Shown one piece after another: positions 1 through 64,000 of a stretch of 64,000 nt of DNA (position 1 is the first letter of the stretch; the number at the start of each line of letters is the position of its first letter). This DNA is from Ilex aquifolium. Its lineage: Eukaryota; Streptophyta; Magnoliopsida; Aquifoliales; Aquifoliaceae. The notes beneath the pieces are model-generated. The model was not told the DNA's origin. It was given only the letters and a program-made list of their open reading frames with translations, and ran no database searches. Both the position numbers and the translations under genes were made by a program. Where the stretch lies: NCBI GenBank assembly GCA_951799425.1, contig OX637396.1, positions 38,184,701 to 38,248,700 on the forward strand. The letters are read 5' to 3'.

Positions 1-1180
1 TGCAACTCTTTGATTTATGTAAACAACTGAATGACAAATTGGATTTTAATTTATCAGAACACATGAGTAACTATTTGGTGTATTATACGGCAATTGTAAC
101 TAATTTGTGTAACTGATTAGTGTAATTATGTTGTTGTGATGTTGATATAAAGAGAGAGAGAGAAAATAAAGAGGGAGAATAACGGTGAGAGAAAAAATGG
201 AGAGTGATAGAGAGAGAAAATAGGGGTCAAAATGAAAAATTAAAAAAAATATCTAATATCAAAATGAAACAAAAAAGGGGTCAATATAATATCATAAAAT
301 ATAAGTCTATTATTGTAATAAACAATAACTATAAATGACGTGAGTGTAATTTATCACTTTTTTATAAGGTCAGACAACTGTCCCTCACTAAGCCGCTGAC
401 AGCCACGAGAGCAGAGCAGTTTGTCTTTCAACAGTGCAATATTCAATTAAAAGCGTAATTGCTAAATACGCTTTTAAGGATAAAGTCGTAATTGTTACAT
501 CCGCTTTTTCAGATAAAATCGTACTTACTAAATCTGTTTTTAAATGAAATCGGATTTCCTACTTCCACTTTTAAAACAACCGTAGTTTGGTAAATAAGTT
601 CAAAACGGCTATAGATTGATATTTAAGTTTAAATTTTGCCGTACTTTGGTAATAGATTCAATTGTTTGGTGTAACTGTTTGGTTTATTAGACCGCATAAG
701 TAATTGTTTGGTGTATTATAGGACAATTGTAACTTATTGGTGTAACTGATAAGTGTAATCATGTTGTTGTAATGTTGAAATAAAGAGAGAAAAAAAATAA
801 GGAGAGAGAGTAACGGTGAGAGAAAATAGGGGGATAGTGAGAGAGAGATAAAAATAGGGGAGAGAGATGAAAAAATCAAATTAAATCTTTACATATTTGA
901 AAATAAAATAAATTATCAATGGGAGATAGAGAGAGATATGGAGAGTAACCACTGAGAGAGATGGAGAGATAGTGAGAGAGTAATGGAAAGAGAGATGGAG
1001 AGAATAAAAATTATGCATAATTTAAGGAAGGGTAAGTAAGTAAAAAAATTCAAATGTTATTTGAATTTTGTACTTAATCACACAATGTTTTATTAAAATT
1101 GAACGTAATAGAGTAAAACACTTATCAATACAATTTCTCTCAAATAAGTCTAAAAAAATGTACCCACACCCAAAACACCC
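1..1180. mobile_element. Right part of a Mutator-like TIR element, left end outside window
   Basis: The right end at about 1138-1180 reads, on the minus strand, GGGTGTTTTGGGTGTGGG and continues into TAGACTTATTTGAG. The same terminal pattern occurs at both ends of the complete element at 34339-35594. The body shares its interior too: GA-rich low complexity, and AT-rich text built around tgtaactgattagtgtaat. No transposase reading frame is visible, so it looks non-autonomous. The left terminus lies outside the window and no target duplication can be checked. Confidence 0.6.
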
Positions 1181-1198
1181 TTTTTCATACGGCTCTTT

Positions 1199-1329
1199 TG
1201 AAGGCTTGAAATCTTATGAATTTAAAATTTTTAATTTGGATTAACTATGCACCTAAAATATTTGGGGCCTTCTTGAAATGTAGGGCCTAAAGCCCAAACT
1301 TTTTTGGCCTTTTAATAGGGCCGGCCCTG
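1199..1329. mobile_element. Possible fragment of a hAT-type element ending in GGGCCGGCCCTG
   Basis: The segment rich in ggggcctt/gggcctaaagccc ends with agggccggccctg, close to the right terminus of the complete hAT-type element at 37876-39055 (gggccggccttg). A matching left terminus and an 8-bp duplication were not found, so this is a fragment call by similarity of one end only. Confidence 0.35.
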
Positions 1330-1376
1330 CTCTAGTTTTTGTGTTTGCTGATTAATTTGTTAACATTGATGCACAG

Positions 1377-2798
1377 GGACGATTTCCTAGTTATGGTCTT
1401 CGCCGCCGCTCGCTGTGGTCCCCTGAGACCGTACCCCCACCACCTCTATTGTGGGTGCCAATGCCGGTGATATGTGTATCTCCACCGCCACCATTGATGG
1501 TCCCGCCATTTACACAGGTTAGAAATACTATAAATCAGAAAAAGAGCAATATTATTGAGACTTAATTTGTTGATTAAATTCATTACGACTTTTAAAAGAC
1601 TGAGGGCTTCATCAAATATTAAAACTTTGTGTTAATCTAATGATTCCAATGAAACAACATCATTAAGTCATCAAATTATGTAAGATTTTTAAGTCCAAAC
1701 AGCAAATTATGGTTTCTTCTCTTTCTCTTCATATTGTTGCATTAGTCTTTCTTCTTCGGTTCAAGTATAAATGTAAAATTGTGTTCGTTGGAGTCTTGAA
1801 GATTGAAGTATTGTTTCTGTAAGAACGAAATCTGTGTCGATTAATCAAGTCATGCCGAATTTTTGGCAGGCATACGTACAATTCATATAGGGCTCGTTTG
1901 GTAGACGTATTATGAGGGGATTAAATATTGAATTGTACTATTTTTTATTTAATCGGGTCTAATACTTTGTTTGGTAAGCAAATTTGATACCGTATTAATT
2001 TCAAAAACGTATACTAATCGTATACTTATCGTATATTTTTTATGCGTTAGACATGTATTATGGAGGTATTTTAATACCACCAAAAGAGGTGGTATTATAA
2101 TCCAACTCAAACGTATTATTTTACACATTTACTATTATAACCCCCCAACTGATAAAATCAAACTGTCATCAATGTAACAAACACTGATTGAGGACATTTT
2201 TGTTAATTCAACATTAATACGATAAAATAATTCCTTAATCAAACAACCGATTGGATTAAATAATTACTATCCAACGTGTATTTTGTATCTTACCAAATAC
2301 TAGATAAAATTACGTATTATTCTAATACCCTATTTAGTCTTGTCTTTTGTCCTTCCGTATTGTATTAGACCGAATTATTTTATTTAATCCATCCATTTCT
2401 AATACGGCAACCAAACGAGCCCATAGTGCATTGCTAGTATGTATGAAAGTACTGATCAAAAAGGAAATAAGTTGGTAAGGACAAGAAGTGCTATTAAATG
2501 CTTTGATAGAGGCGGAGGAAGGTGTCTTCGTATAAGAATCTAATAAGAATCAGCTTTGCTTAGATTAAGAGTTTCCTTCTCTAAATAATTTAATGGTTTT
2601 TGCTTTAGGGTACCGATATGACCATCAATGGTGGTGGTAGCGAGAGGAGCAGTGGCAGTGGTCTTTCGCAACAGCTATGGATTTTAATTATTGTATGCAG
2701 CATCGTGGCATTGTGCAGCCTAGTATTTTATATCTATTTACGAAGGTCAAATGGTTGTTCGTCTGTGCCGTCGTCTTTTTGCAACCCAGTGATTTCAG
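1377..2798 (+). other. Two candidate exons of a membrane protein, Pro-rich segment then one TM helix
   Basis: Exon 1377-1517 lies between a gcacag acceptor and an acacag/gttag donor. It is open for 47 codons with Pro-rich runs (VPPPPLLWVP, SPPPPLMVPP). The next candidate exon, 2609-2798, follows tgctttag, is in the same phase (0) and ends at atttcag/gtctg. It encodes a Gly/Ser-rich stretch then a hydrophobic helix (WILIIVCSIVALCSLVFYIY) followed by LRRSN, like the outside-to-inside junction of a single-pass receptor. No kinase or other downstream domain was found. A short segment near 5958-6010 (AWINFRALN, then out of frame DPLINQ) faintly recalls a receptor-kinase C-terminus. The family is not recognised, and it may be a gene fragment. 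A MITE sits in the intron. Confidence 0.35.
1890..2422 (+). mobile_element. MITE, GGGCTCGTTTGGT termini
   Basis: The termini are inverted: gggctcgtttggtagacgta at the left and, reversed, gggctcgtttggttgccgta at the right. The flanking trinucleotide ata occurs on both sides (1887-1889 and 2423-2425), a size compatible with PIF/Harbinger elements, although ATA is not the usual TWA. It is about 533 bp with no coding capacity. A divergent inverted copy lies at 5296-5694. Confidence 0.7.
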
Positions 2799-3204
2799 GT
2801 CTGAATTTACAAGTTTTTATATATGTTAAATAAAAATGTGATATGTACAAATATGTGGTCCTCAAATTTTCAATTGTGCCTATTGATCCATGAGGTTCTT
2901 AATTTGTATCTACGTGGTCCAATTTTAAATATCCGTCAAAAAATTATTGACGTCTCTAATCACGCACCAATCACTTGAGAGCAAATATACACAAATTAAG
3001 AAATTTAGGGACCAAATAGACACAAATTAAAAATCACGTGATTGGCGCATGACCAAAACCGCCACGATTTTCTAACGGAACTTCATGAAGCCATTTCAAT
3101 CCAATTGGAAACACCTAACACTAACAACTTTTGAGTTCTAATTAATTTGTCAAAGATATTTTGTCTTGTTGATGTCATTTTTTTTTTCTATTTTATTTGG
3201 TTTG

Positions 3205-3537
3205 GGTTAATAACACTTTTAATTCTTAAAGTATATATTTTTTATCAGTTTAGTTTTTATTGAATGAATTTTGCCAATTTAGTCCATAAATTATTCAATT
3301 CGTATTATTTTGGTCTCTACATAGTCGGACCGTTAAGTTTTTAACGGAATGATCACGTGTTGGGCACGTGATACTGTCTAAAAAAATGTCATGTGGTTAC
3401 TTCCATCAAAAAACTTGACAAATTGTCTAATTAGGGATCAAAGTGATACGGATTGAATACTTTGGCGACTAAATTGATATAATGAGGTTTAAACTAACAA
3501 ATAATAAATACTTTAAGTACCAAAAATGCTATTAACC
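3205..3537. mobile_element. MITE with about 31-bp imperfect terminal inverted repeats
   Basis: The left end ggttaataacacttttaatt and the right end (reversed) ggttaatagcatttttggta are inverted copies continuing into cttaaagtat. It is about 333 bp, AT-rich and non-coding. No convincing target duplication was seen. Confidence 0.6.
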
Positions 3538-3704
3538 TTTTTTTTTTTTAGATTGGTTAAGTTCAAATTAAAGAACATACTGTCGAAATCACAATACCCC
3601 AAGTATTACAAGTAATTATAGCAACACAAGAAAAAATTCATTTGAAATTAAGAATTCCATTGAGAATTTCTAAGCATTAATATCCATGATATTTTACTAA
3701 GGAA

Positions 3705-3877
3705 AATGCTACATAACCTAAATGAAACCCAAAAATTAAAACCCAAATCAATATCATCCCTTGGATGAGTGTGAGATAAGGGAGTCCCACTGAAAAAATT
3801 GATGAGATTCATTCATTCAAGGGATGATATGCATTTGAATTATAATTTTTTGGGTTTTATTTAGGTTTTGTAGCATT
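3705..3877. mobile_element. Foldback MITE of about 170 bp
   Basis: About 60 bp at each end are inverted copies: aatgctacataacctaaatg at the left, and reversed aatgctacaaaacctaaata at the right, both running into atatcatcccttg. This leaves only a short loop, typical of a foldback MITE. There is no ORF and no clear target duplication. Confidence 0.65.
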
Positions 3878-3884
3878 GCTCGCT

Positions 3885-5290
3885 TGCTAATACTCAAAAC
3901 ATTTGTTATATAACTGTCATATATAGTATCTTATAAGGTTCAAGTTTATTCCAAGTGTTTCACACTACAACAACCCAATAAAGCAAGTAAACAAAGTAAT
4001 TGCGATTCTTTAGTCTGATTCTTTCAGAAAACCATCTAAACTACACCAAAGGGTTTATATCTGTGCTATATTCTTGACATGAGTCTTGCAATTACTTGAC
4101 TATGGGTTCTGTTGCATTTGAATGATTGCAGATTGTCTAATTTCAAAAAGTAAGAAGAAATAAATTACTATTTGAAATATTTATCTAGTACAAATAAATT
4201 ACTATTCCCCTCCCCTATCTCCACAGCCTCACCCAACAACTCCTGCCCAGTCACTGCCTTGCTCGTAAGATGGGGTTTTCCTATTTTTGATTCTTTTCTA
4301 ATGGAGTCGTAGAGATTAGTTTTATTCGTTGATACTTGAGAATTTTCTTCGACATGAAGTGTGTGCATCAGTTCATCCATGCATATTTGTTAATGTATCA
4401 ACCCCATGATGAACACCACATCTTGGAATGACATATTTATTAGGTATAAAGTTGAGTGTTTTCGTTGAATTTAATAGGCATTTGATGTGTTTATGGGTTG
4501 GTGCTAGATGGTTGTGGGACTTGCGTCCCTAGTGAGGGTCCGGGCATAAGAATCTACCTTGCAGCGATGGAGGGCAAAACATGCTAAAGGTACATATTCA
4601 TCTTGTATTTTCTTTTCATGTGTAATGAGTTTACTTTGGTAATGAGAATAGACAAGTGCTGACAAGTATTTTTAGACAGTGAGAATTTCAATGTTCCGAT
4701 ATAACCAAAAAATAGGTTAGTCTCTTTTGATTTTCTTTGTGTCCAACCAAATAGTGCAAAAGATAAAATAATCTTAAATACAAAGCTTGATTATTTGTTC
4801 AATGCCACAATTTAAGTTTAATTTGAGAAAAAGGTGTAGTGTGTGATGAGTTAGGCCTTAGCGACTTTGGATTAAATTTGGGCTTGGAACTAAATCTTCA
4901 ACCTTTATTCCCAATGTGCTTATTTGAGAAACAATTTGTGTGGGAGCTAGAATTTTTTGTCCCTAATATAAGAATTGTAGTATGAATCTAATTGTTTAAA
5001 GAGGGGCTGTGAGCAAGAACTGTGTACTCTGCCCATAAGTTTTCTATTATATTGCAAGGTTTTTTTTTTGGAAGGCTATTTCAAAATTTAGAAGATCTCT
5101 TGATTGGTCAGTGTGATTAAGAAGCTTGATTTTCACATGGCATTTATGGCAGGGGTACTTTGTTTACTTGGTGAGGTGGGAAAAAAATCTCTAGTGTCCA
5201 TTGCAAAGCGAGTTTTAAGGGCATTTTGAATTAGTAGTAGAGGACTTTTTTCAACTATTTTTAAGGAAATTTCTTTGTTAATTGTGAATT
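3885..5290. other. Intergenic, no gene recognised
   Basis: AT-rich sequence with only short accidental ORFs. A possible 26-bp micro-exon (ccttgcag before and gtacat after, near 4562-4588) is too short to support on its own. Confidence 0.4.
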
Positions 5291-5295
5291 AGTAG

Positions 5296-5694
5296 TGTTT
5301 GGTAATACACAGCATAAGTGTTAATTAGTAGTTATTTAATCCAATCAGTTATTTGGTTAGGACATTATTTCATGGTATTAGTATTGAATTAACAAAAATA
5401 TCTTCAATCAGTGTTTTTTACATTGATGACAGCTGAATTTTATCAATTAGGGGTTAATAATAGTAAATGTGTAAAATAATACGTTTGAGTTGGATTATAA
5501 TACTACATCTCTTTGTGGTATTAAAATATCTCCATAATACAGGTCTATCGTACAAAAAATATACGATTAGTATACATTTTAAAAATTAATACGGTATCAA
5601 ATTTTTTTACCAAACAAAATATTAGGCCATATTAAATAAAAAATAGTACAATTCAATATTTAATTCTCTCATAATACGTCTATCAAATGAGCCC
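5296..5694 (-). mobile_element. Second, inverted copy of the MITE at 1890-2422
   Basis: The right end (tatcaaatgagccc) and much of the interior (ataatacgtttgagttggat, atatacgattagtatac) are the reverse complement of the 1890-2422 element. The left end is degraded to gtgtttggtaatac. Non-coding. Confidence 0.6.
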
Positions 5695-5701
5695 AAAGTT
5701 T

Positions 5702-6596
5702 ATTGTAACATATACTCAAGTTTTGGTCGATGACAACTTTTTTTTAATTTATATTGTGCCTTTAAGAACAGGTTATTGCTAGTCTATTTAATAAGGAACA
5801 AAACATTTTAAACCTCTAAAGACATAAACTATGTTGGGCTTTTTGAGTCTCACATTTATGTAAATTTGTCTAACTTTGATCCAATTACTGAAATTCTCTT
5901 ATAAATATAGCTTTCCCACCCATTACATTCCTTGATTAAATTCTTCCAAATGCTGCAGGTTCTACGTGATGCGTGGATAAATTTTAGGGCGCTAAATTCT
6001 TGATCCTCTCATCAACCAGTACAAATTTATCGTAATAAATGGAGGAGGAAGTCTATTTGTAACGGTTAACGATTTGCAAGGATTTCTTTCTAAAAACTAA
6101 ACTTCCAAGAACATTTAAATTGCTTTGGTGTGTAATTTAATCACAAAATAATTGTGTTTTGTGAATTCTATTTAAGTCATCGTGGTTCTTATATTAAGAT
6201 GATATTTGCAAGCTATGTATTTGTCAAGTACTATGTAGAAATGATGTTGATTTTGAGGATACAGTGTTTTTAGGCAATAACATTAGTTAGTAATATAATA
6301 ACATGTTAATTCTATTTAATATACAATTTACATTAATAAAGCTTCATTAATGCATTCATATCTTCCTCCTATTAAATACATGAGCCAAGTATCCTTCGTC
6401 TTCTTTCCTTATAGATAGATATCCAAATCTTTCATGTGCTTCCTTTAATGTATTTCCTTTATAATTGATTAGTTCTCTTCCTCCTAGTAACATTCCCCTC
6501 TCTTTTGCTAATGCTACAGCCAATGATCATGGAATTTTGCTTTTAGTAGTCGATAAAGAATTGCTAAAACATTTGGATACTGATCATTACGATTAG
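5702..6596. other. Intergenic, no gene recognised
   Basis: AT-rich with no supported ORF. The short segment 5958-6010 after a ctgcag acceptor is the possible receptor-kinase tail mentioned under 1377-2798 and is broken by a stop or frame change. Confidence 0.35.
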
Positions 6597-6609
6597 AAGA
6601 CATGATTTA

Positions 6610-6838
6610 ACCTTAAGAGATAGTTCAAGTGGTAATAGAGATAATTTGTAAAGTCAGACGTCTTGAGTTCGAATCTTGAGAACCCTTTGAGACTAGATCA
6701 TGAGGGATGTATCCCTCATGAATACCCTAGTCCTGGTGGTTTGCCTTTGACCAAACCGGGAAGGGGATTAGTCAAGGTGCGCGTAAGCTGACCTAAATAC
6801 CCCTGATTGTTGAACCTCTCCCAAAAAAAAAAAAAAAA
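6610..6838 (+). mobile_element. tRNA-derived SINE with poly(A) and 13-bp target duplication
   Basis: The head resembles a pol III promoter: an A-box-like tagttcaagtggtaatagag and a B-box-like gagttcgaatctt about 35 bp further on. The element ends in an uninterrupted run of about 18 A at 6823-6840. The 13-bp sequence aagacatgattta occurs directly before (6597-6609) and after (6839-6851), as expected for a LINE-mobilised insertion. It is about 230 bp and non-coding. Confidence 0.85.
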
Positions 6839-6851
6839 AAGACATGATTTA

Positions 6852-7340
6852 CAGTGAAATAAATTTGGACTGTGTTTCTTATGTTCAATATTTACTTCCA
6901 AATCTTAGATGCCATTAGCAACCATGGAGATAAGATGTATTTAGTCTGAAGTCCAAGCACTCTATCATCTCGTGGCCTACCGTGAAGGGAAAGTTGTAAA
7001 CTCAATCTCTGATTTGCTCCTTTGAGGAAGCTTGTTCTTGAGTCCATGTATGTCATGTATGTGGACTGAGAAAATGTTTTATTACTAATTTTTCCATCAT
7101 AAATGTTTTGGAATTTTTGCCTAGGGGTGCAATTTGGATGGGTTGGACTTGGGTTAAGAAAATAAGTAACACAATCGAGGCCAACCCAAATTCGGGTTGA
7201 GAATTTTTGACCCAAGCCTTACCCCAAGTTCTAAAAAATTCAACTCAACACACTAATTTTTTTGGATTGGCTTCAGGTTAGCCCGTCCAGGGGATTATGT
7301 TATTTTTATTTGCTCGGGAATGTAACCGTACACAGAACAT
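6852..7340. other. Intergenic, no gene recognised
   Basis: Short ORFs on the minus strand show no recognisable domain or codon pattern. The end near 7300-7440 probably belongs to the LTR remnant that follows. Confidence 0.3.
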
Positions 7341-7862
7341 ATTAATAATAATATAAGGAAGGTTATTATGAGTTTTGTTCAATTTTATTCCTTAATCACG
7401 CCTAGTTATTTTTTGATAAAAAAACCAGGATGTGACAGATGGTATCAGAGCCTAGGAATTAAGTCTTATATGGGAAGTATGGTCAGACAAAAAATGGCTA
7501 AGATTAATGATCGGTGTCACTTTATTGTGATTGATCATGCTTATTTATAATTATTGTCATGAATAGCTTATTCTAATGTTTGTAAAACTAAACTTTTATA
7601 GGTATGACAGCATGGGACGACATCTATATGACACAAACTAACAAGGGCTCTATAGTGGCTAACGAAGCCCGAAGTTATACGGTTAGTCTAGAAGCATACA
7701 ATCTGGTAGTCTGGGAGGTCCAGGACATGGCTAACACTTGCCCTTTTACACCCTTTGTTGAGCAAAAGAGACTGGTACACCATCGACTGGCCTCACAGAA
7801 GCGCTTAGTATGAAGACCAACCCCACCCTTTATCAGGAGATTCTAGATGGACTAGTGATACC

Positions 7863-8742
7863 AAACATCCAGTGGTCCCAAATTCGAAGATGAGTCCTTG
7901 TTACATTGCCTAAGGGACTGTACTTGGGCCAAGGCAGTTTGGAGCTGCAGTCCTTTAAAGGCAGTAAGCCAAATTATGCTCCCTGTCCCTGGGCAGTGGT
8001 TGCGTGAAGTCCACCATTCCCTTACAACTGATGAGTTCTCTTTGTTTCTTATTCATTGTTGGTTTGTGTGGAGAAACAGGAACATGAGAATTTTTGAAAA
8101 TTTGGTTGAAGATCCTATCGAAGTACAGATAAAGGCTGCTGAATATTGCAGTCAATATAGGGAGGCAGTTGCTGGGTCTCTTGCCGAGCAAATTCCTGAC
8201 GATAGGTGGCATCCTCCAAGGGCAGGTACATTCAAAGTTAATTTTGATGCCGCTGTATATGCAGAGCAGAATGTTTTAGGTGTGGGGGTAGTCATACGAG
8301 ATGATAAGGGATACTTTGTAGGGGCATTGTCCAAAAGGATTGCGATGAGTTGTGATATTCGAAAAGCAGAAACTATGGCGGCAAAGATAGCGATACAATT
8401 TGCAAGGCAGCAAGAACTAGTAGAAGTCATTTTGGAAGGGGATTCGATAAGTGTTATGAATTCAATAAGAAATGATGATAGTGATTTTGATCTTCTTGAA
8501 GCCATCTTACATGATATTGGTAGCATAGCGAGGAGTTTTTGTTTTTTCGAAGTGACCGAGGTCCGACGCAATGGGAATAAAGTAGCCCATGAGTTAGCTC
8601 GGTTTGCATTACCATTAAATAGTTCCGTTGTATGGTTGGAGCAGGCACCAGACTTTGTTATGTCTCTCCTTCTTGCTGACATTCATGAGTAATAAATTTT
8701 TTATCGTTGCTTCTCAAAAAAAAAAAAACATCCAGTGGTCCC
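7863..8742 (+). mobile_element. 5'-truncated LINE insertion with poly(A) and target duplication
   Basis: The insert 7880-8725 is bounded by the same 17 bp, aaacatccagtggtccc, at 7863-7879 and 8726-8742. The right copy directly follows an A-run (8716-8728). The inserted piece is the last part of a LINE ORF2 in plus orientation. It begins abruptly inside the coding region, the usual product of incomplete target-primed reverse transcription. It splits the LTR element, so it is the younger event. Confidence 0.9.
7880..8692 (+). pseudogene. LINE ORF2 C-terminus: zf-RVT end plus RNase H domain
   Basis: An open frame runs from the insertion border with no ATG at its start. The beginning (FEDESLLHCLRDC, then VW) fits the zinc-binding zf-RVT segment that follows plant LINE reverse transcriptases. 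The second half is a complete plant LINE-type RNase H (RVT_3) domain. The conserved acidic and His positions are visible in FKVNFDAAVY, KAETMAA, EGDS and AHELAR. The frame ends with TAA at 8690-8692, just before the poly(A). Endonuclease and reverse transcriptase are absent through 5' truncation. The RNase H part shows no stop or frameshift, suggesting a recent insertion. Confidence 0.85.
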
Positions 8743-8935
8743 CAGCTACGACAAATATGGGACAGCCAGCTGAAACTCCTAACCCGCTCAATACTAATAC
8801 TAATGGATGGTTGAACCTAGGATCCAGTGAACCCAATGTGACCCTGGATGCTATAACACTTGAGGAAAATAATCATGCACGGTCTGTTGGTTCTGTGAAC
8901 GTGATTCTTGGAGAAGGGGCATGAAGCTTTGGATC

Positions 8936-9480
8936 CCTAACCTCTCTCTTGACCTCACTAATCTAGAAACTTTTTATTTGTTAATAGTGGTAACCCCTAG
9001 AATAGTGGGACATTTATATAGTAACTACATCACCTAACTATGGCTATCTTAGATCTTTTTGCCCGTATGTAATAGTAGCATCTGGGATAATAAACCAAGT
9101 TGTAGCCCTTTTTGTTAACTAAGATGCTAAGATGTATGACTTTTGCTAACTAAATGAAATTAGAGTTGTTCTCAGCTTTTGAATGTGGTGGTAGTTTGTA
9201 AATGTAGTCATAATAGCATGGACTGCGTATTATAAGATAGAGGGAAACATATCTCATGACAACAAAAGACGTCCACTAACGACCAGTCTCCTCCCGCACT
9301 GCAGGATACCATGAATGGCATTTACCAGTGCCAAAGAGAATTGTCAACTTTGGTACGATAACAGGCGAAAAATAATAACCAAACTACGGTGATACAACCA
9401 ACAATTCGAAAACAAACAAATGTGGCCGAAACGCGAAGGTATATAGCCTTCTGGTTGCAGTCATTTGGTTGATTGTAGCA
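8936..9480. other. Intergenic, no gene recognised
   Basis: AT-rich. The only minus-strand frame (9322-9588) partly overlaps the frame-shifted tail of the DA1-like relic and carries no separate domain. Confidence 0.35.
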
Positions 9481-12400
9481 TGTAGGCCATATCTGATGTG
9501 AATCCCTGCCAAAATAACTAGATTCAAGCATTTTATGGATTGCATCAATATCCTTCAAATGCTCTTTTAGCCATTCTATATCCATCACCGTAAGTAGGAG
9601 AACGATTATACTTCATACAAACTATCTCATATTCCCTCAACTTGCTCTCAAATTCATCACCAGTAGAAAATGTTTCCACCCATATTTCAGCTATTAGCTG
9701 GCATATTCCTTCCTCAGTTGCCCTATCCAAAGTAGACGGACGATACCAAGCTGTCAAACAAGTTTGAAAATCATCTTAGGAGGCACACCGACTAAGAATG
9801 TTACTTAATTTACACATTAGAAACAATTATACTCCAATAAGGATTTTTTTCGCCTTTGAGCAAGTGAAAAATTGGCTTGAGGTTTTGTGTATGGATAAGT
9901 GTACGAATATCTGTGAGTAAAATAACCTTGATGACGAATCCAGGCATGCATCATTTTGTGTGCTAGGGTTGCTCCAATCATCACCCTGCTTGTAGAACAG
10001 ACCAAAAATTAGAAATTTCAAGCAAATTAAAGATAATTTCCCCCAGTCTGTGAGTAGTTTTGAACCTGTTATTAGGCAAAGAAAAACAACTTCAACCCAT
10101 ATTCTATGAATTTCTTCTTGCAGTCCTGTTTTCAATGTATTGGTATGTGATATAGCCCCCTTTTCAAATACCGCGTCTGTTGCATGTGAACAAATTTAGG
10201 TAGTAAAAATTATTATTAAATCTATAAACAAATATACAATTAACTCAACTCCTCTTTCCTCATATTATAATGTAGATTTGTATCATCAATATCTGGTTGC
10301 ATAATTAAATAATATCATAATACATGGTAAATATGGTGGAAAAAACTAAAAATGGGCATCGCTACATTATGTTTCTCGTTCTATCCTTAGGTGATTCTCT
10401 ATGGAAAAATCAGACTGAATATCTTCTGTAGAAACAAAAACGTCATTTACTACATTATCCTAATTTTCTCTTCTTCTTTTTTATCACAAAAAGACTACAA
10501 ATGTTATGAGAGAGAATGTGTTTCAAAGAGGATTAAGGATGTGAATTGATAGGCTTCGGAGAGTGAAATGAATATAAGAAGATGGTAAAACTTGTTATTA
10601 AGAAGATGGTAAAACTTGTTATTAAGAAGATGGTAAAACTTGTTATTAAGAGGAAGAGTAAAAGTTAATGGAAGATTGAAAACTAATTAATTTAGAATCT
10701 AATGAAAGATGAAAGGAATAACAAAAGTAGACGAATGATTAAAAATTATTTAATTTAAAATTAAATGAAAGATGGAAGGAAGAGCAAAAGTGAATATTCA
10801 AATAAAAAATAAAATACTAATTAACTAAATAGAAAATAAAAGGATATATAAAGACATGATTGACATTATAACATTAGTTAAGGATAAATTTGAAAATTAA
10901 AAGTTTTTTTTTCCTTCATGTACTTTTATTAATAGTAGAGATAAGGAAAGATATCAAGAATATGTTTCTTACACTCCGCATAGCAACACCTCGTGTAGAC
11001 CATAAAGTCACCCCAAAAATAGGTCCATACTGTAGGAACACAAAAGCCAATCAAGCTGTTAAACTAAATATATATATATATATATATATGAACTTCAATC
11101 TTGCTAATTAATCTCGATGCCTTATTTACAAGCGCCTCACTTTTTTCCCCTTGCTTGATTTCTTGATGATTTCGTGACCATCGACCAGCAAAATAGGGAA
11201 GCCTCCTCTCAATTTAAGATTCAAAGTTTCGAAAAATTGATGCACCTCATGAATAAGAAGCTTGAATTCATGCATTGTCATGATAGAAGTAGAACGACAA
11301 TGAGGACAAATAACCCACCCAATCTATCAATACTTGGTCTACACATTGCGCTGTTAATGTTTGAAAGCGTATATGGAGGTATAGTCTTCTAGCTTCCATA
11401 TTTTTCAGTACTGCAAGTCTGCAATGACCAGTATCAGACCACCCAGTCATTTTTCAGCCCACAAGTTACTAGAAACAATTTAGTAAAGATATGACTGAAC
11501 ATCAAATACATAGGATTTAAGAAGGCACTAACACAAGTGGATCACAAGCCGTACTTGCATATAAACAGTTAGATTGTTATTTTCGTCTAATGGTAAGGCT
11601 TTAAAGAGTATGTTTGGATTCCTCCTTCCTAACCTGAGATTCAAATGGTCGAATTAACTTAGGCAAAATCCAAATGTGCTACTATTCAAAATAAGTATTA
11701 CTAGTCTCATTATCTTCAAGACTTCAAGTGTTCAACCATGCATTTTGATCTTGTACAAATAAGTGTCTACATCAACTATTTGAGGATTTGATTTAGTTCA
11801 TATACAAATTTGGCTCATGGCTAAACATTATTACATAGTTTGCATGCGGACGATGAAGTCTTTTTCCTAAAGAAAAGAAAAATATATTTATTTGGAATAA
11901 ATTACAATTAGTTTACCAACCTTAAATCTATGGCATATAAAACACCTGGGTGTCATGTCACCTTCATGTCTTTTACAATATATCTGACCCCAAAAGGAAT
12001 CTTTAATCATCCTTGAACTAGGAAGGGAATCCTGTAAGACAAATGTCAAGAGTATTAAAAGGCAAGAAAGCTACATTATTTTAATATAATACATTTATAT
12101 TTCTAGTGGACTGTATTCACGATAATTTTACTACAAAAGATTCAAGCATATTGTTTATTATCTTCTTCTTTTTTTCGGAGAATGATCCGTTTATTATCTT
12201 GAAAGCATGTTTGCGTTAATTGAAAGTCCAAATCAGAAAAAAAAAAAAAAAAAGTTATAATGAATGTGGTCAACTAATAACGCAGCATGACTTCTTCAAT
12301 TTAGACTTAAAGTTTTTAGATGTTCCTTTGCAACAGGACGTACACTTACCAATTCGCTGCAAACATCACAAAATTGGTACGCTTGATTACCATATTGCTG

Positions 12401-12560
12401 TCACCAAAATTTTTTTTAAAAAAATATCAGCACAAATGGTCATTCTTCAACGACTATGAACAATCATAGTTATCGTGTATGACGCTTCCACTCTTTCATA
12501 AGTAGTTATTGGTATAAGCAGCTTTTCTTTCATAATGATTGCCATTTTCTGAATAAAGTT
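9480..12560 (-). pseudogene. DA1-like LIM/peptidase gene relic with HEMMH changed to HKMMH
   Basis: In known DA1/DAR proteins a LIM region is followed by a zinc metallopeptidase that limits organ growth and is controlled by ubiquitin. Pieces here run in family order on the minus strand. 12350-12397 is a 16-codon exon ending CDVCSEL. 12031-11921 is 37 codons with SFWGQIYCKRHEGDMTPRC. 11323-11141 is 61 codons with VICPHC and EVHQFFETLNLKL. 9985-9927 has the peptidase helix LAHKMMHAW, and 9750-9545 has EEGICQLIAEIW and YGDGY. Exon phases agree within the first three and between the last two. The catalytic Glu of HEMMH is Lys here. The segment linking them (about 10060-10200) is degenerate, and the C-terminal tail (KDIDAIHKML) continues only in another frame after a TGA. 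A possible further LIM piece near 12500-12560 has a stop. It is probably an inactive relic. A truncated non-catalytic protein is possible but less likely. Confidence 0.7.
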
Positions 12561-13510
12561 ACGCAAAAGAGTGATTCTAAAATCTAGGTGGAATATGATT
12601 AACAATGTATAAAAATAACTACATATTAATGTGCAAACATTGGGACATCGAGGATAAGCAAAAATATGTCAAAGTTCAATTAGGGTCCATAACAATGGTG
12701 TGTGCTAAATGCAATTTTTAAATTTTGCTCAGCCTTAGAAGCAAGATAACCATATCAAGATTTCAACCTTATTTTGGGCTACATAATCTTTGTTACTCTC
12801 ATGATACCGACTGTTTGATGGTCCTTGCGACCTTTTGTGGGTGGAAGTACCAGCACCCATGATGGTAAAATGTTACTCGCAAAGGTGGGAGTAGAAAGAT
12901 TATACCCACATGTAAGAAAATTGGAAAAAAGAGTTAGTGTAGATGAGTGAAAAAAAGTAGGTGCACTTTTGATATTGGTCAAAAGACAGAACCAAAAAGA
13001 TCAGTTTCCATTTGAGAGAGAGAGAGATTTTCTTGTAATACTGACAATAAAACTTTCGAAACATTTGAATCAACATGGTGATTCTTTTTAAGGTCAATTC
13101 AAAAAGAAATAATCATGTTATCAAGTTTGGACATTTATGCTGAACAATCCCTTTTCTATTTTTCCCACATGTATGTATCTGTGAGTGTGTGTGAGACAGA
13201 GAGAGAGAGGAAAAAAAGGGGTGTGTGTGTGTGAGACAGAGAGAGAGCAGAAAAAAATTGGGGGGGGGGGAAGGGAGAGAGAGAGAGATTTTACAATTTC
13301 CTTTAAACAATAACAATATTATGTTTGCCTTTGTGCAACTTCTTATTACACATCAGCTCTTGAAGTTACACACAAGACTTTCACATTACAGTTTTCACTA
13401 CAAAATTGGAGTTGCTATGAAAAAATGCCCAAACCATCTCAAAATACAAATCAGAAAGAAATTAAATTGAACAACCAAGCAAACATTGGAAGAAGTGAGG
13501 GTCATCATAC
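12561..13510. other. Intergenic with GA/GT simple repeats, no gene recognised
   Basis: 13180-13290 holds two related blocks of gt-repeat followed by gagacagagagagag, plus a poly(G) run. The expected C-terminal exons of the neighbouring MATE gene were looked for here on the minus strand and not found. Confidence 0.4.
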
Positions 13511-14222
13511 CTGAGAAGATACCGCCAGTGCATCTGTGAGAAGAGACACAGCCAACCAGACTTGTAAGCATATTTGATGAGCAGCCATTGCTAGTGGACC
13601 TTGACGTGCAGCCAATGATGTTGCCAGTGTCGTAGTTGTCAGGAGAGCAAGAGTTCTCCCAAGAAGGAAACCACCTAAAAGAGCACAAGATTTGTAACTC
13701 AACTCTAAAAAATATGTCCACATTTCCTGGAGAGTATAGTAAAAATGGTGAAGCAGAGAGAAACAGGTTTAGCATAAATTCTAATTATGTGAAGTGTGTG
13801 TGCAATCATTCTAAAGGGGCAACCCAAGTCAATCAGGAACAAACTAAACATAATATCCTGCTTTTGGGAAGCAAAATTAGTATAGAAAAACATTTAACAC
13901 ATGTTTGCTTAAATAGGAGACCAATAATGGCCTACACTCGTCATTCAGTTCTACTATTACTTTCACAGCACAAAACAGTCGAATTCTACAGCTTAGCACA
14001 GGAATATAAAATAAGAGTACCAGTAACTTGGCATACCAAATTGTCTCACTCCCACATGTTGCGGCTTTAAAGTAACATTTACAATTAACTACATAGCACA
14101 ATAATTTTCTTTTCTCCCAAAGGTTCCTAAGCTTGAAGCAGAGAGAAATTAATTTACAAGTAAAAAGAAAGAACTTAAGAAACTCAGAAGCTGAAGTTAT
14201 TTAAGCTTCATATGGTGCAATC

Positions 14223-14256
14223 CAAAGAGGTTCTTCATATGGTGCAATCCAGGCAG
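14223..14256. repeat. Short tandem duplication at the broken MATE exon
   Basis: The segment ttcatatggtgcaatcca occurs twice in immediate succession. It lies where the fourth recognised MATE exon loses similarity to the family and runs to a stop. It may mark the deletion or repair junction. Confidence 0.5.
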
Positions 14257-14840
14257 TTTACCATTGGTATTTCCTTCTTGCTGAGCCTCTAAGGTACGAA
14301 AATTTTACAAAATTATAAATGAAAGCTAAAACGTTGAGCTAAGTGTTTCTTCTTGGAATGAGCAATCCAGAATTTAAAGCAGATTCAAAGGCTTGGAAAA
14401 TAATTAAAGCTTCAAATACTAATTACCCGACCTCCAGTGGGAGAAATGACCGCATTCTTTGACAGGTCTTCAGCCACAAAAGATGTAGCCACACTGACGA
14501 GAGGCATATTAAATAGTTGTGAAATAATGTTGAATATTGATATGGAAACACCAGCTGAAGCCAACTCCACAGGGCCTATGGATGCAAATAGAAGTTAATA
14601 AATCCACATATATTATAGAGGGAAAAGAAAAAGGAAACCCAAAAACAAAAATAACAGAGATATAATCCACTAGTTAGGCTCCATTTTTGAAGTCAGAAGA
14701 GTGGGAAGATGCAATAGGATCAAGTTTCAAATGCTTCAGTCAATATCTAAGAAAACCTAGTTATCACAGGAACATAGTTCATGCACGTAAAAACTTAATG
14801 CTACACCCAAATGATCATTACGTCAGGGTTCAAAGTATCG

Positions 14841-14922
14841 GCCGAGTCCGATACGACTCGGCCGAGTCCGATACGACTCGGCCGAGTCCGATACGACTCG
14901 GCCGAGTCGTATCCGACTCGGC
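14841..14922. repeat. 20-bp tandem repeat (3 units plus one inverted variant) in the hAT end
   Basis: The unit gccgagtccgatacgactcg is repeated at 14841, 14861 and 14881, then in a rearranged form gccgagtcgtatccgactcg. Each unit is partly palindromic. Sub-terminal repeats like these are where hAT transposases usually bind. Confidence 0.85.
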
Positions 14923-15436
14923 AAGGATCGATACGATAACGATACACGAAACGTAGAATTGCCGAATTAAACTAATATCGCCGATATTTCGGCGTTATCT
15001 CGGACGTCTCGGCCGATTCAGTGATAACTCGGTGCAAATCGGCGATTCACAGCCGAGTCACAGCCGAATCTTGCCGATTCACAGCCGAAGAAAAAAAAAA
15101 ATCCCCCCAAGTCTATCAGTGAACAAATCCCCCCAAATCTGAGATAAAGGGCAAAAAATCAACACCCCACCACTGTAAAAGTATAAAATCCAAAACCCAC
15201 AGTCAATCAATTCTGAAAATTGAACAAAAATCCAAAAAAAAAGCAGACCCACTAGAGACTCGAAAGTCGAAACCCCTGTGAAATTGCAGAAATCACATGA
15301 ATCCTACTGTTTAAACCCCACTTTTTCAACTATAAAAACGAAGAATACCAAGGATTCGACACTTACCTCTGCTTCTTCTTCATATGTTTTTGTGATCTTC
15401 TTCGGTTCTTTGTTGTGGTCTTCGATTCTTTATTCT

Positions 15437-15505
15437 TCGTCGGTGTTGGTTCTCGTCGGTGTTGGTTCTTCGTCGGTGTTGGTTCTTCGCCGGTGTTGGT
15501 TCTCT
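15437..15505. repeat. About 17-bp tandem repeat, four units
   Basis: Units of the form ttcgtcggtgttggttc repeat about four times with one change each. They lie in the leader-like part of the hAT element, and the ORF they create is a repeat artefact. Confidence 0.75.
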
Positions 15506-15609
15506 GTCTGCACCCATCTCTCTCTCTCATCGTGAGTTCGTGACTGAGAACTGAGCAGCAGACCCGTCTGACTAAAGAGGTAAGTGCTGCTGAATTTTTT
15601 TTTTTATTT

Positions 15610-15945
15610 AAAAGCATCTCTGAGTATTGTTTAAATATTTATTTTTGTCATAAAAGTAATATAAAATCAGTAGGTCATTTGGATAGAGCTTCCACTTATG
15701 CTCTTGTAGGTAACCGGTTCGATTCCCTCTAGCCACTGTTTGACTGTTTTGCATTATTTTAGTAACAATTACATCTAAAAGCATCTCTGAGTATTGTTTA
15801 AATATTTTTTTTTGTCATAAAAGTAATATAAATTAAGTAGGTCAATTGGATGAAACTCCCATTCATTCTTGCAGGTGACAGGTTCGATTCTCTCTGGGCA
15901 CTGGCTGACGGTTTTGCATTATTTTAGTTACAATTACATTTAAAA
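15610..15945. repeat. 167-bp tandem duplication containing tRNA-like B boxes
   Basis: Two units begin aaaagcatctctgagtattg at 15610 and 15777. Each holds a sequence like a tRNA 3' half with a near-perfect B box, ggttcgattcc, at 15716-15726 and 15881-15891. An A-box-like taggtcatttgg or taggtcaattgg lies about 50 bp upstream. No cloverleaf can be closed, so these are tRNA-related (SINE-head-like) rather than tRNA genes. Confidence 0.6.
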
Positions 15946-15955
15946 ATTAGATGAT

Positions 15956-16350
15956 CACAAAAATTATAACTTTAATGTAATAATTAGATACATTAATATT
16001 TTATAATAATAAATAAGTGGATATAATTTCTAATTTTTTTTTGATAAAAAATATATGTTTTATTTCAAATTATGTAAAATTAAATGTTACAATTACATTA
16101 GTTTTATATTTAAATTGCATATTTATTGAATAAATATTTCAAGTATTATTGTTTAAGGATCAAAAAAATTATAACTTTAATGTAAATATTAGATACATTA
16201 ATTTTTTATAATAATAAATAAGTGGATATAATTTCTAATTTTTTTTTTGATAAAAAATATATGTTTTATTTCAAATTATGTAAAATTAAATGTTACAATT
16301 ACATTAGTTTTATATTTAAATTGCATATTTATTGATTAAATATTTCCTAT
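15956..16350. repeat. About 205-bp tandem duplication inside the hAT element
   Basis: AT-rich text beginning aaattataactttaatgtaa at 15961 recurs at 16166 and stays nearly identical through ttaaattgcatatttattga. The low divergence implies a late duplication relative to the rest of the element. Confidence 0.8.
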
Positions 16351-18504
16351 GTTGAACATTGATAATGATAATTATTTTCGGTAGCGATTTTATGCTTCAT
16401 TTTAATTATGTTTAATGTGTTTTTGGATGTATTGTAGACATATGATGCATGAATGATGTTGTTTATATTTTTAGAATTTTCTATAATTTTTTCAAATTTT
16501 TTTGGAGCTTCTATCTTGCGTTTTGAGCGTATCGGCCGATACCGCGCCGCGACACCGCGACCGATGTGTATCAGTACCCTCCGAGTCGATGGCCGATACC
16601 GCGACTTTGAACCATGCATTACGTTGTCCAGAATAAATCTATAGATAAGTAACATGCTCTCAAATTCATGAACGATACAAGTAATATTAGAGAAGAATTC
16701 CACCTATCAGAAAGTATGCAATAATGATATATCAAACTAGATTTGCTGGATAAAATCGTGTGGCTGTTGGTGCGAGTTTTGGATATTAATCACTATTACT
16801 CGATATCATAAGATCTTATTTGATCTATTAATAAAATCACGTGTCTTATCAAGAAAAAAATATATTCCAAACTATCTTGAAAGGCCATCAATACATTGGT
16901 ATGAAACCACAAAATATGTACACTTCACCATAATAAAAACCTGCAATCCTAAATAGTGACTCCTAAATTGGCCTAGATTGAAATCACAAGTTCATGTATC
17001 ATTCCCCCCGTGTTGGTAAGAGCTCAGCTTAACACAGAAACACATCCAACATCTTCACCATCAAATTCCTGAACAGCAATGCAACAAAGCACTATGGCAG
17101 CAGCTAATTACCATTGTATGACCATCTACTTTGGATTAAGTGCACAGAAACACAATATAAGGAGCCAAATCGACCAGATACTCCAAAATAGATAATGGCC
17201 ACAAGCCTTTTATCAAAATTCTTTGATAGGTAAAATTGCACAAGCAAACGCCCCCCGCCCCCCCCCAACCCACACACACAAAAAAAGAGAAAGGAAAAAA
17301 GCAAAAAGAAAAACAGTACACTGCCCTTCAAACAATAAAGCAGGAGAGTGTGTGAAAAAAATGATACTAGAGGGACTTGGAGAACACAACATAAAGAAAC
17401 TGATATTGGTAACAGGACGAATAATGAAGTTTGAAAAAAATTTCCATAACCACCAGGTCCACCACAAACAATTAAATGGATTAAGCATCAGACAATGCAC
17501 CTCACCTAATCTACCAATATATGCTGTCTCCATCAGTTGTGCGAAGGGGTCAACAGCCTGTCCAGCAATTGCAGGCAAAGAAAGCATTACAAGTTCACGT
17601 TTGACATCTTGATGACGTGATTGACTAGTAGATATCCCTGTCAACTCCTTTCCACTTTCATTCGACGTCTCCGATGGACCAATCCCTTTTGCCTCACTGT
17701 AAACAGTATAAGGAAAATTGTGAAAGGATTTATTGATGTAAAGTCTAACTTTTTTTTTTGGGTCATAATATAAAATCTAAAGTCTAACCAAACCAGTGAA
17801 TTTCAATACACATTATTTCCTTTTACAACTCACGAAATTGAGGAAAAGACAAGTTAACTGACATCGGAAGGTGGAAGGGAAAAAAGAAAGTGTAATGTTT
17901 CACTTCAAACTTGGCTCCGAAAGGGCCTTTTTTCATGAAGAATAGCATTGCCAAATTTGCTCTTAAAGTGTTCCAAAATTTTAAACGTAGATCAACTGTT
18001 TAAGTATCCCATTCCTCAGTTGTTTACAACTTTTGATGTGAGATCACCATATGGCACATGCTAGATTGCTAAGAGATCTTCAAACAACTGCATGCCGTAT
18101 GTGTTTTCGCAGCGAAGACTGGTCCCAGTTATTAGTTGCCAGAAGCTGAAGTGAAACGCATCTATGTGTTTGTTGTCGTGCAACACTCGTGTATGTTCCC
18201 CTGAGCCACAACAACAGCCAAGGAAACCCAAGCAATAAGAGCACGCTACAATCCAAACTTCCTTAGTGTCCCACTAAAACCATTTTCTTATTCAACTGTG
18301 CGGATGTATCATTTACCAAGAGCAGGCTCCCAGTTTCCATTCCAGGTTGTCTGAACAAAAGAAAGCAATTTTTTTTGCTTCCTAAAGCTTCTAATATTGA
18401 TGCAGACAAGCTGCATATCTGTAGTAGCAACTCCCAGCTATCATTATATTGGCTCTTACGTTAATCAAGTACTATTACAGGACCGCAAAAATTTATCTCC
18501 CTTC

Positions 18505-19109
18505 GGCTCTCCCTAAGAAACAAGGACACGGGACACGTATGACATATCTGACACAGACACGTAGATACGATATTTCTAAAAAAAATATGACACGACCGCA
18601 TTGGGGATATGTTACAGATAATTGTGTTTTCTATATAAAATAATGTAATTTATCACAAATATAGTGATAATGATATATTATTCATAAAAAAAATTAGTAT
18701 TTGATGATAATTTAATGTTATCTCTAGTCATTTAGTGTACATATATATAGACTGACATCATAATAATCAATAATTATTAATTTTTTCATAGACGTGTACT
18801 ATACATATACAATTTAAATGATTGCTCTCATCTCAACTGTTCTTTTCTAAATCTTTTATGTATCATTTGTTTTTGTTATTATATTTTGAGTACAACTTTA
18901 ACATGTCTAATCTTGTTAATTATATGTTCTCTCATAGTATAAAATATTTAATAGTCAAATTTTTAAGCTTGTAAATCACAAATCAACACATTTATTATTT
19001 AGTAGTAGACACGTTTTAAAGAAGTGTTGGACACGTGTCCAAGGAGTGTCACTGTCTGACATGGATACGTCACCTTCTTAAGAGTGTCCGTACTTCATAG
19101 GGCTCTCCC
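18505..19109. mobile_element. Mutator-like non-autonomous element, 9-bp target duplication GGCTCTCCC
   Basis: ggctctccc occurs at 18505-18513 and 19101-19109 exactly, and the match extends no further on either side. Between them, the left end has aaggacacgggacacgtatg and the reversed right end has acggacactcttaagaagg, each rich in gacac/gtgtc words, giving imperfect terminal inverted repeats. A 9-bp duplication is the hallmark of Mutator-like elements. It is about 587 bp, with no transposase, in a MATE intron. Confidence 0.75.
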
Positions 19110-20131
19110 CCTTAACTGACCATCCACGCAATTTTGTCTTTACTTGGCTTCTTTATCCTTCATAAAACTACCTCTCACATCATCTCACCCCTATAATTTT
19201 CAATTCTTTGCAAAGTAACTACCCAAGGTCCCAAAAAAAAAAATTACATCATTTTTTGATAATTGACAAAGAAAGGTTACAATGCCAAATATTAATTCTA
19301 TACCAGTTCAACCCTCCCGATAACTTCGATTAACAAGGATCAAATTGGTTAAGACTTGGTAATTGATTCATTCTAAACGAGGTAGAAAGGGTGATCACAC
19401 ATCAAATGTGCCTGCGACTAGTATGACTAGTAACAGGAATATCATAATGGCTGTTTGAAGGGACAGATTTCAATCAAAAGACATCATATATCTTTATATA
19501 AAAGGCATTAAATAGTAACATAACATGAAATCCAATGTTAAAGATCGAAGTAAGCTGCTAGGAGAAATCCAGAATATAATTTTAAAATATGGCTCAATCC
19601 AAATGCTCTGCAATATCACAAGATACAGAACAGGGAGTACCATCTTATTCTCATAACATTCTGCCTATATTATGGTCAAATGCAGTAAAGCAGCAAAAAA
19701 GTGCTACTAAAAATTTAGTGTAAAATTACCTACCTATTAAAACAATGTAGTGCAAAATTAATACCATGAATCGAAGCATCATAATAATACATACATGTCA
19801 TATAAACAGGAACTGTGTATAATAACAGTTAAAAATCCCTCTAGAATAATAGAAAAAAATGGCAAATTAAACCAAATCAATGCTTATCACATAAAAATAA
19901 TAATACTAGTACCACAAGGCGATGGATCTAGGTCTTACGGAATTCTTTCCCTTGAACTTGAGAGGTCATGTTCTTCTGTAGAAGGAGTCTCATCCACATC
20001 AGAAGAGTGCACACCACAATCTGAACTTGATTGATAACTGGACACTTTAAAAATGTGCTTTCTCCGATGAATAACTGGTGATGTCAGCATTGGCTGGTGC
20101 TTTGCGGTTAGACTGCAACGCCTTACAACAT

Positions 20132-21696
20132 CTGCATAGCTCAACCTCTTTCAAATAACTAACCTAGAAAAATTGTGAATTCGCCTTGAATGTTCTGGAC
20201 AAAATGCCCTTGTCGCTTCATTCACGGTGTTACATCAATAAAAACAAAGTCAGGGTTGTCACTATCTTGTTAAACAAAAACATCTTGCTGCTTCCCATGA
20301 ATAGCAGCACTTTAGGGGAGACTAAATGAGTCCCCTTGGGCAGATTGGTTATAATTGTTAAAAACACTTTTTCTGAAGTGTACCTAAATGGAGTCAGAAA
20401 GCCCCTCCCTTTCTTGCTCCAAAAGACATTGAATACTTATTGATTCCCATCAAGAGGAAATTAAAGCTCAGAAATTCCAAGATGAGCATCCAGGTTTATA
20501 TGTTCAATTGAGAGGGCTAATCATCCAGGTGTATATTAGGAATGCACTGAAAGATTCTTATTTTTCATACATTAAACAACAACTTCTTCAAAATGTCTCC
20601 TCATAGACACAGACAAACTTATTAGCAGTACTACTTAAAATTATAATCAACCGAAATCTAAGGATACAAGTGAGTGTGCCACATAGCCTAAGATGAGATG
20701 CATACAGGCTAACTAAAACAAGCAAAAGCACTATAACCTTGACCCCTACGGTACAACCCTATAAACAATACATTGCAGAAGCCCCGTTTGAGGTGGGCGG
20801 GGGAAGCTCTAGCATCAATGAATCCTAATTAAGATAGCACAACATGCTACAGAGGCTTCTATAATAATTATTAGGCTTCAATGGAATATTTCGCCTAACA
20901 ATTTCTACTAGTGACCATTTTAACCATTTATGCAAGTTTTAGAAGATGCACAATCTAGTTTGATTCTTCAATGCATCACCAATTGGCTATCTTATAATGA
21001 TATCCACTGGTTTTGCTTATCCTCCAAAAAAATCACATAATACAGACTGCATTAACTGAAAAACCAATTGAAATGCTGCTGTTAAACACCCGAACAAAAG
21101 TATAGCAAATGAACAAATAAAACAATGAAGATTGGCTTCGGACTACTTAGAAAGAAAGTCGAATTTTTAGTGGCAAAGAGTTACACTCAAAACAATTAAA
21201 GATAAATGACTATCAAGCATACATCAAATCCACACACCATTCAGTTATTTTTGTTAAAACCTAGATATGAAAAGCTGTCCACATGATTCACAACCAAACA
21301 GCAAAATCATGTGCATGCCCAGGTTCATGTACTACAGGATGAATCTGGTGCATGCTGCGGGCGTGCATTTTGATATTCTTGTTCTCAGCCACTAATGTTG
21401 CATGTCTTACCTTCTGCGTAGCATGCTAGATGCGAAAACAAAAGGAGGCAGCTTGTTCATGCTACATAGCCAGTACAGAACAAAAAAGTATTTGTTTCAA
21501 AGCTTGAGGAATATGGATCATGTGGAAATTATCAGGGAGAAAAGGAATATCTGAACTCCCTCCCCCTTCTTCCCAAATCATCAGCTTCAAGTATATAATT
21601 GACTCAGAAACATGGTGTCCCTTAAGAGTATATCCTATTCCATACATAGAACAGCACACTGTAAGCTTCAAGGAGCGGATAAAGTACACGCATGTC
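20132..21696. other. Region between MATE relic and SLY1, no gene recognised
   Basis: It probably contains the SLY1 3' UTR at its right end and the missing first exon(s) of the MATE gene. No exon with a start codon and transit-peptide composition could be supported. Confidence 0.4.
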
Positions 21697-23691
21697 TTAA
21701 TGGGCTGAAGCAGCTCCGCTGCTGCCTAATCCCATCTTCTGCCCCAACAGTGTAAGCTGCTCAACAAACTCACCTCCCATGAGAATTTCTGTTGTGCCGT
21801 ATATAATATGCTTGACTGGCAGCTGACGGTTTGCAAGCTCTTGCAAGCTTCCATACTCCACATAATTACCACCACCAATCATAAAGACAATAGCTTCTTT
21901 GAATGGTCCTTTTAGATGGCTGCTACTAGTCCCAGTGCTTGACTTGGGAGCACGAGGATCAAACACAAGGTAAGAATCAATCTCAGGGTTCGGCTTCCCC
22001 TCCATCAATGCTTCAACAGTCCTTGCTACTGCCAGTTGATGATCACTAGATAATAGATTCTTCACACCCGCAGTCACGGCACTAATTGACTGCCCATACA
22101 GCTTTTCAGCCCAGTCGACAATGTTGCTTCTGCTTGCTGAATTGGCTGATGCTAGTGAAACATTTAATGACTTGATCTTTTTCACATACTGAAAAGCACT
22201 AGTATCAACCTCAGACTCCCTCAGTGCTGCTTCAACTATCTCCACTTCAGACTGAGGAATACTTTCAGTAGATATAAGATACATGATTGCAAACCGCAGC
22301 TTATCCATCTTAGTCCCTTTCCCTTTTAGCACACCAAGAAGTTCAGTCCGATCAATGGCACCTCTGATCATCATGTCATACTCCTTTTTCGCATAAGAAT
22401 CAAGAGATCTCTCTTTAATCTCGCCCAACAACACCGTAGCAATATTAGTGTGCTTATCAATCACTTGCTTCCGCTCAGTCAACTCAGGCAATGAATTAAC
22501 TGCATTCATCAAATGCTTGGTGTTGCCAATCAAATCAGTCCCGTCAAATTCAGCCCCATCACTTCCACCTGTGCGTTTATTCACCTCATCGACATCTTTC
22601 TTATACTTGCTCAATTGGGTTTCGATCTCCACAGCAACTTCTGGAAACTCCAAAGATCCATTAGCCACCCAAAACCCATCAGATCGATCCAATTCATATG
22701 ATTTCATTCCACCCTTCTCTCCTTGCACACTCAACCTATTCAACCTCAACCCAAGCACGTCATGAACAAGCGCTCTATACCTAAAATCATGCTGTATAGC
22801 GACTGACAACTCAAAATTTCGATCAAATATACACAAAACTGGCCTCTGAAACGAGCTCGTAAAATTCCCACCTTCTGAGAACAGGTTATTCTTGGCCAAC
22901 AAATGGTCACGCAGTCGCTGATCCAACAATGAAGCGACCATTTCAGCCGGCCCACCCCGTGGGCATCTAATAACAGGAACAACAGCAAGTGTAGCCAACA
23001 CGCAGAACAATCCACCCACAATTTTCTCGATAATCGCCTCAATTTCCTGGTCCCCCGCGGAAGGATCATTCAATTGGACATAACAATTTTTGTTGGCAAG
23101 CGAAAACAAATTATCCTCCAGGGTTACAAATTCCAAATACTGATCGTGTACCTTGGAAATCCGATGAATAGAGTCGGAATTAAGCGTACCTGAGGTGAGA
23201 TCTTCCAAAAGGGGTCTCGCGATGGACGAAGAGAAATTCAAATGGAACGAATCGTAGAGAGATTTGGAGGCGTCAGAGATGATGCGTTGGACATTGATGA
23301 GGGTGGGTTGGACGAAATAAACGGCAGGGACGTCATGGACGGGCTTACGGTCCTTGTCGACGAGGAAGTAGAGGGTTACGCCGTGCTTGCGGAGGTCCTT
23401 GACGCGGATGAGAGGTGAGAGAATTTCTTGGCAGAACCTATCGTAGATGAGAATCTTATAGACCTCTTCGTTTGCAGTTCCGGCGCTTGAGCTCACCGGT
23501 TGGTTCAGATTCAACATTCGCGTTATACACTCTGCGCGGATCGAGAAATTAGATCAATGTCACGACACATAAATACTATCAAATGCGAAATAAAATAATG
23601 AAATTGAATCGAAACACGCATTTAGACAGAGATCTGGAGAGAGATATAGACAGCACTAACCAGTTTGTTTTTGACGAAGATTGAGAGCCAT
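21697..23691 (-). CDS. SLY1: SLY1-type Sec1/Munc18 vesicle-trafficking protein
   Basis: Sec1/Munc18 proteins bind syntaxin-type SNAREs, and SLY1 acts in ER-to-Golgi fusion in the cytosol on Golgi/ER membranes. The coding sequence is two exons. 23691-23661 encodes MALNLRQKQT plus one base, followed by a gttagt donor. 23531-21697, after a gcgcag acceptor, continues ECITRMLNLNQP and runs to TGA. The join gives 621 residues, as expected for plant SLY1 (about 625). The 129-bp intron is confirmed by phase and by the conserved N-terminus, so starting at the internal Met of exon 2 would lose 15 residues. Recognisable blocks include YKILIYDRFCQ, VHDVPAVYFVQPT, VVPVIRCP, LCIFDRNFELS, AEFDGTDLIGN, FAIMYLISTE and IVFMIGGGNYVEY near the C-terminus. 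No stops or frameshifts are seen. It faces the next gene head-to-head. Confidence 0.95.
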
Positions 23692-24315
23692 TGTTGCGTC
23701 GAACAGAAGAAGCAAATCCCCCTTTCTTTTTTGTCGTTTTTTGTTTGCTCCAAATCGAGCTTCTTTGTTTCTCTCTCTGTGTGCGCAGAAGTGGGGAGAA
23801 GAGAGAGTTGCAGTCTTCAGATCGAAATAAGCGTTTGTTTATGTCTAGGTTAAATTACACTCACACCCCAGACATTTGGTTTTATTACACGTACGTCCCC
23901 TCACGTTTAAAAAGTTAGAATAAGACCCCTTAACATTTGAAACATAACATTTACGCCCCTTCCAACTTTCATGGTCAAAGTTAATTTCACAATAATAATT
24001 CTTGAAATACCAAAAATACCCTCCAAATATTTATTCTTCTTACCTTAAAAATTTATCTCATTTCTCATTTATCATTTCTCTATTTTATATTTTATATATA
24101 AGTTAAAATTTTCCCAATTAAATGATGAATTTCATAATTTATCTAATTAATAAGTTAAAAATAGAATTTTTTTTATTAAACAATGTATTAATGTAAATTC
24201 TGTTTATCAATCCATTTGCCCCAAATGTAAATTCTGTTTGAGGAATCCGTTTGTTTTATTTTTTTTTCCGGAGCCAAAGTTCTCCTCCGATTTTTTGAAA
24301 CCCCTAAAACAGACA

Positions 24316-24354
<39 letters not shown>

Positions 24355-24390
24355 TCCTTCGTTCCTTACGTGCGGTTTCAATGCTCAAAG
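23692..24390. promoter_or_regulatory. Short divergent promoter between SLY1 and the unknown gene
   Basis: About 0.7 kb separates the SLY1 start (minus) from the likely leader exon of the gene on the right (plus). A pure CT run (24317-24352) lies in that leader, a common feature near plant transcription starts. The leader exon probably ends at 24390 (caaag/gtaata). The segment 23855-24000 looks like repeat-derived text. No specific factor site can be assigned. Confidence 0.5.
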
Positions 24391-26610
24391 GTAATAAAGC
24401 TCATCTCCATTGCGTTGATATGAAGCTCCCGATTATTTTATTCAATCCTTTACATATGCATTTGCATATATGTATACATACACACACATATATAAATCGG
24501 CAACCTAGCTGTTGTTCTGTGTTTAATTCTGCGTTACGGGGAACCCCTAGACAGAATAAACAAGGTCCAGCCAAGTCTTTCATTCTCTGTCTCTGAGTTT
24601 TATGTCTTCTGAATTTAGTAAATTGAGGATGAGGTGCTTCGGAATTATTACAAATTATGGGTGATTAGGTTCACTATCGTTATTTTTTTCTGTATCTGAA
24701 GTTTATTCTGGGGAAGTATTGGCTCTGAAGTTGTTTCTATTGATTGGGTGTAAATTTGATTGAGACAGCTTTGATACAAATTGTTCTTAGTTCTTGCTTG
24801 TCCCTTTTTTGTTTTTCTTAACAAACTTGGTGAACTTTTGGTAAATTAATTGTTCATAATTGGGTTCTGTTATTTCACTCACTCTCCATCCTGAATTTCT
24901 TATGCCTTTAGGTTGTAATTATTGCAGTGAAAAGAAGCTCTGTAGAATTGAATAGTCACGATTCCTTATTTTTTTAACTGAATATTTGGTGATAGATGAT
25001 CATCCAGCTTGCAGCTATTAAGAAGTGTTTCATCGTTTTTGGGTTTTAGAATTTTTAAGTGGAAGATGTTATGTTGCCCATAGTTTTCTTCCTTTGATAA
25101 CCAGGACCAAGGAAAAGGAAAGGTTTATTGTGATTGGGTGTTTTCCTATGCCATTCTTGTGTTTTTCAAATTATTTAAGGCCTAATCTGTTATTTACTTG
25201 AGCAAAAAATAGGACCCTGAGATCAATTGAAATGGTATAGTAATGAGCACCAAAAGCGATGCATGCACCAGTAGTTGCATCATTAATTGGTTTCTTTTAT
25301 TATATGCTATTGCCTAGCAGGTTAATTTCCTGGGTGAAATTCATTATTTTCATTCAATAATCTTATACCCAGTTGTTCAGGACCTCAGGTTATCAAAATT
25401 TTGGTTATAGGAATATCTTTTTTTACTTCATTACTTTCTCCCTTTCTTTTTTCTTCTCTGTATGTTTTTGGTTAAATGTTTCTATCACCAGTTGTCTAAC
25501 GATAGACGGATGGCCATTGTCAGTGATGTTAGTTTTCCTAGTTTTGGGTCATCAATTGGTGGTGTCATGTGCCATCTTGGCAATTGATGGCTGACCACAA
25601 CTTATGGCTTCAAGTTAATTATAATATGTTTGATCGATTAGACTCCAGTTTTCACCATGTGTTCGAACTAACACTCTAAATGCCTCGCTTAACCTTGAGC
25701 CTTGTGCATTGGACCTTATTGTGGGAAAATGATTTACCTTTACGATGCAATATATTTTTCACTATGGGGTAGTTAATCGACACCTTATTTTGGTTTCTGA
25801 ATCATCAAATCTCTTTAGAAGCTGTACTTCACATTTGTTTCTTGGACATCTATAGGAAATAATTGTATCCATGTTTGGAGATCTTCAATACCATTGGCGA
25901 GCTTGTACTTCCTCATGGATTTCCTCCTCCCTATTGTTCTTGTGATGACAAATCTCTATCAAATCAACCTAACATGTGTCTTAGCTCAATATTGATTGTT
26001 GTTTACACAACTCTTGCTTCATTTATATTTCTGCCAGTGAAAAATGTGCTCATGCACGAGGCAGTTTACACGTGCCTTGCTTCATGTTATATGTTGGTAA
26101 CTGCCACCTTGATTTGTCATGCATGACTTCCACCTTGATTTGGCATATGTCAGATGGAACTGTTTGAAAGTATGATGCAGTATTCACCATTCTCAAAGCA
26201 GCTTGTGATATTTCACCTTGCTTGCTAATCTGTTTAACTCTGAAATTGATTGGAAGTGACTTTCTCTCGTTCCTGTTCATGATGTCGTTAGGGGTTGGTG
26301 TCATGTCATGGACCTCTAATAATAGCATACTTCAAATTGGTTAACATCATAGGAGATTACAAACTAGAGATTTCTAGTCAGATCTTCTAATCTGCTAAAC
26401 TCCTAATGATGCGTCTTGGGGAAAGTAACATTAATTGGGGGCTAAAATTGAAGAGAATGTGATGTACATTCATACTTTTATGTCTCAATATGCCACAATT
26501 TCGTTTTATATAATGTACTTCTTTTCATGGAATGTCATTATTTGACCTGCTAATTGTCAAAAAGCTTCTCATGGAGTAAAATTTTGAATGAGAATGCATT
26601 TTTTTTCCAG

Positions 26611-29600
26611 ATGGTTCAACAAATGATTGATTCTAAATTCAGTGAGTATGGGCTGACAAATACTGAAACTGGCTTGCCCAATCATGATAAGCAATTGTCA
26701 GTTCCAGTAGTTGCAAAGAAGATAGCACTGAGGGATTTGCAGAACGAGAATACAATTCTTGTGCCGCCAAAATCTGCAGTAATCTCGCTGTTTCCCAAGG
26801 AGAGTGGACCCACTAGTGATGCTGGTAAGATATCTGGCACCAAGAGACCCACACCAGAGTGCCTGATGAGCCCTTCCCATCAGAAATGTCCAACTAGTAA
26901 TACTAGCAATGGGCATCTTGTGTATGTTCGTAGAAAAGCTGAAGCAGAATTAGGAAAAAGCAGTGCCTCTGACATTACGAGCAATAATGTTGATTATTCA
27001 CAATTAAGAAAACTTGGTGACCAGGACAAGGCAACTGAACAAAAATTGGGGATGAAGGATTCTAAGATGTGTGTCCCAGAAGTTGCACCTCTTACTAGGG
27101 CTTCTCCGGTGTGCTTCTCGTCCTTAAAACCTTCAATTCCTCTCTCTCTTGGAAAGTCTGATAACATGTTGACACCGGCAGATTCCAAATATCTCCATGT
27201 TAGTTGTGCCAAATCTTCGACAGGTAATCTCAAGAGAATAGATATTCAGCATTTGGAAGAGCGATATTGCCGACTGCAGAATTTATTGAAAAATTTGGAC
27301 CAATCAAATCAAGACGGCTATATCCAGAGTATGTTTTTGAATTTCAACAAGGCTGCTTAATGATGATGTCTTTTTTGATGTTTTCTTTTCCATATCATTT
27401 ATTTTTCTCTTGTTTTACGTCAACATGCAGTGCTTCGATCACTTTCCTCAGTTGAACTTAGCAAACATGCTTTTGAACTGGAAAAGAGATCGATTCAGCT
27501 TTCATTGGAGGAAGGTAACATGCAAATTTCTTTGTATCCTTTTCTAATGTAGTTTTTCATTTTTAATGGAAATGAAGAAAAAAGATGTTAGCACGCAGAA
27601 TTCTGTTAGAGGGAAACCCACTTCCAGAACAGAATCCCCAAAAGATTTCTTTCCTAACTTTACCCACATTTACTTAATTCAGTTCTGTGGATCTGTTTTT
27701 CATGATCTTAAATATGTTTTGATGCTTTGTCTTGATGCCACGCTGTTAATATAAGCATAATGTTTCCTAAATATTTTTTTGTGTCTATCTTGACATGGTA
27801 GAATGGGGAAAAGTTAAAGTAGCTTCACATAGGTTCTCTTTTTATGTCGGTATTCGAAGCTCTCAGCTACAATATGAACATTTCGGCATTTTGTGGAGGA
27901 AATATAGTATGAGAATTTTCCATGTGATCTAGCGTGTTTGGGAGTGAATCAGAACATTGGCATCTAGAGTGGCTATCATTTATTAAATGCTTGATTACAC
28001 TCACTCCTGGCAAAGTTTTACTGTCAAAATAGTAGGAGGAATAGTAGAATAATTTTCTTGAAATATTGTGCATTTGCACGGTGTATGAAAAATGGAGAGG
28101 TGTTTATTTTGAACAGGTCTACTAGTCAAAGTAGTGTTTCAATTTACCCTATTTTAGTTGGGACTCTACCACTGGACCTGTCTCAGTGTCAATGTGGACA
28201 GTTTACAAATATATCTGCTGCTCTTTGAATTCAATGAAAAGGTTACAGTTTAGTTTAACAAGTCACATAGTGTTAGTATGACAAATATAGCAGCTGGAGT
28301 TGTTGTCAACTATAATTATCTCTTTGCTGCATAACTGCTTTCTCTCTCTGCATGGGGAAAAATAGGTTAGAATAAGACTGCCACCTATGCCAATCATTAC
28401 TTCATTGCATATACCTGCTCCCTTGGAGCATCGTTGCGATCCATCTTTTTTGGGTGAAAATATTCCTTTTTTGTTGTTTGTATGTGAGAATAATGTGACA
28501 CTAACTTCTTGTAAGTAGGTTGTATTACTGCTGTTAACTATGGCTAGTCGTTTGTTTCTTATTATGAACAATTATAATTACCCTGAATTTGGTGAGGATA
28601 TGTTATTAATATTTCTGGTATTTTATTAGAAGTTTTTTCAAGGGCCATAATACCTAGATAAAGGTGCCTATTCCTCCCTTAACCTCAACAACCCATCGAT
28701 CTCACATGCTATTAGACCAAAGTAGGGTTGAGCTGCACAACTCCTATAGCGTGTTGGCTCCATTTGTATTAATTTGCATCAGTTAGTGGATGAAGTTTTG
28801 AGAATGACATCCCAAGGCTCATTTATCTTAAAAATTCTTTGGATACTATCTTATTACTCTCTTGCCATGTCAAAGATTTGTGCTCTATTTTAGAGCGGAC
28901 ATAGTTATGGAAATGAAAATTGGAACCTTGTGGGAGATCAGGGTTGGAATGGCCATTGTACGATCTTAACTTCGTGTCCTTATGGGATATCTGTTGTCTG
29001 CTACTTCTGGACTGTTATCAGCCAATAGCTCTCATTATAAGAGCATTAGTTGTTCATAGAAGTTTAGAATATTTTGTTAGATGAGTTCATCTTATGATAT
29101 GTAGAGTATGGAGTCTATGAAAACAATTCCCTGCTATCAGCAATAAACAGAGCAGTAATGTATGAGTGTCATTATCCACTTGGCCACAACATTAACCTAG
29201 AGTGCTGGGAGGGGTTGGGTACCCATCCAATCTTCGGCAATATTTCCACAAAGGGGTTGTGCTCCCCCAACCTTTTGGTTGTTTGCCCGAGCATATTTTC
29301 ACTGCCCTCAGATGCATTATGTATCATGTTTAGTTATCAAAGTTTTCTACAGTGGGATTGATATTGCTGGCAGACGTAGAATTTATGATTGCCTCTGCCC
29401 CTTGTACTGGTGTAACACGTTGGCTACAGGTTTATATGAGGAACTCTTGTGTCTGTCCTACTTGAGATATTTCTTTTTCATGCTCCAATTTCGACATTTC
29501 TGAGTCCTGTGGAGCCTAATATGTTTTAGCTTTTATTTGTTTCCTCTGCATTGTAGCAAAAGAGATGCAACGAGTTCAAATCTTGGATGTCTTGGGGAAA

Positions 29601-29654
29601 TATCCGAAGAATTCTAGAGGACTCTCAACCCAACAAGACCAGTCAGAGAAGTGA
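26611..29654 (+). CDS. Plant protein of unknown function, three coding exons, 299 residues
   Basis: Exons 26611-27328, 27431-27514 and 29557-29654 join in phase, and each has good borders (ttttccag/ATG; ccaga/gtatgt; atgcag/TGC; gaag/gtaaca; ttgtag/CAA). The start is the ATG right at the acceptor. A non-coding leader exon probably ends at 24390, giving a 2.2-kb 5' intron. The protein is Ser/Lys-rich and looks largely disordered to about residue 215. It has one conserved-looking block, HLVYVRRKAEAELGKSS (residues about 106-122), and an amphipathic C-terminal part (HLEERYCRLQNLLKNLDQ, then MLRSLSSVELSKHAFELEKR) likely to form helices. No catalytic or DNA-binding motif is visible. I do not recognise the family, but length, phase and composition argue for a real gene. 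Confidence 0.75.
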
Positions 29655-30817
29655 GAGGAAACATTGGACTGAAGATGGTGGACTTGTTTCTTTTATACTA
29701 CTCAATCGATCCAATCTTTTATACTGGTACTGATCATTGTATAATTCTAGTTATCCTTCTCCTGATTCTGATCTCCCATTGTGAAAACTACTGTCGTCTT
29801 TGCTTGTGCTATATAATTTTCTTGTTAAGCCATTGAAATGTTAATGCTATGATTGAAAGAAATTGTGTTAGCAAGGTGTCATGTATAAATAGTAACAGTC
29901 TTTACTGAATTAAATGGAGTTCACGTCTCACATTAAGTGGGTTTGGAAAATCGAGTGCATGTTTTTTATTTTTTTGTGCTGGGGTTTGTCGTGTATGTAT
30001 AGCTGTTAGTCGTGACAGTGACAATGACAATGACAGGTGCAAGCAAATGCAGTTTGCTTCATTTTTTCCCACCAAAGGAAGGATAAATACTACCCAAAAA
30101 AAGGAAAACAATAATGTTTGGCGGTCTTGAACACTATGAATTTAGTTTGACATTGCTAAATATCACCGGCTCAGTGTATGACCATTTTCATTCTGTAAGG
30201 TAGGTTTATTGTAGCAAACCTAAAAAAAAATACATGTAGCAAACGCGGAATTAATAGAAAGAAAACAGTTAGGAGTGGTTGTGTGTAGATAATATTGTAG
30301 CAAAAATCGATTTTAATTCCAATAAAAAAATACATGTCGATTCGCGGAATTAATAGAAAGAAAATATATTCTTTGGAGGAGAGAAGAATAAAGTCCAAAC
30401 GGTGGACTTGACCACTGGTATTTCATCTCAAGGGAGAGATCGTGTGTTCAAATCTTGTTAATTACTAATATTTGTTTAATGAGAATTTATATCAATAGTT
30501 TCATGGTATCGATGAAATATAATCACGTTTCTTAATGGTGGTCGTACAAGCGTTATACATTTCTTTTCTTTGCCCTCAAGCAAATTTAGCGGTTTTAGCA
30601 TATTGGGGTGACTTGAAATTTGAGTTTCTCGCCAAATATCGAGAGAATTTGGGGGAATAAGATAAAGATTCATAACTGAAAATAACTACCCAATTTCGAA
30701 GTGGTGTCTCTCTCTCTCTGTCGGAGTGGATTGGTAACCGCTTGGGACTACATAAGACACCCATCAGCCATTTGTTCAACTTTTTTCGCCATTCTGTTTT
30801 TCATCAAGGCCAAAGTG
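29655..30817. other. 3' flank of unknown gene and 5' region of the zinc-finger gene
   Basis: Holds a short direct duplication (tacatgt..gcggaattaatagaaagaaaa near 30230-30266 and 30330-30366). A tRNA-like stretch around 30390-30460 (cgtgtgttcaaatctt) could be a decayed SINE head. A CT run at 30707-30720 probably lies in the zinc-finger leader. Confidence 0.4.
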
Positions 30818-31852
30818 ATGAACGACAGCAACATTACAGAACTTCAACTCTGCTCCTCACAGGACAGTCGAGAAATCTTTCCGAGCTTTGAGCCTCAGAG
30901 CCCCGCTGGCATCTTTCGCCTGCAAAAGTACCATCAGAAACCCAGAAAGAAGAGAACCAAATTGACCCGAATCGACAACTCGGTTGGGGTTAATTCCAGT
31001 GGCGTTACCAAGCCTAAGAAGTATGGAAAGAAGCCAGACCCTAGTGCTCCCAAGATTACAAGGCCGTGTAGTGAGTGTGGCAGGAAGTTTTGGTCATGGA
31101 AGGCTCTTTTCGGGCACATGCGCTGCCACCCGGAGCGCCAGTGGCGTGGCATTAACCCTCCACCCAATTTCAGCCGACCCCAGTTGCTCGACAACAATGT
31201 AAATGATCTTGAAGCCCGAATGTCCGATGAGGATCACGAAGTTGCGACGTGTTTGCTAATGTTAGCAAATGGGCCAAGAGCTTATGAGACACCGGCAGTT
31301 ACTCCTACTAGTACTGCCAATCTATGCTTATCAGAATGTGAGACTGTTGTTAGGGATTTGGTGGTGGCTGGTGGGGATGTAAATGGGGCTGGTCCTTCTT
31401 ATCTGAACTGTCGATTTGAGTGTTCGAGTTGCAAGAAAGTGTTTGGGTCTCATCAGGCTTTGGGGGGTCATAGGGCTAGTCACAAAAATGTGAAGGGTTG
31501 TTTCGCGACTACTAGGAATGATAGTGAGGATGATGATCGCATTGGTGATCATGGTGATTATAGGAATGGTGAAGGGGAAGTGAAGGACAATGGGGAAGAT
31601 AAGATGCTGATGGTTGTAGGGCACAGATGTAGCATTTGCTTAAGGGTTTTCTCTAGTGGTCAAGCCTTGGGTGGGCACAAGAGATGCCACTGGCAGAAAG
31701 TGGATGAACCATCAGAGCTATCACAAGGGCTTAACCCTTCTATAACAAATGTGGGCTGTGGTTTGGACCTGAACTTGCCAGCCCCTGTCGAAGATGATTC
31801 GTCATTGTCTTATTCTTCAGGATGCGCTTTGGATCTAAGGTTGGGATTTTGA
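30818..31852 (+). CDS. Three-finger C2H2 protein with two EAR motifs, ZAT2/ZAT3 (DAZ1/DAZ2)-like
   Basis: A nuclear transcription factor of 344 residues in one exon, intronless as usual for this plant family. The fingers are residues 84-104 (CSECGRKF, KALFGHMRCH), 202-222 (CSSCKKVF, QALGGHRASH) and 271-291 (CSICLRVF, QALGGHKRCH). The last two carry the plant QALGGH signature. A basic stretch PRKKRTK (42-48) may be a nuclear signal. EVATCLLMLANG (141-152) is an L-box. LDLNLPAP (316-323) and LDLRLGF (338-344) are EAR repressor motifs. Finger 1 with PERQWRGINPP resembles Arabidopsis ZAT2/ZAT3, the DUO1-activated DAZ1/DAZ2 repressors of the male germline. That subgroup is my inference. The start is the first ATG in the open frame, since upstream codons lack a Met. 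No defects are seen. Confidence 0.9.
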   Translation: MNDSNITELQLCSSQDSREIFPSFEPQSPAGIFRLQKYHQKPRKKRTKLTRIDNSVGVNSSGVTKPKKYGKKPDPSAPKITRPCSECGRKFWSWKALFGHMRCHPERQWRGINPPPNFSRPQLLDNNVNDLEARMSDEDHEVATCLLMLANGPRAYETPAVTPTSTANLCLSECETVVRDLVVAGGDVNGAGPSYLNCRFECSSCKKVFGSHQALGGHRASHKNVKGCFATTRNDSEDDDRIGDHGDYRNGEGEVKDNGEDKMLMVVGHRCSICLRVFSSGQALGGHKRCHWQKVDEPSELSQGLNPSITNVGCGLDLNLPAPVEDDSSLSYSSGCALDLRLGF

Positions 31853-34132
31853 AGAAATCATCAAGTCTTCTACTTTGTCTTTGTTTGAATGGATTTGTTC
31901 CTGTAGGAGGCTGGGGTCAGACATCATATTTGTACTACTGAAGCTCGACTTGGAAAGTGTTCAATTCAACTAGTTAGCAGCACTACTTTTATATCCTCCT
32001 TATTTTGAAGTGTTTAAACTTATAATATTACGATACATGGGGGATTTGGATCGCATGTAGTTCTGTATCTTTGAATAGCAAAGAGGAAAAGGTGATGAGA
32101 ACATACCAACTATTGTTCTAGTAAATACGCAGTGAGAAACTATTTACTTACTCTTTAGAAATTGTATTGTCCTTTTCATTCTCTTGACTTATGTTAGATT
32201 GTACATGTTAATGTTTGGAGTGAAATCTCCATGAGTACCATGTCAAATGTTTTTATAGTTAATTCTCTGATCGAAATGTCTGGCTCAATCAGAGATGCTC
32301 ATTATTTACTTCCGTTATAGTTAACCTACTTATTATTCAGTTCCGAGGTGTGCATAGGGCGCCCTTGCAAGGCGAGGTACAGGGCGCTGAGCATGGGCAC
32401 CCTTGGCAGGTGAGGTGCCGAGGTGAGCACGGGCGCAAATGCCCTTAGCAGGCGAGATGCGGGGCACCCTTGGCAAGCGTGGTGCCGGCGTGAGCACGGG
32501 CACGGGTGCCCTTGGCAAGCAAGGTGCGCGGGCGCCCTTGGTGCGCATTGGGCAAAGCACTTGGGGCGCTGCCCCTTTTGAGTGTTGGGGCACGTCTCCT
32601 CAACGATGCCCAGTGAGCAACAATTGGATGAGTTGTTGGTTTTGGTTCACTAACAATTGCATATTCTCCAGTAATTGTGGTTCAACGACAGGAATTTGTC
32701 GGAGGGAGCAGGACCTCATCGTGATGTGGTTGATCATCATCTTTTTTTTTTTTTATTCATGGATCTAGTTGTAATAGTCATAAAATGAAAAGAGAGTAGG
32801 AAAAATTGGAAAGACAGTAGAAAATTTAGTCATTTCCCACAGACAATACCAAACTGATGATGCACAAAAATAGATTTATGCAACACCTGTACTAAATGTA
32901 GTAATAAATGATGAGAGTCAACACAAGTAAAACAAAATTTAAGTGGTTCGATCAGAGTGACCTACTCCACTATGAAGAATTTGAATGACCTTAGTTTTTT
33001 ATTGCTTCAAGTAATGTAGGGTGCTCAAGTGTGAGTCATATGTGTGAGATGTGAGAGATGCCCCCCTTGTGTAGGTGGGGCTTATAATTTATAAACGTTT
33101 TCATAACAGATTGATGCGTTTTTCTCGTATTAGATGAGGTAGTTTGGTGGAGGTGGCACCCTTCTCGTAATAGGTGAGACAATTTCGTGGAGGTGATGAC
33201 GTGCGCGTCCTAAGGAGATCTCTTCACCTGTCAGTTATGGACTGAGCCTCTCGCCATGAGACAGAACCTCTCTCAAAATGGCACAGTTGACTTAGCTTCC
33301 TCTTTTCTACGGTGAGTCTGGCCTGTATTCTTAAAGTGGGTCTCGTCTATTATTCTGGACCTAGTCTATATTTTTGCACTGGGCCTAGTCTGTAATTATA
33401 GACTGTGCCATTGAGCTAGGCCTAGTCTGGCTCGGGCCCGTCATATATTATTCTCTCTTTTTTTATCCACCGTGACACATGTAAAGTTATTTAATTTAAT
33501 TTTATTATTTTACAATTATTGAGTATAAATAAACCAATTAAAATTGTATGATACAAATTTTTTTTTGTTGTTTATATAACAATGAAATATGATTTTGATA
33601 TGTTATCAAAAAAAAAAAAATTATGATACCAGAGATTATGTGTGGATCCATTCACATCTTAAGTATCATGCATATGTATAACAAAAACTCTGTTTGTTTT
33701 AGGTACATCAAAATATGACACTAATCGTTAACACGATCCAAAATTAGAAAACGATGTTAAATGGTGCCTTTAAGCCCAATTCATCCATTTTTGATTAGGT
33801 TTGTTTATTGAAATTTCCGGATAAGGAAGAGGAGGAGGTTACATGGGCGTTATCTTCTTTGATCTCTTGTTATTACTAAATTTAAATGAGTTTGAAAGAT
33901 GGGAAGTGTGAGATGAGACAGATGCTGAGAGACTTAATTTTTTTTAAACACAAGTTTATGGGTTAAACAATTAATTAAGACTACATTCAAACTCATTAAA
34001 ACTACATTTAAACTCGTTAAATTCGTGTCGAGTTAGTGTCAATTTTACGAGTTTTGTCTATAATTATCAGGCGTACCATTAATGCCATTATACGAACAGC
34101 ATTTGAAAATGACATGATGAACTAATGCTGAG
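31853..34132. other. Intergenic repeats, no gene
   Basis: Contains the GC-rich block at 32340-32600. At about 32860-33480 there is text of the kind found in dispersed plant elements (aagtggttcgatcagagtga, and several ctagtctg/gggcctagtctg words). No LTR pair, primer site or transposase was identified. Confidence 0.4.
32345..32595. repeat. GC-rich irregular tandem repeat
   Basis: Repeated words gggcgcccttgg, caaggcgaggt/caagcaaggtg and gtgagcacgggc recur every 45-60 bp in a region otherwise about 65% AT. The ORFs on both strands are repeat artefacts. It looks like the GC-rich part of a mobile element or a minisatellite. Confidence 0.65.
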
Positions 34133-37100
34133 TTGTTGCAGGTGATTCAAACCATACGTAACCCCTATTTGAAACTACCTGTTACTGTTTAGCAACATCT
34201 TTGTCAGAAAGGTTCTTCGAAATCAAACAAGAGGCTGCCACGTCAGCGGAATAGCACGCACGTGCAAGTTTACTGGACACGTGTTGGTTTAGCCAAAAAC
34301 CCATAAGATGTTTACCCATTAATTAATTATACTTTTAAGGGTTTTTTAGGTGTGGGTACAATTTTTTAGACTTATTTAGGCAAAAGTGTATGGATAAGTT
34401 GTTTATTCTATTAAGTACAATTTTTATAAAAATTTTTGTGTTTAGGTACAAAATTCAAATGAATTAAAATCTTTTTTACCTAAACACCCTTCCTTAATTT
34501 ATGCATTCTTAATTGACAGTTATCTATCTAATCAAATATGTAAAGATTTCATTAGATTTTTTCACTATCTCTCCCCTATTTTCTCTCCATCTCTCTCTCT
34601 CTCTTTCCCCTTTACTTTTCATATCTCTCTCCTATTTTCTCTCTATTTCTATCATTGATAATTTATTTTATTTTCAAATATGTAAATATTTGATTTATTT
34701 TTTCATCTCTCTCCCCTATTTTCTCTCTCTCCCTTATTTTCTGTAACTATTTCGCTCTCTCCCTATTTTTTCTCTTTATTTATATCAACATTACAACAAC
34801 ATAATTACACTAATCAGTACACCAATCAGTTACAATTGTCTTATAATACACCAAACAGTTATTCATGCATTCTAATAAACCAAACAGTTACACCAAACAA
34901 TTACACAAATTTATAATATCAACCCAATTTGTCATTCAGTTGTTTACATAAACTTAATAGTTGCATTATTTAGTATCGCGACATAGTTACACCAATCATA
35001 TATATCAAATTTAGTATAATGATAAAGTCTTTTGTGTAATGATAAACCCAATTTGGTGTATATAATTGATGTAACTCTTTGATTTATGTAAATAACAAAA
35101 TGACAAATTGAGTTGATGTTATAATTTCGTATAATTGTTTAGTATAACTGTTTAGTTTATTAGAACACATGAGTAACTGTTTATTGTATTATAGGGTAAT
35201 TGTAACTAATTGGTGTAACTGATTAGTATAATTGTGTTGTGTAACATTGATATAAGGAGAGAGAAAAATGGAGAGAATAAGGAAATAAAGGGAGAAGGAG
35301 TGAGAGAGAGAGAGAGAGAGAAAAAAAATAAGGGGAGGGAGAGATGAAAAAATTAAATCAAATCTTTACATATTTAAAAAAAATTATCAATATGAGAGAG
35401 AGAGAAAGAAATAGATAGAGAGAAAATAGGAAAGAGAGAGTAAAAGAGTAATGAAGAGAGATGAGAGAGAGTAATGGAGTAAGAAATACCCTTTTAGTCT
35501 TTTTTCAAAAAAATGCACTTAAGGCAAAATAAGTTTTTGTAATGTAGTTTAGCTCAAATAAGTCTAAATTTTTGTGCCGACTTCTAAATTACCCTTCTTT
35601 TAATTTTCTACAAAACTTAGATTATTAACCATACATTAATCCATAAGGCCATGGGCCACGTTAATCCACTCATGGACAAGCAGTGGGGCCTATCATCCAC
35701 TGGGCCAACTCGAACTAACCTAGAAAGACATTCTGTTTGGTCGGCCCAATACAAAAATTCTTGTTAATCTCGAATTTTGGACTTAATGATGAAAATTTAA
35801 TACAATAAATACTGTGGGTGACCAAAATTGATAAAACATATTACAGGTAGATCTCTCTCATTTTGACTAAGGGTGACCAAAATTGATAAGAGATTGGACT
35901 CTCTAACTACATAAATTGTTTCCGAGCTAAGTTTTCTGGATCCACGTGTTTTTAGTCGGGTCTAAATGGACGAATAAAGAAGCGCACCCAAGTAGACTTC
36001 AAGAACTCAAAACCATTAATTTTTGTGAGAATCCATAGTTTCAAACAGTGGCAGATTCAAGAATTTAGTTTAGGGAGGATATTTCAATTCCAAAAAATAA
36101 TTAATATTTTTCAATCAATAAAATGCAATGATAAATTTTTATTTTTTTATATAGAGGTCAATCATTGGAAATTAAAAATTAATTATAGAATTACAAGTAA
36201 TTTCACTTTTAAATTAAGAGTATAAACAAAAATAATTATAAATTATACTAAAAAATATATCAATAACACAAAACTTTACCACGATAAAATACACTAAATT
36301 AAAAATTAATGATTGGCTGCAGCTCATAGTTTAGAACAAAAAAAAAAATCGTTAGCCAAGAATTATGAGTAAAAAGACGTTGAAAATTAACAAAAAAATA
36401 ATGGACAACATTGTTATTATTGCCTGGGATTTCATATAAAGTAGGAAATAGTTTAGGCGAGACTTGCAAAATCACCAATTGTATATTCTTATGTCTCTGT
36501 TTTTCTTTAACTTTCTCAATTTCTTTTTTGTTTTTATTTTATGTAAGTAATCTCATGAGACTACGATATTTATATGTGTATATTTTTTACTTTATTTTAT
36601 GAACATGTTTTTTATATACTTATAAAATAATCTATATTTTTATCACATAATAACCCTCCTTTTGATCCAATATTTATAGAAGCTCGTAATTTTAAAAAAA
36701 AAATTCACAAAATGAAATGAAGCGTGTTCGTAATATGCTCAATTATATACGTATATACATAAAAAAAAAATTAACAAAATAATATATGTATATACATAAA
36801 AAAATTTCAAAATTAATGCCCCTCGGCCACTAGTTTCAAACCACATAAAATTATCGTTAATAAGGATTTAGATGCTCTTAATATCGAGTTTCCTTTATTT
36901 CATCATTTAATCTAATTATCCAATAAGTGATCACTAAATCTTATCGATGTCTTTCAATATACTTTCATTTATCTTATCTCGAAAATAAATATATAGTCAT
37001 AGAAACCCGAATCAATTTTCCAAATTATCTTTTAATAATAAATACCTTATCTATAAGAACCTATTATTAATGTATGGTTAATAATCTAATTTTTGTAGAA

Positions 37101-37311
37101 AATTAAAAGAAAGTATAATTAATTAATGGGTAAACATCTTATGGGTTTGGCTAAACCAACACGTGTCTAGTAAACCTGCACGTGTGTGCTATTCGGATGA
37201 CGTGGCAGCCTCATGTTTGATTTCGAAGAATCTTTTTGACAAAGATGTTACTAAACAGTGACAGGTAGTTTCAGATAGGGGCTTACGTATGGTTTGAATC
37301 ACCTGCAACAA
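34133..37311. mobile_element. Long inverted-repeat element (arms about 250 bp) with a nested TIR element
   Basis: The left arm is 34133-34338 plus 35595-35640. The right arm, 37066-37311, is its reverse complement; it ends ggtttgaatcacctgcaaca, matching tgttgcaggtgattcaaacc at the left. The loop 35641-37065 is AT-rich with no recognisable transposase. No target duplication was found next to the ends, so the element class is open. The right end lies about 130 bp before the leader exon of copy A and could affect its promoter. Confidence 0.7.
34330..35603. mobile_element. Nested Mutator-like TIR element, 1256 bp
   Basis: The element 34339-35594 has 43-bp imperfect terminal inverted repeats. Both ends begin GGGT and share TTAGACTTATTT. 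The flanks tacttttaa (34330-34338) and ttcttttaa (35595-35603) form a 9-bp duplication with one change. The intact opposite arm of the host element (37066-37311) preserves the empty site. The interior is GA/CT-rich and tgtaact-rich, like the element at 1-1180. Non-coding. Confidence 0.75.
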
Positions 37312-37439
37312 GGACTAGAATAAGACCACTCTTACAGGCAATGGACAGTGAGCTGTTATCATCAAAGAAATTCTGTGATGCCATGTCAGCAGATGTATGT
37401 CGAGAATGAAATATTGGTTATAGAGGATCAAAACCTTCA

Positions 37440-37630
37440 AAGAAGCGTTACATGCAACAACTCAGCATTTCAGCAATCTTACTTCAACACACTCTGTTTT
37501 TATGTTCAACTCTCTTCACTCCCATAGAAACACAAACCCTCTCTCTCTCTCTCTCTCTCTCTCTTTTGAAGAGCAGATCATTTTTGGTCTGCATCCCATA
37601 TCAAAAACCATCTAAATCATCACTCCATTG
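37440..37630 (+). promoter_or_regulatory. Probable promoter-proximal leader exon of MIP1-like copy A
   Basis: A CT run (37539-37564) is followed by a short leader ending ccattg/gtgagtttct. The same layout (caacaactcagca.., CT run, leader, gtgagtttct donor) occurs three times before copy C at 61.4-62.5 kb, which supports a non-coding first exon used by this family. Confidence 0.55.
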
Positions 37631-37697
37631 GTGAGTTTCTTGATGTTCAATCCGGGTTTGATTGAGTTTTTTTTTTCTCAGTTCTCTTATGTTTACC

Positions 37698-37832
37698 TTT
37701 GATTCTTTTAGATATCTGCTTGTGTTTGATTCTTTTAGATATCTGCTTGTGTTTGATTCTTTTAGATATCTGCTTGTGTTTGATTCTTTTAGACATCTGC
37801 TTGTGTTTGATTCTTTTAGATATCTGTTTGAA
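37698..37832. repeat. 27-bp tandem repeat, five units
   Basis: The unit tttgattcttttagatatct plus gcttgtg begins at 37698, 37725, 37752, 37779 and 37806. The units are identical except one base in the fourth and one in the fifth. It lies in the predicted 5' intron of copy A. No spacers, so not CRISPR. Confidence 0.95.
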
Positions 37833-37867
37833 TGCATGTATATGCTTTTAGCTGTAGAACTCCGTAT

Positions 37868-38641
37868 ATCTAAAGCAGGGGTGGTACGAGCTGTTTTGGG
37901 GCCTAAAGTGAGGATTCTAAGCAGTGTGTTTTTTTTTTTTTATTAATATAATTTTTATTTTTTAAAATTAACAATTACTAATAAATTTTTTTGTATGTTC
38001 TTCATGATCAAGAATTATTATATTACATTTTCGACTATCATTATAAAAATTTTATTTGTTATTTTTTCATCATATAATTTCAATATCTTCTAATTATTTA
38101 AGATATATCGCTTGTTCATTTCAAAACCTTCACTTAAATATTTTATTATATTTTTTATTACTAATAAAAAAATTTATTAAGAGATCTTTTTTTTTTTTTT
38201 TTTGTGATTCAATAAGTTTTTATATTTTTCTCTCTTTTTTTAAGTTCCTCATATTTGAATTGTTGTTTTTTAGTAGCTACAGTTTTTTGACAATCCAATT
38301 TTTTTTTTAAAATCAATCAAATATTCTCTATAAGAAAAAAAACTTAATAAAAATTAAATTTATAAAACAATAACACTTAATTTTATCATTAGTGTTCATA
38401 AAACTTAGGATATTTTAATGTGATTCTCCTTTAATATTATCTATAAAAAAATAAAACAAATAGAATAAGTTGATTGATACTATATTTTGTACAAAATAAA
38501 ATTGAAAAAGAGAAAGTGCAAGTATAAAATAATATACCGGGACTGATTTGATGACTTTTGTTGTGTGAATTAGAAAGACGGTCACAAGCCAAAGGGGAGA
38601 GAGAATCTATTATTTTATTTTTAGATGAAAGCAAAAATTAG

Positions 38642-38672
<31 letters not shown>

Positions 38673-39063
38673 AAGGGGTTGATGTTTTAACACGAGAGAC
38701 ATAAGAGAGAGTGTTTGATTGATGTAATTGACCGGTTAGAAAGAGTAATCAATGGTATTGATTATTGACTTTTTCATTTTTGCATGTGAGTCAAATAACT
38801 TTTTTTGTTTTTGTTAAAATTTCATATTTTTAATTAAATGGGTTGGGCCACAAACACTTTTGGGTTTTTGGGCCCAATTTTTTTAGAAATCTTTTGTTAG
38901 TTTGAACTACATAAGACTTTTTTGTTTGTACTCAATTTTATTTGAGTTTAATTTTTTAGTTTGAATCATATTGAAGACTTATAAAAAATGGGGCCTTTAT
39001 TTTAGAGGGTGCTTAAAGCGATCGCTTCTTCGGCCTAGTAATTGGGCCGGCCTTGATCTAAAG
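37868..39063. mobile_element. Non-autonomous hAT element, 8-bp target duplication ATCTAAAG
   Basis: The element 37876-39055 (1180 bp) begins caggggtggtacgagc and ends gggccggccttg. Read inward, both ends begin CA(g/a)GG. atctaaag flanks it exactly at 37868-37875 and 39056-39063. The interior is very AT-rich without transposase motifs and includes a gt/ga simple repeat (38646-38672). It lies in the 5' intron of copy A. Confidence 0.85.
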
Positions 39064-40180
39064 CCCATATCTAAAGTTTTATTTTTATTTGTTTATTTTA
39101 TTTATGTTTGATTGTCCACACATGTGCATGTGTTGTTTTCCTTTGTTTGGAAAGCAATTCTGATTCAATTTATATATCGATTCAGATCATATATACATAT
39201 ACTAGTTATTGCATGTGCCTGAAGGCACAATGTAATAAAAAATGGTAAACAATAAACATATTTGTATTCATATCCAAAATCAAATCACAAACATAGAGAA
39301 AAGATAAAATAATTTAAGTATCGGTTTGTAGTGGGGATAAGAGGTGGTGAGCGGCAGTGGTGGTGGTGGCGGCGACGACGACGGTGGTGGTGGCGGCAAC
39401 AACGACGATGGCGGCGGCGACGGTGGTGGTGGTGGGGGTAGGGGTGGTAAAGGTAGTGGTAGGGGTGGTAGAGGTAGTGGTAGGGCGGTTTCAAATACTA
39501 TTATTTTTTTAAAGTACTTATGATAAATAATTTATAGAAGTATTTTTAAAAAATCAATCCAAACACACTCTTAGGGCCCTATTTTTCCTATTAAATTTAA
39601 GGTGTTAATATTAACCATTAGATTAACTTTAAAGTAAAATTTAAAATGATCTCAACCGCGAATAGCTAAAGTCATTTTGTTTATCTTTTGAGATTTGAAT
39701 TGTAAGCTACTTTATTATATAGATATGAAAATCATACAAGCATACATACATATGGGTAAAATAAAAAATAAAAAAAAGTACATACATATGGGTGGAGGTG
39801 CAGATATACTCATTAAGTTATGTGTGTTTTGCCCTTGAATCAATTTCAAATTTTCAATTATATAACCTGAATTTTACTGAATTTAGAGTTTTTCTTTCTC
39901 TTATGTGATACTTTTGCTTTATTTCTCAATGTAATTTCATCCTTCTGTATATTTGTGTCCATGCAAGTAGATACAGGAACATGCATGCACCCATCTGTAG
40001 TTATGCTATATACACACACACACAATCTCTCTCTCTCTGGTTCATCAGTGGATGCATTTCTGTGTGTTACATGTTTTGTTTTTATACAGAGGTGAGTTGA
40101 TTACTGTATCCAATTTAATCCTATTCGCTTTATCAACCTCCTTCAATTTTGTATGAACATGTATAGCTAATTGTACTTGT
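39064..40180. other. 5' intron/leader region of copy A with a GGT/GGC trinucleotide block
   Basis: 39346-39486 is a purine-skewed ggt/ggc/gac block whose minus-strand His/Arg-rich ORF is an artefact. From about 39960 the sequence (catgcatgcacccatctg, an ac run, ttcatcagtggatgcatttctgtgtgt) is duplicated at 42470-42590 before copy B. Confidence 0.5.
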
Positions 40181-40281
40181 TTATGTCAGTGCGTGTATGC
40201 CTCTTGGAGTTCTTGATTTCACCCTTTTTATTTAGTTTCAATATTGATTTGTTTGTGGGTGGTTCTGGCAAAGGTGAAGAC

Positions 40282-42732
40282 ATGAGGACAAAAGGGAAGG
40301 GCAAAGCCAAACCAAAGAGATCTGTCAAAACCAGTGACAAAGCTGAATTTTCCAACTCTGTTGCTGATGTGAGTCAGAATCCAAGCAATGATTCATGTGG
40401 TTTAGAGGAACCCGAGATCATGAATTCACCCCCGCATCAAAATGTGAATTTAAATATGGGTGGATGGGGCGGCTACACTGAAGTTCAAATGGAAAAATTA
40501 CTGCATGTCAAACTTGAAGCAATATATCTTGAGGCTTTCCAAAACCTGTTGAATTTTGGATATCCTGAAGAAGTCGCCAAAAGGGCAATCTTGATGAGTG
40601 GGCATTGGTTTGGTAATATGAATATTATGACTAATATTGTGAACAATTGCGTTGCTTTTATTGATACTGGTAAGTTAATTGATAGTAGACTGGCTCTAAA
40701 AGGCAATAAAGGATTTGATGATTTACATGAGTTGGTGTTGTACTCGCTACGTGTTATGGTGAACTTGGTACAAATAACTCAGCCCAATATGCAGAAATCT
40801 GAAGCCATGCAACATCTGTTGGCAATTGATTTTCATGGGTGTCCAATTAGAGCCATATTCCCCCCTTACCCGCATAATGAAAATCAGATTAACAGTACCA
40901 TTTCTATTGATGGGTCTTCTGGCGATCTGAAGTCCACTAAGGAGCAAGAATGTGGCGGTCCTGACTCTTCTTATAGTGAGAAGAATGTGAAATTTGAAAA
41001 GAATGTTGGGGCACCATCACAGATTGACAGTACCATTTCTGTTGATGGGTCTTCTGGGGATCTGAAGTCCACTAAGGAGCAAGAATGTGGCGGTCCTGTC
41101 TCTTCTTATGGTGAGAAGAAAGCAAAATCTAAAAAGAAACTAGGGGTGCCATCGCAGATTAACAGTACCATTTCTTTTGATGGGTCTTCTGGGGATCGGA
41201 AGTCCACTAAGGAGCAAGATTGTGGCGGTTCTGACTCTTCTTATGGTGAGAAGAATGTGAAATCTGAAAAGAATGTTGGGGCACCATTACAGATTGACAG
41301 TACCATTTCTGTTGATGGGTCTTCTGGGGATCTGAAGTCCACTAAGGAGCAAGAATGTGGGGGTCCTGTCTCTTCTTATGGTGAGAAGAAAGCAAAATCT
41401 AAAAAGAAACTTGGGGCGCCATCACAGATTAACAGTACCATTTCTTTTGATGGGTCTTCTGGGGATCTGAAGTCCACTAAGGAACAAGAATGTGGCGGTC
41501 CTGACTCTTCTTATGGTGAGAAGAATGTGAAATCTGTAAAGAATGTTGGGGCACCATCGCAGATTAACAATACCATTTCTGCTGATGGATCTTCTGGGGA
41601 TCTGAAGTCCACTAAGAAGCAAGAATGTGGGGGTCCTGTCTCTTCTTATGGTGAGAAGAAAGCAAAATCTAAAAAGAAACTTGGGGCGCCATCACAGATT
41701 AACAGTACCATTTCTTTTGATGGGTCTTCTGGGGATCTGAAGTCCACTAAGGAACAAGAATGTGGTGGTCCTGACTCTTCTTATGGTGAGAAGAATGTGA
41801 AATCTGAAAAGAATGTTGGGGCACCATCGCAGATTAACAGTACCATTTCTGCTGATGGATCTTCTGGGGATCTGAAGTCCACTAAGAAGCAAGAATGTGG
41901 GGGTCCTGTCTCTTCTTATGGTGAGAAGAAAGCAAAATCTAAAAAGGCACCATCGCACATTAACAGTACAATTTCTTTTGATGGGTCTTCTGGGGATCTG
42001 AAGTCCACTAAGGAGCAAGAATGTGGCGGCCCTGACTCATCTTATGGTGAGAAGAATGCGAAATCTGAAAAGAATTTTTTTCCACCATTACAAAAGGAGG
42101 TTGGGTTGCTAAAAAGAGTAGATCTTATACCAACGTTGACATCTCACGTGAGACAGAAAGTTGCTCAGAGTGTAGCTGCTTGTCATGCAGAATTGGCGGC
42201 TTTAAGATTAAAAAGACAGGCATCTGCCAAGTCTTCCTTCAGCAATGATTTATCTGAAGAGCCTGATTTGGAGGAGGATGATTTGCCTGATTTGGAGGAG
42301 GGTGATTTGCTCCAGCATGTGGTGGATTCTGATGAAACGGAAGAGTTGCTGGAAAGCAACCCCGATGGTCCGAAGAGTGTGATGATATCCAATTTGGTAA
42401 AACCAATTGAAGAGCTCGAGAAACAGGTGGAGGAGGAGAAGGAATGGGCTCAAGGGAAAGTTATACATGCACCCATCACATGCATGCAGCCATCTGCAGG
42501 TATGCTATACACACACATTCTGTGTGTGTGTGTGTTGTTCATCAGTCGATGCATTTCTGTGTGTTTCATGTTTTGTTTTTATACAAGAGGTGAGTTAATT
42601 ACTGAATCCAATTTAATCCTATTCCCTTACCAACCTCCTTTAATTTTATATGAACAAGTAGAGCTAATTGCATTTGTTTATATCAATGCATGTAAGCCTC
42701 TTGCAGTTCTTGATTTCACCCTTTTTATTTAG
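40282..42732 (+). CDS. MIP1-like copy A: N-terminal domain and expanded 45-residue repeats, no RING
   Basis: MIP1/RF298-type proteins are plant RING E3 ligases with a conserved N-terminal domain, coiled coil and C-terminal RING. The frame from ATG 40282 gives 816 residues. It starts with a basic segment (MRTKGKGKAKPKRS) matching the position of the family start, then GGWGGYTEVQMEKLL, FGYPEEVAKRAIL and NIMTNIVNNCVAFI of the N-terminal domain (about 55-180). Nine 45-residue repeats (203-about 600) and an acidic segment (EEPDLEEDDLPDLEEGD) follow. The coiled coil stops at EEEKEWAQ, about 42452. The remaining residues translate what is leader DNA elsewhere, so the C-terminus is a duplication-junction artefact and the RING is absent. 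The frame is open further upstream (ATG 40183), but only the 40282 start looks homologous. A good donor (ctgcag/gtatgc, 42500) could end it earlier. It could be a RING-less regulator or a decaying duplicate. Confidence 0.7.
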   Translation: MRTKGKGKAKPKRSVKTSDKAEFSNSVADVSQNPSNDSCGLEEPEIMNSPPHQNVNLNMGGWGGYTEVQMEKLLHVKLEAIYLEAFQNLLNFGYPEEVAKRAILMSGHWFGNMNIMTNIVNNCVAFIDTGKLIDSRLALKGNKGFDDLHELVLYSLRVMVNLVQITQPNMQKSEAMQHLLAIDFHGCPIRAIFPPYPHNENQINSTISIDGSSGDLKSTKEQECGGPDSSYSEKNVKFEKNVGAPSQIDSTISVDGSSGDLKSTKEQECGGPVSSYGEKKAKSKKKLGVPSQINSTISFDGSSGDRKSTKEQDCGGSDSSYGEKNVKSEKNVGAPLQIDSTISVDGSSGDLKSTKEQECGGPVSSYGEKKAKSKKKLGAPSQINSTISFDGSSGDLKSTKEQECGGPDSSYGEKNVKSVKNVGAPSQINNTISADGSSGDLKSTKKQECGGPVSSYGEKKAKSKKKLGAPSQINSTISFDGSSGDLKSTKEQECGGPDSSYGEKNVKSEKNVGAPSQINSTISADGSSGDLKSTKKQECGGPVSSYGEKKAKSKKAPSHINSTISFDGSSGDLKSTKEQECGGPDSSYGEKNAKSEKNFFPPLQKEVGLLKRVDLIPTLTSHVRQKVAQSVAACHAELAALRLKRQASAKSSFSNDLSEEPDLEEDDLPDLEEGDLLQHVVDSDETEELLESNPDGPKSVMISNLVKPIEELEKQVEEEKEWAQGKVIHAPITCMQPSAGMLYTHILCVCVLFISRCISVCFMFCFYTRGELITESNLILFPYQPPLILYEQVELIAFVYINACKPLAVLDFTLFI
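40888..42066 (+). repeat. 135-bp (45-residue) coding tandem repeat, nine units in copy A
   Basis: Units start at 40888, 41023, 41158, 41293, 41428, 41563, 41698, 41833 and 41959, each beginning with the codons for I(N/D)STIS. The eighth is nine bases short, and the ninth runs into the following unique sequence. Odd units read GGPDSSYGEKNVKSEKNVG and even units GGPVSSYGEKKAKSKKKLG, giving a 270-bp higher-order period. All length changes keep the frame. Confidence 0.95.
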
Positions 42733-42760
42733 TTTCAATATTCATTTATTTGTGATTGGT
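42455..42760. repeat. Tandem-duplication junction between copies A and B
   Basis: At about 42455 the coiled-coil coding text of copy A (gaatgggctcaa) switches to sequence that matches the region upstream of copy A (catgcatgca..ccatctg, ac/gt run, ttcatcagt.gatgcatttc, ttgtttttatacag). This marks a head-to-tail duplication with a period of about 2.5 kb. A short ac-run/gt-run pair (42509-42535) can fold back on itself at the junction. Confidence 0.85.
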
Positions 42761-45700
42761 TCTGGCAAAGGTAAAGACAAGAAGACCAAACGGAAGGCCA
42801 AACCAAAGAGATCTGTCAAAACCAGTGAGAAAGCTGAATCCCCAAACCCTGTTGCTGATACGAGTCAGAATCCAAGCAATGATTCAGATGGTTTAGCGGA
42901 ATGCGAGAACATGTATTCACCCCCGCATCAAAATGTGAATGTAAATATGAGTGGCTGGGAGGGCTACACTGAAGATCAATTGGAAAAATTACTGTATGTC
43001 AAACTTGAAGCGATATATCTTGAGGCTTTCCAAAACCTGTTGAATATTGGGTACGCTGATGGAGTCGCCAAAAGGGCAATCTTGATGAGTGGGCATTGGT
43101 TTGGGCCTATGAATATTATGACTAATATTGTGACCAATTGCATTGCTTTTATTGATACTGGTAAGTTAATTGATAGTCGACTGGCCCTAAAAAACAACAA
43201 AGGATTTATGGATTTGTTTGAGTTGCTGATGTACTCGCTGCGTGTTATGGTGAACTTGGTACAAATAATTGAACCCAATTTTCAGAGATCTGAAGCCATG
43301 CGGCATCTGTTGGCAACTGATTTTCATGTGTGTCCAGCTAGAGCCATATTCCCCCCTTCCTTGCGTAATGAAAATCAGATTAACAGTACCTTTTCTGCTG
43401 ATGGGTCTTCTGGGGATCTGAAGTCCACTAAGGAGCAAGAATGTGGCGGTCCTGACTCTTCTTATGGTGAGAAGAATGCGAAATCTGAAAAGAATGTTGG
43501 GGCACCATCACAGATTAACAGTACCATTTCTGTTGATGAGTCTTCTGGGGATCTGAAGTCCACTGAGGAGCAAGAATGTGGCGGTCTTGACTCTTCTGAT
43601 GGTGAGAAGAATGCACAATCTGAAAAGAATCTTGGGGCACCATCACAGATTAACAATACCATTTCTGTTGATGGGTCTTCTGGGGATCTGAAGTCCACTA
43701 AGGAGCAACAATTTGGCAGCCCTGACTCATCTTATGGTGAGAAGAATGCGAAATCTGAAAAGATTTTTTTTCCACCATTACAGAAGGAGGTTGGGTTGCT
43801 AAGAAGAGTAGATCTTATACCAATGTTGACGTCTCATGTGAGACAGAAAGCTGCTCAGAGTGTAGTTACTTTAAGATTAAAAAGACAGGTTTCTGCCAAG
43901 CCATCCTCCAGCGATGATTTATCTGAAGAGCCTGATTTGGAGGAGGATGATTTGCCTGATTTGAAGGAGGGTGATTTGCTCCAGCATGTGGTGGGTTCTG
44001 ATGAAATGGAAGAGTTGCTGGAAAGCAACTCCGATGATCCGAAGAGTGTGATGATATCAAATTTGGTAAAACAAATTAAAGAGCTTGAGAAACAGGTGGA
44101 GGAGGAGAAGGAATGGGCTCAAAAGAAAGTTGCACAGGCAGAAAAAAAGGTCAGCCAAGATCTTGCAGAGCTTAGGATGCTGAGGATGGAGAAAGCAAAA
44201 AGAGAGCAGCTGAAGATTGACAACCAATTATTCGAGGAGGAAAGCATAAAGCAGATCATGGAGATGGAGAAAGCTATAAGAAAGGCTAATTGTGATGCTG
44301 ACCTCGCAAATGAAGCTGTGATGAAGCTTGAGACTGTAAATGCAGAGATTAGGGCAGACATCGAAGCTTTAAATTTGAGTGCATCAGAGTCAGACAAAGC
44401 CTCTCTGGTAGTCTTAAAGAGAGAAAAAAAGATCATCAAGAAGCTTGCAGCTTTGGACAGAGAGAAATGTCAGCTTCAAGAGCAGATTAAAGAAGAGAAG
44501 CAGAAGCAGGTGGAGATGCGGCAGGAATTGCTTCGGATCGAGAAAGCTCAGGAGGAAGCTAAGGTGAGTCATCCTATAGTGTTGAGACTAAACTAAATTT
44601 TTATTATATATTATATATATTCTGAAAAACTAAATTTATGCCTATCATTTGACTTGCTATTCACCAAACTATCTTATATTTCTGTGATGTGAATTTGTGT
44701 GGCATTACTTTCTCGGTATTCCTTTATGTATTGCTTTGTGGAGACTTTTTGAGCAGACTGGGTGAGATTGATTAGCTATAATTTAATTGACTGATCATCT
44801 CATGATCTGGGCAGCGCTACGACACAGTTATTTTCAGGGGCAGCATGCGTATAATCTACAAGCGCAAAGGACTCTCTAATATATTCTTCCTGAAGAGTTG
44901 TGGTATCATTTCAGATTTCATGCATAAATATCTGTTAGAGGCATGATTCCAGTCAAGTTCACATTGACTTCATCATGAGACTCATGACAAACAAGTGAAC
45001 CTACCAAATTGATGGAGATCATGCTTTGATGACTTTTCAATACTGCAGCGTGCTAGATTTGAATAACTTTTTGAATTTGGCTCAGCAAATACTTGGAAGT
45101 ATATTGATATGTAAGAGGATTTACACCGGAGGATAGAGTTGATGTGGTTCACTGCTTGTCACTCTATTCTCTGGTAAAACCAGCTTTTGTGTGGCTGTCT
45201 TGCCTTAAGGTGTTTTATATTAGATAATTACAATGTTAAAGTTGATGGGTGGTTACATGTCCCTAAATTTCATGAATATATTATTAATATCATGAATATA
45301 TTAGCCCTAAATTTCATGAATATCGTTTTTGCTATTATTAATATCATGAATATATTAGCCTTCATCTTGGATTTGAATATCAAAGCAAGACTGAAGAAAG
45401 AGTTGAGTAACTCGCCCTGTGACCGTCACAAGTGGGTGGTGTGGTGTCGCTTGGTCTGCCCTTTTAGCAGATCTTTCAGGTTTCTTTGCTTAATTGAGGT
45501 AACATTTTTGACATATTTCCCTCGTATGGGTTAGCTGTGATCATTAATGCTTATATGATGCACTCATCATTTGGATGCTTTGTTTGCTAACAATATTCCA
45601 TTTTTATACAGCATACTGCCTATATGACTCTTTTTCCATTTTTACTCTGTTATGATAATTTTTTTAGGCAATAATATCTCTTTCTAAATCCTAAAACACA

Positions 45701-48700
45701 TGTCTAAACTACGCCACTTGACAAGGCTTATGTCAAAATTTGTAGAAGTTACAATGTACCATGTCCATGTGAGCATAATTAAGACGGGAAATGAATACAA
45801 TACGACATGGATACGTGAACATGAAATCTTTCAAAAAATGTAGGACACAAACACGTCAAGGAAAGGTATGAATGATTGTGCCTTATATATGAATTTATAG
45901 AATTTGTCGCTATAAATAGATTTAATTGTAGTATGATACAAAATAAGAATATCATTACTTTGTGATTATGAAGCAAGAATACTTTGTTGAGGTCGACATA
46001 TTCGTATCGAATACTGTATCAGATACAATACTCATTGGATACTCAAGGATATATATCAGATACACTTTCTACGTATCTGGTAATAATAAAATATTTGGGT
46101 ACTTTGTGAATATTTTTGTAACGGAACCAAACCAAACTAAACCTCATGTTCCAATCATTCGGGGTCAGCTGTATGATTCCTTCATTGCCATTCCTTTCAA
46201 TCATGCGCTATATGCTCATTTAAGTTAAATATTTTCATATTTTTTCTTATTATTTTGTTCAATTTTAATTTAGTTCTACCCTTACTTCTAGTACCATTAA
46301 GAGAAATTATCTCACTTTTTCGAACCGGTGCCTCTATCGGCCTCCGTTGAACATGACCAAACCATCTTAATCTATTCTCTCTTAATTTATCCTCAATTAG
46401 AACTACTACTACCATTTCTCTAATACGGTCATTTCGTATTCTATCATTTCTAGTTTTTCTACACATCCACCTTAACATTCTCATTTCCGCTACATTCATT
46501 TTGTCACTATATTGTTCCCTAGTTACTCAACATTCTGTCCCATACAACATTGTTGTCCTTATAGCTGTTCAGTAAAACTTACCTTTCAATTTTATTAGTA
46601 TCCTTCTATCACATAATATGCTAAAAGTTTTCCTCTACTTAAGCCAACCGGTGTTGATTCTATGAGTTACATTATCTCCAATCTTTCCATCATTTTAAAT
46701 GATTGATCATATATATCTAAATTGTTTACTGGTTGGTATTTCTTGATTTTCAATCTTAACTTTTTCACTATGTTTACTTTTTCTATTACTAAAATTGCAT
46801 TACATATATTCAGTCTTACTCCTACTTATTTTAAATTCTTTCGACTCGAGTGTCTATCTCCAAATTTTTAGCTTATTGTTAATCCCCCTTCAAGTTTCAT
46901 CTACTAATACAATATCATCTGCAAATAACATATACCGTAGGACATCATCTTGAATGTGCCTAGTGAGTTCATCCATAATTAGGATGAATAGGTATGGACT
47001 TAGGGCTGATCTTTGGTGTAATCCCACCGTGATTAGAAATTCTTTACTTTCTCCTACGAAAAACCTAATTGTAGTCATAGTCCCATTATACACGTCCTTT
47101 ATCACCTCAATATACCTATTTGTTACTCATTTTCTCTCAAGCACCATTTATATTATATTTCTAGGTACTTTATCATGCGCCTTTTCTAAATCTATAAATA
47201 CCATGTGGAGATTTTTTTTCTTTTCTCTATACTTTTCTATGAGTGTCAATAAATATATAGCCTCCATAATTAATCTATCCGGCATAAACCCAAACTGATT
47301 TTTTGACACTGTAGTCTCAACTCTTAGGCGACGTTCAATGACCCTTTCCCAGGTGATTTGCATTTAATAGTTTCTCAAAATAGTCTTTTCACTGATCATT
47401 TATTTCCTCATTTTTAACTAAAACCTTTGAGTTCACGCCCTTAATGCACTTAACTTGATTAAAGTATCTTGTTTTTCTTTCTCTAATTTTAGCTAGTTTG
47501 TAAATGTCTTTTTCTCGCTCTTTATTATCTAGTTTTTTGTACAACTTGACGTAGGTTTTTAACTTGGCGTCTCTAACTATCTTTTTAACCTCCTTATTAA
47601 CTAATTTATATCTTTGGAAGTTCTCGCTATTTCTATCATTTTGCCATCTCTTAAATGATTCTTCCTTTGTTTTAACTACATTTTGTACATCATCAGTCCA
47701 CCACCAAGTTTCTTTTCCCCTAAGCCCTCTACAAGAACCACTTTCGAAACTTTCCTAATGTCTTCCGTCATCTTACTTCACATAACGTTAGTTTTATACG
47801 ACTAATGTCTCCTTTTTAATTTAATCTTTAAACATCTCCTTTCAAATTCAACTACTATACAAAATATCAACAAAAATTCATACGACTTTGAAGACACAAG
47901 TCTTTTTATGTTTTATCTGCTATTACATGTTAAAAGAGTATAAAATTAATATATTTATTCTTTTAGCAACAAATATTTCTAAACAAACTAACTATATAAA
48001 TATTAGTTTTGATTCTTTTAATTAGTTACTTCACTTTGTGAATATGCTATAATGATAAGATATATACTTTTTTTGAAATTAAAGGAAAAGTGTCAATTTT
48101 GCTTATTATGTTAAAAATTACCAAAATATATAATTATTAAGTCGGTAGATAATAGTAAAAATATGAAATGTATTTTACTATTAGACGTATCCTAGCTGTA
48201 CCCATATCCTACTTTTTTGGATTTTGTCGAATCGTTGTATTCATATCGCATCGTATTCGTACCCATATCCATGTCTGTGTTTCATACCTTTGTGATAAGT
48301 AATTTTTTTGTGGTAGTCCTCTAATACGATTTTCGCCTAATGGATCATTGTAGTCAGTAATCCTCATTTTTTATAGACAAAATATAGCAAACATATGTAA
48401 TTAATAATGATGACTCTCATCCTTCAACTAGAAAGATGGAGAGAAAAAACATATTGAACAAACAGACTATCCCTTTTATTAGTAAATTTAACATACAACT
48501 TTAACACAAGAAGTCTTGAACATATTTCTTTCGTAGTGAGATAGTGTGGAAGGTATGAAGTGTGATATAGTCATTTAACCAATTTTCAAAGTTTGTACAC
48601 ATATATTTTGTGGCTATAGACATGATCTAAAGAAGCATAAGATATGTCACCAAAGTAGTGTCGAACACATATACAAATCAAACCAAGTCTTATGTCCCAA

Positions 48701-51700
48701 TCATTTAGAGTCGGCTATATGAGTCCGTTTTCGACATTCATTTCGGTCATGCGCTATACGCTCATTTAAGTTAAATATTTTCATATTTTTTCTTATTATT
48801 TTGTTCAATGTTAATTTAGGTCTATCCCTACTCCTAGTACCATTAAGAGAAATTATATCACTTTTTCTAACCAGTGCCTCTATCAGTCATGTTGAATGTG
48901 ACCAAACAATCTTAATCTATTCTCTCTCAACTTGTCCTCAATTGAATCTACTCCTACCATTTCTCTAATACGGTCATTTCGTATTCCGTTTCTAGTTTTT
49001 TCACACATTCACCTTAATATTCTCATTTTCGCTACACTCATTTTGTCACTGTGTTGTTTCCTAGTTGCCCAACGTTCCGTCTCATACAACATTGTTGTCC
49101 TTATAACTGTTCGATAAAACTTGACTTTTAATTTTATTGGTATCTTTCTGTCACATAATATGTCAAAGGTTTTCCTCCACTTAAGCCAACCGGCGTTGAT
49201 TCTATGAGTTACATTGTCTCCAATCTCTCCATCATTTTTAATAATCGATCCTAGATATATAAATCGTTTACTCATTGGTATTTCTTGATTTTCAATTTTA
49301 ACTTTTTCACTATGTCTACTTCTTCTATTACTAAAATTGCATTGCATGTATTTAGTTTCGGATACATATCTGAAGTAAAATATATTTATTTCACCTTTTA
49401 ATTATGGGCATGGCTAAGAAAGTATCGAATGCGTGTCCGAGATTATCCAATAAGTGTTGGTGTTGTGCCACGTCACCTCTTTGGGAAAGTTCGTGCTTCT
49501 TAGGTAGTATAAAACAAAGAGATGCCAAAATAGTGTTGAGAAGAATAATTTTGTAGCTCTTGAAGTTCTGTAGGATTCCTTCTTAATGTTTCGATTTCTG
49601 ACAATCAAGAATTACCATATTAAAGTGCTGAAGGCGATGCACCAACATTAATTCTCTCAACCTAGTATTTGGTTCTAACAAACTTTCAAGATGAGTTGAA
49701 TTGTCCCATTTAGACATGTTGCGTTGCATACTAAGAGGACTTAGAGAATGAAAGGACATTGACTGCCACATTGCCTCATAAGTCATAAGTTAATGAGAGG
49801 AATTATTATATAGATCTCCCATATATCTTTCGCTTTCAACCCAATCAATAAAAGCCGTTAGCTTAGTTAGGATATTATGTACAAAATTTGTGTCAATTTT
49901 AGATAATTCAAACAAAATGGGGTCTATTTTGTAAAAATGCATTTTTTTGAGTTTGATCACTAGATAGAGAGTAGTACTATCTAGTTACAAGAGTTCAATC
50001 TAAAAGCATAACCTACACGAAAGTCTTAAGTTAATTTAATAAACTGACACCCTAAATGAAAATAATGAACCTTCAAATCCCTATTTGAACGAATTTGGAT
50101 TTATAAGTTTGAATATTTCCTAAAAACATTGCATTGAATTTACTCCTCCAATCTCGACGATTGAAGGAGTTAAATGTAGCATGGTACTATTGCATGAGAA
50201 TTCAATCGGTAGTTGATAATGGAAATAATTGCTCCATGCTTCATGAACAACTGAGTGTTCATTCCTACATCTAATGACATATTTAGTCGCAAAAGAATTA
50301 ATCTTTAGGCAATTACTGGATTTCTTTCTCAAAGTAGTGAAAGTGAAGATCATTGGTGATACAATCTATATTTCTACAACTGAAAATTAGTTTCATCACC
50401 AAAAGTAAAGGAATTCTCTGCCAAGAAAACCGCCAATAAAAGTATCCACTTGTCGCATTTGAAAGTTGATAGTCGGTGTCTATTTTTTTTGGGCAAAAAT
50501 GACAATATTTTCCAACAAAACTAGGTTAATCACAAGAAATGTGCTAGACTATCAAAACTGTTTTGTCGCTAAAAGAATTACAAATTGACTTTTTAAGCAG
50601 TGCTTTTAACTGGTCATTCTGGATATTAGGTTTCTCACCTGACTTGATAAGTTTGTCATTGAGGGGCATTTATTATTTATATATCTCAATCTCTAGTGAA
50701 GACCAGCTAGCAGCTTGATGCAATACAGACGACAAGAATTTTTGGTATTTTATTTAAACGTGGTCAATGTCGTTCAATTAGGAAATTCTAAAAGATTTTA
50801 TTTTATTTCCTAATTTTAGTAAAAAATATTTTATGTTATTTTCTAATTCAATTAAGATTTTATTTTATTTAGTTTCCTAATTTATTTGGGATTCTAGTTT
50901 TCTAGTTGCTTTAGAGTTTCTACTACTATTTAAAGTCTTGTAAGTCTTAGGGTAAAACAACTTTTGATTATTGAATACAATTGAGAGAGTTGTTTATTTT
51001 CTTCCCAATTCTTAGGAATCAACAAACTTATTGAAGTCTTTTGGACCGGTATTCTTTGAGAATTAACAGACTTAAAGTTTGAATCTAAACTGGTATTTGT
51101 TCTCAAATCAACGGTTTATTTTCATTATCCCTTTTTAGTCCATATACCTTTCTTTTTACTCACTTCCCAGCATTAGTGACCTATTGGCCTGGTCCCTTTG
51201 CCAGGTTGATGTCCAGGCCGATTTTAAAAACTATGGGCGGAAGGAGATCAGGGCCACTACTTGTGATTCGGCGAGCATGCTTGACTCCTTAAGTTGATGT
51301 GGAAGAATGTTATCTAATGACGGCAAATGACAGTGTTAACATCAAAACCCATATTAGAGACATTGTTTCCATTGATAATATAAAGGATAGATAATGGAGG
51401 TTCATGAAGATAAAGTTATTGTTGAAGTAATGCCGTTATATGAGAACTTGGATGTTTGGAGCTTGACAGAATACCAACACGAGCAAGACATAGAGTTAAA
51501 AGACGTGGAGGGAGATTGTAGTGATATTGGCGGGACTATTGACACGAATAATGGTGGGAAAGAAGCTTTCATCAATTTTTCATTAGGTCCTTCTAATACC
51601 AAGGCTCTTGGATCAAGTATGGGAGTTCTGTCTTCTAAGCCAAGGTGAATTCAAGCTCATATAGTTTTCCAACTGCATATGGTTACAGTTTTCACTCTTT

Positions 51701-54700
51701 CTATGGTGATCCATTTTGGTTTGAATTTTCACAAAAATATGTGACTAAGAAAGCTTTAAGTCATCTTATTTTCAACCCCTTGGAGATGGATGATAATGGG
51801 AGTAAAAAGTTGTGGTCATGGTCAAGACAAAAATACATGCGGATTGGTTCTATAAATCGTCTGCAAGCCATTAATAGTCAAACTTTCGGCATATCTAAAG
51901 GGTTCAAATTTTAGGGTGGTCAAAAGTATTTGCAAGTTCAAACAAATATCAATGGAACGGTCGAAAGCCTAAATTTAAGCGAAGATTCAAATTTCGAAAG
52001 GAATTCGAGGACAAAGTCTTTCCTACTGGAGGAGAATGATGAAGTACAAATGGCAAGATTTTTTTTTTTATTTGAACGTGATCAATGTCGTTCAATTAGG
52101 GAATTCTAGAAGATTTTATTTTATTTCCTAATTTTAGTAGAAAATTATTTTATGTTATTTTCCAATTCAATTAAGATTTTAATTTATTTGGTTTCTTAAT
52201 TTATTTGGGATTCTAGTTTTCTAGTTGCTTAGGATTTCTACTACTATTTAAAGTCTTAGGGAAAAACAACTTTTGATTATTGAATACAACTGAGAGAGTT
52301 GTCTCTTTTTTACTTAATTCTTCTGGTATTCTTAGAAATCAACAGAGTTATTGAAGCTTTTAAGACTGATATTTTTTATGAATCAATAGACCTAGAGTAG
52401 GAATCTAAACCGGTATTTGTGCGCAAATCAACGATTTATTTTCTTTATCCCTTTTCGTTCTTTATACCCTTATTTTTACCCGCTAGCATCACAGCAAGGT
52501 AAGAAATATTCCTCCAAGAATTATTTTCTTGTGAGTTAGCACATTTTGGTTGTGTCCCTTTATATAAGATACAGGAGTGAGACACGCTAAGAGCAAGGAT
52601 CAAAATATCGTTTCTGCGCATTGTTTCGGTCACCTAAAATTGGAAACGTTTTGAAAATGTTTCGAAAATATAATGAAACTGAATAAAAATTTAGGGATTT
52701 ATTTTCAAAACATCTCAAAGTATTGGTCTAAATATAGTTAAAGATCTTGAAATACCTCGAAACATTCCTAAACATTGGTAAAACATATTGAAACATCTGG
52801 AAAAAAATTCAACACTCCGAAATACCTCGAAATATTGGAATTTCGATTCAATTAATGATTCGTTTCGGTCTCCGTAGAAACGGAAATATTTCGGACATTT
52901 CGACACGATATTTTGATCCTTAACTGAGAGCTAAACAAATTCTAGCAACCAATTCCGTACAACATGCTTGTGCGTTCATGATCTTTTGGTTGTGCTCATG
53001 CACGACATCTTGGTCCAATAGATTCTTTACCGTGTTTTCTTTGTTTATCATTTTTCTAGGTTGCACCTCATGTTCCTCTTGACTTGATCTATTACTTGCA
53101 CATGTTGTCGTATGCTTCTTCAATATCGATCAGAGAATTGCCCCACCACTCTTCTATCATCCTTTCTCCCTGTTGGCACTTAGTGTTACTTTGCCTTGGT
53201 GCTGATGAATATTTTTCATCTAGTCTTGCTTCGTTTATTGTGATTTCGAAGCTTATAATTTTTGAGGCATATGTACCTCTTCTCTGTATTTGTGTTACCT
53301 TTTACTTCTAGATGCTGTGCCACGCTTAATGACAAGTATGGGCTATTCGTTATCTCTAGGCATTGTTCTAGTACGCAAGAATCAAAATTTCGTTTCGGTG
53401 CATTGTTTCGATCACCTAAAAAATGGAAATGTTTTGATCCGTTTCGAAAACATAATGAAAAAAAAAAATTCAAGAATTATTTTTCAAAACATTGGTAGAA
53501 ATATACCAAAATATCTTGAAATACCTTGAAACATTCCAAAATAATTGTGCAAATACATTGAAATATAACAAAACATTTCGAAACATTATGGAATACCTCG
53601 AAATATTAGAATTTCGATTCCATCACTGATTTGTTTCGGTCTCCTTGAAAACAGAAACGTTTCGGATGTTTCGAAACGATATTTTGATCCTTGGTCGTAT
53701 GGCATTTGAGTGCAAACTCTATGCAGGTGTGTGAGTGGGTGCGTATGTGTGAGGGTGCACATTTATTGTTTCTTTGATAGGATGAAGGTTTACATTTAAG
53801 GACAAACACTCTGCCATGAGAACAAAGGAAGCCGCACCATCTCCTTGCAGCTTTGCCTGCCACCCTTCGATGGTATAGTAGAATAAATCGCAAAGCCGCC
53901 TTTGGCCCTCCGCTTAGTAAACCCCTCTTCGAGCCTCTACTGAATTTTGATCGCTCTGGTCCTTAGTAGCGTTGACAAAGTCAACCTTTGGATGTTGTTG
54001 TGACCCTTTGGTTAGGGATGTTGGCTTGCCCTTTACTAGTAGGGGTCTACCAGAACTCGTGCTTTTATTCGACCAATCTCTTTCATAGCTGCGTTTGCTT
54101 TAGGTATTGTTAGTCAAATGTGTTGCGAATGGCTACGTGCACATGGATGTGTATGTTGGGATGCATGAGTTGTATTGTGTGTTTGCATCGGTGTAATTGT
54201 GTGCATGCAAGTGGGCTCATGCGGGTGTATGTCTCTGTGTGCATGCGCACCAGTTTGGATCTGTTTGGATTGTGAAAAAGTCTGCCTGAAATTTTTATTT
54301 AATGTGTATTATTGATTAAGCTGATAAATCTTTCCTTTATAGTCGATCCCAGATCCCTTGTGATTTTGCCGACTTCTTAACATCCCGCACCTTTGATATC
54401 CAGTGACCTTGTATTTCCAAATCCTTACAACTTATCCAAAACCAGTAGTCCATGTCCTATGTTGTGGTCTAGCATTTATCTAGGAGGTTTAAGGGCATAG
54501 ACAGCCCCGTCAAGTATCCTTTTGACGAATGCATCACAAGAACTTCTCTCCAGTTGAAGACTTTTGATGTTTCCTCCTAAAAGACCTCTAACATGATATT
54601 TGTACGTGTTTTTGTTCACCTTGTTTTTTTTCAGTCTTCTTTCTTGAGTTACTTGGAAGAAAGAAACATGAATGTAACAATTGTGAAGTGCGGAAAATGG

Positions 54701-56864
54701 AAATCGGATAGTTAGTGACATGAAAATTAAAGCTTCCACTTCTATAGTATACCTTGTTTTGGACTGAAGCAATATTTAGGTTGATAAAGCCCAGCCCAAA
54801 AAAAAAAAAGCAAAGAGAGAAATTGGCTTTCATCTTCCATCTTGTATGCCCAATTTGGAGATTGTTAATAGGCGCATGTTACATTAAATACAGATTATAA
54901 ATTTTTGACTAGTCTATAATTGTCAATTCTTAATTTCTTATGGCTATTGTGAGATATCAGCAATGCAGTTTAATGTAAGGAGGTAATGATCTCTTGTTAG
55001 TAAATGGTTTATATATTTTAGATATGTGTGAATTCATACCCAACAAGGCAGTGATTGTGGCATCTGTTATTAGGAAATTGTGTTAGGAAATTATTTGTCA
55101 TATGAAGTGATAAATCATTTAGAAGAGCATATATATATAGTAATTAATGGCTTTTATTTTACACGAGTATAATGTATACCTCATCCAAGTATCCTAAATT
55201 TCCAGATAGAGGTGGCTAGAAAATATAGATATTCCCACTTTTAGTATCAAATATGAGGACAAGACTGATATGGCAGTTTCTTTGCTCTAACATCTATTAC
55301 ATATAAAGAAATTCTTGTACACTGATGTAGTTTTGCAGTATTAGTAGTAACGTTTTCGAGACACATGCCTCTGCCATGGCCAAAAATAAGAGATCTGCCG
55401 CTGCCAAAGCCAATTGATTTTGGAGAAAGTTGTTGGGTCAGAATTGGTTACCAAAGGTGTAGTTGGCGTCTAGGATTTTCACTCTACGCAAAATATTTGT
55501 GCCTGGTTAAAAGGCAAAAATCAGATAATTTTCTTTGGTGCAACATGATATCTCTTGTTTTTCCCCGTTGAAAAGTGTCGCTGTTTTAATTTGCAATGGA
55601 GAGGTATCATAGACCTTTCTGGACTAAATGCAGATTCTCATTCTTCCAACTCCTGTGGTTATCAAGGTTTTTTGTTGCATTCCTACTTGTTTACAGTTAA
55701 AATTGTGATGTGCATACTCCGGTTGCCGAGATTAAAATCCTTTGCATCTGGGATAAAACTACCTACCAATGAGTGATACAGATTGTCATTATTGCAAATT
55801 TATCTATGGAGCACAATTAGTGATGACTGCATTTCTAGAGACTAGAGCTCTGTTCTGTAAATTCAGATAAAGTATTGGGAGTATATCTTTTTTCAAGTAT
55901 ATCTTATGTACTCAACATGCATATTTGTCTTAACTTTTTTTTTTTTAAAAAAATTTCCCTGTAATTAGATTGCATCGAGGGGTAAGGTACATAAGTCCCC
56001 CCTAGCCAGGTGTGATTCATTTTAAAAATCAATACAATTCTCTCATACCGTCGAGGTTCTATAAAAAAAATTCTTTTTTCCAAGTCTAGACTTTCAGAAG
56101 AGGCACTTGATTTTGGAATATTTTTTTATAGTAGATACCATAGTTTGAATGTGTACACACAGTGCTTTTCACAATTTTGAAAAGTACGGTGCATTTTAGA
56201 GAATACCATATGCTGTTCATGAATAATAATCCCTGGTTTTCTGTAAATTATGTTGATCATTTTTATTAGAAGCTTGGACAGTGACAGTCTGAAAGATCAA
56301 TTGTTTTTCATTCCTAATTTATCACCCACAGGACAATGCTGGACTTTATACAACTCTTGATTGCAGGTAAAATGGAGGCAAAATTTGGAGGAAAAAGAGC
56401 AGGCCTTAGCGCTACTTTCAGAGGAAAAGAGATTAAAGGCGGTAGCAGAAGCCAATTTAAAAAGAAATCTTGAGTCCTTGAACCAAAAATTGGAGATGGA
56501 TTCTAACCGTCTAAAGGATGATATACAGAGACTTGAGAATGAATTATCCCGTCTCCGAATCTGCGACCATTCATCTAGTAGCTCATCCCAAGGAATGTTG
56601 GATAGTGGTGACAACTGGAACAGCATGGTAATTCCTCCTGGATCATCTAGTTCACATGATTTTTCTGAAGAACCTATACGTGACAGGCTATGCGTAATCT
56701 GCTGGAAGAATGAAGCTTCTATTCTTTTCCTGCCATGTGCTCATCAAGTTCTGTGTGCAAATTGCAACGAGGATCACAGCAAGACTGTGCCTGTGGGAGG
56801 TAGATGTCCATGTTGCTATGGTCAGATTGAACAGAAAATAAGAGTTTATGCTGCAAGCTCATAG
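42686..56864 (+). CDS. MIP1-like copy B: RING E3 ubiquitin ligase, with an 11.8-kb intron
   Basis: A probable E3 ligase that transfers ubiquitin from an E2 through its RING. Exon 42686-44563 joins 56367-56864 in phase 0 (gctaag/gtgagt; ttgcag/gtaaaa), giving EEAK-VKWRQNLEEKE and 791 residues. In order: basic N-terminus, family N-terminal domain (GWEGYTEDQLEKLL, ADGVAKRAIL, NIMTNIV), three 45-residue repeats (about 232-366), an acidic segment, a long coiled coil (about 455-690), and a C3HC4 RING at 735-776 (CVIC, LPCAHQVLCANC, CPCC) ending IRVYAASS, as in MIP1. The start is uncertain. The position homologous to the copy A start is AAG here, so the upstream in-frame ATG 42686 is used, adding a hydrophobic leader (LLQFLISPFLF) that may not be real. 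The copy A region may supply its promoter. No stop or frameshift occurs in the body. Confidence 0.8.
43379..43783 (+). repeat. 135-bp coding repeat, three units in copy B
   Basis: Units start at 43379, 43514 and 43649, all of the GEKNA(K/Q)SEK type. The second is the most diverged (VDESSG, GLDSSDGE). The V-type unit seen in copy A is missing, so the alternation arose in A after duplication, or was lost in B. Confidence 0.95.
46130..47770 (-). mobile_element. 5'-truncated RTE-type LINE fragment (reverse transcriptase)
   Basis: Minus-strand pieces are typical of plant RTE elements: GKETWWWTDDVQ and the KIRERKTR region near 47460-47710, RT motifs NQFGFMPDRLIMEAI (47240-47320), LFADDIVLVDE (46890-46930, with the catalytic ADD), and the 3' segment RMLRWMCRKTR, RLRWFGHVQRRP (46320-46490). 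Several stops and frame changes separate them, and the endonuclease is missing. The 3' end (aatcattcggggtcagctg on the plus strand) matches the second copy. Confidence 0.85.
48690..49350 (-). mobile_element. Second RTE-type LINE 3' fragment
   Basis: It shares the last 0.65 kb of the element above: RFIYLGSIIKNDGEI, THRINAGWLKWRK, KFYRTVIRTTMLY, then SVAKMRILR, and the same non-coding tail (gcgctatacgctcatttaag). It is a separate 5'-truncated insertion in the same orientation. Confidence 0.85.
50730..52488 (+). mobile_element. Small LTR element with about 440-bp LTRs and a 0.9-kb interior
   Basis: Direct repeats 50730-51172 and 52051-52488 are about 85-90% alike by eye. Both contain gtcgttcaattagg, tttctactactatttaaagtctt and attgaatacaa.tgagagagttgt. 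Both end near agca. A purine-rich ggaggagaa lies just before the second LTR. The interior has no gag or pol motifs, so this is a non-autonomous element mobilised by others. No target duplication was identified. Confidence 0.75.
51394..51648 (+). CDS. 84-residue ORF inside the small LTR element, unknown
   Basis: An ATG-started acidic ORF (MEVHEDKVIVEVMPLYENLD) with SLGPSNTKAL near the end. A second open stretch (51645-51914) follows in another frame. No gag-like zinc knuckle or known domain is visible. It could be a captured gene piece or a decayed gag. Confidence 0.3.
   Translation: MEVHEDKVIVEVMPLYENLDVWSLTEYQHEQDIELKDVEGDCSDIGGTIDTNNGGKEAFINFSLGPSNTKALGSSMGVLSSKPR
52595..52921. mobile_element. 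MITE 1 of a gaaacg-rich family, 16-bp perfect TIR
   Basis: Begins aaggatcaaaatatcg (52595-52610) and ends with its exact reverse complement (52906-52921). The interior consists of degenerate gaaacattt/tttcggtc words. About 327 bp, no ORF. Confidence 0.75.
53376..53692. mobile_element. MITE 2 of the same family
   Basis: The left end aagaatcaaaatttcg and right end cgatattttgatcctt match the 52595 element with two changes. The interior order is the same (cattgtttcg.tcacctaaa; ttcggtctcc). Confidence 0.7.
53693..56366. other. Right part of the giant intron, no gene recognised
   Basis: 53700-54480 is less AT-rich (ccgcctttggccctccgctt, gt/gc-rich words near 54130-54250) and may be an old element of unknown class. 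The rest is ordinary AT-rich sequence leading to the RING exon acceptor at 56366. Confidence 0.35.
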
Positions 56865-56890
56865 ATGCAATTTGAAGTTTCTATTAACAA

Positions 56891-58465
56891 GTAAGTCCAA
56901 AAATATCCACTTTTATTGTCTTTCTGTACATTGAAGAACATTATGCCTGTGTGTATTTTTATCAGTGGATATGGATTTAACACTTTGTTCTATAGGTATG
57001 CTTTCTATATTTGGTAAACATAGATGACAATTAGTAGTTGTGCAAGGATCAAAACTTTGTTTCAGTGCATAGTTTCAGGCAGCCTGGAAACGGAAATGTT
57101 TCGGAAACATTTCTGAAACGGGATGGAAACAAAGAAAAATGTATTTCCGAAACATTGATCGAATCATACCGAAACATATCGAAACACTTCGAAATATAGG
57201 ATTTTTGATATTCAATTACTGATTCTTTTCGGTTTCCATGGAAACGGATACATTTTGGACGTTTTAGCGTTTCAACATGAAATTTAGTTCCTTGGTTACG
57301 AGCAGCTGCTACTGAAATTACATTAGCAAGGATAAGTTCTAAAAAAGTGCACCTGGTGCATCATCTTTAGCTTTCTGTACATTTCTTCCCTGCCTTAGGG
57401 TGATACATAGTATAAGGTTGCCAGGCTGTTTCGTTTTGTTTCTAAATTAGATTGTAAACTTGTTTTCTCGTTATGTAAAACACTTGGTAAGTTCACTTGG
57501 ATTGAAGTTGCCTATGGGCTATGTTTTAACATATATATGGCATTGAAATTTTCTTCACATGTGGTTGGACTTAGGTTTGGAAATATTTTTTTTGGGAGCC
57601 TTAAAATGCTTCGGGGCTTTAAAAATTTGGAAAGCCTCAATGTTATAATAATAACGTATTAGCGTAGTGTGAGTATGATTCATGAAGACCTGCAGTGTTC
57701 ACGGTTTCAAAGTTAGTAAGACACTTTTGTAGAAAAAACCCATTTTTTTCTGTTATACCAGGAAAGAAGCCACAATAATCCTTGTGACCTTAATATTATA
57801 CCAAACCCAGTTGGAAAGGTTTTATATCTCTGAATAACCTAGTACGGGCTACAATGGCACAGTGTAAAGCATTTTGTGGGATATGTTTGATCTCTTTAGA
57901 AGTAAGACATCACCACTGAAATACTAGTTGTGGTACACTGTAAGTCGGCAGTTTATCAATCTATGCTTGGAGGAGCATGTAGCATACATTTTATTGTCAT
58001 TGTGTTGTAGAAGTTGATTGTACCACAACTCTTATGTTTCAACAATAGGTTAGGGGAGCATAGCAACCACAACATTGCCTGGAAACTACTTTTGTTTGTG
58101 TGGTGATTTTCTGGCGGCAGCAGCCAAAGTTGCAATGCAGTTTGGGATACGTATTAGCAAAAAATAAAGGTTAACATGTAAAAACCCAAATGCTGAAAGA
58201 ACTTCAGCCTAAACCACTTCCTGTTGCTTATTATCCGCCCATCAGCCAGCTAGCATTTAATTAGAATAAAATTCTTGTACCATTGTTTTTTATCATTATG
58301 GAATGAAAATAAAGCAGGAGGTTATTGAAAAGGGAAAATGTGAATTGGTTTCAGAATTGTTTTTCCTCTCTGTGTTTCGCATCAGTCATGTATTATGGCG
58401 GTAATGAATTTTCCATTAACATAATTGTCAAACTGTTTTTTTCTTTTTTCCAAAATTTGTTGCAG
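56891..58465 (+). other. Possible 3'-UTR intron of copy B, containing MITE 3
   Basis: Twenty-six bases after the stop there is a strong donor (taacaa/gtaagt). At 58461-58465 a ttgttgcag acceptor is preceded by a pyrimidine-rich tract, consistent with an intron of about 1.57 kb in the 3' UTR. No coding sequence is seen inside. This is an inference from splice signals only. Confidence 0.35.
57044..57293. mobile_element. MITE 3 of the gaaacg-rich family, more diverged
   Basis: Begins aaggatcaaaactttgtttc and ends in tagttcctt. The interior has ggaaacggaaatgtttcgg and tttcggtttccatggaaacgg, as in the two intronic copies. Confidence 0.6.
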
Positions 58466-61289
58466 GGGTTCTTATTGTGATTCAAATGGCGATGCTTCTT
58501 CATTTGTGGCAATATGCAGACATCAGGTGTACAAGCTACACAGTCTTCTTTTGTTTACTCCTGTTCTGGTTATCTTCCATATTCTCAGTGTACTCGACTA
58601 ATTTAAAAGTTTTTGTATAAGGGAGAAGGTATACATTTCGTTTTAAACATTTGGTGGGTTGGTTTTATATTTGCTTAGTACAATTTAAAGCTACTTAAAG
58701 ACTAATTATCTGTTTGGGCATTTCTATTTGTATAAACTGTTTGCTCAGTGCCTAAGGGAACATTTTCTGCTTATACTGGCTTGAGAAGAATGCTGCATGG
58801 AATTTTCTTCATCCTCTGAGTGTCTTTGGTTGAATTTTCTAAAGGTCCCTTGAATTCAAATTAGCTTCTAGGAACCATGCATGAAATAAATGCCTTGACC
58901 CATTTTTCCAGCCCCTTTTCCCTCTGGAGAAAAACCTGGTTTAGGAAACATACCCTGATCATTTTTTGAGAGTAATCCATTGGTATGCTAGTAAACTGGT
59001 TAGTGATTAGAACAAACTGGCAGTGGTAGGGAGGATTTGCTCAGCATAGTGCAAACTAGTAGATTGAGCTAATAAGTAATATACAGTGGTAAGTACTCTA
59101 GGTTAATGGACAATTATAGTGTCAAGATCATAGAAAAGACCTGGCTAAGACGCCGTGAAATTCAAATTGGAGTAGCAATTACATTGGTAAGATTTTTGGG
59201 GCTGCTTACTTTATCATCTGGTTGAGAATTCTTGATCCCATTAGTTTTAAGAGATTACAAACATACATCTGGGCCGTTTATTGGGTGCAGCAGCATTGAA
59301 ATGGTTGTGAAAAATAGATTTCAACAGAACGGAGAAGAGAAAATCACTCTATGGTTTTTTGTCAGGAAAGACAGCCATTAAGTGTTCTGCAAATCCTTCC
59401 TTAACTGACATTATCTTGTAGTGATGCCTTGTGTGTTGAATGTTTTGGATTAGAAACCTTCTACAAGTTCAAGGGAGTTGTTGACAACTCTATCCTGAAA
59501 ACTTTTAGGGCATGAAAGTATCTGATGATGTTAGTCATTATGCCTGTTTGGTCTTGTCCCGCATCAATAAAATAACACATCCAAGCTAGCATAGTAGTCT
59601 CGTGGGCCTCTCAATTATTGCCAATTGTTTTTTGTGTTTTAACACTGGATCAGATTTGGGCTTGGGGAGGGTTTGGGAAAAACTCAATTTGATCATGGAT
59701 TCTCCCATTGTTCGTGCCACCCCTATCTCTCCATGTGTGAGTGGGGGTTGCACGCATGGTAGAGTTTTGTAGCTTTTCCTACATCAACAACATTACACTT
59801 TCTAACCAAGGAGATGAACCTTGGGACCTCCCCAGTCTCCACCCGCCATCAACTCGTTTTGAGTTGGATGCTTAAACCCATTTGCACGTGCAGGAGACTG
59901 TTATAGCTGCTATATCAATAAAATAACACCTAAACTAATACATAAACCTTGTGAGCCTCTCTGCTTATTATCAATTGGTTTCGAGCTAGATTCTTTAACA
60001 ATAGTGAAACACGTGATAGATCAACAGGGATGACCACCCATGGCTAGAATTGTGAGGAGATAATATTTTGCTATATGTTGGTACATAGTGAAGGCTATTC
60101 TTCTACTTTGCAACTGAAAGCAACTAAAATATACTTGGTGATCAATGGCGATAATATAATGTCTACACATAGTTATAAACAACTTCTGCTCATAAAATAT
60201 TATCTGGACAATTGGTTGCACGGAATTATGATTTGTGTTTATGTGGAAATATAATCCACACTAAATCGCAAGACAGCGTAGAACTTACCAAAAGTGTGTT
60301 ATAAAACTTCTTATTATGTGTATCTTTTAGAAAAGGTAAGGTATTAAATGTTTCCTTCAAAAATGAAGTTTGGAATCTGAAGCACATAATTGTTCCGTAT
60401 CCAAATTACTTCCAAATCTAATATAAATTGTGTTGTCATCCATTATCATGATAGAAATAATGAAAGAGTTGAATGAAAAGTATGAGTTGTCAGTGTCTTT
60501 ATTGACTCGCTTTGAAAAATAGTAGGAAAAAAGTTCTACATTGTAATTATGTTTTTTCCAAATACAGATAGGAGCATATGATTCTTTTATGCTTTTCTTT
60601 TATGACAATTGAATTTAGTTCTATTATGGGAAAATTGAAGAGCGTGAACATCAATTTACAGATTGCATGTTAAACTTTGTTAGGACTCATTCAAGTTGAA
60701 CCTTCGCAAAACTAGACTCTCACCCTGGGTGATAAATATGATACCCCTTTGACCTAATACTCGGGTACTTCTATACTTTTGGTTCTGCTAAGCAATCCTA
60801 TGACTCATGATGGATGATGTTAAGGGGAAGTTAACCTATGTTGGACTTTTAACTTCTGTATGGATTGATTCAATTCTGCAAAAAAAGTTAAGACATTTAA
60901 CTTGGCGTCACAAAAAGTTAAGACATTTAACTTGGCATCAGTTTCTCCTAGAGTTGATAACAAAAGAAACCAATCCCAACTTAATCAGTCATGCATTGCC
61001 GCATCGTTGGCTCCACTGGCTAAAACTCCCGTAGGTGGAGAAATTAGAATTAAAGTAATGAAGCACCTTATATAACATGTCTTCAAAACTTGCACATGTG
61101 TTGTTATGCTTCCATATCAAGCTATAGTTAGGCGTTACACGGATCACCAATCTCTAGTTGCACATTGATGCTACCAGACAATGACAGGTAGGCTTGAATG
61201 AAGCGTTAAAACAGTAAGTTTCAGGTTTGAATGAAGCCTTATGCATGGTTGAATTCATTGACAACCAATACTCTAATATAATTAATGAG
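58466..61289. other. Intergenic, no gene recognised
   Basis: Two related segments near 59560-59640 and 59905-59985 (atcaataaaataacac.. then cttgtgagcctctc..attgccaattg) are a dispersed plant repeat. A 32-bp tandem duplication, aaaaagttaagacatttaac plus ttggc(g/a)tc, lies near 60881-60948. Short ORFs have no domains. Confidence 0.45.
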
Positions 61290-62560
61290 CTGTTATTGCT
61301 ACAATCTGCATTGTAGATACCATGGCACAATTGTGTTTTACAGATCAGCAATAGTAGCCAAAAATGGAAATTAAATTCAAGGTTGCAGAGGAAACAAACC
61401 TTTCATTAAATGAAACAACTCAACAATTTAACTCTCTTTTTTGTCACTCTGTTATCTATGTGCTGACTTATTTACTCCCCATTCTCCAAACACAACTCTC
61501 TCTCTCTCTCTCTAGATTTTACCTCTAATTTCTCTTTCTCTTCTGTCTCCAGGAGAGCAAAGCATTGGTCTAGAACCCATATTAAGATCTATTTGAATTT
61601 CAATCAACTGGTGAGTTTCTTTATGTCATGTTCAAGTTTCATTGAGTTTGTTTCTCTCTTTCTATCCTTTTGGATTTATCTCAATGCTAATAAATAATGA
61701 GCCCTCATTACCAGTCTGCATTAGAGACCGTGTCGCAATTATGTCGTACAGATCACTGATATTAACCGATATGGAAATTGAGTTATGAGTTTGTCAGGGA
61801 ACAAAAACCTTTCAAGATGCAGTAAATGAAACAACTCAACAATTTAACTCTCTTCGTCATCACCAGGGTATTTATTTTCTCATTTCTTCACTTCTCACTC
61901 TCCTAACATAACTCTTCCTTTCTCTCTAGATTTTGTCTCTAATTTCTCTTTTCGTCTGTCTCCAGGAGAGCCCAGCATTGATCTAGGACCAATGTCAAAA
62001 TCCATTTGAATTCAATCTACTTGTGAGTTTCTCTATGTTATGTTCAAGCTTGGCAAATAGACATCCACAAGAATTTGCTTATCAACTCCCCGCTAAGAAT
62101 CGGTACTGAATGAAAATCCCTCTTGTAATTATTGAGTTTCCTTCTCTCTTTCAGTCCTTTTGGATTTATTTCAACGCTAATATATAATGAACTCTCATAT
62201 CAAAAACTGTGTTAGATGCCGTGCCAACACTATGTTGTTCAGATCGGCAAGAATGACCGAAAATGGAAATTGACTTCAAGATAGGTGAGGTACAAAACCT
62301 TCTAACCTGCGTTAAATGAAACAACTAAACAATTTAACTCTTCATCACTCTGGCATTTATGTTCTCATTTTTTAATCCCCATTCTCCAAACACAACTCTC
62401 CCTTTCTCTCTAGATTTTCTCTCTAATTTCTCTTTTCTTCTGTCTCCAGGAGAGCACAGCATTGGTCTAGAACTGATATCAGACTCTATTTGAATTTCAA
62501 TCACCTGGTCAGTTTCTCTAAGGTTATGTTCAAATTTGACTCAGTTTGTTAATCTCTTTC
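61290..62560 (+). promoter_or_regulatory. Three tandem copies of a promoter plus leader-exon unit before copy C
   Basis: Each unit contains in order: aatgaaacaactcaacaatt (near 61407, 61828 and 62316), ctccaaacacaactctc with a CT-rich run, tctagattttgtctctaatt, ctgtctccaggagagc, and a leader ending at a donor-like cctg/gtgagtttct or variant (third copy gtcagtttct). Periods are about 420 and 490 bp. The layout matches the leader exon of copy A at 37440-37630, suggesting alternative first exons or leftover promoters of deleted copies. Confidence 0.7.
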
Positions 62561-63480
62561 AGTCCTTTTGGATTTATGCATGTATAATTGTTATATCCTT
62601 ATGTGCTGCTGTATTTATGTCTGAACTTTCTTGCGATTTTTGAGTTTCTACATATCAGATGCACTTCTCTAGTTCAATTTATATATCTGATTCTGTCCAC
62701 TTACAGGTAGACATGTGTGCATATAGGTGCATATGCAGACAATAATCACAGTTTTATATGCCTAGTTGTATGTTTTTAACCCTTAATACTTGTGAACAAT
62801 ATCAGATCAACCTAAGGTGTAAAAATCTTTTAGTGTCTCTTGTTCACACTTACTTCTTGGCTTTCTTAAATATGGCTGTTAAATGATGGAATCAAAGGCC
62901 TCCAATCCTGTTGCAGGTCGTTATGACAGGTCCAAAAATTTGCTGTGTGACAGCCTTTGGTCCCTGTAAGAGCACTGTAATGGACAATAACAATCTTAGT
63001 GGCCCATACGACCTCAATTGGGTGTGAATTGAACCTGACCATGAGGTGAAAAATGATGGAAGATGAATATGAAGAGTTAATAGAACGTGGTTAACAATCT
63101 TTTAAGTAAATAGAATAATCAATAAGTTTTGGTATCACCACGACTGTTGCTATTATTTTAAACCATTAAAATGTATACAAGTAGATAGATAAACCTGCAC
63201 ACATCTAGCTTTTCTGTACATGAACATACAGAAAGATACACACGGACACAGACGGTTTACAGACAGAAACGACCGATTGGTACATCAGCTAGTTTATATC
63301 TGCTTATTTATATTTTTTCCTCCCATGCAGTGATGAATTACTCCGTAACAAAGTTGAATCCAATCCTTGATCTCTGTATGCTTATCTGTAAATAATTGCA
63401 TATGGGTCTGTGTCTATGAACGTGTTATTGATAGAGCTCTTACTTGTACTTATTATCTGTTGTTTCAACTTTAGTCATAT
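62561..63480. other. 5' intron region before copy C, no gene recognised
   Basis: Ordinary AT-rich sequence with acacatctag/gtacatg words. The position corresponds to the leader intron of copy A. Confidence 0.35.
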
Positions 63481-63506
63481 AAGTGATTAAGATAAATCCA
63501 AACACA

Positions 63507-63958
63507 TGAAGATCAAATGGAAGTCCATGCCAAAAAATAGTCAAAAACAAACTTATCGGACCCTCTGACTCTATTCTTGTTGTGAATCGAAAACAAAGCA
63601 ACAGTCTGGTTTTTGAAGGAATCCAACTCAAGAATCCATACCCACTAGGTGATCTTGTTGTCGACATGAATGGGAGGGACTTTTACATCGAATATCAATT
63701 TGAAAATGTCGTTAAGGTTGAAGATGTTCAAAAGCAGTTGGTTCTGAGGTCCTCTGGGGAAGTCGCCAGAAAGAAGATTTTGATGAATGGGTATGGGTTT
63801 GGTTCCATGAATGCTCTGAGTAATATTGTGACCGATTCATTTGCTTTTGACATTAGTGGCTCTGTAATTGATCATAGAATTTCACCAGAAGGCAAACAAG
63901 TATTCAAGGATGTAAGGAGTCTATGAAGTACTCAATAGGTTTGTGGAGAATATGATCT
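63507..63958 (+). pseudogene. MIP1-like copy C: broken N-terminal fragment at the window edge
   Basis: A start-like segment (MKIKWKSMPKNSQKQT, 63507) ends at TGA after about 20 codons. A second open stretch (63582-63926) carries the N-terminal family domain: LRSSGEVARKKILMNGYGFGSMNALSNIV aligns with copies A and B around NFGYPEEVAKRAILMSGHWF. A stop at 63924-63926 and a frame change then precede SMKYSIGLW, matching LVLYSLRVM of copy A. The 45-residue repeats are not reached before the window ends. Probably a pseudogene, but the rest lies outside the window. Confidence 0.65.
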
Positions 63959-64000
63959 GAGGGGGTTGGCCTGATTGGGCACAAATGTCATGCCACACGG

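Follow-up and report, generated by a model that had tools for sequence, protein, structure and literature searches.

Does the predicted RING E3 ligase locus of Ilex aquifolium described here consist of two genes, each retaining what the other has lost, or of a single gene that has duplicated part of itself? In the 64,000-nt window that we analyzed (contig 6, 38184701–38248700; coordinates below count from its first letter, and all features of the locus lie on the forward strand), two related coding copies, A and B, stand side by side upstream of one RING exon. A preliminary description read them as complementary halves of a split pair. The losses and the junction that it took to be directly visible are present, and its coordinates are correct (ATG at 40282, RING-exon frame ending at 56864, self-BLAST borders). 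The split pair itself, however, is less likely, and an internal partial duplication within a single gene accounts better for the locus.

Anatomy of the duplicated locus

By self-BLAST, A (39979–42471) and B (42478–44140) are adjacent direct repeats, arranged head to tail with almost no spacer and ∼88% identical; A 39979–41293 matches B 42478–43784 at 88.4% identity and A 41695–42471 matches B 43376–44140 at 89.1%. The duplicated unit, whose copy A extends over 39979–42477 in the self-BLAST and the alignment, is ∼2.5 kb long and takes in the last ∼295 nt of the 5′ intron and the first ∼2.2 kb of the coding exon. Its left border is intronic, ∼295 nt before the acceptor of A, and its right border falls within the coding exon just past the first coiled-coil heptads, at a junction near 42471. 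Nucleotide alignment gives 88.0% identity in the intron, 88.4% in the exon ahead of the internal repeat and 92.5% behind it. An incomplete copy of one ancestral gene, with borders in an intron and inside an exon, is a partial internal gene duplication.

Other origins were considered and rejected. An assembly error in the form of a doubled-read artefact is unlikely because A and B diverge by 12% in the intron and 7.5–12% in the exon. We also looked for a separate ancestral copy elsewhere, using the B exon protein as the query. The own-genome matches, at least 13, fell in A (three), B (one), a third copy C (one) and four paralogs (two each), and among the best-scoring candidates no relative closer than the paralog on contig 5 was found outside the locus. 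Match counts for the B exon and the RING exon are lower bounds because only the best candidates were scored.

Exon A (40274–42499) has its ATG at 40282 and remains open to a candidate donor, CAG|GTATGC, at 42500; with this predicted end, its last 28 nt would be former intron sequence. It encodes a PIR2-like helical domain (40510–40830; PF20235, 48.4 bits against a cut-off of 27) and an in-frame 135-nt (45-residue) tandem repeat (40885–42075) of 8.9 copies with a higher-order 270-nt unit. The repeat also gives a match of 13 residues to PF19806 (DUF6289; 31.7 bits, cut-off 27.3) that is likely spurious. Only the first few heptads of a coiled coil (EELEKQVEEEKEWAQ) precede the junction, and A has neither the long coiled-coil segment nor a RING. 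The earlier view that A keeps the start and N-terminus but ends before the coiled coil and RING thus holds.

Exon B (42771–44563, donor AAG|GTGAGT at 44564) encodes a second PIR2-like helical domain (43001–43339; PF20235, 52.9 bits), 2.9 copies of the in-frame 135-nt repeat as single units (43376–43763) and a putative coiled-coil segment that aligns with the four paralogs. A and the contig-5 paralog both have ATG 8 nt behind the acceptor; in B, this position is occupied by AAG (42779–42781). This correspondence rests on the nucleotide alignment and the raw letters because protein alignments place the gaps near the start differently. Since the contig-5 ATG lies at the same distance from its acceptor as that of A, the start of A is apparently ancestral, as had been proposed, and the AAG of B is probably derived.

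An 11.8-kb intron (44564–56366), of similar length and in the same place as one in the contig-5 paralog, separates exon B from the last coding exon (56367–56864), which encodes the end of the putative coiled coil and a C3HC4 RING (PF13920 at 56682–56834, 44.1 bits, cut-off 27). The earlier description of B, with the coiled coil and RING kept and AAG in place of the homologous start codon, agrees with these observations. Solved sequences gave 12 matches to the RING exon (E up to 0.01), every one a RING protein and most of the IAP type. A RING query against the window and ∼30 kb downstream, run with a second RING for A or C in view, returned only 56361–56861 plus three matches at E 0.40, 3.8 and 6.7; over this range, a RING is present solely downstream of B. 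Within the long intron, open frames at 46197–46526, 47389–47754 and 49009–49401 resemble pieces of LINE reverse transcriptase by eye.

The putative 5′ untranslated first exon lies at 37500–37630, its start being approximate, with a candidate donor CCATTG|GTGAGT at 37631. It was placed by its match to the contig-5 paralog: 37539–37641 matches the 5′ region of that gene, which has four such units with comparable donors. Two ATGs, at 37452 and 37502, open short frames (60 and 37 codons) and would precede the starts of A and B if the first exon reaches that far, a point against a protein that begins in A and runs into B. A blastn search of 36000–39978 against 42478–64000 (low-complexity filter, E up to 0.001) did not recover the first exon or promoter region again near B; its one match, 61531–61653, lies before the decayed copy C. 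Because the duplicated unit begins inside the 5′ intron, the first exon and promoter region were not copied to B. The event is best read as a partial internal duplication within one gene, not as the origin of a complementary pair. The first-exon unit also stands in tandem elsewhere, with three before copy C (61270–62577) and four before the contig-5 gene (∼6176160–6176760), compared with one before A; a tendency to repeat first exons or promoters may characterize this gene lineage. An inverted pair (34133–34335 and 37110–37311, 93%) has one arm just upstream of the first exon.

Each of the four paralogs in the genome has one helical domain and one RING, and the RING exon has at least five own-genome matches, one per gene. 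The closest paralog, on contig 5, starts where A does and consists of a first-exon region, a single large N-terminal coding exon, a long intron and a RING exon; it holds about one copy of the 45-residue repeat versus 8.9 in A and 2.9 in B. A, B and all four paralogs pass the PF20235 cut-off, with the contig-5 and window genes the most divergent (44.6–52.9 bits versus 84.7–103.4 for the others). From its PIR2-like helical, putative coiled-coil and RING domains, the window gene appears to be a MIP1-like E3 ligase, with ligase activity predicted, of a family that we take to include Arabidopsis MIP1 (At2g35330), RF298 and RF4. At2g35330 is among the expressed Arabidopsis RING proteins tabulated in a wheat-germ study (PMC4641371).

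Copy C occupies 63510–64000 and continues into the adjoining stretch L010, to ∼660 bases past the window end. It contains a helical-domain piece (36% identity, E 1e-10) for which the profile search reported no PF20235 match. Behind this piece come a match resembling the coiled coil (E 0.001) and a further two that are weak; their frames differ and stops intervene. No RING for it was found over ∼30 kb downstream, and C is probably a decayed, much diverged third copy of the same gene. A 78-nt element nearby (62052–62129) recurs with 82–95% identity at six further sites, which lie on contigs 5, 6, 12, 13 and 102. Judged by eye, the neighboring frames are presumably a SLY1-type secretion protein (21697–23553, reverse strand), a C2H2 zinc-finger protein (30686–31852, forward strand) and, downstream of the window, a cytochrome P450 (L010 6145–8215, reverse strand). 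By its gene families, the window has the character of plant DNA.

Splicing potential of the A–B junction

Three GT sites between 42400 and 42720, at 42500, 42590 and 42692, score at least 6 of 9 as donors, each scoring 7, and all three are in frame with the B acceptor at 42771. The fused frames run to the RING stop with no inner stop over 1502, 1532 and 1566 codons, respectively. When the scan is widened to 42770, the GT at 42771 is the one further site that appears. The score is a simple consensus count, and the sites were examined once the junction was known. Across the forward strand of the window, 87 of 3558 GT sites score 7 or more; ∼0.31 sites of this strength would be expected in 42472–42700, itself an after-the-fact count.

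We favor the 42500 site, which would define a new A–B intron of 271 nt (42500–42770). The fusion predicted from it contains two PIR2-like helical domains, a coiled-coil region and one RING. The upstream intron copy reads TTATGC in place of GTATGC at this position and has no GT; at 42692 the upstream copy scores 5, and the score at 42590 is 7 in both. As the match to contig 5 does not start until 40112, there is no outgroup for the old state at 42500.

On balance, we think it probable that the locus is one gene with an internal tandem duplication, in which A and B are spliced into a single predicted protein of ∼1502 residues. The duplication and its borders, the open frame of the fusion and the absence of a first exon for B are directly visible, and a course of events that would account for them begins with a ∼2.5-kb internal tandem duplication reaching from inside the 5′ intron to just within the coiled-coil part of the large coding exon. 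The pre-mRNA would start at the sole first exon, at ∼37.5 kb, presumably from a single promoter. Exon A would be spliced in frame through the new intron to exon B, and B in turn to the RING exon. The product would carry two helical domains, ∼12 copies of the 45-residue repeat, one coiled coil and one RING. The start codon of B, dispensable after the duplication, would then have been lost. A transcript running from A through to B had already been suggested as one option; it is favored by the anatomy, since B lacks a copy of the first exon and promoter region and in-frame A–B splicing is possible.

Constraint and alternative readings

Outside the repeats, the 990 nt of exon aligned between A and B contain two indels, of 6 and 21 nt, neither of which shifts the frame; the 292 nt of aligned intron contain three, of 1, 1 and 2 nt (a 1-nt gap in the first column of the post-repeat alignment, due to the chosen cut points, was left uncounted). 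If indels were equally likely at every base, the chance that all three frameshifting ones would be intronic is ∼0.012. In 2000 runs of a neutral simulation of substitutions only, with drift at half the intron divergence, 2.05% left A without a stop and 2.1% left B without one. Both results speak for the single-gene reading. Over 321 codons, A and B have a Ks of 0.16, a Ka of 0.10 and a Ka/Ks of 0.62 (bootstrap 0.41–0.99). With the contig-5 gene as outgroup (322 codons), 58 changes are assigned to A and 51 to B, with 16 left unassigned; their split by codon position (21/19/18 in A, 15/21/15 in B) has no third-position excess. This and the A–B ratio indicate that constraint is weak, which counts against the fusion. 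Ka/Ks values against contig 5 are 0.66 and 0.56 for the helical domains of A and B, 0.52 (0.31–0.87) for the coiled-coil part and 0.40 (0.26–0.62) for the RING exon. The reading frame has been retained and the residues are held only loosely; selection on both copies is weak, and the tests of it gave mixed results. Because Ks to contig 5 is 0.43–0.57 over the helical, coiled-coil and RING parts, the duplication appears to be roughly one-third as old as the split from that paralog.

The alternative that survives best, although we regard it as unlikely, is that exon A is skipped. The first exon would then be joined directly to the B acceptor, translation from 42911 would yield 716 residues that include a single helical domain, the coiled coil and the RING, and A would be a passenger. 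The B acceptor (GGCAAAG|GT) is identical to that of A, 42911 is the first in-frame ATG of B with a frame open to the RING stop, and the leader ahead of it shows no coding constraint: the first 46 codons of B, coding only in the fusion, hold one synonymous-only difference versus 18 in residue-changing codons, a pattern that also counts against the fusion. Skipping would thus allow B to have recruited a new start, as was proposed earlier. However, three ATGs that are out of frame with 42911 precede it in exon B (42879, 42888 and 42901), and one of them opens a 23-codon frame overlapping it. Skipping is also difficult to reconcile with an exon A that has stayed open and free of frameshifts, and under it we would expect the ATG of B to be the one retained.

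Somewhat more doubtful is the possibility that the whole locus is drifting to loss and makes no important protein, its frame being open because the duplication is fairly young. The weak selection in both copies and in the B leader would fit such a fate, as would the decayed copy C next door. The Ka/Ks values of the RING exon and the coiled-coil part argue against it, as do 1502 codons free of frameshifts and inner stops.

An mRNA with a stop codon far upstream of an exon junction should be degraded under the rules of nonsense-mediated decay. The least probable reading is that the locus makes two products, with a RING-less A protein competing with the RING-bearing B protein, as the preliminary description had raised. 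In its favor, A offers a start codon, a helical domain that exceeds the cut-off and, if the A–B intron is retained, a frame running past the junction to a stop at 42730–42732 (816 residues). With ∼1.8 kb between that stop and the next exon junction downstream, however, the retained-intron mRNA should be unstable, and a RING-less product would require premature polyadenylation. None of five poly(A)-type hexamers tested occurs in 42473–42770 (a weak point, plant signals being loose), and B has no copy of the promoter region.

If the locus is a single gene spliced from A through B, a tentative extension is that it encodes a two-headed E3 ligase, in which one coiled coil and RING would serve two helical domains that bind substrates or partners and are diverging from each other, along with a long repeat spacer. 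Inclusion or skipping of exon A could then select between a two-headed and a one-headed enzyme, and the extra intron would derive from the gene's own 5′ intron.

Relation to known systems

If transcribed as we propose, the gene would clearly exemplify survival of an internal duplication that threatened the frame, achieved by splicing across the duplicated part. A single step would have altered the number of exons, the length of the protein and its domain count, and the old start codon would have become dispensable. The locus also carries a warning for annotation, as two adjacent gene "halves" may be one gene. It resembles MIP1-like plant RING E3 ligases in its PF20235 helical domain, putative coiled-coil region and C-terminal C3HC4 RING, with the N-terminal part and the RING in separate exons, but differs from them in that the helical domain, linker repeat and coiled-coil start occur twice before one RING.

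Partial internal (intragenic) duplication that takes in neighboring sequence is a class described by Katju 2012 (PMC3449122). The window case shares with it a single ancestral source, an incomplete copy and some neighboring non-coding sequence in frame. It differs in that the copy lies inside the same gene, where it is likely spliced to the rest, and is not a separate paralog. In Arabidopsis, rearranged neighboring genes give chimeric mRNAs, with tandem duplicates enriched (PMC6545605). In that work, the downstream partner is depleted of transcription-initiation chromatin states, and AT4G30570 is described with a missed start codon. Our locus resembles those cases on these points. The Arabidopsis chimeras are, however, two-gene read-through products restricted by m6A-assisted polyadenylation, whereas the window copies can be spliced in frame. 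Partial duplication and chimeric transcripts are both already well known; the window case would unite them within one gene.
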